Source: an uncultured Bacteroidales bacterium (GTDB taxonomy: Bacteria > Bacteroidota > Bacteroidia > Bacteroidales > Muribaculaceae). From it: a DNA stretch of 64,000 nucleotides. Numbering within the stretch: the stretch's first letter is position 1; the number at the start of each line of letters is the position of its first letter. The DNA is taken from positions 108,642 to 172,641 of the forward strand of contig CADBDH010000010.1 in NCBI GenBank assembly GCA_902793405.1. Reading direction: 5' to 3'. A model generated the notes under the pieces. That model saw only the letters and a program-made list of their open reading frames with translations, made no database searches and was not told where the DNA came from. The position numbers and the translations under genes were made by a program. Positions 1-64,000 of the stretch are shown piece by piece.

Positions 1-140
1 GCCTTGTAGTCGCGCAGCGCCTGATAATACTCCTCGCTGTACTCCTTGAGCGGCTGCAGGTCCAAGGCCTCAGGCTCGGTATCACATGCCGTGACAACGA
101 GAACAAGTAAAGCCGCCGATAAATATCTTGTCAGTTTCAT
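1..140 (-). CDS. Surface lipoprotein of a SUS locus, N-terminal part only (window edge)
   Basis: Only the first 46 codons lie in the window. They begin MKLTRYLSAALLVLVVTAC, a lipoprotein signal peptide with a Cys at the lipobox, followed by an acidic stretch (DTEPEALDLQPLKEYSEE) and then SEEYYQALRDYK. The start is the ATG at 140, 21 bases downstream of the susD stop, so it is the third gene of the SusC-SusD operon. The Cys-acidic start and the YxxLRDYK-type motif resemble the N-terminus of SUS-linked surface lipoproteins of the GH18/endoglycosidase-like group known from Bacteroides, but that is a resemblance from memory. Family assignment is weak; being a lipoprotein of the SUS locus is well supported. 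Confidence 0.6.
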   Translation of the reverse strand, partial: MKLTRYLSAALLVLVVTACDTEPEALDLQPLKEYSEEYYQALRDYK

Positions 141-141
141 A

Positions 142-172
142 TCTCACTAATCACTAATCTCTAATCATCAAT
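142..172. repeat. 7-bp tandem array (array 1)
   Basis: Plus-strand units ACTAATC, ACTAATC, TCTAATC, ATCAATC. The array fills the gap between the susD stop and the start of the next lipoprotein and overlaps the last susD codons. Read in the gene direction the units are GATTAGT-like, each with a TAG. The same cassette, atatctcactaatcac, recurs at array 5 (35327-35403). Confidence 0.75.
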
Positions 173-1789
173 CACTCTACGGTCCCACCACAGTCGGGTG
201 CCGCCATTGTCCTGACCACCGCCCGGGGCCTCGGCATCCAGCAGTTGGATGGCAGCCTGCACAGCGGCCTCGTTGGTGTTGTATTCCTGCACCGGGAAGG
301 GGCAACGGCGCACCTGGATTTGGGTATCTATCAGTCCCTGGCTGTCGTTGTTCACAACGGGCAGCAGGCGGGGATAGCCCGTACGGCGGAACTCCGCCCA
401 GCCCTCACAGCCATCGGGGAACATCGCAATCCATTTCTGGGTAATGATGCGCTCCAGGTTGGTCTCAAAGTCGGCCTCATCGTCCCAGGCGATGGTGATA
501 CTGCTGGGAGCCGATGCCGCATTGCCGCCATTGGTGCGGTCCACATATCGGGTGGGTATCAATGACGAGTTGGTGATGTAAGCGTCCTCGCCGCTCACGC
601 CGTTCTCGCTGAATGAAGCGCGGATGCCCGCCTCATAGAAGGCGCGTGCCGTTCCGCCCATGTTCCAACCGCGCAGCGCCGCCTCGGCACGCAGGAAGTA
701 GCCCTCGGCGGCCGTCATCCACACGATGGGTGTGGTGGCACGGTCGACGTTCAGGTTGGAGATATAGGCGCCGGCATAGCGCGTGGGGTTCATGTTGTGG
801 ACGCCCAGTCGCACGCCGTGATACTTGTTATCGCTGCTGGCGGGAACGAAGTAGGCCGCCAGACGCGGGTCGCTGTAACCGTTCATGTAGCAGTCCATCG
901 TCGCGCCCATGCGCACCTCACCCGCATTGAAGTTATAAGCGATATCATAGTTGGGGTGGAAGTAGGTCAAACGGCCGTGCAGCAGTTGGGCACGCTCGGC
1001 TGCCGTCTCGATAAATCCCAGCGGGCAAGCCGCCGATTTTTCGGCTTCCTGTCGGGCCAGGGCGGCATCGGCATAAACCACACGCAAGGCCAGACGCAGT
1101 CGCAAGGTGTTGGCAAACTTGACCCAACGGGCCACGTTGCCCTCATAGACGTTGTCATAGTCGGGCAAAAGCGATTCCCCCGACTCGGCCAGCGGGGTGA
1201 GCACGTCGATGGCGCTATCCAGTTCGGAGAAAAAACGGGTGTACACGTCCTGCTGGCGATTATAGGTCGTGCCTAGGCTTCCGCTGCCAAAGCTGATATA
1301 AGGAATGGGACCGTACATGTCGGTCACGCGGTGCAAGGCCTCGACCTTGACAATCGTGGCAAGGGCGGCCACCGCCGGCTGGTTCATCTCTCCCGCCACA
1401 CGGGTCACACGCTGCCAGGCCGGCATCACCTCGCTGAAGGCGCGCGTGAACATCTGGTCATACCAGCCGCTCACAAAACTGTAGGAGCCGTTGTGCACAC
1501 CGTTGCGCCAAGTGCCCGTCAGGCCCACATAGCCCGAAAAGGCATCGGCACTCAAGCCCTGAGCCACCTGGTAGTCCGACGACAGGCAGTTGCCCGAGCC
1601 GTCATCAAACAGGACGACCCGATTGACCATCTGCGAGAAAAACGCACCCACATTTTGGTAGTCCCGGGCCAGTTCCTCATCGGTGAGCTGGTGCTGGTTG
1701 GTGTTGATATCGTCAAACGACTTGGTGCATCCGGCCAGCATGATTGTGGCGGTCACCACCATGAATATATGATTGATTGTTATCTTCAT
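161..1789 (-). CDS. SusD/RagB-family outer-membrane nutrient-binding lipoprotein
   Basis: A 542-residue lipoprotein with signal MKITINHIFMVVTATIMLAGC (Cys 21), followed by KSFDDINTNQHQLTDEEL, the typical opening of the SusD-like/RagB lipoproteins. Length is normal for the family (about 500-600). SusD proteins sit on the cell surface as a lid over the SusC barrel and capture oligosaccharides or peptides for uptake; the substrate cannot be read here. It follows the SusC-like gene by 7 bases, so the two are co-transcribed. The body is intact, unlike its SusC partner. The stop codon lies inside a 7-bp repeat array. Confidence 0.93.
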   Translation of the reverse strand: MKITINHIFMVVTATIMLAGCTKSFDDINTNQHQLTDEELARDYQNVGAFFSQMVNRVVLFDDGSGNCLSSDYQVAQGLSADAFSGYVGLTGTWRNGVHNGSYSFVSGWYDQMFTRAFSEVMPAWQRVTRVAGEMNQPAVAALATIVKVEALHRVTDMYGPIPYISFGSGSLGTTYNRQQDVYTRFFSELDSAIDVLTPLAESGESLLPDYDNVYEGNVARWVKFANTLRLRLALRVVYADAALARQEAEKSAACPLGFIETAAERAQLLHGRLTYFHPNYDIAYNFNAGEVRMGATMDCYMNGYSDPRLAAYFVPASSDNKYHGVRLGVHNMNPTRYAGAYISNLNVDRATTPIVWMTAAEGYFLRAEAALRGWNMGGTARAFYEAGIRASFSENGVSGEDAYITNSSLIPTRYVDRTNGGNAASAPSSITIAWDDEADFETNLERIITQKWIAMFPDGCEGWAEFRRTGYPRLLPVVNNDSQGLIDTQIQVRRCPFPVQEYNTNEAAVQAAIQLLDAEAPGGGQDNGGTRLWWDRRVIDD

Positions 1790-1796
1790 AGCCGCA

Positions 1797-2762
1797 TCAG
1801 AATCTGAGTTTCACATTAAATCCCATCGACCGCAGGCTGGGCTGCATAAAGTAGTCGATGCCCTGGTAGTAAGTACCCGTGTTGGAGGTCATCTCGGGGT
1901 CATAGGGGGCTTTGTTATAAAGCATGCACAGGTTGTGTGCGACAAAGGACACATTCAGTCCCTTAATCCACTTGACCCAGCGGTAAACCGGCACATCATA
2001 GCCGATGCTCAACTCGGCCAGACGCAGGTTGGTCGCACTATAGACGTAGCGGGAATCGACCGTGCCGTTTGGGTTGCCCACGGTCTGGTAATAGCCCTGG
2101 GGATTGATTTTCTTGCCGTTGATAAGGACTCCGCCGTCGTTGCGGGCGTTCTGGGAGGCCTCACTGGCGCCATAGTAGTCGAGGATGGCCTGGGTCTCGC
2201 TCACGACGATGCCGCCATAGCGGTAGGCGAACAGGGCCGACAGGGTCACACCCTTGAAACTGATTGAGTTGCCCCACGACAGATTGTACTTGGGAGCGGC
2301 TTGGCCGGCATAAATGTAATAGGCATTATTGTTGGGATTGGCCTCGACAGTCTGGCGCTCGGGATTGACGTAGATGGCGCCATGTTCGTCGGTCTTGAGC
2401 GTCGAGACATACACGTCGCTCAACGTGCCGCCCTCGGTCAGGCGAATCTGGTAGCCCGAGGTGCCTCCCATGTAGAGTTCGTCAAGGTTATAAATCTCGC
2501 CGTCGATGGGATTGCGCCAGTTCTTGAGCAGTTCCTTCACCTTGTTTTGGTTAAGTGTCCAGGTCAAATAAGTTTCCCAAGTCACTGGGCCCAGGGGCTG
2601 GGTATAACGCGCAGTTAGTTCAACGCCCTCGTTATCGACACGGCCACCGTTGACCACCGCACTGGTATAACCCGACGAAGCGGGCAGCGTGGGATAGAAG
2701 AACTGGTTGCGCGTGATGGATTTATATAGAGTCATATTCACTTTCAGACGGCTGCGGAACAT
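1797..2762 (-). CDS. SusC-like TonB-dependent receptor, C-terminal fragment of a broken gene
   Basis: A 321-codon open frame that continues the SusC-like receptor of 2744-4849 in another reading frame. It holds the last barrel strands: LKVNMTLYKSITRNQFFYP at the start, YVYSATNLRLAELSIGYDVP near the end, and a final strand ending MGFNVKLRF with the usual terminal Phe. It does not start a protein of its own: no signal peptide and no promoter. The two frames overlap by 19 bases. In intact relatives about 20 residues (an LKPE...SWEVG-type segment) usually stand just before this point and appear to be missing, so a small deletion plus frame change is more likely than a single-base slip. An assembly error is possible. 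Confidence 0.85.
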   Translation of the reverse strand: MFRSRLKVNMTLYKSITRNQFFYPTLPASSGYTSAVVNGGRVDNEGVELTARYTQPLGPVTWETYLTWTLNQNKVKELLKNWRNPIDGEIYNLDELYMGGTSGYQIRLTEGGTLSDVYVSTLKTDEHGAIYVNPERQTVEANPNNNAYYIYAGQAAPKYNLSWGNSISFKGVTLSALFAYRYGGIVVSETQAILDYYGASEASQNARNDGGVLINGKKINPQGYYQTVGNPNGTVDSRYVYSATNLRLAELSIGYDVPVYRWVKWIKGLNVSFVAHNLCMLYNKAPYDPEMTSNTGTYYQGIDYFMQPSLRSMGFNVKLRF

Positions 2763-4849
2763 ATACAGGTCGATACCTCGGCAAGACCGGTCGAGGGGTT
2801 GATGGCATAGGTCTCACGCGTCAAGAAAGGCTCGCCCGGCTCGTTACCCACTTGGGAGTAGCCTATGCGGGTCTTGAAGAAATTGAGCCAATCACATTCT
2901 ATATCCAGCTCTTTCAACGCGTCGGTCCATACACAAGAAAGGCCAGCCGACCAGTAGAAGTAACTCTTCTCGAGTTTGCTCGACCAGTCGTTGCGGGCAG
3001 TGACATCAATATAGATAAAACTTTGAGCTCCCACTTGAGCGGTGGCATACACGCTCTGCAGCTGGGTGCGGTAGCTGCTCTGCACGGGTTTGAAAGTCGA
3101 GTTGGTGGTCTCGACGTTGGCATAGGTGAATTTGTTGGCGGTGCCCTTCAAGTGGCCACTGAAGCCCTCGATGCTGTTGTCGCGCTGGTCAAAACTCGTG
3201 CCCAGCACAGCATTCAAACTCAAGTGGCCATCGGCAATGTAAAAGTATTTGTTGAATTTGGCAAACGCCTCGGCATAGAGTTGGCGATTGCTCACGTTGC
3301 GCAGGCCGTAGTGGCCGTATTGGGAGGCATAAAGCGTATTGGTCGAGGCAAAGAATTTTTCCTCATATTTGTCGCTGCTCTTGTCATACTTCACGCGGCC
3401 CGTGATATCGAGCCACGGCGTGATGCGCCAGTTGAGCGAGACGGTCGCCTGATGGCGCTCCTTGTGATTGACAAAGCGCTCGCGCTCGGTCTCCCAATAG
3501 GGATTCTCCATCGAGATGTCGTAGTTGTAAGGCCAGTACTGCACGGGAAAATTGCGGCCCGTGTCATAGCGCTCATAGTAGCCCAACTTGGAGAAGTCAT
3601 CTCCCGCGGGAAACAGATAGACGGGTACCAGCGGATTGTGATACTGGCCCTGGCTGATCATGTTCTGCTCCTTGACGGCACTGAGCATATAGCCCAAATC
3701 GAGCGTCATGCGGTCGTTAAGGAAGTTGGTAGTATTGCGCACGCTCACGTTGTAGCGGTCATAGTTGTTGCTGTGGATGATTCCCTGGGAATTGGTAGCG
3801 CCAAGCGACAGATAAGTCTGGTTCTTGTCGCTGCCGGTGCTCAGGCTCACCGAGTTAGCGATACTGGTGCCCGTCTGGAAGAAGTCGGCAGGATGGTAAT
3901 CGCTGGGAGTTGCCAGTTTCTCGCCCCAACTGAAGTAACTGCCGGTCTCGCTGGGCCCGTACTGGTTCTGGAAACGTGGCAGCACAAAGGGCTTGGAGAA
4001 CTGGAAACTGCCGTTGTAAGTCACATCTACCCTACCCGCGCGGCCGCGCTTGGTCGTGATAAGGATGACACCGTTAGCAGCATTGGCGCCGTACAACGCT
4101 GCTGCCGAAGGGCCCGTCAGGGCGCTGACGCTCTCGATGTCGTCGGGGTTGATGTTGCTGGTGGCATCACCCGTCTGGCCTGCGCCGGCAAAGATGCCCT
4201 CGGGCTGCTCGCTCGAGAGGTTCTGCATGGGGATGCCGTCCACGACATACAGCACGTTGTTGTTGCCGTTGATACTCTTGGCACCGCGCATCACCACACG
4301 ACTGCTACCGCCCGCACCCGTCGCACTGGCATTGATGGTCACACCGGCCACCTTACCGGCCAGCGAGTTGACGAAGTTGGCGTCCTGCACCCTCATCAAA
4401 GCGTCGCCTTCAACCTGCTGCACATTATAGGACAGCGACTTGGCCTCTTTTTTGATACCCAGGGCAGTCACCACCACCTCGTTGAGGACTTGTGAATCCT
4501 GCTTGAGGTCAATCGTCAGCGTCTTGCCGTCGACCAGCACTTCTCGGGTTCCGTAGCCCACATAACTCACAATCAGGCTAGCGCCCCGTGAAGCGTTAAT
4601 GCTGAATCGCCCGTCAAAGTCGGTAACGGCATTCACATTCGCGCCCTTGACGCTCACGGTCGCCCCGATGACAGGGTCACCGTTCTCGTCAAGCACCTGT
4701 CCCGTCACCGTCGAGGCCTGCATCGCGCCGCTCTGTCCCTGCGGCACTGGCGCTGCCATCGCCGTGCCGCCACCCGCAACGAGCGCCGCCACCGCCAGCA
4801 ACCCGGCCAAGTGATGGAACTTGAATCTCATTTTCTCTATCATAATCAC
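2744..4849 (-). CDS. SusC-like TonB-dependent receptor, N-terminal fragment of a broken gene
   Basis: 701 codons covering signal peptide, a carboxypeptidase-regulatory-like domain (about residues 45-125, TVTGQVLDENGDPVIGATV), the TonB plug (about 130-275, with VVMRGAKSINGNNNVLYVV and NANAANGVILITTKRG-like residues) and most of the barrel. It stops prematurely at STCICSAAV, and the barrel continues in the next frame (1797-2762). Together the pieces give about 1015 residues, slightly short for SusC. SusC proteins import ligands delivered by SusD, driven by TonB. Several in-frame ATGs exist at the start; the one at 4831 (MRFKFHHLAGLL) gives the best signal peptide. A good Bacteroides-type promoter lies just upstream. 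Confidence 0.9.
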   Translation of the reverse strand: MIMIEKMRFKFHHLAGLLAVAALVAGGGTAMAAPVPQGQSGAMQASTVTGQVLDENGDPVIGATVSVKGANVNAVTDFDGRFSINASRGASLIVSYVGYGTREVLVDGKTLTIDLKQDSQVLNEVVVTALGIKKEAKSLSYNVQQVEGDALMRVQDANFVNSLAGKVAGVTINASATGAGGSSRVVMRGAKSINGNNNVLYVVDGIPMQNLSSEQPEGIFAGAGQTGDATSNINPDDIESVSALTGPSAAALYGANAANGVILITTKRGRAGRVDVTYNGSFQFSKPFVLPRFQNQYGPSETGSYFSWGEKLATPSDYHPADFFQTGTSIANSVSLSTGSDKNQTYLSLGATNSQGIIHSNNYDRYNVSVRNTTNFLNDRMTLDLGYMLSAVKEQNMISQGQYHNPLVPVYLFPAGDDFSKLGYYERYDTGRNFPVQYWPYNYDISMENPYWETERERFVNHKERHQATVSLNWRITPWLDITGRVKYDKSSDKYEEKFFASTNTLYASQYGHYGLRNVSNRQLYAEAFAKFNKYFYIADGHLSLNAVLGTSFDQRDNSIEGFSGHLKGTANKFTYANVETTNSTFKPVQSSYRTQLQSVYATAQVGAQSFIYIDVTARNDWSSKLEKSYFYWSAGLSCVWTDALKELDIECDWLNFFKTRIGYSQVGNEPGEPFLTRETYAINPSTGLAEVSTCICSAAV

Positions 4850-4876
4850 TATAATACTTTGTTGATGTTTATGTCA

Positions 4877-4909
4877 CAAAGGTAATAAAATAATGTGAAT
4901 CATAGCCAA
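4877..4909 (-). promoter_or_regulatory. Bacteroides-type promoter of the first SUS operon
   Basis: On the minus strand TTGG (4906-4909), 21 bases, then TACCTTTG (4877-4884), matching the -33 TTTG / -7 TAnnTTTG pattern. It lies 28 bases upstream of the receptor start. Confidence 0.7.
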
Positions 4910-4954
4910 TATTCTTGATACTATCAATCAAAAAGGAAGATGGCGGTGTGTTAT

Positions 4955-4983
4955 AAAAAAGTCGCCGCCCTGACTTGGGCGAC
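4955..4983 (-). terminator. Intrinsic terminator after the secreted protein gene
   Basis: GTCGCC (4961-4966) pairs with GGCGAC (4978-4983); in the minus direction the stem is followed by six Ts (4955-4960). It ends the gene at 5036-6241 before the SUS promoter. Confidence 0.75.
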
Positions 4984-5035
4984 GACTCGTGTAAGAATTC
5001 AGGAACCCGACAAGGAGTCCTTCAGCTTTCTCTTT

Positions 5036-6241
5036 TTACTTGATGACCTTGGCAGTGGTGCGGGTGCCGTCGGTGTAGGTGGTAACAACGATGTTCACAC
5101 CATCGACAGGCTGAGCGCTCATCTGGCCAGCCAGGTTGTAGTAGTTCACGCTAGCAACGGTCTTGCCGGCATTAACCTCCTCGACAGCCGACGGAGTCTT
5201 GTTGACTTCGATGTCAATATCGCTGTAGATATTGTCGAACGAAATCTCCTTACCGGCCTCGTTGTCCACAAAGAGGGTGTAGGTCTTGGTGTGGTCCAGG
5301 CTGTAGTAGTTACCGTCCTCGGCAGCAGGAATGATGTTGCCATCAGCATCCTGCAGTTCAACTACGGCGTCCTCGAGCGGATAGGTGATGCGCACGTCAT
5401 TGGTGTAATAAGGCGTGCGGAAAGCGGGCAGGCGGTGTACGGGCAACTCATACATGAGCTGGGTACCAAACACGTCGGCGATGATCTCGTAGGTCTCGTT
5501 GTTGAAGCAGTAGTTACCCGAACGCATCAGGCTGGCGCACTCGGCCTCGGCATCGTCAAATGCCATGTAACGATACTTCATGTGAACATCTTCCCAGTTG
5601 CACATCCACAGGGTGAGGATGATGTCATTGCCCTCATAGATGAAGGGAATGAACACGTTGTCCTCGCCAGGAACGTTGAAGGGAATCTCAACGATGGTAG
5701 CGGGGTTCTCGGCGCTGGCCTCGGGATCAAAGGTGCAGATGTAACCCGGGTGGTTGCGGTAGCCGCGATAGGTCACCGTGTCGGTGAACAGATCGCCATG
5801 GGGCTGGCAACCACTGTTGGTGTAACCGTCAAACAGGTCGAGATGACCCAAACCCTCATTCACGGTATTGCGGCACCATGCGGTCACTTCCAGGAAAATG
5901 CCATGAGCAGTATTGTCGCTGGCAACATCATATCCATCGAGTCCCAGACCGATAACCTTAGCATAGGCAGGCAGGTTAGCGGTGCCCTTGTTCACGTCAC
6001 CCTTGGTGAAATCGGCGGCGGTCACGAGATACTCGGGCTGGAACTTCAACATGCGCTGTTCGGGCTTGTCATCGGGATAGTTCTGGATGTCCTGATAAAC
6101 GTTCACGTCAACAGGCAGGGCAAAAAGCAAGGTGTCATTGACGGGCTGAGGCACATTCACTGCAGTGATGTTGACTTCAGCGTTGGCAACTCCACAACAT
6201 GCGACAATCATCGCAAAAGCTGAAAGTAAAGATTTCTTCAT
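5036..6241 (-). CDS. Secreted protein with the shared C-terminal sorting-like tail, unknown function
   Basis: 401 residues. A signal peptide, MKKSLLSAFAMIVACCGVANA, is followed by a beta-rich exported domain with paired Cys that I do not recognise. The last 45 or so residues (TVASVNYYNLAGQMSAQPVDG, then NIVVTTYTDGT and a basic end KVIK) closely match the tails of the proteins at 10377-16442 and 56693-57832. The tail has the layout of a type IX secretion (type A) sorting domain, so export through the outer membrane and surface attachment or release is a reasonable inference. It is monocistronic, with its own terminator. No enzyme motif is visible. Confidence 0.85.
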   Translation of the reverse strand: MKKSLLSAFAMIVACCGVANAEVNITAVNVPQPVNDTLLFALPVDVNVYQDIQNYPDDKPEQRMLKFQPEYLVTAADFTKGDVNKGTANLPAYAKVIGLGLDGYDVASDNTAHGIFLEVTAWCRNTVNEGLGHLDLFDGYTNSGCQPHGDLFTDTVTYRGYRNHPGYICTFDPEASAENPATIVEIPFNVPGEDNVFIPFIYEGNDIILTLWMCNWEDVHMKYRYMAFDDAEAECASLMRSGNYCFNNETYEIIADVFGTQLMYELPVHRLPAFRTPYYTNDVRITYPLEDAVVELQDADGNIIPAAEDGNYYSLDHTKTYTLFVDNEAGKEISFDNIYSDIDIEVNKTPSAVEEVNAGKTVASVNYYNLAGQMSAQPVDGVNIVVTTYTDGTRTTAKVIK

Positions 6242-6382
6242 AGTTCAAATAAATATTATATCAATAAATGTTTAGTAGTCTGTTCACACATGTATATAGT
6301 CCGTTGCAAAATAACTCCAAATTCTCGAAACGGCAAAATGATTTTTGATATTTTTTGGAAAAATATCCTTGATTTTGTCTTT

Positions 6383-9091
6383 CTATTCGCTTTGTTGAGC
6401 CTCTTTCTTGTTCTTGACGGCGAAATAGGCCTGGCCAACAAGGAAGACGGGACAGGTGCCCAGGATGATCCACAGCCAGTCGCTCACGCTCAGCGGGGCG
6501 CAGTTGAATATCGGCGAGCAGCACTGTACCAGCACAATCTGACCCACAAATATCACCACGGCCACTCCCCAGAATACTTTGCTGTCCTCCATGTTGTTAA
6601 AAGCCCACTTGCCTGTTGCAAACGACCTGGCATTCAACATATTCCAGAATTGCAAGAACACAAACACGCTGAAGAAGATGCCCATCTCGTGCGGACTGAT
6701 GTTGGGATTGATGCCGCGCATGAACACACGGCCTCCGTTGGCCTCGCGTACGAAATAGTAATACAGACCTATCATCAGCACGGCGAACAGGAAGCCGGTC
6801 ACCATGATGAAACGCATCATCGCCGGGGTAATGATGCTCGCACGGGAATCGCGCGGACGCATTTTCATGAGCACGCTGTTGGGCGGCAAGGCGGCCAGCG
6901 CAAGAGCGGCAAAGGTGTCCATGATGAGGTTGACCCACAACATCTGAGTCACCGTGAGCGCGGGCTGCTTGCTGAAGAAGGAGCAAACAGCGACCACCAG
7001 ACAGGCACACACGTTGACGGCGAGCTGGAACAGGATAAAACGCTGTATGTTGCTGTATAACGATCGGCCCCATAACACGGCCTTATTGATGCTGGCGAAC
7101 GAATTATCCAGGATGGTGATGTCGCTGGCCTCCTTGGCAACAGCGGTGCCATCGCCCATCGACAGGCCCACTTGGGCGGCATTCAGTGCGGGGGCGTCGT
7201 TCGTGCCATCGCCGGTGACGGCAACCACCTCGCCCTGCTGTTGCAGCAGACGCACGAGGCGCGCTTTATCGTCGGGACGGGCCCGTGCCATGATTTTGAT
7301 TTTCGCGGCCTTTTGGGCGGCTTCATCATCGGCCATGGCGGCAAACTCGGGACCGGTCACAATAGCGTCGTCGCCGTCCTCGTCGGTCCACAGTCCCACC
7401 TGACGTCCGATTTCGCGTGCCGTACCACCCGTATCTCCGGTAACGATCTTCACCTTCACGCCGGCATTGCGGCAGTCCTGGATGGCTGCGGGCACATCAG
7501 GACGCACAGGGTCGCTGATGGCGACGATGCCCAGGAACGTGAACGGGGGAATATCACCCGTCTTGAGCTGCCTGAGCACCTGGTCGGGCTGGTCGGCGGC
7601 ATCCAGTTCACAATAGGCGAACGCCAACGTGCGCATCGCCTTGGACTGGTAATTGGCCAATTCGTCGGCAATTTGGGTAAAGGAGACACCTCCCGCTACC
7701 TCATGGCACATGCGCATGAGTATCTCGGGAGCGCCCTTGACCAGCAGCAGGCGCTTGCCATTCACGCTGTCGACGACAGTGGCCATCATCTTGGTCATGG
7801 TCGAGAAGGGCAACTGGGCCAGTGTATCGCTGGCATCGCGCGTGGCCATGTAGTCGATGCCCGCGTCGCGCAGCCACAGCAGCAGGGCGCCCTCGGTGGG
7901 ATTGCCCAGGGCCACCACGTTGGCAGGGTCGCTGTCGTCCAGATAGGCAGTGCTGTTGCAGGCAATGCTCTCACACACGAGCAGGGCGGCATCGTCGTCC
8001 TCGGCCAGTTTCTCTCCGCCAGGCAAGCCATAGAAATGGGCCTGATAGACCTGCATCTGGTTCTGGGTGAGTGTGCCGGTCTTGTCGGTACAGATGACCG
8101 TGGTGGCACCCATGGTCTCGCAAGCATGCATGCGGCGCACCAGGTTGTTGTGCTTCAACATCTTGCGCATACTCAGCGCCAGCGACAGCGTCACACTCAT
8201 GGGCAGGCCCTCGGGCACCGACACCACGATAAGCGTGACTGCCAGCATCACGGTCTCGATAAAATATTGAGCATCGGCAACCAAGCCCTCACTGCCGCCG
8301 ATCAAGAATTCGGCCAGGCGGCCCAGCACCAGCAGGCCAGCCATCACATAGCTGCCGCGGGCAATCGTGTGCCCCAGGCGGTCGAGCTGCTGGGTGAGAG
8401 GTGTCTTGATATTGTTGTCGATTTGAACATCACGGTAAATCTTTCCGTATTCGGTGCTGTCCCCCACCCGCTCGACACGCATCGTGGCGTTGCCCTCGAT
8501 GACGGTGCTTGCACGCAGCAGCTCGTTAACGGGGTAAGTCGCCTCGGTGGGCCCTGCATCGGCGTGATGGTTTTTCCTTGCCGACGGCTCGCCGGTGAAG
8601 GAACTCTCGTCGACGGTGAGGTTAAAGCTGTCGATGAGGACACCATCGGCGGGCACTTTCTCGCCGGTGTCCAGCAGGACAATGTCGCCCACCACGATGT
8701 CGCAACGCGGCACCTGGGTGACATGACCGTCGCGCATCACTTTCACGTTGACGTGGTCATCGGTCTGGTTGAGCAGGCGGAATTTCTTGTTGGCATTGAC
8801 CTCGACGACGAAACCCACGAGCGTCGCCAACACGATAGCCACAAAAATGCCTATCGGCTCAAACAGGGTGCTGGCACCCATGTGCAGGCCACAGTATTCA
8901 TATAAAGACAGTCCCACCGACAGCACAAGGGCCACCAGCAGGATCTTGATAAGCGGGTCATTGAATTTAGCAAGGAACTGCTTCCACAGGGGGGTCTGAC
9001 GCGGCGGTGTGAGCACATTATCGCCATGCTCATGTCGGCTGGCAATCACTTGCTCGGGCGTTAGGCCCTTATCATGTACTTTCTTTACCAT
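6383..9091 (-). CDS. Calcium-translocating P-type ATPase, PMCA type
   Basis: 902 residues, full length for a P2-type calcium pump. In order: N-terminal cation-ATPase domain, TM helices 1-2 (about 48-98), actuator domain with TGEP (about 166-169), TM3-4 with the calcium-site motif VPEGLP (292-297), phosphorylation motif DKTGTLT with Asp at about 336, nucleotide-binding domain, hinge GDGTNDAP, and six C-terminal helices. It moves Ca2+ across the inner membrane at the cost of ATP. It lies 105 bases downstream of the glycosyltransferase gene on the same strand. A weak AT-rich hairpin (6347-6367) follows the stop. Calcium export may matter in a genome rich in calcium-binding exported domains, but that is speculation. 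Confidence 0.93.
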   Translation of the reverse strand: MVKKVHDKGLTPEQVIASRHEHGDNVLTPPRQTPLWKQFLAKFNDPLIKILLVALVLSVGLSLYEYCGLHMGASTLFEPIGIFVAIVLATLVGFVVEVNANKKFRLLNQTDDHVNVKVMRDGHVTQVPRCDIVVGDIVLLDTGEKVPADGVLIDSFNLTVDESSFTGEPSARKNHHADAGPTEATYPVNELLRASTVIEGNATMRVERVGDSTEYGKIYRDVQIDNNIKTPLTQQLDRLGHTIARGSYVMAGLLVLGRLAEFLIGGSEGLVADAQYFIETVMLAVTLIVVSVPEGLPMSVTLSLALSMRKMLKHNNLVRRMHACETMGATTVICTDKTGTLTQNQMQVYQAHFYGLPGGEKLAEDDDAALLVCESIACNSTAYLDDSDPANVVALGNPTEGALLLWLRDAGIDYMATRDASDTLAQLPFSTMTKMMATVVDSVNGKRLLLVKGAPEILMRMCHEVAGGVSFTQIADELANYQSKAMRTLAFAYCELDAADQPDQVLRQLKTGDIPPFTFLGIVAISDPVRPDVPAAIQDCRNAGVKVKIVTGDTGGTAREIGRQVGLWTDEDGDDAIVTGPEFAAMADDEAAQKAAKIKIMARARPDDKARLVRLLQQQGEVVAVTGDGTNDAPALNAAQVGLSMGDGTAVAKEASDITILDNSFASINKAVLWGRSLYSNIQRFILFQLAVNVCACLVVAVCSFFSKQPALTVTQMLWVNLIMDTFAALALAALPPNSVLMKMRPRDSRASIITPAMMRFIMVTGFLFAVLMIGLYYYFVREANGGRVFMRGINPNISPHEMGIFFSVFVFLQFWNMLNARSFATGKWAFNNMEDSKVFWGVAVVIFVGQIVLVQCCSPIFNCAPLSVSDWLWIILGTCPVFLVGQAYFAVKNKKEAQQSE

Positions 9092-9196
9092 GATTACAAA
9101 GAGTCAATTTTCACAACTGATAACGTCATGCTTCACGCAAGAACCGTGCCAACCGTTCACACGATGGGCAAGGCGCCAAGCCTCAGTTGCCGAAAC

Positions 9197-9961
9197 TCAG
9201 CTCCGCCGGGGCTCCAACTGGCGGGCAAAGCGCGCCTTGTTGAAGATGGAGTCCCAACGCAATTTGATAACGCCCCACAGCGCCTCAAAGAAGATGCTGC
9301 TGTTCATCTTGCTCGTGCCCAGCACGCGGTTGACAAACACGATGGGCACCTCCTTGATCTTGAAACCCATGCGGTGAGCCGTGAACTTCATCTCGATCTG
9401 GAAAGCGTATCCCTTGAACTCGATGGCGTCCAGGTTGATCGACAGCAACACCTCACGGCGGTAGCACACATAGCCTGCCGTAGCATCACGCACCTTCATG
9501 CCCGTAATCAGACGGACGTAGGCCGACGCATAGTAACTCATCAGCATCCTGCCCATGGGCCAGTTCACGACATTCACCCCTGAGATGTATCGCGAACCCA
9601 CGCTCACGTCGGCGCCACCCGTGGCACACGCGGCCTGCAATTCGGGCAACTTGGCAACAGGATGCGAGAAGTCAGCATCCATCTCAATGACGTACTCATA
9701 GTCATGAGACAAGGCCCACTTGAAGCCGGCAATATAGGCAGTTCCCAAGCCTTGCTTGCCGGCGCGCTTCAGGATATTGACGCGCTCGGGGTGCAATGCC
9801 ATCATTTCCTCGACCAGCTTTGCCGTGCCGTCCGGGGAATTGTCGTCAACGATGAGCACATCAAACTGGTGCTCGGTGAGTCCTATCACGGCAGCGATGA
9901 TGGCCTTGATGTTCTCCTTCTCGTTGTAAGTAGGGATAATAACTAAACTGTCTGACTTCAT
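9197..9961 (-). CDS. Polyprenol-phosphate mannosyl/glucosyltransferase (GT2, DPM1-like)
   Basis: 254 residues. The GT-A fold opens with VIIPTYNEKENI, then VLIVDDNSPDGTA (nucleotide-binding Asp pair), GLGTAYIAGFKWAL, and the metal-binding EMDADFSHPV. The length equals that of dolichol-phosphate mannose synthase-like proteins without extra membrane domains. It would transfer a sugar from a nucleotide donor to undecaprenyl phosphate at the inner face of the cytoplasmic membrane, for later use in glycan or glycoprotein assembly. A -7-like TACTTTTG is present at 10000-10007 on the minus strand, without a clear -33 box. It is followed by the Ca2+-ATPase. Confidence 0.9.
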   Translation of the reverse strand: MKSDSLVIIPTYNEKENIKAIIAAVIGLTEHQFDVLIVDDNSPDGTAKLVEEMMALHPERVNILKRAGKQGLGTAYIAGFKWALSHDYEYVIEMDADFSHPVAKLPELQAACATGGADVSVGSRYISGVNVVNWPMGRMLMSYYASAYVRLITGMKVRDATAGYVCYRREVLLSINLDAIEFKGYAFQIEMKFTAHRMGFKIKEVPIVFVNRVLGTSKMNSSIFFEALWGVIKLRWDSIFNKARFARQLEPRRS

Positions 9962-10376
9962 GAGTGCTTTGAATAATTATTGGTCGACGTTACAAACTAC
10001 AAAAGTACTAATATTTTTTCATATAACGGCACCACAGCCCCATCTTATTGCCTTTTTTGTGTTTTTTATGATTTCCAGAATGAAGTTCCAGGGTAATGCC
10101 ATGGCACTATCGTAATAAATAGCATTATGCAATCGTTTACATATTAAATATTTGTTAATTAAACAGCAAGCCACTCATTATTAATATAACAACTGCATAT
10201 CTTTGCCAGCCTTTTGTCTTGTGGCTTAACCAACGACCTAAAGGCACTTTGTGACCTGTTTTTGGGCTCAGGCTCAATCGTGACCATCAATTGGGGGCAA
10301 GAAGGTACTATAGCATAACCAATAATATTACATCCAACTGATTATAAATAATTTACACATTAACTAACATTTTGAG
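9962..10376. other. Divergent intergenic region of 415 bases
   Basis: AT-rich region between the glycosyltransferase (minus) and the giant secreted protein (plus). It holds a -7-like box on each strand: TACTTTTG at 10000-10007 (minus) and TATCTTTG at 10198-10205 (plus). Neither has a convincing -33 partner at the right distance. If the plus box is used, the 10377 gene has a leader of about 165 bases. I see no RNA gene and no small gene here. Confidence 0.6.
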
Positions 10377-13300
10377 ATGAAAAAATTAGCATTATTCACC
10401 AAGGGGACGTTCAGGCTACTGGCCCTGATTCTCTGTTTGGCTGCAACTGTTCCGCAGCTCCACGCCGCAATTGTCGTGGCCGGAGACAACACGGCTCTGT
10501 TTGGCGCCAGTTGGTCATCGCAAGCCAACTCCTCCAACCAGATGGCCCAGTACGGCAGCACGAACTACTATTACCTTGCCAAGGCCAACGTTTCATTGTC
10601 AGGAACAACCAATTATAAGGTTGTTGACAATGGCACGTGGTATGGCGCCAACGGTAGTACCAGCGATAGCGACATTTCGTTTACTGCCAACGGTACACAC
10701 AGCATTGTGTTTATCTATAACACAAGCAATCACAAAGTGAAGCACATCGCTTCATTCCAGACGATTGTAATCGCTGGCGAAGACACTCAAGCACTGGGGT
10801 CGTCATGGAGCAACAACGATGCCAACAACCAGATGACCACCACCGACGGCATCACTTACACGCTGACCAGGAACGTCACCTATAGCGGCAGTGCCTCCTA
10901 TGGCTTCAAAGCCGTTGTTAACGGTGCCTGGCATGGTGACGCCGGTGAAAACAATGGCGGCAACATCTACTACACCATCCCCGAAGCTGGCGAGTATGAC
11001 ATCACATTCACGCTCAATGCCGTGACGGGTATGCCGAGCGTGAGTGTTGTTCGCGCCAATGTTCCAACCTATGACTACACGTTCTACGTTTATCTGCCCC
11101 ACGGCGGCACTCCCTACCTGTATCTGTGGAACGGCAGCAACAGGCCCAACGGCAACTGGCCTGGTGGCCAGATGACGCAGACCGAGCGCCTCGCCGACAA
11201 CAACGACTGGTACAAGGTAACGGTGAATTGTGAATACACGACCCTGTCGGCCATCGTCGACTTGGGCAACAATGCCAACCAGAGTGCTAACATCAACGAC
11301 TTGGCACCGGGCACCTACTACATCACCTGGGACGGCGACAACCGAACCACAGCCGACGTCAGCACCGATGCGCCGACGCCTCCCCCTGCCCCCGACTACT
11401 ACGTTGTGGGCGATTTGGCACTGATCGGTCACGATTGGGCGACATCCAACGATACCAAGATGACCGAGACCTCGGGCACCTATACCTGGAGCAGAAACGA
11501 CATTCACCTGAATGCCGGTAACTACAACCTCAAGGTGCTCTCCAGCAACAACGAGTGGTATGGCGACGCGCAGGGTGGTAACGTGGTTGTTAATGCCGAC
11601 GTCAACGGCACCTACAATCTGGCAGTGACCTTCGACCCCACCACGGGCATTGTCGACGCCACGCTGATCAAGACGGCTTCTGACCCCGTTTATACCTATG
11701 ACATCTACGTGCGCTACGCGGGCAACGAGGACGCGGGCAATGTCTATGCTTACGCCTTCGACTCCTTCGGCAACAAGCCCTTGGGCAATTGGGGCGGAAC
11801 GAAGCTGACCGACATGGACGCACAGACCATCAACACCTACACCTACTATCATGTGACGGTCACTTCCTATGACCCCGCTGCCAAGGTCATCTTCAACGAG
11901 AACCAGAGCGGCTCGACACAAACAGCCAATCTGGACCTGCAGGTAGGTGACAACTACTTCACCTACAACGGCGGCTCCAGCGTAGCAGGTCCCTCGAGCA
12001 ACCCCGATGAGGAACCCGTCATCACCTATTATGTCATGGGCGACGACACCAGCATCTTCCCCAACGGCTGGAACACGGGCGACGGCACCGCCATGACCGA
12101 CAACGGCGACGGCACCTACACCTGGACCTCGAGCGAGGTTCACCTGAATGCCGGCACCAACTACGGCTACAAAGTCTTTGGCGACGACAACACCTGGCAT
12201 CCCAGTGGCAGCGGCAATGCCACCTTCAATGTCAACAGGCCTGGCAACTATACGGTGACGGTCACCTTCGACGGCACCAACGTCAACGCTGTGGCTACCC
12301 TCGTTCAACCCGATCCCATCTACATCCTGGGCGACGAGGGACTGGGTCTGACCTGGAGCTATGCTCCCACGACTCAGATGACCTTTGACGATGGCGAGGG
12401 TGTCTTCACCTACACCACCGAGGTTGCTTCAACGACCGCCTACCACTTTGTGTTCGGTAACGGACAGGGCAACGACTGGGATGACTTTAACGGCCACTAC
12501 CGCATCGGTCCCACGGGTGAGACCCAGGAAGTCACCATCAACGGCAACTACCAGCCCACTCAGGTGGCCAATGGCGGCAGCTACAGCTTCACGGTCAATC
12601 CCGGCACCGTCACCATCTACTTCGACGTCGCCAACATGCAGTTCAAGGTGGAAGGCAACTTGCCCACCTACGACTACACGTTCTACGTGCTGCCCAGCGA
12701 TGCTGGCATCACGCCCTACATCTACTTGTGGAATGGCGATTACCTGCCTGCCAACGGCTGGCCTGGAAGCCTGATGAGCGAGACCGAGACCCTGGGTGAC
12801 TACAACACCTGGCACAAGTACACGTTGGCCTCATCGACCGACGTCCTTAACGCCATCATCAACCTCGACCACGACGGGCAGACCGGCGACATCATGAATC
12901 TGGCTCCCAACACCTACTACATCAAGTGGAACACTACCACCAATGAGTACGAGATCACGACCGAGGCCCCGACGCCTCCCGTCATCTATATCGAGGGTTC
13001 AACAGGCTTAGGTTTGACCTGGAGTCCGGTTCCCACCCAACTGATGACCGCCGATCCTCAGACCGGCATCTACAGCTACTCTTATGAGGTGACCGAGGCC
13101 GGCACCTATAACTTTGTGTTCGCCAACGGTCAGGGCAATGACGGGGAAGACTGGGACAACTTCAACACCAACTTCCGTATCGGTCCCACTGCCGGCAGCC
13201 AAGCCATCGACCTGGACGGCCAGTGGCATCAGACCCAGATGGCTGGTGGCGACTTTGGCTCCTACCGCATCGCTGTCGAGCCTGGCATGTTGACCATTTA

Positions 13301-16300
13301 CTACAATCCCACCGACATGACCTTCATGGTCGATGGCAATGCCGAGCACTTCACCTACACGTTCTACGTCCTGCCTGACGATCCCGCCGTCACTCCTTAC
13401 CTGTACCTGTGGGGCATCAACGATATCCACTACACGGGTGCATATCCGGGCGACGTTCTCACCGAGACCGTTGTGCTGGACGACGGCAACACGTGGTACA
13501 AGAAGACTGTTTCCATCACGACAGACTTCATCAACGCGCTCGTGAGCGCCGGCGGCAACAATGCCGATGACACCAAGACCAAGGACATCACCTATATCGA
13601 TCCCGGCACCTACTACATCTACTGGACAACCGACCGCAACACCGCTGCCGACATCCTGTATGATGAGAACAACCAGCCGATTTACCGCTACAACCACTAC
13701 GAGATGTACATCGATGCTCCCGGTCATCCCGGCGGGGACCTGTACATGCACGGTGACTACACCTACGAGAACCAGCACTACAGCTACAGCCCGAGAAATG
13801 CAGCCAAGATGAAGTATGATGCCAACACCGGCACCTACTACATGAACAACGTGACGCTGAACAATAACACCACGTTCTGCTTCTCTAACCTGTTGAGTGA
13901 TGACGACGAGTGGAGCAACCCGGACCGCCACCGTTACGGCAACGGCGCTGCCGAGGGCTATACCGTGAACCCCGACGGCACCAACTACCTGGAGGTGAAC
14001 GACACCCGCATCAACCGCAACCTGCCGCTCGACACGTGGAGTAACATCAACGGCGAGTACAGGATGTTCACCTCGGGCATCTTCAATGTACTGGTCAACC
14101 CCGAGCAGCACTGGGTAAAACTCATCAAGACCGATCACATGATGCTCACCCCCATGAACATCTACCTCGAGCAGACCTCCAACGTCAAGATCGACAATGT
14201 GAAGGAACCCGGCACGACCTACACTGCCCAGATGTTTGACAACGGTTACTGGCCCCTGAGCGCCTACAATGCCGCCGACCTGGGCGAGACCTGGGATCCC
14301 AACGGCGACAACCACTATGGCGTCAAGTACATCGGCGATACCATCACCGTCGATGGCAAGAAGTGGTGGCACTGGGAGGTGACCGCTTCGATCTGCGAAT
14401 TCTTCTTCACCCGTACCAATACCGACAGGCAACCGCTTCAGAGCGACGTCATCCGCCGCAAGTCGGGTGTCCAGTGGATCACTTGGGACGAGGTAGACGG
14501 CACGACCACAATGACCGACCACACGCGCGAGTATTTCGAGGCTGCGGCCAACGCCCTGCCCTCTAACGTTGTGGTCATCGAGGGTCACTACTATGTCTAT
14601 TTCATCAACACCGTGGGATGGCAGAACGTTTATTGCTACGCCTGGGACAACAACGTGGATGAACAGGGCCGCCCCGACAATTTCTATGCCGACGGCTATT
14701 CACGCGTGATGAGCCAGTGGCCGGGCAAACCTTGTGAACGCATCGGCATCGATCCCGTCACGGGCTATGAGGTATGGCGCTACGACTTCGGTACCATCGC
14801 CGGCACCGAGGCACCCAATGGCGGCATCATCTTCAACGACGGCAACAATGACCAAGGCAGCCAAGTCAAGGAGCAGACCGGCGACTTTGGTTACATCAAT
14901 GGCGGTGTTTATGACTACCTGGGTCTGTTCGACGGCGCCTACACGTTGAACAACCTCATCCGCACCGCCGCTATGGATGTGCGCTACACCGTGAGCAACG
15001 ACCTGGTGGGTGTTTACTACGATGAGGATGCCGAAACCATCATCCATTACACCGACATCAACGGCGAGCCCGCATCAGACATGATCAAGGGCGCCCTGTA
15101 TGCCAAGGACATGAACCTCTATGGCGAGAAGTCCTATAAGCCCGATGCTTCCTATTCCGACTACGTTTATGACATCTGCTATGCCAATCACGTGCCTGGC
15201 GGCTCACAGGTGATGCAGAAGAAGACGACCTATGACCAGAGTAACTGGATCAAGCTCGTCATCTCGCCTAACTACGATGGCGGCAGTGCCCTGCCCGTAG
15301 CCGAAAACAAGCGTCCCAACCTCAAGGAGTTTGAGGGCTGCATCATTCCTGCCGGAACGCTCGAGCTGTTCATGACCGACACCATCAACCCGACGGGACA
15401 CGTCGTGAACATCACCAAGGGCAATCCCATGGCCTACGAGCCCAACGTCTATGTACCTTACAGCTTCAACGACTCCTACGTGTTCACCTATACCCATCAG
15501 GATTGGCCCCACGAGGAGTATGAGGGCGTTTACCTGACCCGTCCCGTTGTGACCTGGGATGTCACCGACGAGGGTATCGTCAGGGGCGGTACCGTCGAGC
15601 ACAAGCCCGACGAGAGCAGGCTCTACAAGATGTTCTACGTCGCTCCCAAGCCCCAGGAGGTAGCCTATGTCACCTGGATTGTCTATGACAACAACAATGA
15701 GGACAAGGTATACCCGGGCTATGACCACAACGTGTACACCCCCTACACTCCCGTAGCCAGCAGACTTCCCGAGGATCCGGGCCGTTTCTATGCTCCCAGC
15801 AACTGGAAGCGTTCGACCCCCATCAGCTCAAGCGTGTATAACGAGGTACAGTACCTCAGCTACGACGAGTGGGAGAACTATTACCACCAGAACATCAGCG
15901 ACGTTTCCAACGGCTACATGCAGCTGGGCGGTGTCAAGGTCAACTGGTCGCTGTTCGACGAGGAGAAGGTGGGAATGCCCTGGTGGCAGATCTTCCAGCC
16001 CGGACAGGCCTACAAGCTCAAGGCTATTGTGCGCTACGCCCACGACAACGACGGCAACGTCTGCTACGAGCCCAGCAACGGCTATATCGACTGGGATACC
16101 CCCAACGGGAACAACGATGCTACCGGCTCGGTGCGCAATGCACCGCGACGCGATGGCGGTAATGGCCAGGGCAACTATGCCAACATGTACTTCACCAGCG
16201 ACTATGACATGGAGGACAGCAAGTTCATCCTCTTCCCGATTGAGGCCAGTCCCGATCCCGCCAGCGGCAGCTCGATGGGTAACGTGACCACCGTCAGGGA

Positions 16301-16442
16301 GATTGCCGTGAACCGCACCGTCACCGGTGTTTACTACTATAACCTGATGGGTGTGATGAGCGATAAGCCGTTCGACGGCATCAATATCGTTGTCACCACC
16401 TACAGCGACGGCAGCCGCACGTCCAAGAAAATCCTGCGGTAA
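10377..16442 (+). CDS. Giant secreted multi-module protein, probably starch/glucan binding, with sorting-like tail
   Basis: 2021 residues with a signal peptide ending near LHA (residues 28-30). The rest is a chain of small beta modules. Type 1 modules (starting near residues 31, 130, 340, 550, 647 and 868) open with a GD/GED turn, then a W, M and often NxxWxG core, and resemble the X25-type modules of pullulanases. Type 2 modules carry YLYLWNG...NGNWPG near residues 244 and 778, with variants near 454, 1006 and 1418, and resemble starch-binding module CBM26. The C-terminus (about 1970-2021: GVYYYNLMGVMSDKPFDGIN, then TTYSDG) is the shared sorting-like tail. No catalytic site is visible. I infer a surface or secreted glucan-binding scaffold. 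It has no gene partner and a strong terminator follows. Confidence 0.85.
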   Translation: MKKLALFTKGTFRLLALILCLAATVPQLHAAIVVAGDNTALFGASWSSQANSSNQMAQYGSTNYYYLAKANVSLSGTTNYKVVDNGTWYGANGSTSDSDISFTANGTHSIVFIYNTSNHKVKHIASFQTIVIAGEDTQALGSSWSNNDANNQMTTTDGITYTLTRNVTYSGSASYGFKAVVNGAWHGDAGENNGGNIYYTIPEAGEYDITFTLNAVTGMPSVSVVRANVPTYDYTFYVYLPHGGTPYLYLWNGSNRPNGNWPGGQMTQTERLADNNDWYKVTVNCEYTTLSAIVDLGNNANQSANINDLAPGTYYITWDGDNRTTADVSTDAPTPPPAPDYYVVGDLALIGHDWATSNDTKMTETSGTYTWSRNDIHLNAGNYNLKVLSSNNEWYGDAQGGNVVVNADVNGTYNLAVTFDPTTGIVDATLIKTASDPVYTYDIYVRYAGNEDAGNVYAYAFDSFGNKPLGNWGGTKLTDMDAQTINTYTYYHVTVTSYDPAAKVIFNENQSGSTQTANLDLQVGDNYFTYNGGSSVAGPSSNPDEEPVITYYVMGDDTSIFPNGWNTGDGTAMTDNGDGTYTWTSSEVHLNAGTNYGYKVFGDDNTWHPSGSGNATFNVNRPGNYTVTVTFDGTNVNAVATLVQPDPIYILGDEGLGLTWSYAPTTQMTFDDGEGVFTYTTEVASTTAYHFVFGNGQGNDWDDFNGHYRIGPTGETQEVTINGNYQPTQVANGGSYSFTVNPGTVTIYFDVANMQFKVEGNLPTYDYTFYVLPSDAGITPYIYLWNGDYLPANGWPGSLMSETETLGDYNTWHKYTLASSTDVLNAIINLDHDGQTGDIMNLAPNTYYIKWNTTTNEYEITTEAPTPPVIYIEGSTGLGLTWSPVPTQLMTADPQTGIYSYSYEVTEAGTYNFVFANGQGNDGEDWDNFNTNFRIGPTAGSQAIDLDGQWHQTQMAGGDFGSYRIAVEPGMLTIYYNPTDMTFMVDGNAEHFTYTFYVLPDDPAVTPYLYLWGINDIHYTGAYPGDVLTETVVLDDGNTWYKKTVSITTDFINALVSAGGNNADDTKTKDITYIDPGTYYIYWTTDRNTAADILYDENNQPIYRYNHYEMYIDAPGHPGGDLYMHGDYTYENQHYSYSPRNAAKMKYDANTGTYYMNNVTLNNNTTFCFSNLLSDDDEWSNPDRHRYGNGAAEGYTVNPDGTNYLEVNDTRINRNLPLDTWSNINGEYRMFTSGIFNVLVNPEQHWVKLIKTDHMMLTPMNIYLEQTSNVKIDNVKEPGTTYTAQMFDNGYWPLSAYNAADLGETWDPNGDNHYGVKYIGDTITVDGKKWWHWEVTASICEFFFTRTNTDRQPLQSDVIRRKSGVQWITWDEVDGTTTMTDHTREYFEAAANALPSNVVVIEGHYYVYFINTVGWQNVYCYAWDNNVDEQGRPDNFYADGYSRVMSQWPGKPCERIGIDPVTGYEVWRYDFGTIAGTEAPNGGIIFNDGNNDQGSQVKEQTGDFGYINGGVYDYLGLFDGAYTLNNLIRTAAMDVRYTVSNDLVGVYYDEDAETIIHYTDINGEPASDMIKGALYAKDMNLYGEKSYKPDASYSDYVYDICYANHVPGGSQVMQKKTTYDQSNWIKLVISPNYDGGSALPVAENKRPNLKEFEGCIIPAGTLELFMTDTINPTGHVVNITKGNPMAYEPNVYVPYSFNDSYVFTYTHQDWPHEEYEGVYLTRPVVTWDVTDEGIVRGGTVEHKPDESRLYKMFYVAPKPQEVAYVTWIVYDNNNEDKVYPGYDHNVYTPYTPVASRLPEDPGRFYAPSNWKRSTPISSSVYNEVQYLSYDEWENYYHQNISDVSNGYMQLGGVKVNWSLFDEEKVGMPWWQIFQPGQAYKLKAIVRYAHDNDGNVCYEPSNGYIDWDTPNGNNDATGSVRNAPRRDGGNGQGNYANMYFTSDYDMEDSKFILFPIEASPDPASGSSMGNVTTVREIAVNRTVTGVYYYNLMGVMSDKPFDGINIVVTTYSDGSRTSKKILR

Positions 16443-16476
16443 TCCCACACCGCATTATTTCAGACGATAGCTGATG

Positions 16477-16521
16477 ATGGCCGCGCCCCGACTTTAAAAA
16501 GGGGGTGCGGCCATCTTTTTT
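16477..16521 (+). terminator. Strong intrinsic terminator
   Basis: ATGGCCGCGCCCC (16477-16489) pairs with GGGGGTGCGGCCAT (16501-16514) around an A-rich loop, followed by CTTTTTT. It ends the giant secreted protein gene. Confidence 0.9.
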
Positions 16522-16529
16522 ACGGTTTT

Positions 16530-16561
16530 TTTGGCATTCCGCGCGACTTGCATTATCTTTG
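16530..16561 (+). promoter_or_regulatory. Bacteroides-type promoter of the DUF1599 operon
   Basis: TTTG (16530-16533), 20 bases, TATCTTTG (16554-16561). It lies 52 bases ahead of the DUF1599 start and just after the preceding terminator. Confidence 0.8.
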
Positions 16562-16613
16562 TGGGTTCAAACATCAACTAGACAACACAACCGAAAACTG
16601 ACAACAGGCTACT

Positions 16614-17168
16614 ATGCACAATACTAGCAAGCAATATGACGAGGTCATCGCCCAGTGCCGCGAACTGTTCATCAACAAGATGAAGGATTACGGCCCCTCG
16701 TGGCGCATCCTCAGACCCCGTTCGGTCACCGACCAGATCTTTATCAAGGCCAAGCGCATCCGCACCCTGGAACTCAACGGCGAGACCAAGGTGGGTGAAG
16801 GCATCTGGCCCGAGTTCATCGGCATCATCAACTATGGCATCATCGGGCTCATCCAGCTGCGCCTGGGCTACAGCGACGTCGTTGACATCAGTGCCGAGCA
16901 GGCCCTGCTCTATTATGACGAACTCATCGGTGCCACCAAGGACCTGATGATTGCCAAGAACACCGACTACGGCGAGGCTTGGCGCGACATGCGCATCTCG
17001 AGCTACACCGACCTGATCCTGACCAAAATTCAACGCACCAAGGAGATTGAGAACCATGGTGGCGCTACCCTGGTGAGCGAGGGCATCGACGCCAACTACC
17101 AGGACATGATCAACTACAGCGTGTTTGCCCTGATCAAGCACAACGAGGAATTAGCCATGAAGGGTTAA
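16614..17168 (+). CDS. DUF1599-domain protein (putative nucleotide-modification-associated)
   Basis: 184 residues, soluble. The sequence contains an internal duplication: KDYGPSWRILRPRSVTDQI near residues 23-41 and TDYGEAWRDMRISSYTDLI near 118-136 share the pattern DYGxxWRxxRxxSxTDxI. This is the DUF1599 family common in Bacteroidota, which has been linked by others to nucleotide or DNA modification genes. No biochemical role is certain. In many Bacteroides genomes the same two genes (DUF1599 and a DoxX-like protein) precede tpiA; here the neighbour is instead a kinase-AAA fusion. The promoter at 16530-16561 drives it. Confidence 0.88.
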   Translation: MHNTSKQYDEVIAQCRELFINKMKDYGPSWRILRPRSVTDQIFIKAKRIRTLELNGETKVGEGIWPEFIGIINYGIIGLIQLRLGYSDVVDISAEQALLYYDELIGATKDLMIAKNTDYGEAWRDMRISSYTDLILTKIQRTKEIENHGGATLVSEGIDANYQDMINYSVFALIKHNEELAMKG

Positions 17169-17216
17169 ACGGGCTTTCCTGCCTCCTTTTCCCTTCAGGC
17201 CGAAAACAGACTACCG

Positions 17217-18533
17217 ATGAAGCTAATGACTATAGTCAATGCCGTCAAGCACGAGAAATGGTGCCGACTGCTCACGGTGCTCATGCGCATGACAGTGGGC
17301 GGCGTCTTCGTTTTCTCGGGGTTCACCAAGGGGGTTGACCCTTGGGGCGCCTGCTACAAGTTTGCCGACTACCTGGCGGCATGGGGCATGCATCAATGGA
17401 CGGGAACGGCATTGTTCCTCGCCGTTGCGCTTGCCGCATTGGAATTCATGCTGGGCATTGCCATCGTGGTGGGCGCCTATCGTCGCAGCGCACCCTGGCT
17501 GGCCCTGCTCATGCTGCTGGTGATGACTCCCATCACGCTGTGGCTGGCAGTGACGGGCGCCGTGCCCGACTGCGGCTGCTTTGGCGACGCGTTGCACCTG
17601 AGCAACTGGGCCACCTTCGGCAAGAACCTGTTGCTATTGGCAGGTGTGGTCTATCTGCTGCTATTCAACACCTCGGTGCGCGGCATCTACGGGCCCGCCG
17701 TCCAGTGGATGGTGATGGCCGTGTCGTTCGCCTTTGTCATGGCGGTGGCCTATTACGGTTACTTCACCCAGCCGCTCATCGACTATCGCCCCTACCCCGT
17801 GGGCACCCGTCTGGTGTCACAGGTGGCAGACAGCGAGGATGACGGCAGCGAGGGCGAGGACGACTTCATCTTTATCTACAGCAAGGACGGTGTCGAGCAC
17901 GAGTTCACCATCGACAGCCTGCCCAACGAGGACGACGGCTGGCAATATGTAACCCGCTATCACGCCAAGCGCCCCCACGGCACGGTTATCGTGCAAGACG
18001 GCAGCAATCAGGGCAACATCGCCATCATGGACAGTGACGGCAACGATGTGACCGTCGACGTGCTGGGCGACAGCCGCCGCACGCTGCTGCTCCTGTTCCC
18101 CGACCTGCAGCACGTGGGCGTGGTCAACTCCTTTGCCTTGAACGAGATGACCGACGCGGCCCTTGTCGCCGACGCCCAAGTGATTGGCCTCACACCCGCC
18201 ACGGCCGACGCCATCGAGCACTGGCAGGACGTATCCATGGCCGCTTATCCCATCTACAACATGGACGACAGTGAGCTCAAGATGATTGCACGCGGCAATC
18301 CCGCCGTGGTCTATGTCGAGGACGGCGTCATCAAGTGGAAGCGCACCCTCTCGTCGCTCGACAGTGCCGAGCAGCCCATCCAGCTGAGCGCCCTTGGCGA
18401 CGACTACGACAGCGACGCCATCTTGACCCGCCTGATGCTCGCCTACCTGGCAGCCCTGGCAGTCATCCTCGTCATCAACCGCGCCCCCCTGGTAATCAGG
18501 TTTCTCTTCCTCAAGAAGAAGCACAAGCTATAA
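17217..18533 (+). CDS. DoxX/MauE-like membrane protein (BT_3928-type)
   Basis: 438 residues. The N-terminal half has four to five membrane helices of the DoxX/MauE type, with VGGVFVFSGFTKGVDPWG near residues 24-41 and GAVPDCGCFGDAL near 115-127 (the CGCFGD motif of this family). A further helix follows, then an exported domain (about 200-395) and a last helix near 400-425 before a basic end (FLKKKHKL). Related proteins are conserved beside DUF1599 and tpiA in Bacteroides. The CxCF motif suggests a redox or quinone-linked role, but the function is unproven. It starts 48 bases after DUF1599, so they are probably co-transcribed. Confidence 0.82.
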   Translation: MKLMTIVNAVKHEKWCRLLTVLMRMTVGGVFVFSGFTKGVDPWGACYKFADYLAAWGMHQWTGTALFLAVALAALEFMLGIAIVVGAYRRSAPWLALLMLLVMTPITLWLAVTGAVPDCGCFGDALHLSNWATFGKNLLLLAGVVYLLLFNTSVRGIYGPAVQWMVMAVSFAFVMAVAYYGYFTQPLIDYRPYPVGTRLVSQVADSEDDGSEGEDDFIFIYSKDGVEHEFTIDSLPNEDDGWQYVTRYHAKRPHGTVIVQDGSNQGNIAIMDSDGNDVTVDVLGDSRRTLLLLFPDLQHVGVVNSFALNEMTDAALVADAQVIGLTPATADAIEHWQDVSMAAYPIYNMDDSELKMIARGNPAVVYVEDGVIKWKRTLSSLDSAEQPIQLSALGDDYDSDAILTRLMLAYLAALAVILVINRAPLVIRFLFLKKKHKL

Positions 18534-18572
18534 AGGTCCACTGTGCCACGACTCCGTCATGGCCCCAGAATA

Positions 18573-18621
18573 ACTAAGGACTAACAACTAAAAACTAAGG
18601 ACTAACAACTAAAAACTAAAA
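18573..18621 (+). repeat. 7-bp tandem array (array 2)
   Basis: Seven consecutive units of ACTAANN (NN = GG, CA or AA), ending one base before the ATG of the kinase-AAA gene. An imperfect hairpin (18545-18563, GCCACGAC/GTCATGGC) stands between the preceding stop and the array. TAA occurs in all three frames. Confidence 0.9.
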
Positions 18622-18622
18622 T

Positions 18623-20464
18623 ATGATTCTCAAAGAAGGACAACCCATCGGCAACAAATGGCATGTGGTCTACCTGATCAAGGAAAACCCCTATGCCGAG
18701 AGTTACCGTGTCGAGGACGAGAGCGGTAATCCCTACTTCCTGAAGATTTACCGCCTCAAGAACACCCCCGACAAACTCATCCACGACGGCGAGGTGACCG
18801 AGATTGCCGTATGCCGCCAGCTGAACCACAAGAACATCGTCAGCTACATCGACGATGGCGTGTACAACGACGAGGCAGGCGAGTGCCGCTATATGGTCGC
18901 CACCTACTTCAGCGGCGAATTGCTGAGCGAGATGCTGCAGCACAAAAAGAAAAAGAAACTCGACAAAGACAAAGCCGTCAAGATTTTCATCGAGATTCTG
19001 CAGGGACTGCAATACCTGCACGAGCAGCCCGGTGTGCTCTTGCACAACGACATCAACCCCACCAACGTCATGCTGAGCAAGAAGACCGGCGGCATTGCCG
19101 AGCTCATCGACATGGGGCACATTTCGTCGCGCTTCATGGGCAACGCCCCGTTCGACACGGCCGACCTCGACCCCCGCTATGCCAGCGGACAGTCCTTCTT
19201 GGGAAAATATGACGAGCGTAACGACATCTTCGGGGCTACGGGCGTGTTCTATACCATGCTCACCGGCAAGACGCCCTGGGGCGTGGAATTCACCCCCGAA
19301 ATGTCACGCAAAGAGAAAATCCGCCTCGTGCAGAAGGCTCGCAGCGAACAGGGCGAAATCAACGTAGACGAGATAGAAGACATCAAGCTTCAGGCCATCA
19401 TCATGGGTGGACTGGCGCTGGGCTATAACGACCGCTACGAGAGCGTCGATGAGGTACTTGCCGACCTCGTCGAGGGCGACGAGAGCGAGATGGCACAGGA
19501 AGTGCGTGAGCGTCTGGCTGCCCGCCAAAAAACCGAGGACGATGAGTTCGACGCCATCGACACGAGTCGCTCAAACAGCAGTTCCACGACCAGGCAGGCC
19601 ACCGAGACCAGTGCCGACGTCGAGATCAAGCGTGGCGGCGGCAACGGCTTTGCCGACATCGCCGGCATGGACGACCTCAAGGAGATGCTGCGCAAGCGCG
19701 TCATCCTCATCCTCAAGGACAAGGAACTCGCCGACAAATACAGGCTCACCCCGCCCAACGGCATGCTCCTGTACGGTCCCCCGGGATGCGGCAAGAGCTT
19801 CTTTGCCGAGAAGTTTGCCGAGGAGACGGGCTTCAACTTCATCCTGGTCAAGGCCAGCGACCTGGGCTCCATCTACATCCACGGCTCGCAGGGCAAAATC
19901 GCCGACCTGTTCAAGAAGGCCGAGGAAAACGCACCCACGGTGCTCTGCTTCGACGAGTTTGACGCCTTTGTGCCCAACCGTTCGGGCGACACGTCGGGTA
20001 ACCAGGCTGGCGAGGTCAACGAGTTCCTCACCCAGCTTAACAACTGCTCCAAGCGCGGCATCTTTGTCATCGCCACGAGCAACCGCCCCGACAAGGTCGA
20101 TCCCGCCGTGCTGCGCACGGGACGCATCGACAAGCAGGTGTATGTGCCCATGCCCGACTTGACGGCCCGACGCCTCATGTTCGAGCTCTATCTCAAGGAC
20201 CGTCCCTGTGAGGGCATCGACTGCGAGGCCCTGGCCAAGAAGGCCGACGGCTACGTCGCCAGCGACATCGCCTATGTCGTCAACGAGGCCGCTACCATTG
20301 CCGCCTTCAACCGCGAGAACATCACCCAGGACCTCTTGAACAAGACCATCGAGGGTATCAAACCCTCGGTCAACAAAGACCTGCTCAAGGAATACGAGGA
20401 AATGCGCGACAAGATGGAAGGCATCACCCGCAACAATGCCCTCCCCCGCGTCGGCTTCACCTGA
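18623..20464 (+). CDS. Protein kinase-like domain fused to an AAA+ ATPase
   Basis: 613 residues, cytoplasmic. Residues about 10-290 form a Hanks-type kinase fold: Lys 41 in YFLKIYR, catalytic-loop HNDINPTN (141-148; Asp 143 and Asn 148 kept, the usual Lys replaced by Asn), and DMG (163-165) in place of DFG. The Gly-rich loop is poor. A charged Ser/Thr linker (about 300-340) leads to a AAA+ domain of the FtsH/Cdc48 group: Walker A GPPGCGKS (385-392), Walker B VLCFDEFD (440-447), sensor-1 Asn near 487, arginines near 498 and 501. The kinase may be active or an ATP-binding pseudokinase. The next gene encodes a small acidic protein, separated only by a repeat array. The fusion suggests a kinase-controlled remodelling ATPase; its target is unknown. 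Confidence 0.85.
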   Translation: MILKEGQPIGNKWHVVYLIKENPYAESYRVEDESGNPYFLKIYRLKNTPDKLIHDGEVTEIAVCRQLNHKNIVSYIDDGVYNDEAGECRYMVATYFSGELLSEMLQHKKKKKLDKDKAVKIFIEILQGLQYLHEQPGVLLHNDINPTNVMLSKKTGGIAELIDMGHISSRFMGNAPFDTADLDPRYASGQSFLGKYDERNDIFGATGVFYTMLTGKTPWGVEFTPEMSRKEKIRLVQKARSEQGEINVDEIEDIKLQAIIMGGLALGYNDRYESVDEVLADLVEGDESEMAQEVRERLAARQKTEDDEFDAIDTSRSNSSSTTRQATETSADVEIKRGGGNGFADIAGMDDLKEMLRKRVILILKDKELADKYRLTPPNGMLLYGPPGCGKSFFAEKFAEETGFNFILVKASDLGSIYIHGSQGKIADLFKKAEENAPTVLCFDEFDAFVPNRSGDTSGNQAGEVNEFLTQLNNCSKRGIFVIATSNRPDKVDPAVLRTGRIDKQVYVPMPDLTARRLMFELYLKDRPCEGIDCEALAKKADGYVASDIAYVVNEAATIAAFNRENITQDLLNKTIEGIKPSVNKDLLKEYEEMRDKMEGITRNNALPRVGFT

Positions 20465-20474
20465 TCAACCAACA

Positions 20475-20516
20475 ACTAGAAACTAAGGACTAAGGACTAG
20501 AAACTAAAAACTAAAA
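20475..20516 (+). repeat. 7-bp tandem array (array 3)
   Basis: Six units of ACTARNN ending three bases before the next ATG. Units with TAG (ACTAGAA) and TAA (ACTAAGG, ACTAAAA) alternate, so a stop codon is kept in every unit. Confidence 0.88.
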
Positions 20517-20519
20517 TAC

Positions 20520-20936
20520 ATGGACTTAAACAAACTGATGATGGAATTCCTTGCCGAGGAAGGATTCCGCCCCCACGAGACGCCGTTTGGCATCGCCTTC
20601 AAGAGCGAAGGCTTGAATTTCCTCTACTTCAAGGACGAGGAAGACGAACAGTACTTCAGGCTGATGATGCCTGCCATCTTTGTAGTCACCGAGGACAATG
20701 AGGACACCGTTTTGAGCGTGATGAACGACGTGAACGGCACCATCAAGGTCGTCAAGCTCTACACCATGGACATGGATGACGAAGACGGGAAAACCGAGAA
20801 AAGCGTATGGGTCGCCTTTGAAATCCTGGCCGACACAACGCCCGAACTCAACGACATCGTACCGCGTGCCATCGCCCTGCTGCGCAGCGCACGCATCACC
20901 TTCCTCGCCAAGCTCGAGGAAGTCGCTGACCATTAA
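20520..20936 (+). CDS. Small acidic protein, YbjN/secretion-chaperone-like fold possible
   Basis: 138 residues, no signal peptide, no membrane segment and many Asp/Glu (for example KDEEDEQYF near 38-46 and DMDDEDGKTEK near 82-92). The pattern of an N-terminal helix, a beta meander and a long C-terminal helix (VPRAIALLRSARITFLAKLEE) resembles YbjN and type III secretion chaperone-like folds; this is a judgement by eye. It follows the kinase-AAA gene by 55 bases filled by a repeat array, so it may be a substrate, adaptor or regulator of that protein. The gene ends before a bidirectional terminator. Confidence 0.75.
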   Translation: MDLNKLMMEFLAEEGFRPHETPFGIAFKSEGLNFLYFKDEEDEQYFRLMMPAIFVVTEDNEDTVLSVMNDVNGTIKVVKLYTMDMDDEDGKTEKSVWVAFEILADTTPELNDIVPRAIALLRSARITFLAKLEEVADH

Positions 20937-20963
20937 TCCGCCAAGTCATTCCCAACGACAAAT

Positions 20964-20998
20964 AACGAGGGCGCGCCTGAAACTGGCGCGCCCTCGTT
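20964..20998. terminator. Bidirectional terminator hairpin
   Basis: AACGAGGGCGCGCC (20964-20977) pairs perfectly with GGCGCGCCCTCGTT (20985-20998) around TGAAACT. It lies between convergent genes. T-rich tails are short, so efficiency is uncertain. Confidence 0.8.
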
Positions 20999-21023
20999 GT
21001 TATAGGATTGTCAGCTCAATTCA

Positions 21024-24000
21024 TCAGTTGCCCAGCAGGTTGTCAATCAGGGCGGCCACATCGGCAATGTTGATGCGGCCGTCGCTGTTGATGTCTGCAC
21101 AGATGGGACATAGCTCAAGGCTGCTGTCAAGCAGGCCATCGATCAGGGCGGTCACATCGGCAATGTTGATGCTGCCGTCGTGGTTCACGTCGCCCACCTC
21201 ATAGCCGTGGCCCTGCTGCTCGAGCAGGGTAACGTTCTCGACGTTGCTGGCGGCCTTGGTGCCATCGATGTAGTTGGCCTCTACATAGTAAGTATAGGTA
21301 GCGCCAGGAGTCAGATTCTCGACTACATAGTACTGGTCGGTGATGCCGGTGATGATGCGGCTGTTTTCGTCGCCAGTCTCGTTAACGGCCTTCAACTGAG
21401 GCATGTTTCCGCCGTAAACCTGCACACTGTAGAGGTAGAAGCGCTTCTTGTTGGCGATACACGACAGGGTGACGTTCTGTCCCTCGGCAGCGGTCACGCC
21501 GTTGAGCACAACGGTGTAGTCGGCGGCCTCGGTAGTCAGTTCAACGGTATCGGCGATCTCACCACAGGAAACGATGACCGAGCTGCCGTCGTTCAGGTAG
21601 CTCATCGCATTGAACTTCACGGTCACGGTGCCGCCGCTGTTGGTCAGGTCAAGGGCAGGAGTGGTCAGGTAGCCCGTCTTGGTGCCGGCACCCAGCTTCA
21701 TGCCGCCGCCACCTGCCAGATATACGCCATAACCGGTCCAACCGGCATTGTCGCAATAGTCATCAAGTTCGCCGTTGTCACCCAGGTCGCGGCTGGCATC
21801 GCTGCCGGGTACGTCCTCGCTGTAGAAGGTCTCGTTGAGCAACAGACCTGCAGGCTGATTCTGCTTGATGTTGACATACAGCGTGTAGTCCTTCACATAC
21901 TGCTCGGGCGTGATGTCGAGCCAGTCGGCACGGAACGAGGTAGCGGTCACATACTCCTCGTCGGCGGGCTGCATCTCGGGAGCGAGCGTCTCCATCGTGG
22001 CGGTGCCGTTAAGGGTAACCGTCACATCCTCGGCGCCTTCGCTCGAGATGGTAATGGTGGCAGGATGTTCGCCCGTCGTGGTGGGAGCAAAGGTCACGGT
22101 AACCGTGGCGCCTTCTTCGGCATCGGCCTTGCTGATGGTGGCGGGCTCGATGGTGTAAACGCCGTTCTCGTCATTCAGGGTGACGGTCACGTCGCCTTCA
22201 AGGTTGGCGCCCAGGATATCAAAGGTTGCGGTAACGGTCTCGCCCACTCCAGCGGTCATCGTCAGCGTCTCGGGGTCAACGATGAGTTCGGGAACGATGA
22301 CGGTGGTCAGAGTCACCTGCTCGGTATTGGAGGCGGCATTGCTGCCGTCATTGTAATTGGCAACGACGTAGAACTGATAGGTTGCTCCGGCAGTCAGGCC
22401 CTCGACAGTATAGGTCTTGGCGGTAATGCCCGTGATGGTGCGGTTGCTGGCGTCACCGGTCTCGGTGGCGTTAAGTGCGCCCTTGGCACCATTATAGATG
22501 GTCACGTTGTGCACATACACGCGCTTGCCGGCGGCAGGGCACGACAGGGTTACCTGCTGGCCGGCGGCAGCAGTCACGCCGGTGAGCGTGACGGTATAGT
22601 CGGCGGCTGCGGCATCGAGTTCAACGGTCTGGCTCACGTCGCCACACGACACGATCAACGAACTGCCGTCACTGCCATAGTAATTGGCGTTGATGGCTAC
22701 CACGAGGGTGCCGTTGTTCGCAGCCAGTGCGGGAGTGGTGATATAGCCCACCTTGGAGCCGCTACCCAGCTTGAAACCGCCGGTTGCAGCCTCATAGGCC
22801 GCATAGCCCGTCCAGCCTGCATTGTCGCAGTAGTCATCCATCGTCTCGCCACGGTCATAGGTGCCGTCCTTGGTCACGTTCACGCCGGCGAAGGTCTCGG
22901 TCAACAGCACGTTGCCTGTTGCACCCACCTTGTTGACATACAGGGTGTAGTCCTTCACGTTCTGGGCGAGCGTCTCGTCGGTCCATGTGGCGGTAAACGA
23001 GGTAGTGCCCACGTTGGTGGCAGCAGCCATCACGGGGGCGACGGTCTGCATGGTGGCGGTACCGTTCAGGGCAACGGTAACGGCCTGTGCGCCCTCGCTT
23101 GTCACGGTAACGGTGGCTTGGTGCGTACCGGTAGCGGTGGGAGCATAGGTCACGGTAACAGTTGCACCTTCCTCGGCGTCGGCTTTGCTGATGGTCGTTG
23201 GATTGACGGTGTAAACGCCGTTGGCGTCATTGACGGTCACGGTGACATTACCCGTCAGGTCGGCACCCAACACGTCGAAGGTTGCCGTGGCGGTCTCGCC
23301 AATGTTGGCGGTCATCGTCAGCGCCTCGGGGTCAACGATAATCTCGGGCGTGGGAGTTGCCGTGCCCTCCAGGGTAACGGTCTGCACGTTAGACTGCTTC
23401 TTGGTGCCGTCGGTATAGTTGGCCTCGACATAGAACCTGTAGCTGCCGCCCTCGTTCAGATTGTTGACGGTATAATTCTTGGCAGTGATACCGGTGACGA
23501 TGCGACTGTTGGCATCACCCGTCTCGACGGCCTTGAACATCATGCTGGCGTTGCCCGAAACGATTTCGATGTTGTCGATGTAGAAACGTTTCTTCTTGGC
23601 GGTGCCGGCAAAGGTCACCGTCTGGCCTGCTGCAGCGTTCACGCCCGTGAGCACTACAGTATAGTCGGCTTCGCTGGCCGTGAGTGCCACGGTCTGGCTG
23701 GCCGAGCCACAGGTAACGACCACCGAGCTGTTGTCGCTGCCGTAATACTTGGCATTGAACTTCACGGTGATGGTGCCACCGCAGCTGCTCATGTCAAGGG
23801 CGGGAGTGGTGAGCGAGCCTGCATAACTGCCGCTGCCCACTTTCACCGTGCCGCCGACACCCTGATATACATAACTGCCCGTCCAACCGCTGTTATCGCA
23901 ATAGTTATCGAGCGAGTTGGCGATGTTGCTGCTGCCGTCGTTTTCAACGGTAACGCCGGCAAAGGTCTCGGCCAGCAAGGTCACAATGTTCGGGTCATAT

Positions 24001-25253
24001 TGGGTCACATAGAGCGTATAGTCGGTCACGTTCTCGCTCGGGGTCTCGTCGGTCCAGCTGGCACGGAACGAGGTGGTGCCCACGTTACCGGCTTGGGCCA
24101 TCACGGGATCATGTTTCTCCAGGGTGCTCTCGGGATAAACACCGATGATCATGTCCTGGTAGTAACTGAAGGTATAGCCACTGCCCTTGAAGGCATCCAG
24201 GGCATAGTAGTTGTCGTCATAGCCACTCCAACCGAAGTTCACGTGGTACTTGCTCGTGCTGGCATTGTAGCCGTCAACGACAAAGGCATGGCCGCCGGCA
24301 TAATAGTCGTTACCACCATACAGGATGGGGCGACCGGCCTCGAGCTCGGCCTGCATCATGGCGTTCCAGTTGGCAGCGCTGTGGTCGTCACGATACTTGA
24401 CGGTAGCATCCGAACTGTAGCCAAACTTGATCATGGCGGCACATTCGTCCTCGGTGTAGGCGCCGCTGCCGTCGGGCGAATACATCATCTGCACAGCCTG
24501 GCCGCAATAGCGCATCAGCCATGCCACGGCATTGGCCTGAGTGGTGTTGTAATTCACAGTGCTGTAGTCGTCAAGCATATTGTCCCAGTCCAGCGTGATG
24601 CCGGGCAGAGCGGGAACATTGAAACGGGGCGACTCGGCAGTCGTGTAGGCATCCAAGGCGGGCAACTCGGCGGGATACTTCCAGTAATACATCACCTGGG
24701 CCATCGCCGTTGCCACACAGCCGGTCATGCAATACTGGCCGTTATACTTCGGGCACTGGTTGTAATACGGGGCTTCCTGGTCCCATGTGCTCGACATCAG
24801 CATGGGCACGGTGGTTGCCGTGAGCATGGTCGACATGAATTGGGTTGTGGTCTCGACCTGAGCCTTGGGATTGGCAATCAGCCATTCCATCTGCTGCTTG
24901 TACTGGTTGAGCCACCAGGCAACGTTGCTGGGCAGGTTGTTCACGTCCATGCGGCCGCTGCCGTAGCCCAGGATTTCCTCGGCACGGTCGTCACCGCTCA
25001 CGATGACATAGCCGCCACCTTCGTAGTTGAACACATAGTAGTCGTTGGCCTTGGCATCGACGGCCGATTTCTCGGCATGCGTCAGTTTCAGGTTGGCGTT
25101 CGACGCCATCATCCTGGTGCCAGGCTGACTGTTCATGAACTGGATTGCACGGGCCTGAGCGGCGCGCGAGTCCACATTGGCTGCCGTCATGGTGGCCACG
25201 GTAAAGGCCATCATCACGAGCATCAATGACTTGAAGTAACTCAATGATCTCAT
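21024..25253 (-). CDS. Secreted C10-family cysteine protease with repeated modules and dockerin-like tail
   Basis: 1409 residues. Signal peptide (1-25), inhibitory pro-domain (about 26-130, ANDYYVFNYEGGGYVIVSGD), then a streptopain/interpain-type catalytic domain with nucleophile Cys 179 (TGCVATAMAQVMYYWKYP) and His 322 (GGHAFVVDGY). Next come three copies of a jelly-roll module (DNSGWTG...TTPALD), each followed by a fibronectin III-like segment, with two immunoglobulin-like modules (about IVDPEALTMTA...) between them. The last 65 residues hold two dockerin-like loops, DVNHDGSINIADVTALID and DINSDGRINIADVAALID. It degrades extracellular protein. It is monocistronic, with a promoter at 25351-25381 and a terminator at 20964-20998. 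Confidence 0.92.
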   Translation of the reverse strand: MRSLSYFKSLMLVMMAFTVATMTAANVDSRAAQARAIQFMNSQPGTRMMASNANLKLTHAEKSAVDAKANDYYVFNYEGGGYVIVSGDDRAEEILGYGSGRMDVNNLPSNVAWWLNQYKQQMEWLIANPKAQVETTTQFMSTMLTATTVPMLMSSTWDQEAPYYNQCPKYNGQYCMTGCVATAMAQVMYYWKYPAELPALDAYTTAESPRFNVPALPGITLDWDNMLDDYSTVNYNTTQANAVAWLMRYCGQAVQMMYSPDGSGAYTEDECAAMIKFGYSSDATVKYRDDHSAANWNAMMQAELEAGRPILYGGNDYYAGGHAFVVDGYNASTSKYHVNFGWSGYDDNYYALDAFKGSGYTFSYYQDMIIGVYPESTLEKHDPVMAQAGNVGTTSFRASWTDETPSENVTDYTLYVTQYDPNIVTLLAETFAGVTVENDGSSNIANSLDNYCDNSGWTGSYVYQGVGGTVKVGSGSYAGSLTTPALDMSSCGGTITVKFNAKYYGSDNSSVVVTCGSASQTVALTASEADYTVVLTGVNAAAGQTVTFAGTAKKKRFYIDNIEIVSGNASMMFKAVETGDANSRIVTGITAKNYTVNNLNEGGSYRFYVEANYTDGTKKQSNVQTVTLEGTATPTPEIIVDPEALTMTANIGETATATFDVLGADLTGNVTVTVNDANGVYTVNPTTISKADAEEGATVTVTYAPTATGTHQATVTVTSEGAQAVTVALNGTATMQTVAPVMAAATNVGTTSFTATWTDETLAQNVKDYTLYVNKVGATGNVLLTETFAGVNVTKDGTYDRGETMDDYCDNAGWTGYAAYEAATGGFKLGSGSKVGYITTPALAANNGTLVVAINANYYGSDGSSLIVSCGDVSQTVELDAAAADYTVTLTGVTAAAGQQVTLSCPAAGKRVYVHNVTIYNGAKGALNATETGDASNRTITGITAKTYTVEGLTAGATYQFYVVANYNDGSNAASNTEQVTLTTVIVPELIVDPETLTMTAGVGETVTATFDILGANLEGDVTVTLNDENGVYTIEPATISKADAEEGATVTVTFAPTTTGEHPATITISSEGAEDVTVTLNGTATMETLAPEMQPADEEYVTATSFRADWLDITPEQYVKDYTLYVNIKQNQPAGLLLNETFYSEDVPGSDASRDLGDNGELDDYCDNAGWTGYGVYLAGGGGMKLGAGTKTGYLTTPALDLTNSGGTVTVKFNAMSYLNDGSSVIVSCGEIADTVELTTEAADYTVVLNGVTAAEGQNVTLSCIANKKRFYLYSVQVYGGNMPQLKAVNETGDENSRIITGITDQYYVVENLTPGATYTYYVEANYIDGTKAASNVENVTLLEQQGHGYEVGDVNHDGSINIADVTALIDGLLDSSLELCPICADINSDGRINIADVAALIDNLLGN

Positions 25254-25350
25254 TGTGGTTAAGGGTGGGTTAATGTTGATAAATAATATTAAGAATCTAA
25301 CTAAATGGCCATTTCAATGATACATCACTGTATCAAAAAAAGAGGTGGCG

Positions 25351-25381
25351 CAAATATAGGAACAAATATCTGCACCACCAA
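25351..25381 (-). promoter_or_regulatory. Bacteroides-type promoter of the 1409-residue C10 protease
   Basis: On the minus strand TTGG (25378-25381), 19 bases, TATATTTG (25351-25358). The leader is about 95 bases. Confidence 0.65.
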
Positions 25382-25433
25382 CCGTTTTTGGCTAAAAGGG
25401 CCATTTTTTTCAGTCAACCCTCCATATCCAACG

Positions 25434-25496
25434 ACTAAAAACTTAAAACCTATTGTCCAAAACCTAACACCTAACACCTAAAGCCTAATACCCAAA
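25434..25496. repeat. 7-bp tandem array (array 4)
   Basis: Nine 7-base units: ACTAAAA, ACTTAAA, ACCTATT, GTCCAAA, ACCTAAC twice, ACCTAAA, GCCTAAT, ACCCAAA. It covers the last codons and stop of the 966-residue C10 protease and the region after it. In the direction of that gene most units contain TAG or TAA. This is the most degenerate array and lies far from the next start. Confidence 0.7.
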
Positions 25497-28385
25497 TATC
25501 ACCCCGATGATGGCATTGACGTCGGCAATGTTCACATCTCCGTCAAAGTTCGCGTCGCAGACCAGTTCATTTTTGCCTCTCAGCATGGAGTCTATCACTG
25601 CGTTGACATCACCAATATTCACCTCGCCGTCGCCGTTCACATCGCCATCGCACATGCTCACCCCTTCCAGATGCTCAAACTGGCTCCAGAACGGTGCTGA
25701 CTGATAGGCGGCTAATGCCCCCGCGGGAACACGCACTACGGCATTCTTGTAGATGGCGTTGGAGAAGCAGTCCTTGGTGACTATCACCGGTGGTGTTGTC
25801 GCCTTGCAGACGATCTCGTTAATCACCATACTGGCATTGAAGGCCTTGCTGTCCATCAACTCCAGGCCGCGCCCCAGCGTCACACGCTTGAGGCCCGTGC
25901 AGTTGCCCAAAGCCAGTTCGCCAATGGATTTCACGCCGTTGCCCAGCGTCACCTCGGCCAGATTAGTGCACTTATAGAAGGACTTCTCTCCCACGGTCTG
26001 CACATCCTTGCCAATGGTCGCGTTGGTCAGTCCCTCACAGGCATGAAACGCATAATCATTGATGGCGCTCACCCCCGCGGGTACGACCATTTGAGTCACT
26101 TCCTCGCCGTTCACATAGAGATGCCTTGCCACACTCAAGGGATTGGCGTTCACACCCCCGAATCGGATGCCCAGCCACGACGCCACACTGCCGGCATTGA
26201 CGCGTTTAAGGAAACGGCAACCCGCAAAAGCATCGCCGCCAATCGCAGTGACACTTTCAGGAAGGGTAATTTCCTGAAGGCGGATACAGGAATTGAACGC
26301 TTTGCCGGCAATGCTATCGAGGGCATCGCCAAAGTCAATGTTTCTCAATGCAGTACACTCGTAAAATGCGCCGTAACCGACAACAGTCTGATGAGAAGGG
26401 AGCTTGACAGTGGTCAATGCCGAGCATTGGTAGAATGGAAATTCCGCCATTTTCACGTTAGCACCCTGGAAATCGACACGCTCCAGCGCAGTGCACCCCA
26501 AGAATGAGGCATAGCCCAGGCTGTCGAGCGATGCCGGGAATGTCAACGATTTCAACGACGGGCAATCACTAAATGCATATTCGCCGATGCTGCTGACGCT
26601 GTTAAACGTGACCTCGGCAAGTAGCGGGCATTCCTCGAAGGCTTCATTATGGATGACCGGATTGCCATTGCCTATCGTCACCTTTTCCAAGTTTGGACAA
26701 TAAGCAAAGGCAAATCTACCTATCGATGCGACTCCGTCCCCGATCGTGACGTTCTTCAGTCCCTCGCAAAAGATAAAGGTGTTGCGCCCGATTGATTTGA
26801 CTTCATCGCCTATCACAAGATCGGTTACCTCCTGGCCATCGCAATACAGGTGCTTGGCATAAAACAATGGCGTCATATAAACTGGGAAGTCAATCGATGC
26901 CCAGGTGCCCACGTCTTCGACATTCACCCGCTGCAATGAGGTCATGCGGGCGAAGGTGCCAAATTCCGACGTAAACGCTTTACCAAAGGACACTTCACGC
27001 AACCGATTGGAGCCGACAAACACATCAGAGCCAAACCTCTCGATGGACAACATGCTGACCGACGTGAGCCCGTCGCACCACGAGAAGGCACCGTCGCCAA
27101 CAGCAGTGACGCGGTAGGTCACACCGTCATGCTCCACTTGCGACGGAATGACGACATCGCCATGATAAGAGTTGTATTTCTGGTCACGGCAGGTCACAGT
27201 GGCCTCGCTGCCATTTTTCTGGTAATAGATGCCGCCAACCTCAAAGTCATAGGCAGGCTGTGGTTCCGACCCGCCATCATCGGCCGGGTAAACCTTGTAA
27301 TTCATGCTGAGGTTATACCTGTATTCATAGCCGGGAGGGCCTAGCAGGTCCATTTCATAATAGCCTTCGTCATAGCCGTAATTGCCCCAGTTGACATGAT
27401 ACTTGCCGTCTTTGCAGCCATCCAGGATAAAGGCATGGCCGCCGTTACCCGTATAACCGCTGAAGGGGATGGGGTGACCGGCCAGCAACTCGCTGTCTAA
27501 CATGGCCTTCCACTCCGAAGCGCTAAAGTCATTACGAAACAACAGTTTTGCCTCGTGATTGTAGCCAAACTGTTTGAAGGCGATAAGTTGGTCGATCTCG
27601 TGGGCACCGCTGGCGGTGACTGTATAGTCCATCAAGGCAGCCTGGCCGCAATAGCGCATCAGCGTGGCCACTGCCGCCCCCTGCTCGTCGTTATACCCAT
27701 AAGAATAGGTGTCCAGCATGTTGTCCCAGTCCAGGATGACGGGAGGCAGGGCTTCGACAGGAATCTGGAGTGACTCTGTCACATAGCCGTCCACCGCAGG
27801 CAGTTCGGCAGGATACTTCCAGTAGTTCATCACCTGGGCCATGGCGGTGGCAATGCAACCCGTGACACAACGCCGCCCGTTGTACATGACGCACTGGTCA
27901 TTATAGGGAGTGCCCTGGCCCCACATGCTGGTGAGCATCGGCTCAACAACAGGCTCCTCGCCTTCGGTCTGTTGGGAACGTGGCACGACATGCGCCTCGG
28001 GATGCTCACGCAACCACTCGATTTGTGACTTGTACTCGTCGAGCAGCCAGCGCAGGTTCTCGGGTATTTCGCTCATATCCAGCCTGCCGGGGCCATAGCC
28101 CAGAATAGCCTCCACACGGTCATCGCCGGCGACAAGGATATAGCCGGCATCGCCTTCGGCATTGAACACATAGTAGTCGGCCAGACCGGCATCATGCGAC
28201 GAGGTTTCTACATGGGCAAGGCGCAAGGTCACATTGGGCGATTTGAACATGCCCTGGGAAGTCGAGGAGAGGAAACTTGTCGCATGCTCCAGGGCGGCAT
28301 CGGCATCGACAGGGGCTGCACTCACATTCAGGCCCAGCAAGACAAGGGCAGCCGGCAAAATCAGTTTAAGGTAAACATGCTTCAT
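25485..28385 (-). CDS. Secreted C10-family cysteine protease with BspA-type leucine-rich repeats and dockerin-like tail
   Basis: 966 residues. Signal peptide to about 24 (NVSAAPVDA), pro-domain, catalytic domain with Cys 177 (TGCIATAMAQVMNYWKYP) and His 317 (GGHAFILDG), then from about 390 to 890 a chain of BspA/LRR_5 repeats with the cadence SIGxxxFxxCxxLxxVxI (for example IGRFAFAYCPNLEKVTIGNG). Two dockerin-like loops close the protein: DVNGDGEVNIGDVNAVID and DANFDGDVNIADVNAIIG. LRR_5 regions bind host or microbial surface proteins, so this is probably a targeted protease. It has its own promoter at 28445-28475. The protease part is paralogous to both neighbours. Confidence 0.92.
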   Translation of the reverse strand: MKHVYLKLILPAALVLLGLNVSAAPVDADAALEHATSFLSSTSQGMFKSPNVTLRLAHVETSSHDAGLADYYVFNAEGDAGYILVAGDDRVEAILGYGPGRLDMSEIPENLRWLLDEYKSQIEWLREHPEAHVVPRSQQTEGEEPVVEPMLTSMWGQGTPYNDQCVMYNGRRCVTGCIATAMAQVMNYWKYPAELPAVDGYVTESLQIPVEALPPVILDWDNMLDTYSYGYNDEQGAAVATLMRYCGQAALMDYTVTASGAHEIDQLIAFKQFGYNHEAKLLFRNDFSASEWKAMLDSELLAGHPIPFSGYTGNGGHAFILDGCKDGKYHVNWGNYGYDEGYYEMDLLGPPGYEYRYNLSMNYKVYPADDGGSEPQPAYDFEVGGIYYQKNGSEATVTCRDQKYNSYHGDVVIPSQVEHDGVTYRVTAVGDGAFSWCDGLTSVSMLSIERFGSDVFVGSNRLREVSFGKAFTSEFGTFARMTSLQRVNVEDVGTWASIDFPVYMTPLFYAKHLYCDGQEVTDLVIGDEVKSIGRNTFIFCEGLKNVTIGDGVASIGRFAFAYCPNLEKVTIGNGNPVIHNEAFEECPLLAEVTFNSVSSIGEYAFSDCPSLKSLTFPASLDSLGYASFLGCTALERVDFQGANVKMAEFPFYQCSALTTVKLPSHQTVVGYGAFYECTALRNIDFGDALDSIAGKAFNSCIRLQEITLPESVTAIGGDAFAGCRFLKRVNAGSVASWLGIRFGGVNANPLSVARHLYVNGEEVTQMVVPAGVSAINDYAFHACEGLTNATIGKDVQTVGEKSFYKCTNLAEVTLGNGVKSIGELALGNCTGLKRVTLGRGLELMDSKAFNASMVINEIVCKATTPPVIVTKDCFSNAIYKNAVVRVPAGALAAYQSAPFWSQFEHLEGVSMCDGDVNGDGEVNIGDVNAVIDSMLRGKNELVCDANFDGDVNIADVNAIIGVIFGY

Positions 28386-28444
28386 AACACAAGATATTTT
28401 TAATGATACTTTATAATCTTCTTCCTAACAATAAGGGTTTGTTG

Positions 28445-28475
28445 CAAAAGTAAAGTCCCACCTGTTTCGGTGCAA
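28445..28475 (-). promoter_or_regulatory. Bacteroides-type promoter of the 966-residue C10 protease
   Basis: On the minus strand TTG (28473-28475), 20 bases, TACTTTTG (28445-28452), with a leader of about 55 bases. Confidence 0.65.
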
Positions 28476-28484
28476 CACTTATTC

Positions 28485-28523
28485 AAAAAAAATGCGCGGA
28501 ATGTTGAAATTCCGCGCATTTTT
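28485..28523 (-). terminator. Intrinsic terminator of the lipoprotein-M6-C10 operon
   Basis: AATGCGCGGAAT (28491-28502) pairs with ATTCCGCGCATT (28509-28520); in the minus direction a run of Ts follows, and Ts also follow on the plus strand. Confidence 0.88.
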
Positions 28524-28580
28524 GTCTAATTATTTGACACTTTTCAATCTCACATCGGCAAGTGCCAACCTGCATGTCGT

Positions 28581-31175
28581 TTATTTTCCATTGATGATGT
28601 CAATGATTTCGTTCACGTCGGCTATATTGACCTCGCCGTCACCGTTCACATCAATGGCCGGGTCGTTCACATCGGCCAGGATGGCATCAATCACGACGTT
28701 CACGTCGGCAATGTTCACCTCGCCGTCACCGTTCACGTCGCCATGCACGGCATCGACATCAATGCCGACCATCGACGTGAACCAGGGCCATACACCTGTG
28801 CTCCCGTAAACAGACAATGCCTGAATGGGCACATACAGCGTGGCCGAGCGATAGATGCTGCGTACAAAGCAGTCGGGGTTAGCCATCTCGGGCGGTACCT
28901 CGCCGCGGCAGGTAACGCTGGCAATCTGCTTGCAGTCGGCAAAAGCCTTGAGGTCGATGTATGTTACCGATTTGCCCAAGGTCAGCTTGTTCAGGGCGGC
29001 ACAGCGGTAGAAGGTCTGCGTCCGTACCAACTGGACCTGGTCAGGAACGATAACAGTGGTCAATGCGCTGCAGCTCTCGAAGGCGCTCTCGCCAATCGCG
29101 GTCAAGGCATCAGGCAGATTGATCGCCTTGATCTTGCTGCAAGACTTGAAGGCATTATCGCCAATAGAGGTCACACCCTGCGGAATCGTGACGGCGACGA
29201 GGGTGCCACATTCCTGGAACGCGTTGTTGCCAATCGAGGTCAATGTCGAGGGCAGTGTAACGCTGGCAAGACGGGCACATCCCGAGAAAACACTTGCCGG
29301 CAACTGCTCAATACCCTCAGGCACTGTGGCACGGGTCAAATTCTTGCAATCGATAAAGGCCTGGCTGCCCAACGAGGTCATGGTCTGGGGCATCGTCAAC
29401 TCGGTGATACCCGAGCAATAGGCAAATGCCGATGCACCGATTTGGCTCACGCCCTCCTCGATGGTCACCGACTTCAGGGGATAGCAGTCGATGAAGGCAT
29501 ACGGGCTCACTGTCCCAATGCTGGCGGGGACTACCAGATGCTCCAGTTCGTTGCCATCGACCAGCAGACTATGGGTGAGGCTTATGGGATTGGCATAGCG
29601 GTCGGCAAAGGTGATGCCCAACCATGCCTCGGTCGAGGGCGTGTGAACCGTTTTGAGGCTCTCGCAACCCACAAAGGCCCTGGCTGCCACCTGGGTCACC
29701 GATTGGGGCAACGTGATGGATTCCAGTGCGAGACATGCGGCAAAAGCCTGCAAACCTATGCTCGACACCTGCTGGGGAATGTCCACTGCACTCAAGTTGT
29801 AACAGTTCCTGAAGGCCAGGGCACCAATGCGCGTCAACGACTGCGGCAAGGTCACGCTCGTCAGGCCGCCACAGTCACGGAAAGCGTTGTCACCGATTGC
29901 CGTCACCAGCAGTTCCTCGCCATCGACGGTTACCCGCTCGGGAACGATGACATCACCGCTATAAGTGTTATATCGGGTATCGCGGCAGGTCACCCATGCC
30001 TCGCCGGCTTTGTCGCCATAACGGTAATAGATACCGTCGGCCTCAAAGTCGAACAGTTCATCTACGTCGGCCTCCTGCATGGGATACATGTCGCTCAGGT
30101 ACTCCTGCGACGCGAGGAATTTGTAGCCCCTGACATTGAAAGCGCCCAGGGCGAAGTAGCCGTCATAATTGCCGCCCCAGCCCCAGTTGATGTGGTACTT
30201 GCCGTCATAATAGCCGTCAAGCACAAAGGCATGGCCGCCACCGGCGGGGTCATTGGCCGAGTACAGGATGGGACGTCCGTTGAGCAGTTCCACCTGCAGC
30301 AGTGCATCCCAATCGTCGTAGGTGATGTTGTTTTTTACCACCTGCCTCGATGCCGGATTGTAGCCAAAGCGCTTCATGCCGTCCAACTGCTGGTCGACAT
30401 AGGCGCCACTGCCCATTGGGCTGTAATCCATGCGCACCGACTGGCCGCAATAGCGCATCAGCGTGGCAACGGCATCGGCCTGAACATCGGTGTAGGGCGT
30501 CGCGGCATAATCGTCAAGCATATTGGCCCAGTCCAATTCCTTGGCCGGCAGCGAGGATACCGAGATGCGGTGGCTGCGCGTCATGTAGCCCGACAGTGCG
30601 GGAGCCGTTTTGGGATATTTCCAGTAGTACATCACTTGTGCCATCGCCGTGGCTACACAGCCGGTCACGCTGCGCTCGCCTTGGAAAATCGGGCACTGGT
30701 TGTAATAGGGGGAACTCTGGCTCCAGTTGCTGGAGAGCAGCGGGGCGATGGTCACGTCGTTGACGGGTATGTTGCGGCCCACCTTGGCAGCAGGGTTGGC
30801 ATGCAGCCACTCCATCTGCTCCTTGTACTGGGCCAGCAGGCACTCCAGGTTGCAGGGCAGGTTGCCCATGTCAAGGGAGCCCTCGCCATAACCCAGTACA
30901 GGCTCGGCACGGTCATCACCGGCCACGATGACAAATGCGCCGCCGTCACTGGCGTTGAACACATAATAGTCGGCCTGTTGGAGCCCTGCGGTCGAGACCT
31001 CGGTATAGGCAAGGCTGAGCGCGGGAACGGCCCTCATCAACTTGCCTGCCGCCCTCGAACCCAGGAAACGGCTGGCCACATTGCGCGCCTCGGTGGCGTC
31101 AACTGTGGCAGCGTTCATGCCGATGGATGCCGCAGCAAGCATCAGCGCGAACGCTAAAAAGAAATACCTTCTCAT
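28581..31175 (-). CDS. Secreted C10-family cysteine protease with BspA-type leucine-rich repeats and dockerin-like tail
   Basis: 864 residues, closely similar in plan to the protein at 25485-28385. Signal peptide to about 23 (SIGMNAATVDA), pro-domain, catalytic Cys 173 (TGCVATAMAQVMYYWKYP) and His 315 (GGHAFVLDGY), LRR_5 repeats from about 410 to 780 (IGLQAFAACLALESITLPQS), and two dockerin-like loops, DVNGDGEVNIADVNVVID and DVNGDGEVNIADVNEIID. It starts 21 bases after the M6 protease stop with no promoter between, so the two are co-expressed. A cysteine protease and a metalloprotease made together would give complementary cleavage. Confidence 0.92.
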   Translation of the reverse strand: MRRYFFLAFALMLAAASIGMNAATVDATEARNVASRFLGSRAAGKLMRAVPALSLAYTEVSTAGLQQADYYVFNASDGGAFVIVAGDDRAEPVLGYGEGSLDMGNLPCNLECLLAQYKEQMEWLHANPAAKVGRNIPVNDVTIAPLLSSNWSQSSPYYNQCPIFQGERSVTGCVATAMAQVMYYWKYPKTAPALSGYMTRSHRISVSSLPAKELDWANMLDDYAATPYTDVQADAVATLMRYCGQSVRMDYSPMGSGAYVDQQLDGMKRFGYNPASRQVVKNNITYDDWDALLQVELLNGRPILYSANDPAGGGHAFVLDGYYDGKYHINWGWGGNYDGYFALGAFNVRGYKFLASQEYLSDMYPMQEADVDELFDFEADGIYYRYGDKAGEAWVTCRDTRYNTYSGDVIVPERVTVDGEELLVTAIGDNAFRDCGGLTSVTLPQSLTRIGALAFRNCYNLSAVDIPQQVSSIGLQAFAACLALESITLPQSVTQVAARAFVGCESLKTVHTPSTEAWLGITFADRYANPISLTHSLLVDGNELEHLVVPASIGTVSPYAFIDCYPLKSVTIEEGVSQIGASAFAYCSGITELTMPQTMTSLGSQAFIDCKNLTRATVPEGIEQLPASVFSGCARLASVTLPSTLTSIGNNAFQECGTLVAVTIPQGVTSIGDNAFKSCSKIKAINLPDALTAIGESAFESCSALTTVIVPDQVQLVRTQTFYRCAALNKLTLGKSVTYIDLKAFADCKQIASVTCRGEVPPEMANPDCFVRSIYRSATLYVPIQALSVYGSTGVWPWFTSMVGIDVDAVHGDVNGDGEVNIADVNVVIDAILADVNDPAIDVNGDGEVNIADVNEIIDIINGK

Positions 31176-31196
31176 TATTATACTTTGAATTTATGG

Positions 31197-32897
31197 TTAG
31201 TGCTTCAATATCCAGTCGATGATGGTGTTGACGTCGGCAATATTCACCTCGCCGTCACCGTTCACGTCAAACTGCTCATCGTTCAGTCCGCGCAAGATGG
31301 CGTCAATCACGGGATTGACATCGGCAATGTTGACCTCGCCGTCACCGTTCACGTCGCAACGGATACGCATATACCAGAAACCGGCAATGCCCTCGGCGGC
31401 ATCGACGCGCATCGAGGTAATGGGCTTGTTCATGTAGCCGCCCGTATAAACGCTGGCGGGGGGTGTGGAGTAATTGGTCAACGAGTCGCTGGCTTGAGGC
31501 CACAGGTCGGTCGAGACGGTGAAGCCAGTCAGTTGGCCGTCGGCGGGAACGAGGGTCATGCGCAGGTGGTTACGGTCGTTGTTGGGGGTGTTGTTGTCCC
31601 AAGCATCCTTATCGTAGTCCACGTGCAGCACCATGATGCCCTCGCCAGGCAGATAGGCGTCCCATTCGGTCTGGACACGGTACTCCAGCAGGTAATACTC
31701 ATCGGGGTTGGCATCGTTGGTGACCTTGACAGCGGTACCCTCGTCGGTATTGAGGGGACGAAGCTCATAATGGGTGTTGGGCTCAGGGTCAATCAGGTCC
31801 ATCCAGCCCATGAAATGACGCTCATAGGAGGTATAGCCCGCAGGGGTGTCGCCGTTGTCAAGATAGCAACCGTGGTCCATGATGTCCCAACGGCTCATAC
31901 CGAAGGTGGAGGCACCGCTTGTGGAATAAAAATCGGGCAGGCCAAGGCAGTGGCTGAACTCGTGGCAGAAGGTGCCGATGCCGTCAATCTTACGGCTGTA
32001 GTTATTGTTGCCTTCCAATTCGTTGAACACAGCATATTTGTCGATGGTCACGCCATTGAGCTGGAACGGTCCTATCGTGCTGCAGCCCCAGTCGTATGAT
32101 TCCTGCATGTCCCATTGGCAAGGCCACACGCACTCGGGAACGGTGCTCCAGGCCTGGGCCTCGCCCACGCCGGCATAGAGCACAACCACCACATCAACAT
32201 AGCCGTCACCGTCATTGTCATAATTTGAGAAATCCACATCGGTGAGTCCGGTGCAGGCATCATAAATCATGGTGCCCAACTGCTGGTCCAACTCGGTGCT
32301 GTAACGGTACACGTTGCCGCCATAGTATTCCCGAGTCTGAGGCAGATTAACAGGGCCCAGAATGTCGAACTGAGGTGAGAACTGCCCGCGCGACTGAGCC
32401 TGGAAGTAGTGCAGACAGCTTTTCTCCTTCTCATTGAACTGATTCTGGAACGTGACAACAGGGTCCTCGTCGATGAATTGCACATCGGAGTAATTGACCA
32501 GGATGATGGGTATGCGCGGCGACCCCAGGGTGGGCACCTGGGGCGAGGTGTTCTCGTCTTCACGGCGCGGCATTCGAAGCGCCCGGGAGGTCTGCGTCAT
32601 CTGGTCACGATAGGCGGTGACAAAGGCCGTTTCGGTGATGCCGCGACTGTCCGGGTCATGGGCCAGCACATCGCTCATCGAGCCGCTGGCCATATAGCAG
32701 TAATCCCCGTTCATGTTGCGTGCCACCGTCAGGCCGTCAACCGTCACCAGCGAGCGGTGGGATTCCCCACCCTGCATCGTCAGCGTCACCGTCGAGCCAT
32801 CGCTCTGCACATGCGTGTAACTGCCGGGCTTGGCAGGTGCCGCCATCATCGTCGAGCACGCCACCAGTGCCATTATCATCAATAAGAATCCTCTCAT
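31197..32897 (-). CDS. Secreted M6-family (immune inhibitor A-like) metalloprotease with dockerin-like tail
   Basis: 566 residues from the ATG at 32897 (a GTG one codon upstream is also possible). Signal peptide ends near MMAAPA. The zinc motif HEFSH (about 312-316) with LGLPDFYSTSG downstream is the M6 signature; a calcium-type DNDGDGYVD stretch precedes it. The C-terminus carries two dockerin-like loops, DVNGDGEVNIADVNPVID and DVNGDGEVNIADVNTIID. M6 peptidases degrade host defence and matrix proteins. The gene lies 4 bases from the stop of the upstream lipoprotein gene and is followed after 21 bases by a C10 protease gene, so the three form an operon. Confidence 0.92.
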   Translation of the reverse strand: MRGFLLMIMALVACSTMMAAPAKPGSYTHVQSDGSTVTLTMQGGESHRSLVTVDGLTVARNMNGDYCYMASGSMSDVLAHDPDSRGITETAFVTAYRDQMTQTSRALRMPRREDENTSPQVPTLGSPRIPIILVNYSDVQFIDEDPVVTFQNQFNEKEKSCLHYFQAQSRGQFSPQFDILGPVNLPQTREYYGGNVYRYSTELDQQLGTMIYDACTGLTDVDFSNYDNDGDGYVDVVVVLYAGVGEAQAWSTVPECVWPCQWDMQESYDWGCSTIGPFQLNGVTIDKYAVFNELEGNNNYSRKIDGIGTFCHEFSHCLGLPDFYSTSGASTFGMSRWDIMDHGCYLDNGDTPAGYTSYERHFMGWMDLIDPEPNTHYELRPLNTDEGTAVKVTNDANPDEYYLLEYRVQTEWDAYLPGEGIMVLHVDYDKDAWDNNTPNNDRNHLRMTLVPADGQLTGFTVSTDLWPQASDSLTNYSTPPASVYTGGYMNKPITSMRVDAAEGIAGFWYMRIRCDVNGDGEVNIADVNPVIDAILRGLNDEQFDVNGDGEVNIADVNTIIDWILKH

Positions 32898-32901
32898 CAC
32901 C

Positions 32902-33465
32902 TTATTCGTTCTCTTTCATATATTCTTTCATGCCCTTCTTCCAGTCAAAATCGCTGGAGACATCGATAAAATCATCGATTTTCCACTCTTCCTGCTCCTT
33001 AACCATGGCCAGGCGTACCAGGGTAACGTTATTGCAGTTGTTGAGCGACAAATCAACAAGGGCCGTCGAATCGGTCATCGATGTGACTGCGACATTGTCA
33101 ATCGACAGGTTTTGCCAGTCCTGGCCCATGATCCAGTAGTCGGCCTCAAAGAAACCTATGCTGCCGGCATTATGAGCATCATCATAGGCCCTGGTGCGTG
33201 CAGTCCAGTCCCTCCAATCGGCAGAGCAGAACATCGAATCCAAATCGACGTGATATTCCTGCGGATTGATCTGGCCCGACCTGATTGAGTCCAGGCAAGC
33301 ATAGTGCTGGGCTACCGCATCATAGATATTGTTCACTCTGAGCACGAGCATCAAACTGTCGTTAACTTCAGGCTTTGCGGCCTGGCTCGAGCCTGATTTA
33401 CCTGCACATGAGCCGACGATAAGAGCAACCACCGTCAGCAAAAACCATTTCCTTAACATATTCAT
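32902..33465 (-). CDS. Lipoprotein, DUF3828-like
   Basis: 187 residues from the ATG at 33465. I chose this start because the frame further upstream begins only with TTG and runs through the promoter at 33493-33523. It opens MNMLRKWFLLTVVALIVGSC, giving a lipobox Cys at 20. The mature part (SLMLVLRVNNIYDAVAQHY, LDSMFCSADW, DYWIMGQDWQ, EEWKIDDFID) has the look of DUF3828/NTF2-like small exported proteins of Bacteroidota. Function unknown. It is the first gene of an operon with an M6 and a C10 protease, so a role as protease inhibitor, chaperone or surface partner is worth considering but is not shown by the sequence. Confidence 0.75.
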   Translation of the reverse strand: MNMLRKWFLLTVVALIVGSCAGKSGSSQAAKPEVNDSLMLVLRVNNIYDAVAQHYACLDSIRSGQINPQEYHVDLDSMFCSADWRDWTARTRAYDDAHNAGSIGFFEADYWIMGQDWQNLSIDNVAVTSMTDSTALVDLSLNNCNNVTLVRLAMVKEQEEWKIDDFIDVSSDFDWKKGMKEYMKENE

Positions 33466-33492
33466 AATCGTTTGATTTATATTTTTAACCCG

Positions 33493-33523
33493 CAAAGTTA
33501 CCAACTAAAAGCCAAACCGCAAA
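33493..33523 (-). promoter_or_regulatory. Bacteroides-type promoter of the lipoprotein-M6-C10 operon
   Basis: On the minus strand TTTG (33520-33523), 19 bases, TAACTTTG (33493-33500). It sets the lipoprotein start at 33465. A plus-strand -7 box TATCTTTG (33574-33581) lies nearby for lysO but has no clear -33 box. Confidence 0.75.
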
Positions 33524-33592
33524 AACTGATAACCAAAAACAATCATAAAAACAGATAACTCAAAACTAATCACTATCTTTGCAAAACCAATT

Positions 33593-33874
33593 ATGCTCAA
33601 GATTGTCGCCATCATGTTAAGTGGAATGGCTGTCGGTTTCCTGCTCAGGAAACGGCAGCTGCGCATCGTGCCGCACCTGGTGACGGTGCTCATCTGGCTA
33701 TTGCTCTTCTTTTTGGGTGTCGAGGTGGGCGAGAATCCCCAGGTCGTCAACGGCATCACCTCGTTGGGTCTTGAGGCGCTGTGGCTATCCCTCGCCGGGC
33801 TGGCCGGAACGATAGCATTCTCGTGGGCATTGTGGCGGTGGGTGTCACACAGGAAAGGGGGTGACCGCCCATGA
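33593..33874 (+). CDS. LysO-type lysine exporter, N-terminal half (DUF340)
   Basis: 93 residues with three predicted helices: IVAIMLSGMAVGFLLRKR, TVLIWLLLFFLGVEVG and SLAGLAGTIAFSWALWRW. This is the N-terminal unit of the LysO (YbjE) family, which in enterobacteria is one protein exporting L-lysine and lysine analogues across the inner membrane. Here it is a separate gene whose end overlaps the start of the second half by four bases (ATGA), so translational coupling and a two-subunit carrier are expected. The -7 box at 33574-33581 would give a very short leader. Confidence 0.82.
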   Translation: MLKIVAIMLSGMAVGFLLRKRQLRIVPHLVTVLIWLLLFFLGVEVGENPQVVNGITSLGLEALWLSLAGLAGTIAFSWALWRWVSHRKGGDRP

Positions 33875-34473
33875 AAGGCAGCCTGATCATCATAGGATTT
33901 TTCGTACTGGGCATCATCTGCGGCCTGATGCACTGGCTGCCCGACCTGAATACTTACGGCAACGTGAGTTTCCTCACGTTGTGCGCCCTGCTGTTCAGTG
34001 TCGGCGTCACCGTGGGCAACAACACCGAACTGTTGAAGAGTTTTCGACAGTTGGACCCGCGTCTGATGCTGTTGCCGCTCATGACCATCGTTGGCACACT
34101 TGCTGCCACGGCAATCGCCTCGCTGGGACTCCCGGGACGCAGCCTCACCGACTGCCTCGCTGTGGGCTCGGGCTTCGGCTACTACTCGCTGTCGAGCATT
34201 CTCATCACACAATACCGCGGCCCCGATTTGGGCACAGTGGCGCTGCTCGCCAACATCATCCGCGAGGTCTTCACCCTGCTGGGTGCGCCATTATTAGTCA
34301 GGTATTTCGGGCCGCTCTCCCCCATCTCGTGCGGCGGTGCCACCACCATGGACACTACCCTGCCCATCATCACCCGCACCAGCGGACAGGACTTCGTCCT
34401 GCTCTCCCTCTTTCACGGCTTCCTTGTGGACTTCTCAGTCCCCTTTCTGGTCACCTTCTTCTGCGAACTGTAA
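33871..34473 (+). CDS. LysO-type lysine exporter, C-terminal half
   Basis: 200 residues, a membrane protein with about six helices. Family landmarks are TVGNNTELL near residue 47, SGFGYYSLSSILI near 99 and GGATTMDTTLPII near 152, all matching the larger portion of LysO. With the 93-residue partner it makes up a complete exporter. The start overlaps the upstream gene by four bases. It would act in the cytoplasmic membrane to export lysine. The gene ends ahead of a long imperfect inverted repeat (34501-34564). Confidence 0.86.
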   Translation: MKGSLIIIGFFVLGIICGLMHWLPDLNTYGNVSFLTLCALLFSVGVTVGNNTELLKSFRQLDPRLMLLPLMTIVGTLAATAIASLGLPGRSLTDCLAVGSGFGYYSLSSILITQYRGPDLGTVALLANIIREVFTLLGAPLLVRYFGPLSPISCGGATTMDTTLPIITRTSGQDFVLLSLFHGFLVDFSVPFLVTFFCEL

Positions 34474-34500
34474 GAAACACCAAATCAAGCAACAAAAAAC

Positions 34501-34564
34501 AACAACTGAAACAACAGTTTTAGGCATATAGGCCCTGATTTTAAATCCTGTTGTTTCTGTTGTT
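34501..34564. terminator. Long imperfect inverted repeat between convergent genes
   Basis: The arms 34501-34517 and 34548-34564 (CTGTTGTTTCTGTTGTT) are complementary at 16 of 17 positions around a 30-base loop. It sits between lysO and mtgA, which converge, and is probably a bidirectional terminator. T-runs are weak. Confidence 0.55.
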
Positions 34565-34613
34565 CAATGTTGATACTGTTGTTTGAAAAAAGGAACGTTG
34601 TTTATAACGTGGA

Positions 34614-35306
34614 TTACTGCGCGCAGACGTCGCGGGGGAAAGTATCGATTTGCTTCATGCGCTTAAGGATGGTTTTGTGCATCCTGCGCATTTTGGCCGT
34701 GGGATGGGCGCTGTCGCGTTGCAGGGGGTTGGGCAACGACACGGCGATATAGGCACACTGGTCTTTGGACAACTTGTCGGGCGTGGTGTTGAAGTTGATG
34801 CGAGCGACAGCGTCGGCGCCATAGATGCCCCGCCCCATCTCGATGGAATTGAGATAAACCTCCATAATGCGTTCTTTGCCCCAAATCTTCTCGATCAGGA
34901 AAGTGAAATAGGCCTCCAGTCCCTTGCGCAGCCATGAGCGGTGCTGCCACAGGAACACATTGCGGGCCGTCTGCTGGCTGATGGTGCTTGCTCCGCGTTG
35001 GCGCTTGCCCTCCTGGGCCTCGATTTGCGCCTTCTGAATCTGCTCCAGGTCAAAGCCGCTGTGCTTGAGGAACAGGTTGTCCTCGCTCGCCATCACCGCC
35101 TGCGGCAGATTGTGGCTGATTTTCTCCAGCGGCACCCACCGGTGATTGATCTGAGGCGCATCGCCATCAATCATTGCCTCTACCGAGCGGATAAACATCA
35201 ACGGAGTCATATACACAGGGATATACTTGAGTATCACCACGGCCAGGATGGTCGAGGTGAAAAAGAATATCAATATGTTGCGTATCCAACGGCTAACTGT
35301 CTTCAT
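34614..35306 (-). CDS. mtgA: Monofunctional biosynthetic peptidoglycan transglycosylase
   Basis: 230 residues: one N-terminal membrane anchor (about 10-31) and a GT51 domain. The signature residues are present: the catalytic-Glu region MASEDNLFLKHSGFD (about 73-87), RGASTISQQTARN (about 104-116) and KERIMEVYLNSIEMGRGIYG (about 143-162). It polymerises lipid II into glycan strands without a transpeptidase domain. Length is normal for MtgA. It is the last gene of a run that starts with DUF3822 and includes fur, from which it is separated by a hairpin and a 7-bp array. Confidence 0.94.
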   Translation of the reverse strand: MKTVSRWIRNILIFFFTSTILAVVILKYIPVYMTPLMFIRSVEAMIDGDAPQINHRWVPLEKISHNLPQAVMASEDNLFLKHSGFDLEQIQKAQIEAQEGKRQRGASTISQQTARNVFLWQHRSWLRKGLEAYFTFLIEKIWGKERIMEVYLNSIEMGRGIYGADAVARINFNTTPDKLSKDQCAYIAVSLPNPLQRDSAHPTAKMRRMHKTILKRMKQIDTFPRDVCAQ

Positions 35307-35326
35307 CTAACCCTTCAATATATCTC

Positions 35327-35403
35327 ACTAATCACTAATCACTAATCACTAAACTCTAAACTTTAAACTTTAAACTTTAAACTTTAAACTTTAAACTTTA
35401 AAC
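35327..35403. repeat. 7-bp tandem array (array 5)
   Basis: Eleven units on the plus strand: ACTAATC three times, ACTAAAC, TCTAAAC, then six identical TTTAAAC. It lies between the fur stop and the mtgA start and directly abuts the hairpin at 35404-35435. Read with the genes, each unit has TAA or TAG. Confidence 0.92.
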
Positions 35404-35435
35404 TGCAATGTTCAAGCCTTGTCTTGAACATTGCA
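35404..35435 (-). terminator. Perfect hairpin across the fur stop codon, abutting array 5
   Basis: TGCAATGTTCAAG (35404-35416) pairs perfectly with CTTGAACATTGCA (35423-35435), loop CCTTGT. It covers the last codons of fur. There is no U-run, so it may be an attenuator or an RNA-stabilising 3' structure rather than a classical terminator. Confidence 0.65.
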
Positions 35436-35861
35436 CTCCGGACACAGCCCCTTGAGCACATAATTGATGCTGTGAACCTGGAAATTGCCCGGCAAAGCGA
35501 CCAGCGGCACCTGCGTCGTTTGCAGGCAGAAGGTGCGTCCGCAGCGTTCGCAGTTGAAGTGGGCATGCATGTGGTCGATGGTGCCGTCGTCCTCGCCGCA
35601 GTGGCAGTCGGGACTACACACGGCATACTTGAACATGCCTGTGCCGTCGTCGATGGCATGAACCAGATGATGGGTCAGGAACAGGGTGATGGTGCGGTAG
35701 ATGGTCGATTTGTCCACCGTTTCCAACTCATCCTCCAGGCTTTGCAGCGAGAAGGCGTCGTCATGGGCCATCATGGTGCGCAACAGCAGGATGCGCATCG
35801 CCGTAGGCTTCACCTCGTGGGCTTCGAGCCGTTCAATGTATTTCGTCTCGTCTTTCATCAA
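35412..35861 (-). CDS. Fur-family metal-responsive transcriptional regulator
   Basis: 149 residues. An N-terminal winged helix (about 10-85: KPTAMRILLLRTMMAHDDAF, VDKSTIYRTITLF) is followed by a dimerisation and metal-binding part with HMHAHFNCERCGRTFCL (about 109-125, the CxxC structural zinc site) and a second pair, CPEC, near 141-144. This is the Fur/Zur/PerR group; which metal it senses cannot be told. The start overlaps the upstream susD stop, so it is translationally coupled to a SusC/SusD pair. This suggests that the uptake system is metal-regulated or feeds the regulator, an inference from gene order. Confidence 0.9.
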   Translation of the reverse strand: MMKDETKYIERLEAHEVKPTAMRILLLRTMMAHDDAFSLQSLEDELETVDKSTIYRTITLFLTHHLVHAIDDGTGMFKYAVCSPDCHCGEDDGTIDHMHAHFNCERCGRTFCLQTTQVPLVALPGNFQVHSINYVLKGLCPECNVQDKA

Positions 35862-37492
35862 TATCCGGGATTTTGGGCACTGCCACTGGCAGTCAAGGTC
35901 TCGCCTGGAATGGGGAACACAAGGGTATAGCCATTCACATCGGCACTCAACTGCGGGCGGTCGGTATAACTGCGTGTGAACTGTCCAAAACGTATCAGGT
36001 CATTGCGGCGCCAGCCCTCCCATGCGAGTTCAAGCATCCTCTCTTCCAGCACATTATCAAGCGTGGCCGTGCGGTCACCCATTCCCACACGGGAACGCAC
36101 CGCATTGAGCAGGTCGTCGGCATCGGCACCAGCCCTGCCATCACGCAACAGCGCCTCGCACTGCATCAACAGGACGTCGGCATAACGGAACAGCACGATG
36201 TCGTTACGGCGCAACTGGCCATCGCTCATGGACGCTAAATCAATCTCATACTTGCGCATTCGGGCGCCTGCCGTCTTTTCATAAGCGGTGTTAGACAAGT
36301 CAAGCCTTGCCTCCAGCGGGTAATAGACCAGCGGTGTCCCGTCGTCAAGCGTGACCTCGGCGTCGGTCTTGTCATGCAGAACCGCATCATAGTAGTATGT
36401 CAATGGCAAGCGACTGTCAGAATTGTCGGTGCCATAACCGAACGCTTTCATGGCCTCGACGGTCGCGCAGGGCCCATTCTCACCGTTCAGGCCCAAAGCC
36501 GAGGCATGATTGTAATGCAGGGAACGGAACTGTTGGGTAAAACGGTTAGAATAGTTGAAGATATCCATGGGAATCGTGAAAATCAGTTCGGGCGACTCCT
36601 CGTTGTTGATGGTGAAGTTATCAATAAAAACCGGCGCTAGAGTGAACCCGAAAGTGGTGATTTTCTCACAATAGGTAATCACGGCCTGCCATGTGTTCAT
36701 CGGGGTGCCATCAACGCTCCATGTGAAGGTCGAGCCGACGGGGTGGGTGCTGTCGGTCCAATCGTCATCGGCATACACTTCGGTATTCAGCAGAAGCTTC
36801 GCCAGCAGGAACCACGCCACAGGGCGCGTCATGCGGCCATAGTATTCACCCAGTCGCGGACTGCGGGCAACGGGCAAGTAACTCTCCGCATCCTGCAACT
36901 CGTCCACAATGTGGCGGAATGCCTTTGAACGTTCCTGGAGTTTCAATTCCTGGGCCGTGGGATGGGTATTCTTGAATAATGGCACGCGACCATACAGGTC
37001 CATGGCATAGAACAGGAACATCGCCCTCAGTGACCGTGCCTCGGCAACCATGGCAGTGACATCCACATCGGGATTCTTTGCCGCGAATGCGTCGATGCGT
37101 TCCAGCGCCCTATTGCAAGCAAGTACCTGCCTGAACAGATAATTCCACGTGTCGCCCGTGAAATCGACGTTGCCAAACCGATGCAGGAACAGGTTCTGCC
37201 AGATGCCGCCGTCATACCAGTCGGCGCCTCGTGTGGGGATGATGGCCTCGTCGGTCGAGAAGGTGTTCAAGTCCCACACGCCACGAGCGGTACCCTGCAA
37301 ACCTTGAGAGGCAGCGTTGCCTCCAATGTTGTTGTAGATGCTCCCCAGAGCATTGAGCCACAAGTCATTGACTGTCTTGTAGGCTTCATCGGCGGGTAGG
37401 CGGTCGGTGGGCTCGTCCTCAAGAAACTTGTTGCACGACCCTAGGGCCACTATCGTAGTTACCAGCAGGATATATATGATAATTCGCTTCAT
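35858..37492 (-). CDS. SusD/RagB-family nutrient-binding lipoprotein
   Basis: 544 residues. Lipoprotein signal MKRIIIYILLVTTIVALGSC (Cys 20), then NKFLEDEPTDRLPADEAYKT, a classical SusD opening. The C-terminal part includes IVLFRYADVLLMQCEALLR and RMLELAWEGWRRNDLIRFG, both family landmarks. Full length and intact. It lies 12 bases after the SusC-like gene and overlaps fur, so the three are one transcription unit. Surface capture of a glycan, peptide or metal-complex ligand is expected; the ligand is not evident. Confidence 0.94.
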   Translation of the reverse strand: MKRIIIYILLVTTIVALGSCNKFLEDEPTDRLPADEAYKTVNDLWLNALGSIYNNIGGNAASQGLQGTARGVWDLNTFSTDEAIIPTRGADWYDGGIWQNLFLHRFGNVDFTGDTWNYLFRQVLACNRALERIDAFAAKNPDVDVTAMVAEARSLRAMFLFYAMDLYGRVPLFKNTHPTAQELKLQERSKAFRHIVDELQDAESYLPVARSPRLGEYYGRMTRPVAWFLLAKLLLNTEVYADDDWTDSTHPVGSTFTWSVDGTPMNTWQAVITYCEKITTFGFTLAPVFIDNFTINNEESPELIFTIPMDIFNYSNRFTQQFRSLHYNHASALGLNGENGPCATVEAMKAFGYGTDNSDSRLPLTYYYDAVLHDKTDAEVTLDDGTPLVYYPLEARLDLSNTAYEKTAGARMRKYEIDLASMSDGQLRRNDIVLFRYADVLLMQCEALLRDGRAGADADDLLNAVRSRVGMGDRTATLDNVLEERMLELAWEGWRRNDLIRFGQFTRSYTDRPQLSADVNGYTLVFPIPGETLTASGSAQNPGY

Positions 37493-37504
37493 AGATGTTT
37501 CTTA

Positions 37505-40216
37505 TTAGAACGTGACGGTAACTCCAAGATAATAGGAACGGGTAACAGGATAGACGTTCTTGTCATCGACACCCAGCGTGCTGCCAGCCGATGAACTGTT
37601 GATCATGGGTGTTGCCCCTGAATAGCCTGTAATTGTACCCAAATCGTTGATGGTAAGCGCCAGGCGCAAGCTTGTGATGACGCGTTGCACCTTTTGGCGC
37701 AACGGTACATTCCAGCCTAGCGTCAAGTAGTCGAAGTGCACGTAGTCACCACGCTCAAGCCAATAGTCGGTGGCCGTCTGGTCCTTGATATTACGCGCGG
37801 GCGCATCGGCCAGGACATTGTAGCCCGGCAAACTGTTCATGTTCATGTAAGTGAGTGCGGTACCGTTGTAGATCTTATGGCCAAAGGCACCATTGACCTG
37901 CAGTGCCACGTCCCATTGCCTGTAGCGAAAGTTGATGTTACTGCCCAGCAGCACCTTGGGCATCGCTTGTCCGCAGATGCGACGGTCTTTGCCATTGGCG
38001 ATATCTATGTCGCCCGACCCGTCCAGGTCGGCGATCTCATACACCTGTCCTCCCGAGCCGTCGCTCTTGAGGCCCGTGCAATGCGGCAGATAGAAAACGC
38101 CTAACGGTTGTCCCACAATCTGATAGACGATGTGGTTATTTCCACCGTGAAATCCCGCTCCGTTGAGGTTGACCATGTCCACCTCACCTGGGGCTTCCAG
38201 CCAGTAGTCGTTATAGTAACCGCTCAGCGACAGCAACTTATTGTACTGGTAGGTAATATTGGCATTGAGGTTCAGTTCCATGTCACGCGTGTTCAACGGT
38301 GTCACACCCAAGGCCAGCTCGACACCACTGTTGCGCATCGAGCCCAAGTTGTCGAGCAGTTTGTTGTAAACAAATGGCGGCACGCCCACATTGTACAGAT
38401 AGAGCATGTCGGTCGTCTTAGAAGTGTAGAAGTCGAGTGAAGCGATGATGTGGTTGCCCAGGAATGCTGCGCTCACGCCCGTATTGAAGCTGCGTTTCAC
38501 TTCCCACTTGAGATCGGGATTGGCGTTGCGCAACTCGTCAAAAGTGACGACGAGGCGCTCTCCCACTGGCGCGATACCTGCCGGAGAGAGCAGATTGTGC
38601 GTCATATAACTGTCCACACCGCCCAGATTGCCGGCCAAACCGTAGCCGATGTTCCACTTCAGGTCATCCAACCATCGGCAACTTTTCAGGAAGGCCTCGT
38701 TGCCCAGGTTCCATGATGCTGAAACCGAGGGGAAAAATCCCCACTTATTTTTACTGCTGAATTTGCTCGTGCCGTCGGCTCGTGCCGTCACCGTCAACGA
38801 GTAACGGCTATCATAGTCATAGGTAACCCTGGCCATGAACGAGGCCAGTGACGGGGCGTTGCGGTAACTGCCCGTGCCATCCCACAGGGTCACCGACCCC
38901 GACTGGATGGCATCGATACCGATGGCATTGGTCGAAAAACCTGTTGTGGTAGTATAAAAACCGGTATGGGTGTCTCGCTCAACCTCGGCCAGTCCCATCA
39001 CGTTGAGATGGTGTTTATCCAGGGTTTTATCCCATGTGGTCGTTGCCATTCCCAGCCACGACTCGGTCTTGGCACTGCTGCGATAGCCCTTGCCTCCGCT
39101 CCATATACTGGTAGGAAGGAATTGGGCTGATTCCACCTCGTTGTGGCTATAGGCGCCGAACAAAGCCAATGTCCAATCTTTAGAAAGGCGGAACGTGAGT
39201 TTGGCATGAGTGCTCAGGTGGGTCGTCTTGTCTTGTGTGCGGCTATCCATGAGGGCTAGTGGGTGATTGATCTGGTTGGCGTCAGTAAATCCATCCCAGC
39301 CACCGCTGGCGTTGCGCGATGTCCCGAAGGTGGGATTGAACGCTTGGGCCGAATAGAAGGTCTTCTGCACGTCATACACGGCGGTTTGGTTCTTTTGCAC
39401 GTTTCCAAACATCCCCACTTCGATGGTCAGCAGGTTACCGAACATCCGTTGGTGCATGTTCATGCTGCTGGTCAGGTTGTTCAACTTGTCGTGTAGGATA
39501 ACGCCGGCATGGTTCATGTAACCCAGAGAGACGCGGTAACCCGAACGGTCGCCGCCACCCATGAAGGCAACGTGATGGTCCTGCAGGAATGCGGTCTGTT
39601 CGATAGCCTCCTGCCAGTTGGTGTTGTAGCCCCTGTTGATAGGCACAAGCCCCATGGCACGCACTGCGCCAACGTAGCCATCGGCATCTAACATCTTCAG
39701 GTTTTTAGTCACATGAGATAATCCGATGCTGCCGTTATAGGTGACTGTGGTGCGGTGGGCCGAACCTTTCTTGGTGGTCACCTCGATGACGCCCGACGCG
39801 CCACGGGAGCCATATTGGGCAGTTTCACTGGCATCCTTCAACACGGTGAAGCTCTCGATGTCCGACGGATATATCGACGACAGGGTGCTCAGGTCACCAA
39901 ACACGCCATCGATGATGATCAACGGGTCGTTGCCGCCAGTGACCGAAGTCGTGCCGCGCACACGCACGGCGTTCATCGCAGCAGCGCCGTTGTTGCTCTT
40001 CTGGATAGTCACACCGGCAACACGGCCTTGAATGGCTTCCAGCGGATTTGTCACTTGACGCTGGCTCACCTGGTCGGCAGTGACGACATCTTGCGAAGCA
40101 TGGCGAGATGCCGTATCGGCCGGAATTGTTAGCTGGGCCGACACGGACTGCGCCAAAACAGCCAACGCCACAACGATGGCCATGCGCAGGGGTTGTAGTC
40201 TATTCCTGATCGTCAT
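37505..40216 (-). CDS. SusC-like TonB-dependent receptor without the N-terminal regulatory-like domain
   Basis: 903 residues from the ATG at 40216. The frame is open further upstream, but that part encodes no sensible protein and overlaps rsmD; the chosen start gives a signal peptide, MTIRNRLQPLRMAIVVALAV to SAQ. The plug follows at once (QVTNPLEAIQGRVAGVTIQK, then IIIDGVFGDLSTL and GVIEVTTKKG), so the carboxypeptidase-like domain seen in most SusC proteins is absent. The barrel ends with YYLGVTVTF. The start overlaps the rsmD stop by 17 bases. With susD it forms an importer embedded in a housekeeping operon. Confidence 0.92.
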   Translation of the reverse strand: MTIRNRLQPLRMAIVVALAVLAQSVSAQLTIPADTASRHASQDVVTADQVSQRQVTNPLEAIQGRVAGVTIQKSNNGAAAMNAVRVRGTTSVTGGNDPLIIIDGVFGDLSTLSSIYPSDIESFTVLKDASETAQYGSRGASGVIEVTTKKGSAHRTTVTYNGSIGLSHVTKNLKMLDADGYVGAVRAMGLVPINRGYNTNWQEAIEQTAFLQDHHVAFMGGGDRSGYRVSLGYMNHAGVILHDKLNNLTSSMNMHQRMFGNLLTIEVGMFGNVQKNQTAVYDVQKTFYSAQAFNPTFGTSRNASGGWDGFTDANQINHPLALMDSRTQDKTTHLSTHAKLTFRLSKDWTLALFGAYSHNEVESAQFLPTSIWSGGKGYRSSAKTESWLGMATTTWDKTLDKHHLNVMGLAEVERDTHTGFYTTTTGFSTNAIGIDAIQSGSVTLWDGTGSYRNAPSLASFMARVTYDYDSRYSLTVTARADGTSKFSSKNKWGFFPSVSASWNLGNEAFLKSCRWLDDLKWNIGYGLAGNLGGVDSYMTHNLLSPAGIAPVGERLVVTFDELRNANPDLKWEVKRSFNTGVSAAFLGNHIIASLDFYTSKTTDMLYLYNVGVPPFVYNKLLDNLGSMRNSGVELALGVTPLNTRDMELNLNANITYQYNKLLSLSGYYNDYWLEAPGEVDMVNLNGAGFHGGNNHIVYQIVGQPLGVFYLPHCTGLKSDGSGGQVYEIADLDGSGDIDIANGKDRRICGQAMPKVLLGSNINFRYRQWDVALQVNGAFGHKIYNGTALTYMNMNSLPGYNVLADAPARNIKDQTATDYWLERGDYVHFDYLTLGWNVPLRQKVQRVITSLRLALTINDLGTITGYSGATPMINSSSAGSTLGVDDKNVYPVTRSYYLGVTVTF

Positions 40217-40757
40217 GGGTGTTGTTGATTTCAAACAAAGTAAAGTTGACCTTGCCATAGACGCGCTGCTGCGAGAAATGAGGCAGGGCGCTGAAATCAT
40301 GCTCACGGGGGTGCTCCATGATGAACAATGTGCCGTCATGCACCAGTGGCGACTCGAGCACCAGTTTGGGAATGTCGGCAAAACGCGGCAAGTCGTAGGG
40401 CGGATCGGCAAAGATCACGTCAAACGACTCGCGGCAGGTGGCCACAAACTTGAACACGTCGCCACGCACGAGCGTCAGGTTAGGGTCACCCAACTGCTGC
40501 TGCACGCGCTTGATGAACTCGGCCTGGACGCGCGCCTTCTCCACAGCAGTGACATGGCCACAGCCGCGCGAGAGGAACTCAAAACTCATCGCACCGGTGC
40601 CGGCAAACAGGTCCAGCACCTTCTTGTCCTCCAGGTCGATGATGTTGCCCAGGACATTGAACAGGTTCTCACGCGCCATGTCGGTCGTGGGACGCGCACT
40701 GATGTTGGTGGGCACGTCAAAGCGGCGACGGCCGTATTTTCCACTGATTATTCGCAT
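40200..40757 (-). CDS. rsmD: 16S rRNA (guanine966-N2)-methyltransferase RsmD
   Basis: 185 residues from the ATG at 40757 (MRIISGKYGRRRF), the usual RsmD start; the frame further upstream is unlike the family. Motifs: RPTTDMARENLFNVLG, VLDLFAGTGAMSFEFLSRG (SAM-binding) and the N2-methylation motif DPPY in FADPPYDLP. It methylates G966 of 16S rRNA. The start overlaps the DUF3822 gene by ten bases, and the stop overlaps the SusC start. This packing indicates one operon. Confidence 0.95.
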   Translation of the reverse strand: MRIISGKYGRRRFDVPTNISARPTTDMARENLFNVLGNIIDLEDKKVLDLFAGTGAMSFEFLSRGCGHVTAVEKARVQAEFIKRVQQQLGDPNLTLVRGDVFKFVATCRESFDVIFADPPYDLPRFADIPKLVLESPLVHDGTLFIMEHPREHDFSALPHFSQQRVYGKVNFTLFEINNTHDDQE

Positions 40758-41557
40758 AAGGCTTGCAATATCAGTTCCAGCGGTGCCTGCATCGCGTTGC
40801 GGCCCAACTGCATCGCGGCAGCGGGATAGACGGCAGGCATCACAAATTTCACAAATTCTCGCAGCACGGGGGTCATTGAAGCGCACATGGTGCGCTCGCC
40901 CGTGAGCTGCATTTCATCAACCAGCTGGTCCAGCCCATGGGTGCGCCATGCGTTCAGGGCAAAGTAAGCGGCATCCTGGGCATTGGTAAACTGGTAACTG
41001 TTGGCACACAGGAGTTTCCCGTCTCGGTAGATGGCCATGTCCATGCTCTCGGCATTCAGGTTGAGGAACATGCGGGAGAGGTCATCGCTGCGGTTCAGGC
41101 CCTTGAAATGCTCACACATGGGATACAGGTGATGATACACCTCGGGGTAATTGAACGTGCGGCCCAGGAACGCCTGCATACCGCGCGGCAGCAGGTAAGC
41201 AATCTTCACGCCGTTGGCCGGCAGTGTATTGACCAGCGCATCGCCGTCGTCGGCAGGGAATGCCGCACGCACGAGCATCCGGCAATCGTCATCGGCCGTT
41301 TCTGTCGGCAGTATCACAAAATGCTGGGAATGAGCCACTATGCGCACCCGTTTGTACTCTTTGAGCAGTTCTGCGGTGTCATAGATGGCATCCTCGAGCG
41401 CCTGGAGCGACTCATCGGTCCTGGCCACATGGCCCATCTGCAGCGAACCCGCCACTGTGGGCGTGTACAGGATATAATCCACCCGCTGGCCACCAACAGC
41501 GACCAGCAGTTCCCAAACCTCGGGATGTTGTATGTCGATATCTATTTTTTCTCCCAT
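40748..41557 (-). CDS. DUF3822-family protein
   Basis: 269 residues, cytoplasmic, no signal peptide. Features such as DYILYTPTVAGSLQMG near 27-42, VRIVAHSQHFVILPTE near 71-86 and FKGLNRSDDLSRMFLNLNAE match DUF3822, a Bacteroidota family with an actin/ASKHA-like fold found beside rsmD. Function is unknown. It is first in the run DUF3822-rsmD-susC-susD-fur. The promoter lies at 41565-41597. Confidence 0.88.
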   Translation of the reverse strand: MGEKIDIDIQHPEVWELLVAVGGQRVDYILYTPTVAGSLQMGHVARTDESLQALEDAIYDTAELLKEYKRVRIVAHSQHFVILPTETADDDCRMLVRAAFPADDGDALVNTLPANGVKIAYLLPRGMQAFLGRTFNYPEVYHHLYPMCEHFKGLNRSDDLSRMFLNLNAESMDMAIYRDGKLLCANSYQFTNAQDAAYFALNAWRTHGLDQLVDEMQLTGERTMCASMTPVLREFVKFVMPAVYPAAAMQLGRNAMQAPLELILQALCE

Positions 41558-41564
41558 TGCACCG

Positions 41565-41597
41565 CAAAATTACAAAAAACTCCCCACCTGCCCCAAA
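41565..41597 (-). promoter_or_regulatory. Bacteroides-type promoter of the DUF3822-rsmD-SUS-fur operon
   Basis: On the minus strand TTTG (41594-41597), 21 bases, TAATTTTG (41565-41572). It is very close to the DUF3822 start, so the leader would be nearly absent. A plus-strand -7 box TATATTTG at 41635-41642 serves the divergent lipoprotein gene. Confidence 0.6.
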
Positions 41598-41665
41598 ATA
41601 CGCCCATTTTTTCGCCCCAATCATTTTTTCTCCTTATATTTGCACCAACTTAGAATCACTCCTTT

Positions 41666-42712
41666 ATGAAAGCCAACCTGATCAGCATCATTATCCTTAT
41701 TGCGGCATTGTTCACCGCATGCACCAGCGGCAACAAGGTCGAGAACCCGCATTTCGCCTTCTTCGACACCCTGGGCATCACCATCGACGAAAAACTGCTG
41801 CTGGGCGACACCCTCGCCCTGCCCGACATCTATTGCGGTGACCCGCAGCAGCAAGACGGCAAAGTGGAAGGCCAGCCCATCGACCACGACCAGTACATGG
41901 CGCTCGTCGTGCCCGCCGGCAAGGATTTTGAGGACGAGATGGGCAACTGGCTGTTGCTGGGCGTGCGCGACATGGACAATGGCGTGACGCTGGCAGCCTA
42001 TTTCACAGGTAGCGGTGTGGGATACTGTGTGGACCTCATCACCTATGACCGCAACGGGCATGTGCTCGATGCCGTCAATGCCCGCGAGCTGCACCTGGTG
42101 TGGCGCTGCGACCTCTCCAATCCTGATGACGACAACGCGTTCACGCTCGATAGTTACATCACCTTCGAGGGTGCCGACCGCATGACGCTGCACCGCGTCA
42201 TGGGCCGATGCCTCATGGATTTTGAAAACGACCTCAAGGGCAAGCCCGAGTGGCAACAAGCATGGCAGCAGACCTATGTCATCGATGCCAAGGGGAACTT
42301 CGTCCTCCAGGGCCAACAGTTGGCTGACGCGCAAGGCAAGGTGGACCACTATGCCGTCATGGACTTCAGGACATGGGACATGCTCGTGTGCTCGCTCCAC
42401 GATACCAGCATCATGGACACCTGGAACGACTACTGCACCCAAGTCGAGGCCATCTACGACCCCGACTACGAGTTCAACCCATTCCCCTGGGATGTGACGA
42501 ACCTGTACAAGATGAACCCGCAGCGCTTCCTGCGCTGGATGGCAGCACACGGCGACCAGGGCAACCGCCTAATGCGCTATTTCAAGTTACCGCCAGGCGA
42601 CCGCCCTGCCCTGCTCAAGGAAATCGCGCGTCTGGAAGATACCGGCGCCCGCACGTGGCTCGCATCCATCGTTAACTCATGGGATGACAAGCCCTTGACC
42701 AAACACCTATGA
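41666..42712 (+). CDS. Lipoprotein of unknown function
   Basis: 348 residues opening MKANLISIIILIAALFTAC (Cys 19). The mature protein begins TSGNKVENPHFAFFDTLG and is acidic with several Trp. The pattern 'DYxTCNGxITLDSYITFEG' is not exact here, but a DNAFTLDSYITFEGADRMTL segment shares its layout with the other lipoproteins at 42709 and 45286 (each has a DGPSHIILHRVM- or WDDIDEHTRN-like region at the same point). I do not recognise the family. The -7 box TATATTTG at 41635-41642 precedes it. The stop overlaps the next lipoprotein start by four bases. Confidence 0.8.
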   Translation: MKANLISIIILIAALFTACTSGNKVENPHFAFFDTLGITIDEKLLLGDTLALPDIYCGDPQQQDGKVEGQPIDHDQYMALVVPAGKDFEDEMGNWLLLGVRDMDNGVTLAAYFTGSGVGYCVDLITYDRNGHVLDAVNARELHLVWRCDLSNPDDDNAFTLDSYITFEGADRMTLHRVMGRCLMDFENDLKGKPEWQQAWQQTYVIDAKGNFVLQGQQLADAQGKVDHYAVMDFRTWDMLVCSLHDTSIMDTWNDYCTQVEAIYDPDYEFNPFPWDVTNLYKMNPQRFLRWMAAHGDQGNRLMRYFKLPPGDRPALLKEIARLEDTGARTWLASIVNSWDDKPLTKHL

Positions 42713-43377
42713 TTATGAAAACCATCATCACCCTCGCCGCCACCCTGATGATAACCGGTTGCAGCGGCATCAGCAACACCCGGCAGATCAACACCCTCCC
42801 CGACATTGTGCAGGTGGGCCAGAACCTCCTGAGCCGCGACACCATCGAAGAGGAGGACTATCCCACCCTCACCCGCGAACAACGCCTTGCCCTCGGCAAG
42901 CAAACCAAAAGTGATGTCCCTGCAGGCACCCAACTCATCGGAGAACGGTCTGTAGGTAAAGGACTCATCCTCTCGGTCTACAAGATACCCACCAGCAAGG
43001 ATCCCAACCAGTTCAAGGTCTATCTCGTGACCAGCAAGGGAGACAGCACTGTAGTCGACGCCGTCGACCTGCGCGAATTCCACACCAGCGAGCACCAGCA
43101 GCCCATGCGCCTAGGCGGCAACCGCTTTTACACTACCGACTCCGAACTGCACTTCGACGGCCCCAGCCACATCATCCTGCACCGGGTCATGACCCTCACC
43201 AGCCTCTATCTCAAGGACCACCGCCTCACCGAAATATGGCGCGTCGAATGGGACAACCACTACAACATCGACACCAACGGCCACATCACCTTCCAGTCAC
43301 AACAAGAGACCCACCGCTCCCCCTCCGACATCAACGACCCCATGATAGAAGAATACCAATCCCGCGACCACCAGTAA
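42709..43377 (+). CDS. Lipoprotein of unknown function
   Basis: 222 residues. The start is the ATG at 42709, whose ATGA overlaps the preceding stop; an alternative ATG lies at 42715. Signal MIMKTIITLAATLMITGC with Cys 18. The mature part holds HIILHRVMTLTSLYLKDHR and WDNHYNIDTNGHITFQSQ, similar in position to segments of the 41666-42712 protein, so the two may be distant paralogues. Function unknown. Translational coupling with the previous gene suggests joint action at the cell envelope. Two palindromes follow the gene. Confidence 0.78.
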   Translation: MIMKTIITLAATLMITGCSGISNTRQINTLPDIVQVGQNLLSRDTIEEEDYPTLTREQRLALGKQTKSDVPAGTQLIGERSVGKGLILSVYKIPTSKDPNQFKVYLVTSKGDSTVVDAVDLREFHTSEHQQPMRLGGNRFYTTDSELHFDGPSHIILHRVMTLTSLYLKDHRLTEIWRVEWDNHYNIDTNGHITFQSQQETHRSPSDINDPMIEEYQSRDHQ

Positions 43378-43393
43378 CAGCTGTCAAAGGATT

Positions 43394-43457
43394 GCAAGGC
43401 CCCGCCTTGCACCAAGCAATCCCCGCCCCGTCGAGGTATTGCAAGGCTCTGCCTTGC
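43394..43457. repeat. Two REP-like palindromes
   Basis: GCAAGGC-CCC-GCCTTGC (43394-43410) and GCAAGGC-TCT-GCCTTGC (43441-43457). The stems are identical, the loops differ, and the spacing is 30 bases. They lie after a lipoprotein operon and ahead of the ettA promoter. Confidence 0.8.
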
Positions 43458-43476
43458 ACAAAATCCCCCTCCAACT

Positions 43477-43508
43477 ATTGCCCGTCTCATGGGAAAACAC
43501 TACCTTTG
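43477..43508 (+). promoter_or_regulatory. Bacteroides-type promoter of ettA
   Basis: ATTG (43477-43480), 20 bases, TACCTTTG (43501-43508), 28 bases ahead of the ettA ATG. Confidence 0.75.
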
Positions 43509-43536
43509 CAAGCAGGAACAAAACAATTAGATATTT

Positions 43537-45231
<1,695 letters not shown>

Positions 45232-45285
45232 ACAAATTAACCTGTGCCGTTGCCCTGCAGCGGCCATTAAAAAGAAAGAATAGAA

Positions 45286-46299
45286 ATGATGAGAACAATT
45301 GCAATGTTGATGGTGGCTTTGGCCATCGTGTCGTGCACCGGCAAGTGGCAGCACGGCAACGAGATCAAAAACGGTCACGACTTCTTGTGCAACGCAGGCA
45401 TCTGCGACGACTCGCTGACGCTTAACGGTAATGACTTCCGCTATGACAACGACGGCGAGAAGCTGCCTCACTGCATCCTTGACATGGCCACCTGCGAGGC
45501 CATCGGACTGGACAAGGTGATGCAAGTGGATACCAACACTTCCATCGTTCGCGTGTGGGGCATGCAGGACAACCCCGACAAGGGCATCACACTGCTGCTG
45601 GGACAGACCAGCTACAGCGATACCCGCACCTGCTGGCTGGCCACCTTTGACAAGAACGGCATGATCGACTTCATGCGACTGGGAGAGTGTGGCGGCATGA
45701 ACCTATCCTACTGGGACGACATTGATGAGCACACCCGCAACGTGGGCATCGACTCGATGCACATGGTCTTGCCCGACAAGTGGGGCAAACCCATCCACGT
45801 GAGCCGCTGGATATCCTATAATGAGCAGCGCGACGGCGTGGACACCGACTCCACGTTATGGTTTATCGACAATGAACTGCCCGTGACCATCGGCAATGAC
45901 GGAAAGTTCACCATCGGCAAAATCGGCACCGTCTATAGCGCCGACACCACCCTGCTCACCAACTACTGGCGCAGCAAGCGACAACTGGAAGTGTTCTCAT
46001 GGACTCCATTGAGCGACACGACCGTGTATGACCGCTTGAACACTTTCCTTGAAGGGGCTAAAGGCACCATCACCGAGCCCAAGCAACTGCTGGGCGATTT
46101 CGGCATGCTGGTGGGTGGATTCTTCTACCGTGACACCGACAGATTCATGCAATGGTGCTGTGAACATCCTGACAGCCAGTTGACAAAAGGCATGGTGACC
46201 CATTACAAGGAGGTGAGCCCCGAGTGGCTGCTAGACCAACTCAAGAAAATCAAGGACCCGCAAATTCTCACCCGAAGCAAACAGCTCCTGGGATTGTAA
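45286..46299 (+). CDS. Lipoprotein of unknown function
   Basis: 337 residues. Signal MMRTIAMLMVALAIVSC with Cys 17, followed by TGKWQHGNEIKNGHDFLC. A stretch FIDNELPVTIGNDGKFTIGK and a C-terminal half rich in Asp, Thr and Trp do not match a family I can name; some parts resemble the two lipoproteins upstream of ettA. No promoter is visible in the 54-base gap after ettA, so read-through from ettA is likely. The gene ends at a strong terminator. Confidence 0.78.
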   Translation: MMRTIAMLMVALAIVSCTGKWQHGNEIKNGHDFLCNAGICDDSLTLNGNDFRYDNDGEKLPHCILDMATCEAIGLDKVMQVDTNTSIVRVWGMQDNPDKGITLLLGQTSYSDTRTCWLATFDKNGMIDFMRLGECGGMNLSYWDDIDEHTRNVGIDSMHMVLPDKWGKPIHVSRWISYNEQRDGVDTDSTLWFIDNELPVTIGNDGKFTIGKIGTVYSADTTLLTNYWRSKRQLEVFSWTPLSDTTVYDRLNTFLEGAKGTITEPKQLLGDFGMLVGGFFYRDTDRFMQWCCEHPDSQLTKGMVTHYKEVSPEWLLDQLKKIKDPQILTRSKQLLGL

Positions 46300-46320
46300 T
46301 TCCCGACGGATATAACCGAA

Positions 46321-46367
46321 AAACGGAGATGACGGACTCAAATCAACCCGTCATCTCCGTTTTTTTC
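46321..46367. terminator. Strong intrinsic terminator, bidirectional
   Basis: AAACGGAGATGACGG (46321-46335) pairs with CCGTCATCTCCGTTT (46348-46362), followed by Ts; an A-run on the left gives Ts on the other strand. It lies between convergent genes. Confidence 0.92.
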
Positions 46368-46387
46368 AGTATTCTCCGTTTCCAGGC

Positions 46388-46705
46388 TTACACGTCGGCG
46401 GCGTGGAGCACCGAGGTAACGGTCTGCCACAGCACGGTGAGCGTCACAACACCCATCATCACGTTATAGAGGATGTCGCGCACGGTAATGGCTCCCCAGT
46501 CCTGGCTGCGCCACATCACCAGCCAGCTGATAACGCAGGCTACCAGGGCGATGGCATAAAGCACCGTCGTGGCCCACGAGCCGTGTGGCTGCTTCTCGGG
46601 CAGCTTGTTGAGGACGCGGCGGGTGAACCAGGGGTTCTCCCCGGGGTCATGTGCGCCCTGCTTGAGCATCTGCGCCAGTTTCTTGTCTTCTTCGTTGGTA
46701 TTCAT
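46388..46705 (-). CDS. Small membrane protein downstream of an ECF sigma factor, possible anti-sigma
   Basis: 105 residues: a charged cytoplasmic N-terminus (EEDKKLAQMLKQGAHDPGEN) and two helices, TTVLYAIALVACVISWLVMW (about 45-64) and VVTLTVLWQTVTSVL (about 85-99). It starts 14 bases after the sigma factor stop. Size, topology and position fit a membrane-bound regulator of the sigma factor, but there is no zinc or anti-sigma signature to prove it. NPWFTRRVLNKLP in the N-terminal part is a motif of small anti-sigma-operon proteins in Bacteroidota, by my recollection. Confidence 0.75.
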   Translation of the reverse strand: MNTNEEDKKLAQMLKQGAHDPGENPWFTRRVLNKLPEKQPHGSWATTVLYAIALVACVISWLVMWRSQDWGAITVRDILYNVMMGVVTLTVLWQTVTSVLHAADV

Positions 46706-46719
46706 ATCATTATAACGGT

Positions 46720-47250
46720 TTAATTGTCTATAAATTGTTTCATCTTGTCCTTGCCGCGATAAATGAGCGACTTGACCGACCCCTCAGGCATCTGCATGAT
46801 CTTGGCCACCTGCTTGATGGGCTGGTCCTCGATATAGAACAAGGTGACGGCCACACGCTCGTTGTCGTTCAATGCCTCCAGTGCACGTTTCACCGTCATC
46901 GACGCGTCGATGGCATCGCTGGCAGCGGTGCTCACCTCGGCCAGGCGGGTGATGTCCTCGACATGCTCTTCCTGGTGGCGGCGCATGTGGTTATAGAACT
47001 CATTGTAGGCAATGCGGTACAGCCAGGTGCCAAAAGACGAAAGCCCCTTAAAACTGCGTATGCCCACATAGGCCTTGATGAACGTCTCCTGTGCCAGGTC
47101 GTCGGTCAGCATCTCGTCACCCGTGGTCAGGTTCAGCAAGAACCGACGCACGCGCGGCTGATAGGCTTCGACGAGCCGGCCGAATGCGTCCCGGTTGTCG
47201 GCCAGGGCGCATTGCGACAGCAGTCTTATTTCATCAAGCTTGGAAAGCAT
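46720..47250 (-). CDS. ECF-type RNA polymerase sigma-70 factor
   Basis: 176 residues from the ATG at 47250 (MLSKLDEIRLLSQC); the longer frame begins only with TTG. Region 2: DAFGRLVEAYQPRVRRFLLN and DDLAQETFIKAYVGIRSF. Region 4: ALEALNDNERVAVTLFYIED followed by the helix-turn-helix QVAKIMQMPEGSVKSLIYRG. This is an extracytoplasmic-function sigma factor. The genes on either side (DUF6249 membrane protein before, small membrane protein after) point to an envelope-stress circuit. A hairpin and a 7-bp array precede the gene. Confidence 0.93.
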   Translation of the reverse strand: MLSKLDEIRLLSQCALADNRDAFGRLVEAYQPRVRRFLLNLTTGDEMLTDDLAQETFIKAYVGIRSFKGLSSFGTWLYRIAYNEFYNHMRRHQEEHVEDITRLAEVSTAASDAIDASMTVKRALEALNDNERVAVTLFYIEDQPIKQVAKIMQMPEGSVKSLIYRGKDKMKQFIDN

Positions 47251-47318
47251 CGAGATAATAATTTTTAGTGTAACGATCTTACTATGAAATGTTGTTCTCT
47301 CCGTCAAGAAGAAACCTC

Positions 47319-47339
47319 TCTAAACTCTAAACCCTAAAC
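47319..47339. repeat. 7-bp tandem array (array 6, short)
   Basis: Three units TCTAAAC, TCTAAAC, CCTAAAC, directly abutting the hairpin at 47340-47375, in the leader of the sigma factor gene. Read with the genes, the units are GTTTAGA-like with TAG. Confidence 0.65.
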
Positions 47340-47375
47340 TTCTAGTTCTGAAGCCTTGTCGCTTCAGAACTAGAA
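47340..47375 (-). terminator. Perfect 15-bp hairpin abutting array 6
   Basis: TTCTAGTTCTGAAGC (47340-47354) pairs perfectly with GCTTCAGAACTAGAA (47361-47375), loop of six bases. It starts three bases after the stop of the DUF6249 gene. There is no U-run; the 7-bp array follows instead. Confidence 0.75.
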
Positions 47376-47378
47376 TTC

Positions 47379-48296
47379 TCAATAAGGTTGGTAGGGAGTG
47401 TTGTCGTCCTCCTTGTAGTCTTGATCGAAGCTGGGCGGCACGGGGATGCCCTCACGCATGGGCTCACGGGGCGACATCTGCTGGCCACGGTTCCAAGCCT
47501 CTTGCAGCGCCTTCTGCTCCTTGTAGAGGATAAAGCCCTTACACAGTCCCACAACCACCAGGGCCAAACCGATGGGCCAGAACGGATTCTCAGCATCACC
47601 TATTGCTACGCTGAACAGTATCATCACGGTTCCCCAGCCAATCCACTTCACGGCAGGCATCAAGGCACGCCAGTTCACCATGTCGGTCATCACGATGGGG
47701 TTATCGGGAGTCTGGCCGCTGATAGGCGTTCCCACGGGCACTTGTCCCGGCTGCTGTGCCGACGCGGCATTCACCACGGGAGGAGCGGTCACCACGGGCT
47801 GCTGCACATAGATGGCGCTGCGCTTCACGTCGTTCAACGACAGCTCATTGAGCGGGTAGTTGTTCTCGATGGCCTTCTCGATGACACGGTACCTGTTGCG
47901 GCGGTTCAGGAAGCGGAAAAACATCACCAGAGCCACCAGTCCCAGCAAACAGAATGATCCGCTGATAGCGATTTGTTTGGCCACACTGGCCCACTGGTTG
48001 CTGATCTCCTTGATGTCCTCGGGAGCAAGTTCGCCACTCTGGTCACCGATTTCCACAGTAGTGCCGCTACCGCCTGTCAGGGTATCGTCAAGAGCACGGT
48101 TGATTTTGTCGCGCACCTTCTGCAGTTCGGGCATCCCGCTCAGGGTTACCGACTCCTCGCCGTCAGAAACGGTAATCGAGTCGCCCTTGAATTCGATGTT
48201 GGCCTTGTTTGCAGGCTTTGCCTTGTTAACCGGTGCAGCTGTGACGGCAAGAGCCATCGTCAGCATCATCACCAATGTTAGAATCGTCTTTTTCAT
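47379..48296 (-). CDS. DUF6249-type exported membrane protein
   Basis: 305 residues. Signal peptide MKKTILTLVMMLTMALAVTAA, an exported acidic domain (about 25-110), a membrane helix (about 113-131), then MFFRFLNRRNRYRVIEKAIE, which is the DUF6249 landmark, and two more helices (about 215-260) before a Pro-rich C-terminus. It precedes the ECF sigma factor on the same strand, with a hairpin and array between. A role as sensor or target of that sigma factor is inferred. The protein family is uncharacterised. Confidence 0.85.
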   Translation of the reverse strand: MKKTILTLVMMLTMALAVTAAPVNKAKPANKANIEFKGDSITVSDGEESVTLSGMPELQKVRDKINRALDDTLTGGSGTTVEIGDQSGELAPEDIKEISNQWASVAKQIAISGSFCLLGLVALVMFFRFLNRRNRYRVIEKAIENNYPLNELSLNDVKRSAIYVQQPVVTAPPVVNAASAQQPGQVPVGTPISGQTPDNPIVMTDMVNWRALMPAVKWIGWGTVMILFSVAIGDAENPFWPIGLALVVVGLCKGFILYKEQKALQEAWNRGQQMSPREPMREGIPVPPSFDQDYKEDDNTPYQPY

Positions 48297-48451
48297 TGTC
48301 TTATCGTTTTAGTTGTTATTATTTCTTGTAATTATCGCAGCGATTGCCGGCCGCTTTCATGCATTAGATGCAACAACACCTCAAAAAAGTTTCACAAATA
48401 TGAAAAAAATTTTGGAAATTTCTCAAAACGGCCTGTTTATGTTCTCAATTC

Positions 48452-48464
48452 ACCTCGAAGAGGT
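48452..48464. repeat. Palindrome ACCTCGAAGAGGT, left side of RAYT
   Basis: Short hairpin in the left flank of the RAYT gene. Copies of its core CCTCGAAGAGG are at 48557-48567, and inverted (CCTCTTCGAGG) at 49201-49211 on the right side. Confidence 0.7.
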
Positions 48465-48467
48465 AGA

Positions 48468-48482
48468 CGGGTCGAAGACCCG
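48468..48482. repeat. Palindrome CGGGTCGAAGACCCG, left side of RAYT
   Basis: Perfect hairpin stem CGGGTC/GACCCG. It has a counterpart at 49178-49197 (ATCGGGATCTTCGACCCGAT) on the right flank. Confidence 0.7.
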
Positions 48483-48494
48483 ACTTTGTTGAGA

Positions 48495-48534
48495 AACACC
48501 ATGCAAGTGGGTCGGAGACCCACGCAGCTTGGTG
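48495..48534. repeat. Composite REP-like hairpin, left
   Basis: Outer stem AACACCATGCAAG / GCAGCTTGGTG encloses an inner hairpin TGGGTC/GACCCA. The right-flank element at 49127-49167 is its inverted counterpart: the same outer stem, but a different inner hairpin (GCGCAT/ATGCGC). Confidence 0.8.
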
Positions 48535-48571
48535 CTAACGAGATACACGGCAAGTGCCTCGAAGAGGAACT

Positions 48572-49015
48572 TCAAGTCAGTCGATGCTCATTCCATTCAA
48601 TTCCAGATTGTTCCAGCATGCCTTTATATTCGTCCTCAAACGTCTTCATTTTGTGGTGTTCACGCTGATTGATGATATAATTGGTGACAGCTTCTCTATC
48701 TCGAGAGCTGCAGGAGAATGCCCCATATTCTTTTCCCCAGCCACTGAACTGCGGGAAATAGGCCTGCTGCTTGGCCCATTTGCTGCTACCCTGCTTGATA
48801 TCTCGCACGAGGTCGCTCAATGCCACTGTCGGGGCCAACTCGATGAGCATGTGGACATGGTTGCCGATGCCATTGATGCGATAAAAACGGCAGCCACGGC
48901 TCTTGACTATTGACCAGATGTATCGGTAAAGGTGCTCACTCGACTCGTCTGGAATAGTCATCTGACGGCGGTAAGTATTGATCACTACATGAAACATTGA
49001 ACTGACTGCGCTCAT
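48572..49015 (-). CDS. REP-associated tyrosine transposase (RAYT, Y1 transposase family)
   Basis: 147 residues. The HUH motif is HVHMLIEL (about residues 49-56), preceded by YRINGIGN; the candidate catalytic Tyr lies in VTNYIINQREHH (about 110-121). Length fits the short RAYT/IS200-like group. These enzymes nick single-stranded DNA at palindromic REP sequences and spread them. The gene is flanked on both sides by palindromes in inverted order, which is the expected genomic signature. It has its own promoter at 49044-49075. The gene appears intact. Confidence 0.9.
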   Translation of the reverse strand: MSAVSSMFHVVINTYRRQMTIPDESSEHLYRYIWSIVKSRGCRFYRINGIGNHVHMLIELAPTVALSDLVRDIKQGSSKWAKQQAYFPQFSGWGKEYGAFSCSSRDREAVTNYIINQREHHKMKTFEDEYKGMLEQSGIEWNEHRLT

Positions 49016-49043
49016 AACAAATCTGAATCATTGAATTGAGATG

Positions 49044-49075
49044 CAAAGTTAACGCAAATAACTTTTAGTCGCAAA
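49044..49075 (-). promoter_or_regulatory. Bacteroides-type promoter of the RAYT gene
   Basis: On the minus strand TTTG (49072-49075), 20 bases, TAACTTTG (49044-49051), 29 bases from the RAYT start. Confidence 0.75.
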
Positions 49076-49126
49076 TGCCCCGTTGGATGAAGTTCGTCTA
49101 CGACGCACTTCCATGAACGCGTTTTG

Positions 49127-49167
49127 ACACCAAGCGGCGCGCATCGTCGATGCGCTTGCATGGTGTT
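49127..49167. repeat. Composite REP-like hairpin, right
   Basis: Outer stem ACACCAAGC / GCATGGTGTT with inner hairpin GCGCAT/ATGCGC. It is inverted relative to 48495-48534. Further palindromes follow at 49178-49197 and 49201-49211. These account for most of the 319-base gap between the RAYT and GHL10 genes. Confidence 0.8.
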
Positions 49168-49250
49168 TTTCATTGAAATCGGGATCTTCGACCCGATTAG
49201 CCTCTTCGAGGCTGTCTCGGCAAAATCAGTTCAAAAAAAAACGCCCTAAG

Positions 49251-49283
49251 TTGAGGAAATTTTGGAAATAATCTTTAACTTTG
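49251..49283 (+). promoter_or_regulatory. Probable promoter of the GHL10 glycosyl hydrolase
   Basis: TTG (49251-49253), 22 bases, TAACTTTG (49276-49283). The spacing is slightly long. It lies directly after the REP block. Confidence 0.55.
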
Positions 49284-49334
49284 TGGCTATTAATCAAAAT
49301 ATTAATGATTTAACCTCTCAAAATCAAGAAAATT

Positions 49335-51974
49335 ATGATGAAACGGATATTATTGCTGCTGATTACCTTGGCTATTGCAACCGGCTCCTATGCCGACGAG
49401 GCCCTGAAACGCGAGATACGTGCCGCATGGGTGGCCACTGTCTATCGCATCGACTGGCCCACTAGCGTTAATAATGCCACGGCCCAAAAAGCCGAACTCG
49501 TCGCCTACCTCGACAACCTGCAAGCCCAAAACTTCAACGCCATCTTCCTGCAGGTGCGCACGATGTGCGACGCCTTCTACCAGTCCAGCTACGAGCCCTG
49601 GTCCAGTTACTTGACCGGTACCCGTGGCCGCAATCCCGGCTACGACCCGTTAGCCTACGCCGTCGAGCAGTGCCATGCCCGCGGAATCCAGTGCCACGCC
49701 TGGGTCAATCCCTACCGCTGGAGCACCGGCACCGACTGGAACACCGAGCAAGACAAGCAGCTGAAAAATTCGGGCATGCTGCTGTCCTATACCAGTGGCG
49801 GTACCACGACCACCATCCTCAATCCCGGCTTGCCCGAAACCCGCCAACGCATCGTCAACGTCATCAAGGAAATCATCACCAACTATGACGTGGACGGCGT
49901 CATCTTCGACGACTACTTTTATCCCAACGGCATTCCCACCAACAGCAGCGCCCAGGACTACAACCTGTGGAACGACTCCAACGTGGACATGACCTTTGCC
50001 GACTGGCGCCGCAACAATGTCAATATGATGGTTGCCGACGTATATAATATGATACAGCAAGTGAAACCTGAGGTGCGCTTCGGCATCGGCCCCGCGGGTG
50101 TGGCCGGTACACGCAGCACATCGGCGGCCCAGCATGGCGTCACCCCCTGCCCCACGGGCAGCGACTGGCAGTACAACGGCATCTTCAGCGACCCGCTGGC
50201 ATGGCTCGAACAGGGCACCATCGACTACATATCGCCCCAACTCTACTGGAAGACCGACCACGCGACCAATCCTTTCGGTCCGTTGACCAAGTGGTGGAGC
50301 TACGTCGCCAACCACTTCGGGCGCCATCACTATGCCAGCCACAGCATCTCGTTCCTGGCCTCGACAAGCAACACGACCAGCGACTGGGCCGAAGTCACCC
50401 AGCAGATCAACTATTCCCGCCAGTACACCGAGAATTACGCCCCTGGCGCCGTGCTCTACAGCGCCAAAAACATCAACGGAAACAACGGCGGCGTGAGCGG
50501 CTTGGGCAATTACCTGCACACCAATGCCTTCCAGCACCCGGCCATGATTCCCGCCTTGACCTGGAAGACGGCTCCGGGCTACCAAGCGCCCACGGGCCTC
50601 ACCTTGGATGGCAGCAGTCTCGTCTGGAATGTCCAAGAGGGCACATTGGTAAAATACTCGGTTTATGCCGTCCCCAACGACATCACGATTGAGGAGGCAG
50701 CAAGTACGGCCTTTGACGGCATCAGGAGCGACTACCTGCTGGGCGTGACCTACAAGCCCGAATATTCGCTGGCCAGCGCCTATCAGAGCGGCTACTGGTA
50801 TGCCGTTTGCGTCATCGACGGCTACGGCAACGAAAGCGAGCCTGCCTATTGGGGCGTGAACGACGACCCCGTCCCCATCACCTACAGCATCGAGAAGGTG
50901 TGGGAAATCAGCAACATCAGTTTCCTCAACACCGACAACGCCCGCCAGGGATTCGGCATGAACGGCAAGTTCTACATCAACGACAAATCGACAAGCACCA
51001 TCCTTGTCGTGGACAAGAACGGCTTGACAGGCGAAACCTTTGAGGGTGGCTCCAATGTGGGCATCACGCGTGATGAGGCGGGCAACCTGGTGGTGAGCAA
51101 TGCCCCCTTCCCCAACCCGTGGACCGGCCGTCCTGAACTCAAAGTCATCAACCCCGCCACGGGCAATGCTGCCACCTATACCCTACCCGCCGAGGTCATC
51201 AACTTTGGCCGCAGCGACAACATGGGTTTTGCACGCGGCAACCTGATGGAAGACGGTGAGCTCTACCTCGTGGGCGCCAACAGCGGCACCAGCATCAGCC
51301 GCATCAAGATCAGCGATGGTGAAATTGACACCGACAACTGCTACCTGGCCAACTGCGACGGCGTGTCGCCCAACAGCGGTACGGTGCTCAACTACTACAC
51401 CGACCTTGACGGCAACGACGCCATCCTCTACGTCAACCGTTCCAGCGCGCTCAAGAAACTGGCTTTCGACGGGGACAACTTCACGGCAACCACGATCAAC
51501 TTGCCCGACAAGGGCAACTGCAACGGTACCTTCCCGTTCATCTGGAACGGCAAGGAACTGATGGTCTATCCCACTGTGGCCAACTATCTCGACGGCTTTG
51601 CTGTGGCCGAGGTAAATGCCACGGTACCACTTGTCCAAGTCCCGCAGACCGCCACAGCCAATGCCAACGGCTACCAGGCCGACTGGCTCAACGCCGAGGT
51701 CATCGATGCCCGCAACGTCTTGATTTACCAATACTATCCCGGCGGACACCTCACCCTGTGGAAACTCACCAAGCGCGGAGGCATCCTGCGAGGCGACGCC
51801 GATGATAGCGGAGACATCAATATCGCCGATGTCACCACCCTCATCGACTACCTGTTGAGCGGCAACACCAGCGCCATCAACCTCGACAATGCCGACTGCA
51901 ACCAGGACAACGACATCAACATCAGCGACGCCACCACCCTCATCGACTACCTCCTAAGCAACTCCTGGCCTTAA
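49335..51974 (+). CDS. Secreted family-10-like (GHL10) glycosyl hydrolase with dockerin-like tail
   Basis: 879 residues. Signal peptide to about 21 (ITLAIATGSYADE). Residues about 25-340 are the GHL10 barrel: EIRAAWVATVYRIDWPTS, NFNAIFLQVRTMCDAFY, CHAWVNPYRWS and DYISPQLYWK. The family is related to YngK and acts on peptidoglycan-derived or other glycans. A fibronectin-like segment (about 410-510), a propeller-like domain (about 520-800) and two dockerin-like loops, DADDSGDINIADVTTLID and DCNQDNDINISDATTLID, follow. It is the only dockerin-bearing protein in the window outside the protease cluster. It stands alone between the RAYT unit and the panC region. Confidence 0.9.
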   Translation: MMKRILLLLITLAIATGSYADEALKREIRAAWVATVYRIDWPTSVNNATAQKAELVAYLDNLQAQNFNAIFLQVRTMCDAFYQSSYEPWSSYLTGTRGRNPGYDPLAYAVEQCHARGIQCHAWVNPYRWSTGTDWNTEQDKQLKNSGMLLSYTSGGTTTTILNPGLPETRQRIVNVIKEIITNYDVDGVIFDDYFYPNGIPTNSSAQDYNLWNDSNVDMTFADWRRNNVNMMVADVYNMIQQVKPEVRFGIGPAGVAGTRSTSAAQHGVTPCPTGSDWQYNGIFSDPLAWLEQGTIDYISPQLYWKTDHATNPFGPLTKWWSYVANHFGRHHYASHSISFLASTSNTTSDWAEVTQQINYSRQYTENYAPGAVLYSAKNINGNNGGVSGLGNYLHTNAFQHPAMIPALTWKTAPGYQAPTGLTLDGSSLVWNVQEGTLVKYSVYAVPNDITIEEAASTAFDGIRSDYLLGVTYKPEYSLASAYQSGYWYAVCVIDGYGNESEPAYWGVNDDPVPITYSIEKVWEISNISFLNTDNARQGFGMNGKFYINDKSTSTILVVDKNGLTGETFEGGSNVGITRDEAGNLVVSNAPFPNPWTGRPELKVINPATGNAATYTLPAEVINFGRSDNMGFARGNLMEDGELYLVGANSGTSISRIKISDGEIDTDNCYLANCDGVSPNSGTVLNYYTDLDGNDAILYVNRSSALKKLAFDGDNFTATTINLPDKGNCNGTFPFIWNGKELMVYPTVANYLDGFAVAEVNATVPLVQVPQTATANANGYQADWLNAEVIDARNVLIYQYYPGGHLTLWKLTKRGGILRGDADDSGDINIADVTTLIDYLLSGNTSAINLDNADCNQDNDINISDATTLIDYLLSNSWP

Positions 51975-52045
51975 TCCCGTAAGGCAGACTAGGCATAAGC
52001 AGGGGTGGAGCGAAGCGCAACCCGTGTGTAAATGATACACCGATA

Positions 52046-52104
52046 ATAGCCCCATCGGGACGACAGATTTCACTTCAACGATACTGTCGCCCCGACGGGG
52101 CTAT
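52046..52104. repeat. Large inverted repeat (REP-like or terminator)
   Basis: Arms 52046-52066 and 52084-52104 (begin ATAGCCCC; core TCGGG, CGACAG) match at 19 of 21 positions, with a 17-base loop. It lies 71 bases after the GHL10 stop. Similar ATAGCCCC-type palindromes occur between genes in many Bacteroidota genomes. Confidence 0.8.
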
Positions 52105-52552
52105 AATGAGCACTTGTGAAAGTCTTAAAAGAAATCTTTTTGACATTGACAGCGAATCGCCTTTGTGTTATCTTTGCGGAGTATTGTGGCGAGAATCGGC
52201 AATTTTTGCTTTTAACATTCCCGCCCCACCTGCATGTTTTAGGCACGAATAACATACATACTTGACTACTAGAGGGTTGAGATAGCTGGGCACAAAATGG
52301 CTCAATTGCTTTTTGACGCCAGCACTAACGAAAATGTCCAAAAAGTTGTTCGAGTTGTCGGTGTTGTCTTTATTTCATTAAGGCACAACAATTTGTATTT
52401 ATTGTTGTTGCTTTCTCAACCATAAGGCAAAAGCGTTGTTGATAAAGAGTAGTTGTTGCCATGTGACTCAAAAAGTTGGCACGCAATTTGCATAATTTTG
52501 GCTGCACTTCGGCAAAATAAGTGCAACTTTTTTGCGCTCAGTTTGCACAAAA
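52105..52552 (+). other. Long non-coding stretch with orphan promoter and a possible 42-residue gene
   Basis: AT-rich, with no clear protein gene. It contains a well-spaced promoter at 52145-52176. A 42-codon frame (52297-52425, MAQLLFDASTNENVQKVV, then a Leu-rich end) is the only plausible short gene, and nothing in its sequence supports it as real. The panC promoter at 52553 makes a long leader for panC unnecessary, so this stretch may encode a small RNA. Confidence 0.45.
52145..52176 (+). promoter_or_regulatory. Orphan Bacteroides-type promoter
   Basis: ATTG (52145-52148), 20 bases, TATCTTTG (52169-52176). No gene follows closely. Confidence 0.65.
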
Positions 52553-52584
52553 TTTGCCTATGTGGGTTTTGCGTAGTAATTTTG
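52553..52584 (+). promoter_or_regulatory. Bacteroides-type promoter of panC
   Basis: TTTG (52553-52556), 20 bases, TAATTTTG (52577-52584), 33 bases ahead of the panC ATG. One of the best matches in the window. Confidence 0.82.
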
Positions 52585-52617
52585 CAGTTTGAATTCACAT
52601 CTTATAATTAAAGAAGA

Positions 52618-53466
52618 ATGAAGATTATCAGCAAGGTCAATGAGTTGCGCGAGGCCGTTCAGGCTTTTCGCGAGGCAGGTAAGTCAGTAGGTCTGGTGCC
52701 CACGATGGGCGCTTTGCACGAGGGTCACAAGTCGCTCGTTGAGCGCGCCCGCAAGGAGAACGACGCCGTTGTCGTGAGTTGCTTCTTGAACCCCACGCAA
52801 TTCAACAACAAGGAAGACCTGCGCACCTACCCCCGCACCGCCGAGCGCGATGCGGCCATGCTCGAGGCATGTGGTGTTGACGTGGCTTTCATGCCCACCG
52901 TCGAGGAAATCTATCCCGAGCCCGACACCCGTGAGTTTGACCTTGGCCCCGTCCAGCAGGTGATGGAAGGCGCTATGCGCCCCGGCCACTTCAACGGCGT
53001 GTGCCAGATTGTGAGCAAGCTCTTCACTTGGGTGATGCCCGACCGTGCCTACTTTGGCGAAAAGGACTTCCAGCAGATTGCCGTCATCCGCGCGATGATC
53101 AAGCAACTGGGATTTGATATCAATATCGTGCAGTGCCCCTGCGTGCGTGAGGACGACGGCCTGGCCAAGAGCAGCCGCAACGTGCGCCTCACCCCCGAGG
53201 TGCGCAAGGTTGCCCCGCAAATCTATGCCACCCTGCAACGCAGCCTGGAGTTTGCCAAGGACCACACCGTGGAGCAGACCCATGACTGGGTGGTTGCGAC
53301 CATCAACGCATGGCCCGAGATGGATACCGAGTACTTCTCGATTTGTGACGGCATCACACTGCAGCCCGTTACCAGCTGGGACGAGACCGACTTCATCGTG
53401 GGATGCATCACCGTCTATTGTGGCGACGTGCGCGAGATCGACAACATCACCTACAAGAAACTCTAG
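52618..53466 (+). CDS. panC: Pantothenate synthetase
   Basis: 282 residues. The N-terminal VPTMGALHEGHKSLVERA (about 28-45) is the ATP-binding HIGH-type site, followed by FLNPTQFNNKEDLRTYPR, GHFNGVCQIVSKLF and GEKDFQQIAVIRAM, all family landmarks. It joins pantoate and beta-alanine using ATP, making pantothenate for coenzyme A. It is followed by panD, which supplies the beta-alanine. Full length. A 7-bp array of 15 units separates it from panD. Confidence 0.96.
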   Translation: MKIISKVNELREAVQAFREAGKSVGLVPTMGALHEGHKSLVERARKENDAVVVSCFLNPTQFNNKEDLRTYPRTAERDAAMLEACGVDVAFMPTVEEIYPEPDTREFDLGPVQQVMEGAMRPGHFNGVCQIVSKLFTWVMPDRAYFGEKDFQQIAVIRAMIKQLGFDINIVQCPCVREDDGLAKSSRNVRLTPEVRKVAPQIYATLQRSLEFAKDHTVEQTHDWVVATINAWPEMDTEYFSICDGITLQPVTSWDETDFIVGCITVYCGDVREIDNITYKKL

Positions 53467-53471
53467 GCCTC

Positions 53472-53576
53472 ACTAACAACTAAAAACCAGAAACTAGGGA
53501 CTAGAAACTAGGGACTAGAAACTAGGGACTAGAAACTAGGGACTAGAAACTAAGAACTAACAACTAAAAACTAAAA
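53472..53576 (+). repeat. 7-bp tandem array (array 7, longest)
   Basis: Fifteen consecutive 7-base units between panC and panD. The middle alternates ACTAGGG and ACTAGAA four times; the ends are ACTAACA, ACTAAGA and ACTAAAA, plus one ACCAGAA. All but one unit contain TAA or TAG. The array ends five bases before the panD ATG. Confidence 0.95.
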
Positions 53577-53581
53577 AGAAG

Positions 53582-53944
53582 ATGTACATCCAGGTCATGA
53601 AATCCAAGATTCACCGCGTGACGGTGACCGATGCCAATCTCAACTACATTGGCAGCATTACCATTGATCAGGACCTCATGGATGCCGCCGGCATCATCGA
53701 GGGCGAACGCGTATATATCGTTGACGTCAACAACGGTGAGCGACTGGACACATACACTATCGCCGGCGAGCGCGGCAGTGGCACCATCTGCCTGAACGGT
53801 GCAGCAGCACGCAAAGTCGAGGTGGGTGACATCGTCATCATCATGGCCTATGCCATCGTCACCCCCGAGGAGGGCCGCGAGTTCAAGCCCCAGATCGTCT
53901 TCCCCGACACGGCGACTAACCGTCTCATCAAGAAAAAGAAATAA
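53582..53944 (+). CDS. panD: Aspartate 1-decarboxylase (pyruvoyl enzyme)
   Basis: 120 residues. [20 protein letters not shown] (about 8-27) contains the Gly-Ser self-cleavage site (YIGS) that makes the pyruvoyl cofactor; [20 protein letters not shown] (about 76-95) is the other conserved block. It decarboxylates aspartate to beta-alanine for the PanC reaction. The position directly after panC shows a pantothenate operon. Its start codon follows the longest 7-bp array of the window. Confidence 0.96.
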
Positions 53945-54012
53945 CGTCTTTTAGCATTTCCCCCGAAATTATGGGAATGTGACCGCAATAATATAAAAAC
54001 CTCAATCACAAT

Positions 54013-55362
54013 ATGTTTGAAAATTTATCTGATAAACTCGAACGGTCATTTAAGGTCCTGAAAGGACAAGGCCGCATCACCGAAATCAACGTAGCATCTA
54101 CCCTCAAGGAAGTGCGCCGCGCACTGGTTGACGCCGACGTCAGCTATCCCGTCGCCAAGAAGTTTGTCGATGACGTCAAGGCTAAAGCCATGGGCCAGAA
54201 CGTTATCAATGCCGTCAACCCCAGCCAGCTGATGGTCAAGATCGTCCACGACGAGCTGGCCGAGCTGATGGGTGGCGAAGAGTCGACCTTCAGCATCGAG
54301 GGCAACCCCGCCGTCATCCTGATGTCGGGTCTGCAGGGTTCCGGTAAGACCACTTTCACCGGCAAACTCGCCAACCGCCTCAAGAACGGCAAGGAAAAAC
54401 GCAAACCGCTGCTCGTGGCCTGCGACGTCTATCGTCCCGCCGCTATCGACCAGCTGAAGACCATTGCCGAGCAGATCGAGGTGCCCGTCTATAGCGAGCC
54501 CGAGAGCAAGGACCCCGTGGCCATCGCGCTGCACGCCATCGACCATGCTAAGCAGAATGGCTTTGACCTGGTGATTGTCGATACCGCCGGTCGTCTGGCC
54601 GTTGACGAGGCCATGATGGTCGAAATCAAGGCCATCAAGGATGCCATCCACCCCAACGAGACCCTCTTTGTTGTTGACTCAATGACCGGTCAGGATGCTG
54701 TCAACACGGCCAAGGCGTTCAACGAGCGCCTGGACTTTGACGGCGTCGTGCTCACCAAGCTCGACGGTGACACCCGTGGCGGTGCCGCCCTGTCGATTCG
54801 CGCCGTCGTTGACAAACCCATCAAGTTTGTCGGTATCGGCGAGAAGATGACCGACCTGGACCCCTTCCGTCCCAAAGGTATGGCCGACCGCATCCTGGGC
54901 ATGGGCGACATCGTGTCGTTTGTAGACCGCATGCAGCAGCAGTACGATGAGGAAGAGGCCGAAAAGCTGGAGAAGAAAATCAAGCAGAACAAGTTCGACT
55001 TCGAAGATTTCCTCAAGCAGATCAAGCAAATCAAGAAGATGGGTAACCTCAAGAGCCTGGCATCGATGATTCCTGGCGTGGGCAAGGCCATCAAGGATAT
55101 CGATATCCCCGACGACGCTTTCAAGGGCGTGGAAGCCATCATCGGCTCAATGACGCCGAAGGAGCGCTCCAACCCCGACATTATCGACGCCAGCCGACGC
55201 AAACGCATCGCTGCCGGTAGCGGCACCAGCGTCGAGGAAGTCAACCGCCTGTTGAAGCAATTCCTGTCGATGCGCAAAGTTATGCACCAGGTATCGACCA
55301 ACCCCATGCAGATGATGCGCAACGCCAAGGCTCAAGCCAAGGCCGCCAAACGAGGAAGATAA
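54013..55362 (+). CDS. ffh: Signal recognition particle protein Ffh
   Basis: 449 residues: N-domain helical bundle, then the GTPase G-domain with GLQGSGKTTFTGKLAN (P-loop, about 109-124), DVYRPAAIDQL, DTAGRLAVDEAM, TKLDGDTRGG and GEKMTDLDPF, and a C-terminal M-domain that binds signal sequences and 4.5S RNA. It brings ribosomes making membrane proteins to FtsY and SecYEG. Length is normal. The 4.5S RNA gene is not visible in the window. A perfect hairpin follows the stop. Confidence 0.97.
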   Translation: MFENLSDKLERSFKVLKGQGRITEINVASTLKEVRRALVDADVSYPVAKKFVDDVKAKAMGQNVINAVNPSQLMVKIVHDELAELMGGEESTFSIEGNPAVILMSGLQGSGKTTFTGKLANRLKNGKEKRKPLLVACDVYRPAAIDQLKTIAEQIEVPVYSEPESKDPVAIALHAIDHAKQNGFDLVIVDTAGRLAVDEAMMVEIKAIKDAIHPNETLFVVDSMTGQDAVNTAKAFNERLDFDGVVLTKLDGDTRGGAALSIRAVVDKPIKFVGIGEKMTDLDPFRPKGMADRILGMGDIVSFVDRMQQQYDEEEAEKLEKKIKQNKFDFEDFLKQIKQIKKMGNLKSLASMIPGVGKAIKDIDIPDDAFKGVEAIIGSMTPKERSNPDIIDASRRKRIAAGSGTSVEEVNRLLKQFLSMRKVMHQVSTNPMQMMRNAKAQAKAAKRGR

Positions 55363-55365
55363 TGA

Positions 55366-55397
55366 TTCAAGAGAGCAAGCCAACTTGCTCTCTTGAA
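55366..55397 (+). terminator. Perfect hairpin after ffh, before array 8
   Basis: TTCAAGAGAGCAAG (55366-55379) pairs perfectly with CTTGCTCTCTTGAA (55384-55397), loop CCAA. The U-run is only three bases. A 7-bp array starts 17 bases on. Confidence 0.75.
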
Positions 55398-55414
55398 GTT
55401 TAAAGCCCCCTTCA

Positions 55415-55449
55415 ACTAACAACTAAAAACTAACAACTAAGAACTAAAA
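55415..55449 (+). repeat. 7-bp tandem array (array 8)
   Basis: Five units ACTAACA, ACTAAAA, ACTAACA, ACTAAGA, ACTAAAA, then a shortened ACTTA, ending at the ATG of the CapA-like gene. Confidence 0.88.
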
Positions 55450-55454
55450 ACTTA

Positions 55455-56516
55455 ATGAAACTGCTCTCCATATTGATGCTGTCGCTCGTGTCGTTGTTGC
55501 AAAGCAACCACACGGTGAATCTGACGTTCGTGGGCGACGCGATGCAGCACGCACCGCAAATCACCGCCGCCCAGCAAGCCGATGGCACCTATGACTACAG
55601 CCCCTGCTTCCAATATCTCGAGGATGACATCCGTTGGGCTGATCTGGCAGTTGTCAATCTGGAATGCCCCTTGGGCGGCAGGCCCTACACGGGCTATCCC
55701 TGCTTCAGTGCGCCCGAAAGCTATGCACAACAGTTGCGGCAAGTGGGCTTCGACCTGTTTCTCACGGCCAACAACCACTGTCTGGACCGCCGTGACAAGG
55801 GACTGGTGCGCACATGCCATACACTCGATTCGTTGAACATTCCCCACATAGGCACCTACCACAACCAGCAGGAACGCGACCAGCGCATCCCTTATATCGT
55901 CAATGTCAAGGGTATGAAAATCGCCTTCCTTGACTATACCTACGGCACCAACGGCATTCCCATTCAGGGTAATGTCATCGTCGATTTCATTGACCAGCAG
56001 CTCATTGCCGATGATATCGCACTAGCCCGTGAACGCGGAGCACACGCCATCTGCGTGAATCTGCACTGGGGCATCGAGTACCAACTCAAACCCGTTGCCT
56101 CGCAGCGCACACTTGCCGATTGGCTGGTCTCCCAGGGCGTGGATCTCATCATCGGCGGACACCCCCATGTGGTCGAACCCATGGAGGTGCGCTACAGCAA
56201 GGAGTTTGACAAGAATGTGCTGCTCGTCTACAGCATGGGCAACTTCATCAGCAACCAGAGCGACATCGACACCCGTGGAGGCGCCATGGTCAAGGTATCG
56301 CTCAGGATGGAGAACGGCCGCGCTGTTATCGCCGACCCGCACTACAAACTCTTCTTCGTCCAGAAACCCGTTGCTCGCGGCCAGAACTACGTTCTCATCC
56401 CCGAGGCCCGTCCTGACCTGCTCCGCCCCGACAGCCGTGGCGAATTCACCCGTTTCATGCAACGCACCCACGACCTGGTCATGAGCAACAACAAGGACGT
56501 CCCTTGCGAGCAATGA
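55455..56516 (+). CDS. CapA-family (PgsA-like) metallophosphatase-fold protein
   Basis: 353 residues. A short signal-like N-terminus (MKLLSILMLSLVSLLQSN) is followed by the PGA_cap fold: TFVGDAMQHAPQ (about 24-35), DLAVVNLECPLGG, LTANNHCLDRRDKG, LHWGIEYQLKP and IIGGHPHVVEPMEV. These Asp, Asn and His residues form the calcineurin-like metal site. Family members take part in poly-gamma-glutamate capsule synthesis, but many bacteria that make no such capsule carry them. No pgsB/C genes are near, so the role here is unknown. It lies after ffh. Confidence 0.9.
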   Translation: MKLLSILMLSLVSLLQSNHTVNLTFVGDAMQHAPQITAAQQADGTYDYSPCFQYLEDDIRWADLAVVNLECPLGGRPYTGYPCFSAPESYAQQLRQVGFDLFLTANNHCLDRRDKGLVRTCHTLDSLNIPHIGTYHNQQERDQRIPYIVNVKGMKIAFLDYTYGTNGIPIQGNVIVDFIDQQLIADDIALARERGAHAICVNLHWGIEYQLKPVASQRTLADWLVSQGVDLIIGGHPHVVEPMEVRYSKEFDKNVLLVYSMGNFISNQSDIDTRGGAMVKVSLRMENGRAVIADPHYKLFFVQKPVARGQNYVLIPEARPDLLRPDSRGEFTRFMQRTHDLVMSNNKDVPCEQ

Positions 56517-56576
56517 TCTGAAACCATCAACTCAAATAATTGGATATACGATTTACTAGATGTTTTCGTGAATATA

Positions 56577-56608
56577 TTTGCACAATTTGTTGACTTTAGC
56601 TAATTTTG
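56577..56608 (+). promoter_or_regulatory. Bacteroides-type promoter of the 379-residue secreted protein
   Basis: TTTG (56577-56580), 20 bases, TAATTTTG (56601-56608). An overlapping upstream -7 box TATATTTG (56573-56580) could be a second start. The leader is about 80 bases and AT-rich. Confidence 0.75.
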
Positions 56609-56692
56609 CCGCCTGAAATTTAGGGCAATGACTTTGTATCTAAAAAACACTTTTAATTATTTGTTTTATTAACTTTAATACTTTTTACATCA

Positions 56693-57832
56693 ATGAAGAA
56701 GTTCTTTACTTTTATTGCTGTGGCCGCTATGGCATTTGCTGCTCAGGCCAACGAAATGACCATCGGTGAGGGTCTGTCTTACACCAGCACCACTCCTATC
56801 TGTGGCCTTATGGCTGACACCGAAGGTACCATGAGCCAGACCATTTATCCTGCCGAGATGCTCTCCGAGATGCAGGGTGGCAAAATCACCAGCGTGACTT
56901 TCTACACTCTCGCTGACTATTATGGTTACAGCTCTGACGAGACCGATTACATCAACTTTGAGGACGCTACCGTTCAGTTGTCATTCCTGGAGACCGACGA
57001 GCTGGGCTTCACCGAGAAGGTTGCCATGGTTGGTGCAACTCCCGTTGCCACTACCGTTCCCGAGTATGGTGAGACCACGATGACCTTCATTTTGGACGAG
57101 CCCTTCGAGTACACCGGCAAGAACCTGCTGGTTGAGTGCAAGGTGATCGAGGCCGGCGAGTGGGGCCAGACCTATTTCTATGGCGCATCGGTTGAGACCT
57201 ACAACTGCACTTATTACTGGTTTGACGACGAGGATTATGAGTACCACCACGGTATCAACTCCTTCCTGCCCAAGACCACCTTTACCTATGAGGAAGGCGA
57301 AGGTCCCGTTGAGCCCACCTACGAGGGCTACTGGATCGTGCTCATCGACAAGGACGGCAACGAGATTCCTTATCTGCTGAATCCTGGTGAGAACACCGAT
57401 TACGCTACCACCGTATCTCTCGACTACAACACCTTTGGCACCTTCGACTACTATGGTGGCGAGGAGCGTCCCGTTGTTGGCTTCTACTTCATCGTTGACG
57501 ACGTGAAGTATGGTGCTCCTGAGGACATGACCGCTACCGTTCTGGGTACCGCTCTTGACAATCCTCTGAGCGAGAACATGAACTACTACACCGTACCCGT
57601 AGGTTACAGCTATACCCTCGGTATCTTCGTAGATGACATGACTGGTGAATACTACGTATACGCCGCTCAGGGTGGTTACACCGGCGTTAACGAGCTCGCA
57701 AACGGCAAGACCGTTGCTGGCGTACGCTACTTCAACATGGCTGGCCAGGAGATGAAGGAGGCTAACGGCATGACCATCGTCGTTACCACCTACACCGACG
57801 GCACCAGCAGCGCTGTTAAGGTGATGAAGTAA
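56693..57832 (+). CDS. Secreted protein with shared sorting-like tail, probably highly expressed
   Basis: 379 residues. Signal peptide MKKFFTFIAVAAMAFAAQA, a beta-sandwich-like domain (about 25-205: STTPICGLMADTEGTMSQTI, PTTVPEYGETTM-like strands, KNLLVECKVIEAGEWGQTYF), an acidic linker (EEGEGPVEP) and an Ig-like middle region. The tail (ASVRYFNMAG-like: TVAGVRYFNMAGQEM, then TIVVTTYTDGT, KVMK) matches the other two tailed proteins. Codon choice leans to GCT, GTT and CGT more than in the neighbours, together with a good promoter and terminator, which suggests high expression. Function unknown; surface or secreted structural protein is my best guess. Confidence 0.82.
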   Translation: MKKFFTFIAVAAMAFAAQANEMTIGEGLSYTSTTPICGLMADTEGTMSQTIYPAEMLSEMQGGKITSVTFYTLADYYGYSSDETDYINFEDATVQLSFLETDELGFTEKVAMVGATPVATTVPEYGETTMTFILDEPFEYTGKNLLVECKVIEAGEWGQTYFYGASVETYNCTYYWFDDEDYEYHHGINSFLPKTTFTYEEGEGPVEPTYEGYWIVLIDKDGNEIPYLLNPGENTDYATTVSLDYNTFGTFDYYGGEERPVVGFYFIVDDVKYGAPEDMTATVLGTALDNPLSENMNYYTVPVGYSYTLGIFVDDMTGEYYVYAAQGGYTGVNELANGKTVAGVRYFNMAGQEMKEANGMTIVVTTYTDGTSSAVKVMK

Positions 57833-57855
57833 TTCATCTTTCCTTTAATTACCTA

Positions 57856-57892
57856 AAAAGGGCGGCCCTCATCTTGAGGGCTGCCCTTTCTT
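57856..57892. terminator. Intrinsic terminator between convergent genes
   Basis: AAAGGGCGGCCCTC (57857-57870) pairs with GAGGGCTGCCCTTT (57876-57889), followed by CTTG. It ends the 379-residue protein gene and may act for trxB too. Confidence 0.8.
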
Positions 57893-57954
57893 GTTGTCGT
57901 TATTAAAAATCTCTTGTTCGTTACGTCTAGCACCAGGGGGCGCCAGTCAAGACC

Positions 57955-58884
57955 TTAGCGGTTAAGGTATTCTTTCACGTCGATGGCGGCGCGGCAGCCT
58001 CCGGCAGCAGCCACGATGGCCTGACGGTAATGCGGGTCGGCAACGTCGCCGGCGGCAAACACACCCTCGACATTGGTCGCTGTGTTGTGGCCCGTCAGCT
58101 TGATGTAACCCTGCTCGTCCAGGTCAACCTGTCCGCCCAAGAAGTCGGTATTGGGACGGTGGCCTATGGCCAGGAAGAAGCCGTCGATAGCGATGTCGAA
58201 CAATTCCTCCTTGTCGGTACCCTTGAAGCGCACCAGATGGGCACCTTCCACGCCGTTGTCGCCAAACAGGCCCACAGTGTTGGTATTGAACAGGATTTCG
58301 ATTTTCTCGTTCTCCTTGACGCGTTGCTGCATCGCCTCACTGGCACGCAGATAATCTTTACGGACGATAAGATAGACCTTGTTGGCAAGGTGACTCAGGT
58401 AGTCGGCCTCCTCACAGGCGGTGTCTCCGCCGCCCACAACAGCCACAACCTTCTTTCTATAAAAGAAGCCGTCGCAGGTAGCGCAGGCCGAAACGCCCTG
58501 CCCCGCGTATTTCGTCTCGTCGGGCAGACCCAGATATTTAGCCGTAGCGCCCGTGGCGACAATCACGGTATCGGCCGTGAGCTGTTCACCTCCGTCAAGA
58601 GTGACGACAAAGGGACGCTGGCTCATGTCGACGCCAGCCACGAGGCCCGATTTCATCGTTGCACCCAGGTTCACTGCCTGCTGGCGCATGTTCTCCATCA
58701 ATTGGAAGCCGTCAACACCCTCGGGGAAGCCCGGGAAATTCTCGATAGTAGTCGTCTGGGTCAGTTGTCCGCCCACCTGCAAGCCCTCGACGAGCAAGCA
58801 GTCGATGGCCGAGCGCACCAGGTAAATCGCTGCGGTATATCCGGCAGGGCCCGAGCCTATAATCAAACATTGAGTGTGGTTCAT
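57955..58884 (-). CDS. trxB: Thioredoxin-disulfide reductase
   Basis: 309 residues. FAD-binding GSGPAGYTAAIYLVRS (about 11-26), the redox-active CATCDG (about 135-140), the NADPH-binding GGGDTACEEADYL (about 151-163) and the C-terminal FAD motif GVFAAGDVADPHYRQ. It uses NADPH to reduce thioredoxin in the cytoplasm. Two TlpA-type thioredoxin-fold proteins are encoded upstream on the same strand; they are exported, so the link is thematic, not direct. It starts 25 bases after the membrane protein gene. Confidence 0.96.
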   Translation of the reverse strand: MNHTQCLIIGSGPAGYTAAIYLVRSAIDCLLVEGLQVGGQLTQTTTIENFPGFPEGVDGFQLMENMRQQAVNLGATMKSGLVAGVDMSQRPFVVTLDGGEQLTADTVIVATGATAKYLGLPDETKYAGQGVSACATCDGFFYRKKVVAVVGGGDTACEEADYLSHLANKVYLIVRKDYLRASEAMQQRVKENEKIEILFNTNTVGLFGDNGVEGAHLVRFKGTDKEELFDIAIDGFFLAIGHRPNTDFLGGQVDLDEQGYIKLTGHNTATNVEGVFAAGDVADPHYRQAIVAAAGGCRAAIDVKEYLNR

Positions 58885-58909
58885 ATTGTTTTATTTTTAA
58901 AAAATTCTG

Positions 58910-59743
58910 TTACCTTTTATTCTGTTTACGTTTACTGTTTTTCTTCTTATTGGATTTCTTGGTGGCTTTTTTGCTATAGTATTTTTGCATTGCATCAGAT
59001 CTCTTGAATATACTCTGCATATACTCATCTTCTACAGCCTCGTACACGGAGTCAAGATCATCTTGATTTATACCAACCATTTTCTCGGTGAATTTATCAA
59101 GTTCACTGTCTGAAATCCCCATGATATGCTTATTCAGTTCATTGACAGCCTTAAGACGATGGATTATTTCGGTTGAATAAGCCACATAATAGTCGACGTC
59201 AATATGCAATAATTCATCCAGTGGCCGAAATTCAAGTTTATCTCCAGGATTAATCCTCCTGTGTAGAGGATCTATAACCTCCGTCTGGTACTCGTCACGA
59301 ATCAAGTAACAGCCGCTCACATTGTCGATGAAGTCCACCTTGCCAATCGTGCTCCATGTGTCCACATTGGAAGTGAAGATGCGCTTGGTCGTTTCAGTAA
59401 ATTTCACGTCATCAGGGTCGTTACCCGTCAGCTCAATCTCGGCCATATCCCTTGAACCGTCGTACTTGCCCTCCATTATTGTGATTTGCAGATCACTGAA
59501 AGCCCTAATGAGGCTATCGGCCTTCTCCATTTGATGGATGGTCTCATCGATGTCATGAACAACCATCATCGCCATCCGGTGCTGAGACTTCATCTTTTGA
59601 TGATGCTCTATCAGATGGGCTGTGCCAAACGTGAGCACAATCGAGATGCTGGTGGCGAGAATCGTCATCAACAACTCCTTTATCCAATACTTTTTGGTTC
59701 TCAGCTTCTTGCCGAGCTTGGGCATTCTGACCTTGACGTTCAT
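58910..59743 (-). CDS. Membrane-anchored protein of unknown function, AT-rich
   Basis: 277 residues. A basic N-terminus (MPKLGKKLRTKKYWIKELL) precedes one membrane helix (about 27-47, MTILATSISIVLTFGTAHLI), a long helical exported or cytoplasmic domain with many Asp/Glu, and a Lys-rich end (KKATKKSNKKKNSKRKQ). Base composition is visibly more AT-rich than the neighbours, so it may have been acquired. The family is not recognised. A 7-bp array stands directly before the ATG. It probably shares a transcript with trxB. Confidence 0.75.
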   Translation of the reverse strand: MNVKVRMPKLGKKLRTKKYWIKELLMTILATSISIVLTFGTAHLIEHHQKMKSQHRMAMMVVHDIDETIHQMEKADSLIRAFSDLQITIMEGKYDGSRDMAEIELTGNDPDDVKFTETTKRIFTSNVDTWSTIGKVDFIDNVSGCYLIRDEYQTEVIDPLHRRINPGDKLEFRPLDELLHIDVDYYVAYSTEIIHRLKAVNELNKHIMGISDSELDKFTEKMVGINQDDLDSVYEAVEDEYMQSIFKRSDAMQKYYSKKATKKSNKKKNSKRKQNKR

Positions 59744-59744
59744 T

Positions 59745-59786
59745 TTCAGTTATCAGTTTTCAGTTGGCCGTCTTCAGTTTTCAGTT
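59745..59786 (-). repeat. 7-bp tandem array (array 9, TGA type)
   Basis: Six units: TTCAGTT, ATCAGTT, TTCAGTT, GGCCGTC, TTCAGTT, TTCAGTT. In the gene direction this is ACTGAAA-like, differing from ACTAAAA by one base and carrying TGA in place of TAA. It ends one base before the gene's ATG. Confidence 0.82.
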
Positions 59787-59820
59787 AGCATCCGCATTCA
59801 TCCGAAAACTGACAATTTAA

Positions 59821-60951
59821 TCATTGCAAAACTTCGTCCAGGTAGTCATAGAAGGTGGGAGCTTCGCCCACGATGATCTTGGCTACCTTGCCCTGGGGGT
59901 CAACGACAACCTTGGTGGGGAAACCCTGAACACCATAGAGTTCAATCGGGTTGTCGCCTTTCTCCTTATCCCAGTACACATGCAACCAGGGTATCTCGTG
60001 CTTGGCAACGGCATTTTTCCATTTCTCGACGGTGTCGTTGCAGTCCACACCCAGGATTTCAAGTTTGTCCTGATACTTGGCGTAGTATTCTTTCATCTTG
60101 GGCATACCCTTGATGCACCAGCCGCACCACGAGCCCCAGAAGTCGATGATCACCCACTTGCCACGCAGCGAACTCAATGCCAGTGGCTTGCCGTTGATGT
60201 CCATCAGCGTGAAGTCGGGAGCCATTTGACCCTCAAGCCCATCCTGGAGTGACTGACTGGCTTCTTCCTTCTCGACAGCGGCAAGAATGCCCTTGTACAT
60301 ATTGGCGGCAAGGCTGCCACGGGCGCGCTCGGTCAGCAATGCTGCACCCTCCTTGATGTGCTTGGCGTCACTGCCCAAATCGGCGAGCAGCATAGCCGAT
60401 GCATCAGCATCGGGATGAGCCTTTACATAGCCCAGTACCGCATCGGCCAAGGCTTGTTCAAGGGCGGGATATTTCTCCTCATACTCCTTATTGATCTCCT
60501 CCTCGGGGACTCCTTGACTAAACTTGTTTTGGCATTCTTTAACGAAAGAACGAGCAGCCTCTTGAGGGGCATCGATCAGTTGAGATGCCTCGTGATAATC
60601 GCGATAGAACTGTGTGCCGCCCAGGGTATAATCATCGCCTTCACCCTCGATAACTGCATGTTCACCAGGCAAAGCAGGAATAGCAAACCCATTGTCAGGA
60701 CTCAACTGGCCATCTTTCAGGCCGAACACATAGAGCATCGCTGCATTATCCAGGTCAAACGTCATGTCAAGCTGGTCACCAGCGATGGCACGGTTCTCCT
60801 GAACCAGCATATCGCCGCTGGCCCCGACAAGAAAGACGCGCACCGAGTCACCCAGCCCCTTATAGGAGCCACTGACGGTCAATTTACCATCCTGGGCCAT
60901 TGCGCCCAGCATCATCATGCCCGCGAGCATGGAAAGCATCATTTTTTTCAT
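59821..60951 (-). CDS. Exported TlpA-type thioredoxin with DUF4369-like N-domain
   Basis: 376 residues. Signal peptide MKKMMLSMLAGMMMLGAMAQ, a beta-rich N-domain (about 21-110, VSGSYKGLGDSVRVFLVGA), a helical middle, and a thioredoxin fold from about 240 with DFWGSWCGWCIKGMPKMKEY (CGWC active site). It is a periplasmic or surface thiol-disulfide protein; the WCGWC site is unusual beside the more common WCGPC. Own promoter at 60984-61015. Related proteins often follow SusC/SusD pairs in Bacteroidales. The partner at 61121-62302 is a paralogue. Confidence 0.9.
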   Translation of the reverse strand: MKKMMLSMLAGMMMLGAMAQDGKLTVSGSYKGLGDSVRVFLVGASGDMLVQENRAIAGDQLDMTFDLDNAAMLYVFGLKDGQLSPDNGFAIPALPGEHAVIEGEGDDYTLGGTQFYRDYHEASQLIDAPQEAARSFVKECQNKFSQGVPEEEINKEYEEKYPALEQALADAVLGYVKAHPDADASAMLLADLGSDAKHIKEGAALLTERARGSLAANMYKGILAAVEKEEASQSLQDGLEGQMAPDFTLMDINGKPLALSSLRGKWVIIDFWGSWCGWCIKGMPKMKEYYAKYQDKLEILGVDCNDTVEKWKNAVAKHEIPWLHVYWDKEKGDNPIELYGVQGFPTKVVVDPQGKVAKIIVGEAPTFYDYLDEVLQ

Positions 60952-60983
60952 TACTTACTTCAATATGGTTAGATATCTGACGG

Positions 60984-61015
60984 CAAAGGTAATAAGAATA
61001 ACATCAAAATGCAAA
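60984..61015 (-). promoter_or_regulatory. Bacteroides-type promoter of the 376-residue TlpA-type gene
   Basis: On the minus strand TTTG (61012-61015), 20 bases, TACCTTTG (60984-60991), 33 bases from the start. Confidence 0.8.
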
Positions 61016-61051
61016 TCTTTCATGAAAACTCACATCAATCCATTTTCAAGA

Positions 61052-61080
61052 TTCGGGTGACTGTTGATCAGTCACCCGAA
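61052..61080 (-). terminator. Hairpin after the TlpA lipoprotein gene
   Basis: TTCGGGTGACTG (61052-61063) pairs perfectly with CAGTCACCCGAA (61069-61080). The U-run is weak. A looser second copy, TCGAATCTCAGGTGATT, lies nearby. Confidence 0.6.
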
Positions 61081-61120
61081 CCATATATAAATCACTCGAA
61101 TCTCAGGTGATTGTCATTCC

Positions 61121-62302
61121 CTATTTGCCGAGGAGTTCAGCGAGTTTTTGGGCGAGAGCCTCGCCACGGACGTTTTCGCCTGATTCAATCACTGTCAGGT
61201 TCTCGGCATCAAGCAAGAACATGGCGGGGATGGAACGCACCTTGTAGGTATCGGCGGCGCCCATGGTGTCCAAGAAGTTGGGCCATTGCAGTTGTTCCTG
61301 CTCCACGGCCTTGCGCCATGCGGCTTCATTCTTGTCGATACTTATGCTAACTACCTCAAAGCCCTTGTCCTTGTAAAGTTCATACTGTTTCTTGACATTG
61401 GGAATCTCCTTGCGGCACGGTCCGCACCATGATGCCCAAAAGTCGATGAGCAGCACCTTTTTGCCCTTGGCCAGGTCTTCAAGTGTCAGTTCCTTGCCGT
61501 CATCTCCTTTTACGGTCAATTGTTTGGCTTTTTGGCCGGTATCACCGGCTGGCATAATCTCGTCAATCATCTTCTTGCCATACCAGCTCTGCTGTGCCTC
61601 GGGCGATAAAGATTCATAGAGAGGCTTATCATTGGCTGAGAAATAGGTCCACAGATAGATGGCCATCATCGGGCCCCAATAGGTATCCCTGTTCTCGTCA
61701 ACGATGCCCTTGTAGGTTTCCTCTACCTTGGCAAAGAAATCTTTCTCGGCTTTATCGAAAGCCTTATATTCCTCAGTCTCCATAATCTGTTTCTCTCGGG
61801 CACTGTCCTTAGCCATTCGGGCTTCGTTAACCTGTTGGATGATCTGGGCATGCTGCTCGTGATAGTCATTGTAGAGTTTGTCGAGATCGGCGCGACGTTG
61901 CTTATAAACATTGAACTTGTCGGTCAGCGGTGAACCCTTGACAGTGACGTCCCAAGTGTAATTGATTACCCCGTTCTGGTCGGGTTCACCCTTGGTGGCC
62001 TTGCCCTCAATAGTGATATCACCCTTGTCGAGCATAAAGGTCTCAACGCCATACGAGTCTTTGACCATGAGGTTGACACAAATGGGCAGCGGCAGGCTGT
62101 CGCCCACTTCACCCTCAAAGCTGAATTTTCCGCCATTGACCACGGCCTCGGCAATAGGTTCTTCGTTATCGTGGCTCATGGGTACGAGTTGCACAATGGT
62201 GCCATCGTCCAGACCGGTCACGTTGCCCTCGACCTTATACTGGCGGGAGTTACAGCTGCATACTAGTATGCACAGTAGACATGCAAATAATACGTTCTTC
62301 AT
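61121..62302 (-). CDS. TlpA-type thioredoxin lipoprotein with DUF4369-like N-domain
   Basis: 393 residues from the ATG at 62302, chosen because it gives a lipoprotein signal (MKNVLFACLLCILVCSC, Cys 17); an ATG 10 codons upstream overlaps the SusD frame. The N-domain (YKVEGNVTGLDDGTIVQLVP) is DUF4369-like. A helical middle (about 120-220) and a thioredoxin fold follow, with FWASWCGPCRKEIPNVKK (CGPC active site). It reduces or exchanges disulfides at the envelope. It starts 16 bases after the SusD C-terminal frame, so SusC-SusD-TlpA form one operon. Confidence 0.9.
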   Translation of the reverse strand: MKNVLFACLLCILVCSCNSRQYKVEGNVTGLDDGTIVQLVPMSHDNEEPIAEAVVNGGKFSFEGEVGDSLPLPICVNLMVKDSYGVETFMLDKGDITIEGKATKGEPDQNGVINYTWDVTVKGSPLTDKFNVYKQRRADLDKLYNDYHEQHAQIIQQVNEARMAKDSAREKQIMETEEYKAFDKAEKDFFAKVEETYKGIVDENRDTYWGPMMAIYLWTYFSANDKPLYESLSPEAQQSWYGKKMIDEIMPAGDTGQKAKQLTVKGDDGKELTLEDLAKGKKVLLIDFWASWCGPCRKEIPNVKKQYELYKDKGFEVVSISIDKNEAAWRKAVEQEQLQWPNFLDTMGAADTYKVRSIPAMFLLDAENLTVIESGENVRGEALAQKLAELLGK

Positions 62303-62318
62303 TGCTTTATCATTGTAT

Positions 62319-62783
62319 TTAGCGTTCAACATTCTGAGTTATGGTGCCGTTTCCAGAATTTTTCACTGCACCCATGGGGAAAGGCATCACCCACATGTGG
62401 CTGGTGGGCGAGAGCGAGTAGTTCTTGCCAGCCTCGACCTTGGTCAAGGTGCGGGCATGTGCGGGCTCAAGGTTCAAGCGTCGAGCGTCGCAGAAAGGGA
62501 TAATCGTCTGTACCAAGGCATCATCCTTGACCTTGATGATCAAGTCGATAGCGGCATCGGCACTGGAGGCAGTCAAGTCTTGGTAGAACTCGGGAAGGAT
62601 ACGTTTCTGGCGCACCTTGTTGAGCACCTCCATCGCGCCAGCGACATTGCCCGTGCGGGCCAGGCACTCGGCTTTGATGAGATAGACCTCGGTTGTGGTC
62701 AAACCGCCACGGTTATAGTAACCGCCCGTGTTGGGGTTGTAATAGGTGGCACCTGCCATGGTGCGGATTTTCCAGCGGCTCAT
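62319..62783 (-). CDS. SusD-like lipoprotein, C-terminal fragment of a broken gene
   Basis: 154 codons that continue the SusD of 62780-63643 in another frame. The true continuation reads GDAHFMSRWKIRT, a landmark where intact SusD proteins carry GDxRF.SRW. It then has TTTEVYLIKAECLARTGNV and ends with HMWVMPFPMGAV, the usual SusD C-terminus. It has no start of its own. About 50-80 residues appear to be missing between the pieces, so a deletion is more likely than a simple frameshift. Confidence 0.85.
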   Translation of the reverse strand: MSRWKIRTMAGATYYNPNTGGYYNRGGLTTTEVYLIKAECLARTGNVAGAMEVLNKVRQKRILPEFYQDLTASSADAAIDLIIKVKDDALVQTIIPFCDARRLNLEPAHARTLTKVEAGKNYSLSPTSHMWVMPFPMGAVKNSGNGTITQNVER

Positions 62784-63643
62784 GAAGTGGGCATCGCCCT
62801 GTAGTCAAAGCCCATGGGCGAAGTGATCGTCTGATAGACGTCAGGGGCACTCAGTATATCGGCATTGTCATTGTAGAACTGTACCCAGTCAAACAGTTGA
62901 TCATTGCGTTTCAGCGCCTCATCGGCATTGGTCAGGGCTTCCTGGTAGTGGCCCATCTGCAGGTGGACGCGTGCGGCCAGCGCATAGGCTGTCGCCTTGT
63001 CGGCATAGAGCACGTTCAACGCCTTTTCAGGCAGCGCGGGCAGCGCCTCGTTGATGTCCTGGAGGATGAAGTCATAAATGCCTTGAACCGAAGGCTGCGT
63101 GTAAGCAGCGCCCACTTCGGCACTGGTAATCAGGGGCACTCCGCCGTCGGTGGCTGCCGTCGATGCGTTATAGGTCTTGGAATAATAGTTCACGAGGGTG
63201 AAATACTTCATGGCCCTCAAAATCTTGGCCTGTGCTACGACTTGACCCCGCTCGGCATCGGTGGCTTCGGTTGCTGTGGGCGCGTTCTCGATAAGCAGGT
63301 TGGCAGTAGAAATACCGGCATATCCATTGTAATAGGTTGTCTCATCACTCTTGTTCATGGCGATGCGGTCGGCACTCTCGTTCCAGAAGTAGTTAGCATT
63401 CCACAACTCATAATAGGACAGGTTGCCATCCGAGACATAGCGATCGTTGAGCAGGAGGATCGCCTGTGTCACATCTTCACGGCAGTTAGTATACTCATCG
63501 GCAAGCATGACCGAGAAGTCGGTGAGCGTAGTGGGAATCTTCTGCCCCTTGGGCACATTGCTCAGATAATCATCACAACTGCACAAGCATGCAAGCAGCA
63601 CCAGGCAGGTGCCTAAAAGCAGTTTGTTTATCTTGGTTTTCAT
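62780..63643 (-). CDS. SusD-like lipoprotein, N-terminal fragment of a broken gene
   Basis: 287 codons: lipoprotein signal MKTKINKLLLGTCLVLLAC and an N-terminal SusD domain (DYLSNVPKGQKIPTTLTDFS; TPR-like AYALAARVHLQMGHYQEALT near 215-234). It runs into a stop soon after SPMGFDYRAMPTS, where the frame changes. With the C-terminal piece the total is about 440 residues, short for a SusD. Its SusC partner at the right edge appears intact as far as visible. This may be a pseudogene or an assembly fault. Confidence 0.88.
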   Translation of the reverse strand: MKTKINKLLLGTCLVLLACLCSCDDYLSNVPKGQKIPTTLTDFSVMLADEYTNCREDVTQAILLLNDRYVSDGNLSYYELWNANYFWNESADRIAMNKSDETTYYNGYAGISTANLLIENAPTATEATDAERGQVVAQAKILRAMKYFTLVNYYSKTYNASTAATDGGVPLITSAEVGAAYTQPSVQGIYDFILQDINEALPALPEKALNVLYADKATAYALAARVHLQMGHYQEALTNADEALKRNDQLFDWVQFYNDNADILSAPDVYQTITSPMGFDYRAMPTS

Positions 63644-63682
63644 ATCTCTCTATTATAGTTAGTTGTTGGTAATTTCTCGTTA

Positions 63683-64000
63683 TTAGAAGTCCAGATAGAG
63701 GCCGAAGACGTAGTTGGGAGCATTGTAGGCACCCAGCAGGTACTTGGCCGAGGCACTCTTGGCAAACGTTAAGACATTCTCCACATTGAACTGAAGACGC
63801 GCACGGCTCAAGCTGATGTTGCGCAGCCAAGCGTTGGGGAGGTTGTAGGCCAGCGAGATATTAGCAAGGCGCAGATTGGTCGCGCTGATGACATTATTGT
63901 CGGCATAGCCGTAAATCGTGCGCGACGCATCGCTGAACAAGGGGTTCTCGCCAAAGATGGCTGCGGGTATGTCGGTCTTGACCTCATCACCAGGATGACG
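63683..64000 (-). CDS. SusC-like TonB-dependent receptor, C-terminal part (window edge)
   Basis: 106 codons, open at the window edge. It shows the last barrel segments typical of SusC: TIYGYADNNVISATNLRLAN, ISLAYNLPNAWLRNI and LQFNVENVLTFAKSA, ending in NYVFGLYLDF with a terminal Phe. It lies 39 bases upstream of the SusD start, giving SusC-SusD-TlpA order. The rest of the gene is outside the window. Confidence 0.9.
   Translation of the reverse strand, partial: RHPGDEVKTDIPAAIFGENPLFSDASRTIYGYADNNVISATNLRLANISLAYNLPNAWLRNISLSRARLQFNVENVLTFAKSASAKYLLGAYNAPNYVFGLYLDF

Follow-up and report, generated by a model that had tools for sequence, protein, structure and literature searches.

The heptanucleotide repeats of Calothrix are known by the name STRR. 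Three tandem heptanucleotides have been reported in one genome of this cyanobacterium (PMC4692102), and heptads are reported to be the most frequent long repeats of a large number of genomes, polymerase slippage being the suggested origin (Mrazek 2007, as related in PMC4679880 and PMC4692102). Two other systems are close to the arrays analyzed here. Arrays of TAACTGA lie on the start side of genes in marine Beggiatoaceae, Cyanobacteria and a few Bacteroidetes, where translational regulation has been suggested (MacGregor 2015, PMC4679880), and G-rich GGGAATC or GGGGAYT heptads, proposed to form G-quadruplexes, occur in Xanthomonas and Nostoc (Rehm 2015, PMC4692102). The initiation regions of Bacteroidota have been described as Kozak-like and A-rich (Baez 2019, PMC6847099). 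Among the top literature matches, nothing was found on such arrays in this group of bacteria beyond the few TAACTGA sets in Bacteroidetes (PMC4679880). The statement in the initial annotation that no function has been described is therefore nearly right, but the kind of repeat itself is on record (MacGregor 2015, PMC4679880; Rehm 2015, PMC4692102). New here are the coexistence of several families in one genome, sorted by gene end, the family that follows hairpins and the dialects of different species; the exclusion of promoters, in one genome, and the negative tests of the stop-codon idea are new as well.

The window, that is, the entire stretch of 64 000 nucleotides analyzed here, from an uncultured Bacteroidales bacterium of the Muribaculaceae, contains all nine arrays listed in the initial annotation, at or near the places given for them (TRF; both strands read). 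The period of 7 is also the only one in the window: a self-similarity scan of periods 4–12 recovers eight of the nine arrays and none with periods 4–6 or 8–12, and three local shuffles of the window yield no arrays. The array that the scan missed (59745-59786) is interrupted and was recovered by TRF, and in the array at 25434-25496 the regular stretch is limited to approximately 25459-25492. Higher-order periods of 14, 21 and 28 bp are present in the window arrays. The units were initially thought to be mostly ACTAANN or ACTAGNN, which is true of the four arrays on the + strand; the rest consist, in the sense direction, of GATTAGT, TTAGGYN, GTTTARR or AACTGAA. That starts, stops and post-hairpin sites have unit families of their own had been overlooked.

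Five arrays directly precede start codons. On the + strand, an ACTAANN array of seven units (18573..18621) ends 1 nt before the ATG at 18623 of an AAA+/kinase-domain protein, an ACTAANN/ACTAGNN array (20475..20516) ends 3 nt before the ATG at 20520, and an array of approximately 15 units (53472..53577), which contains a 14-bp higher-order repeat (53489-53552), lies between panC (52618-53466) and panD (53582-53944), ending 4 nt before the ATG. The fourth, again ACTAANN (55413..55452), ends 2 nt before the ATG at 55455 of a PGA_cap family protein; on the same strand, a hairpin with a stem of 14, followed by GTTTAAAG (55366..55397), lies after the gene at 54013-55362, which, from its likeness, we take to be ffh. 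The fifth, on the - strand, is an AACTGAA array with TGA units (59745-59786, within an element at 59745..59813) located directly before the ATG at 59743; upstream of it are a GCGGATGC core and a left arm in inverted orientation (GTCAGTTTTC).

The other four arrays are on the - strand. A stop-side GATTAGT array (142..176) fills a short gap, overlapping the TAG stop (163-161) of a SusD-like gene (161-1789) and lying, with its far end, 1–3 nt before the ATG (140-138) of an open frame that runs off the window. A stop-side TTAGGYN array (25459..25492) overlaps the TAG stop (25487-25485) of a C10-peptidase/LRR gene (25485-28385), with approximately 205 bp to the next predicted start. In the neighboring region 21024-25253, two long open frames on opposite strands overlap (1409 aa on - and 1349 aa on +). 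The two remaining arrays are post-hairpin. At 35325..35404, GTTTARR units (~35350-35404) pass into GATTAGT units (~35325-35352) that end 18 nt before the ATG at 35306 of a transglycosylase, and a hairpin (35402..35437, - strand; stem of 15 with one mismatch, loop of 6) is found directly 5' of the GTTTARR part. The GTTTARR array at 47318..47339, between the gene at 47379-48296 and a sigma-70-like gene (46720-47250), likewise has a hairpin directly 5' of it (47338..47377, - strand; stem of 17 with at most one mismatch, loop of 6).

All nine window arrays lie between co-directional genes, as initially noted (for 142-172, the left neighbor is the same-strand open frame running off the window), and the initial tally of four convergent and four divergent gaps in the window is also correct. 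The chance probability of nine out of nine is 0.06, however, since most gaps are of this kind: the 407 sampled ones with a length of 30 bp or more comprise 297 co-directional, 51 convergent and 59 divergent gaps. The sample taken from the genome to which the window belongs (hereafter, the home genome) is 864 kb, window included, of 3194 kb, with contigs partly drawn from those listed first for three consecutive ACTARNN units; genes were called by our own codon-usage script with revised starts, and the start positions are predictions. This sample contains 82 arrays with period 7, compared with 0–11 for each of the periods 4–6 and 8–13, and 54 with period 14, the double of 7. In a second genome, G024, 40 arrays have period 7 and 0–12 have periods 5–6 and 8–12; the G024 stretches were partly picked where matches had been listed, and the density of arrays there is not representative. 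In both genomes, the unit length of 7 exceeds the other lengths, as in other intergenic heptanucleotide repeats. The triple ACTARNN pattern has 545 matches in the 3.19 Mb of the home genome, and the same pattern read backwards has four.

The 82 arrays split into 62 co-directional, 10 convergent, 3 divergent, 2 genic and 5 at the ends of stretches; with the genic and edge arrays dropped, 75 remain for the gap counts. Arrays inside genes, named in the initial annotation as evidence that would speak against its reading, account for 2 of the 77 classified, i.e. the arrays are mostly intergenic. The co-directional enrichment is mild (p=0.035 against gaps, p=0.004 against base pairs), and with 10 convergent and 3 divergent arrays among 75, the rule that neither kind of gap holds an array, valid in the window, fails at the genome scale. 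Convergent gaps, in which arrays had been expected to be scarcer, are at expectation (p=0.86) and divergent gaps are depleted of arrays (p=0.003; both in the 864 kb sample). Co-direction is too narrow a rule. In 42 of the 75 cases, the distance from the array edge to the closest gene end is at most 8 nt, compared with 28.8 expected under a simple placement null; because short gaps dominate this null, it was replaced by orientation tests.

The better rule is array polarity at gene ends. The A-rich, G-poor arrays with CTAA in the sense direction (ACTAANN) adjoin starts, and the arrays with TTAG in the sense direction adjoin or overlap stops (Fisher p=5e-10, two genomes pooled). In the co-directional gaps of the home genome, 25 of the 37 CTAA-type arrays are nearer the start and 22 of the 23 TTAG-type arrays are nearer the stop, with two arrays carrying neither motif (p=7e-7). 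For G024, the corresponding figures are 9 of 12 and 9 of 9 (neither sense motif in 9 of 30), and for clade relatives 11 of 13 and 5 of 5 (neither in 8), where one stretch, L186, is common to the last two sets. As for proximity to start codons, a suggested check, the 29 start-side arrays lie at a median distance of 4 nt from the start codon, and 28 of them are of the CTAA type. Among the convergent gaps of the 864 kb sample, none has an ACTAANN array oriented like the nearer gene, and all three divergent arrays have the CTAA sense relative to the nearer start.

The start-side arrays have A and G fractions of 0.56 and 0.09, respectively, with A>T in 28 of 29 and C>G in 24 of 29 (three ties); the stop-side arrays are richer in T and G. 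The C-versus-G polarity is repeated in G024 (p=0.015) and in the clade relatives (p=9e-5); the A>T polarity alone is not significant in either (10/14 versus 13/22, p=0.5, and p=0.09, respectively). In G309, from another family of the order, A>T holds for seven of seven start-side arrays versus one of seven stop-side ones (p=0.005), and the stop-side arrays lie right at the stop or reach into it (-4 to 3 nt). G246, from yet another family, shows no polarity, five of its eight arrays being separated from a gene end by over 20 nt, and most of 11 smaller stretches from other genomes have too few arrays to interpret. Of the stop codons with an array beginning at most 6 nt away, 11 of 16 are TAG, versus 58 of 418 overall (p=4e-7; in G024, 5 of 11 versus 32 of 234), which suggests that the TAG of a stop-side gene end is often provided by the first unit of the array. 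A fixed register of the units relative to the ATG was also considered; two of the three sets depart from evenness (p=0.013, 0.38 and 0.033), the pooled data do not (p=0.15), and the idea was dropped.

The GTTTARR family is distinguished by its association with hairpins. Directly upstream, 10 of 21 GTTTARR arrays have a terminator-like hairpin (stem of 11–18 bp, at most one mismatch). Such a hairpin precedes none of the 55 arrays of other families and is found at 56 of 1555 intergenic places chosen at random; families were counted on the two strands of every array, which gives 76 assignments. In the hairpin after the ffh-like gene (55366..55397), pairing is kept via two-sided changes at 3 of 14 pairs among six species, a comparison from which a seventh sequence with a misaligned 3' arm was left out and in which the script missed two more. 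An mRNA hairpin formed between two arms was considered separately: the median z is -1.07 with arrays and -0.63 without, with z<-2 in 14 of 46 and 38 of 132 cases, respectively, and, given these similar distributions, there is no general arm pairing.

The geometry at gene ends is that of the Xanthomonas and Nostoc heptads, which follow stops on the coding strand, in some cases overlapping them, and precede starts on the non-coding strand (PMC4692102); here too, one strand follows stops and its complement precedes starts. As described for those heptads (PMC4692102), the location is mostly kept and the length and sequence vary between related species; unlike them, the arrays have A/T-rich CTAA/TTAG cores and include a post-hairpin family, and GGG, by eye, is absent from most window units. 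With the TAACTGA repeats, the arrays share the mostly intergenic location, the mostly forward orientation within a few nucleotides of the start codon, the usual lack of a Shine-Dalgarno site, sense stops in all frames and a patchy distribution among relatives (PMC4679880), and the genomes of this genus with TGA units (G001, G027) contain ACTGATAACTGATAACTGA. In that system, however, a single heptamer dominates and related ones are rare (PMC4679880), whereas here there are many heptamers, with families by gene end and dialects: the home genome has 545 ACTAR triples versus 7 units with an ACTGA center, and the exact TAACTGA triple is found at none of 260 loci. By eye, ACTAAGG units have some likeness to a Shine-Dalgarno sequence. 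Like the initiation regions of Bacteroidota, the sequences before starts are A-rich, weakly structured and free of Shine-Dalgarno sites; unlike the arrays, those regions, as characterized in PMC6847099, are neither tandem nor periodic.

Absence from close relatives, which had been named as potentially refuting evidence, is not the case: the sister species mostly keep heptads between panC and panD. The nearest panC relatives are seven loci, 81–96% identical, in MAGs labelled Prevotellaceae, Muribaculaceae, Porphyromonadaceae or Bacteroidales (14 of 80 panC-relative loci were looked at and 7 compared), and 15 close sister species have an ffh-like protein that is 95–98% identical. At least two heptad units (a loose criterion) are present at panC-panD in 13 of 16 species, the home genome included, and absent in 3; by the strict array score, the count is 7 of 16. 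The units differ across species (ACTAANN, ACTGANN, ACTTANN, ACTAGGG). At 11 outer-clade panC-panD loci, no array was seen by eye, most of these gaps being shorter. Across three array-prone junctions, at least two units are found in 13/16, 6/8 and 7/14 species, compared with 2/12, 1/6, 1/11 and 0/16 for four others (permutation p=2e-4, phylogeny ignored). At orthologous junctions, the unit thus changes but an array persists. In the species-level pair G035/G036, the units as well as the lengths differ at three array junctions; faster turnover at these junctions is not significant in this pair (3 versus 37 junctions, p=0.24).

Genomes also differ from one another in dialect, with TAG units in the home genome, G007 and G021, and TGA units in G001, G009, G011 and G062 (chi2 1681, 19 df, 20 of 41 genomes), with the reservation that units are not independent; the test left out 21 genomes with counts of 0–16, including G010 (16 TGA units) and G019 (11 TAG units). 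Pattern runs of approximately 250–285 bp in the sister species G024 (C17:180251-180500 and C40:119329-119613) suggest very long heptad arrays.

Other short elements are dispersed in the same DNA. The GCATCCGC/GCGGATGC modules occupy 29 intergenic places in the home-genome sample (e.g. L115:5486 and L125:1664), compared with approximately 4 expected under a uniform base model, and 52 more in genes, which comprise about five times as much DNA; at 10 of the 29, a heptad array lies within 55 bp. Some of the modules adjoin heptad arrays or AATTCGTTTAATTCG stretches with a period of 9, and the DNA between genes resembles a patchwork of short modules scattered over the genome. Another inverted element, also dispersed, has arms with a 9-bp period (CGCTAAGGCGCTAAG ... 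CTTAGCGACTTTGCGGCTTAGCG) and is present in the gaps flanking the ffh-like gene (L152, L155, L157, L158, L159, L161, L163, L164); the junction that it occupies varies with the species, as if it had been copied between loci.

The initial annotation proposed a transcribed spacer or an unstructured leader for initiation without Shine-Dalgarno pairing, and this proposal fits the data. The motif TANNTTTG, named as the Bacteroidota promoter in PMC6847099, is present in 6 of 50 array gaps versus 80 of 180 other gaps of 40–400 bp, and in 1 of 40 versus 27 of 108 for gaps of 40–150 bp; in G024, however, the deficit is not significant (2 of 17 versus 17 of 68). The start region (-20 to +12) is unpaired at 0.717 in array gaps (n=46) versus 0.615 in others (n=132; p=8e-5). 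In Flavobacterium johnsoniae, initiation is helped by A at -3, -6, -12 and -13 and by low structure (PMC6847099). The promoter and pairing data, together with the 4-nt median distance, fit transcribed, operon-internal leaders, but unit composition alone would give the same: the lower pairing and the A-richness follow from the unit itself, and a neutral array fits too.

The other initial proposal, that the arrays block translational run-on, is not borne out, and units selected as stop-codon cassettes, halting ribosomes that run past a stop or read the wrong frame before the next start, appear very unlikely. The stops are real: in the window, all nine arrays stop the three sense frames, as initially observed, and in the home genome 71 of 75 do, compared with 39 expected after permutation of unit columns. 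But the antisense frames are likewise all stopped in eight of the nine and 71 of the 75, respectively, because CTAA and TTAG carry stops on both strands. In the sister genomes, the sense frames are all stopped in 31 of 36 arrays versus 23 of 36 for antisense, a lean that leaves some room for the idea. Changes that destroy the stop are, in the home genome, as common as those that keep it: TAG to TGG (ACTGG units) stands at 3:202 and TAA to TGA at ~7:343 (p=0.75; the 343 was obtained by subtracting 202 from 545, two counts whose patterns differ slightly in their flanks), and inside arrays ACCAA, with the stop lost, occurs five times and ACTGA, with the stop kept, three times, although redundant stops weaken such per-unit tests. 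Stopless array units exist in other families of the order, G246 included. The stops of the home genome are neither preferentially kept nor sense-specific, and selection for stops is not supported; stops in every frame would be a by-product of the CTAA/TTAG core and the period. The arrays could alternatively be arms of dispersed palindromic elements, mobile or copied, with a TTAG arm to the left and a CTAA arm to the right of a hairpin or GCATCCGC core, in which case symmetry alone would yield the orientation rule and no function need be involved. Some gaps do contain inverted arms, and these, together with the intergenic modules that have arrays nearby, point in this direction; yet many gaps are single-armed with the arm still adjoining the start, the units on the start side of genes in the home genome are not reverse complements of most of those on the stop side (TTAGGC, GTTTARR; GATTAGT, the complement of ACTAATC, is the exception), and no clean insertion with kept flanks was seen by eye. 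We consider this origin unlikely.

The arrays most likely act as spacers and unstructured ribosome landing zones rather than as stop-codon barriers. The account favored here, tentatively and at somewhat less than an even chance, is that these are slippage-born intergenic heptanucleotide repeats of which the start-side ones have been retained as leaders without Shine-Dalgarno sites. Arrays would arise and be homogenized in 7-nt steps by slippage or recombination, and coding DNA would be cleared of them, 7 not being divisible by 3; at starts, they would be kept as A-rich, G-poor, unstructured transcribed leaders because such a leader suits Bacteroidota initiation, which works without Shine-Dalgarno pairing. 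A close rival, possible although we would not call it probable, holds that they are neutral heptad satellites without function, built by slippage and gene conversion wherever the DNA does not code, with deletion trimming the rest of the spacer until the arrays touch gene ends. The near absence from genes, the higher-order periods, the turnover of units at kept locations, the genome-wide dialects and the reported abundance of heptads with its slippage explanation (Mrazek 2007, via PMC4679880 and PMC4692102) all agree with neutrality; plain slippage, however, predicts neither distinct families at starts, at stops and after hairpins nor matching polarity in one other family, and the depletion from divergent gaps also stands against it. 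A bolder reading, which we consider improbable, is a heptad punctuation system in which starts, stops and post-terminator sites each have their own family. A factor acting in trans, such as ribosomal protein bS1 or some RNA-binding protein, would read these families and position ribosomes at operon-internal starts lacking Shine-Dalgarno sites; co-evolution of this factor with the array sequence would explain the genome-wide TAG or TGA dialects.

So far, heptanucleotide repeats have come to notice case by case, in bacteria that are not related to each other. In the genome analyzed here, several families follow the gene-end geometry of Xanthomonas and Nostoc although their sequences are quite unlike those heptads, and the geometry recurs in one other family of the order. 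In a phylum whose initiation without Shine-Dalgarno pairing is still poorly understood, an old oddity, namely why seven and why gene ends, is thereby made testable.
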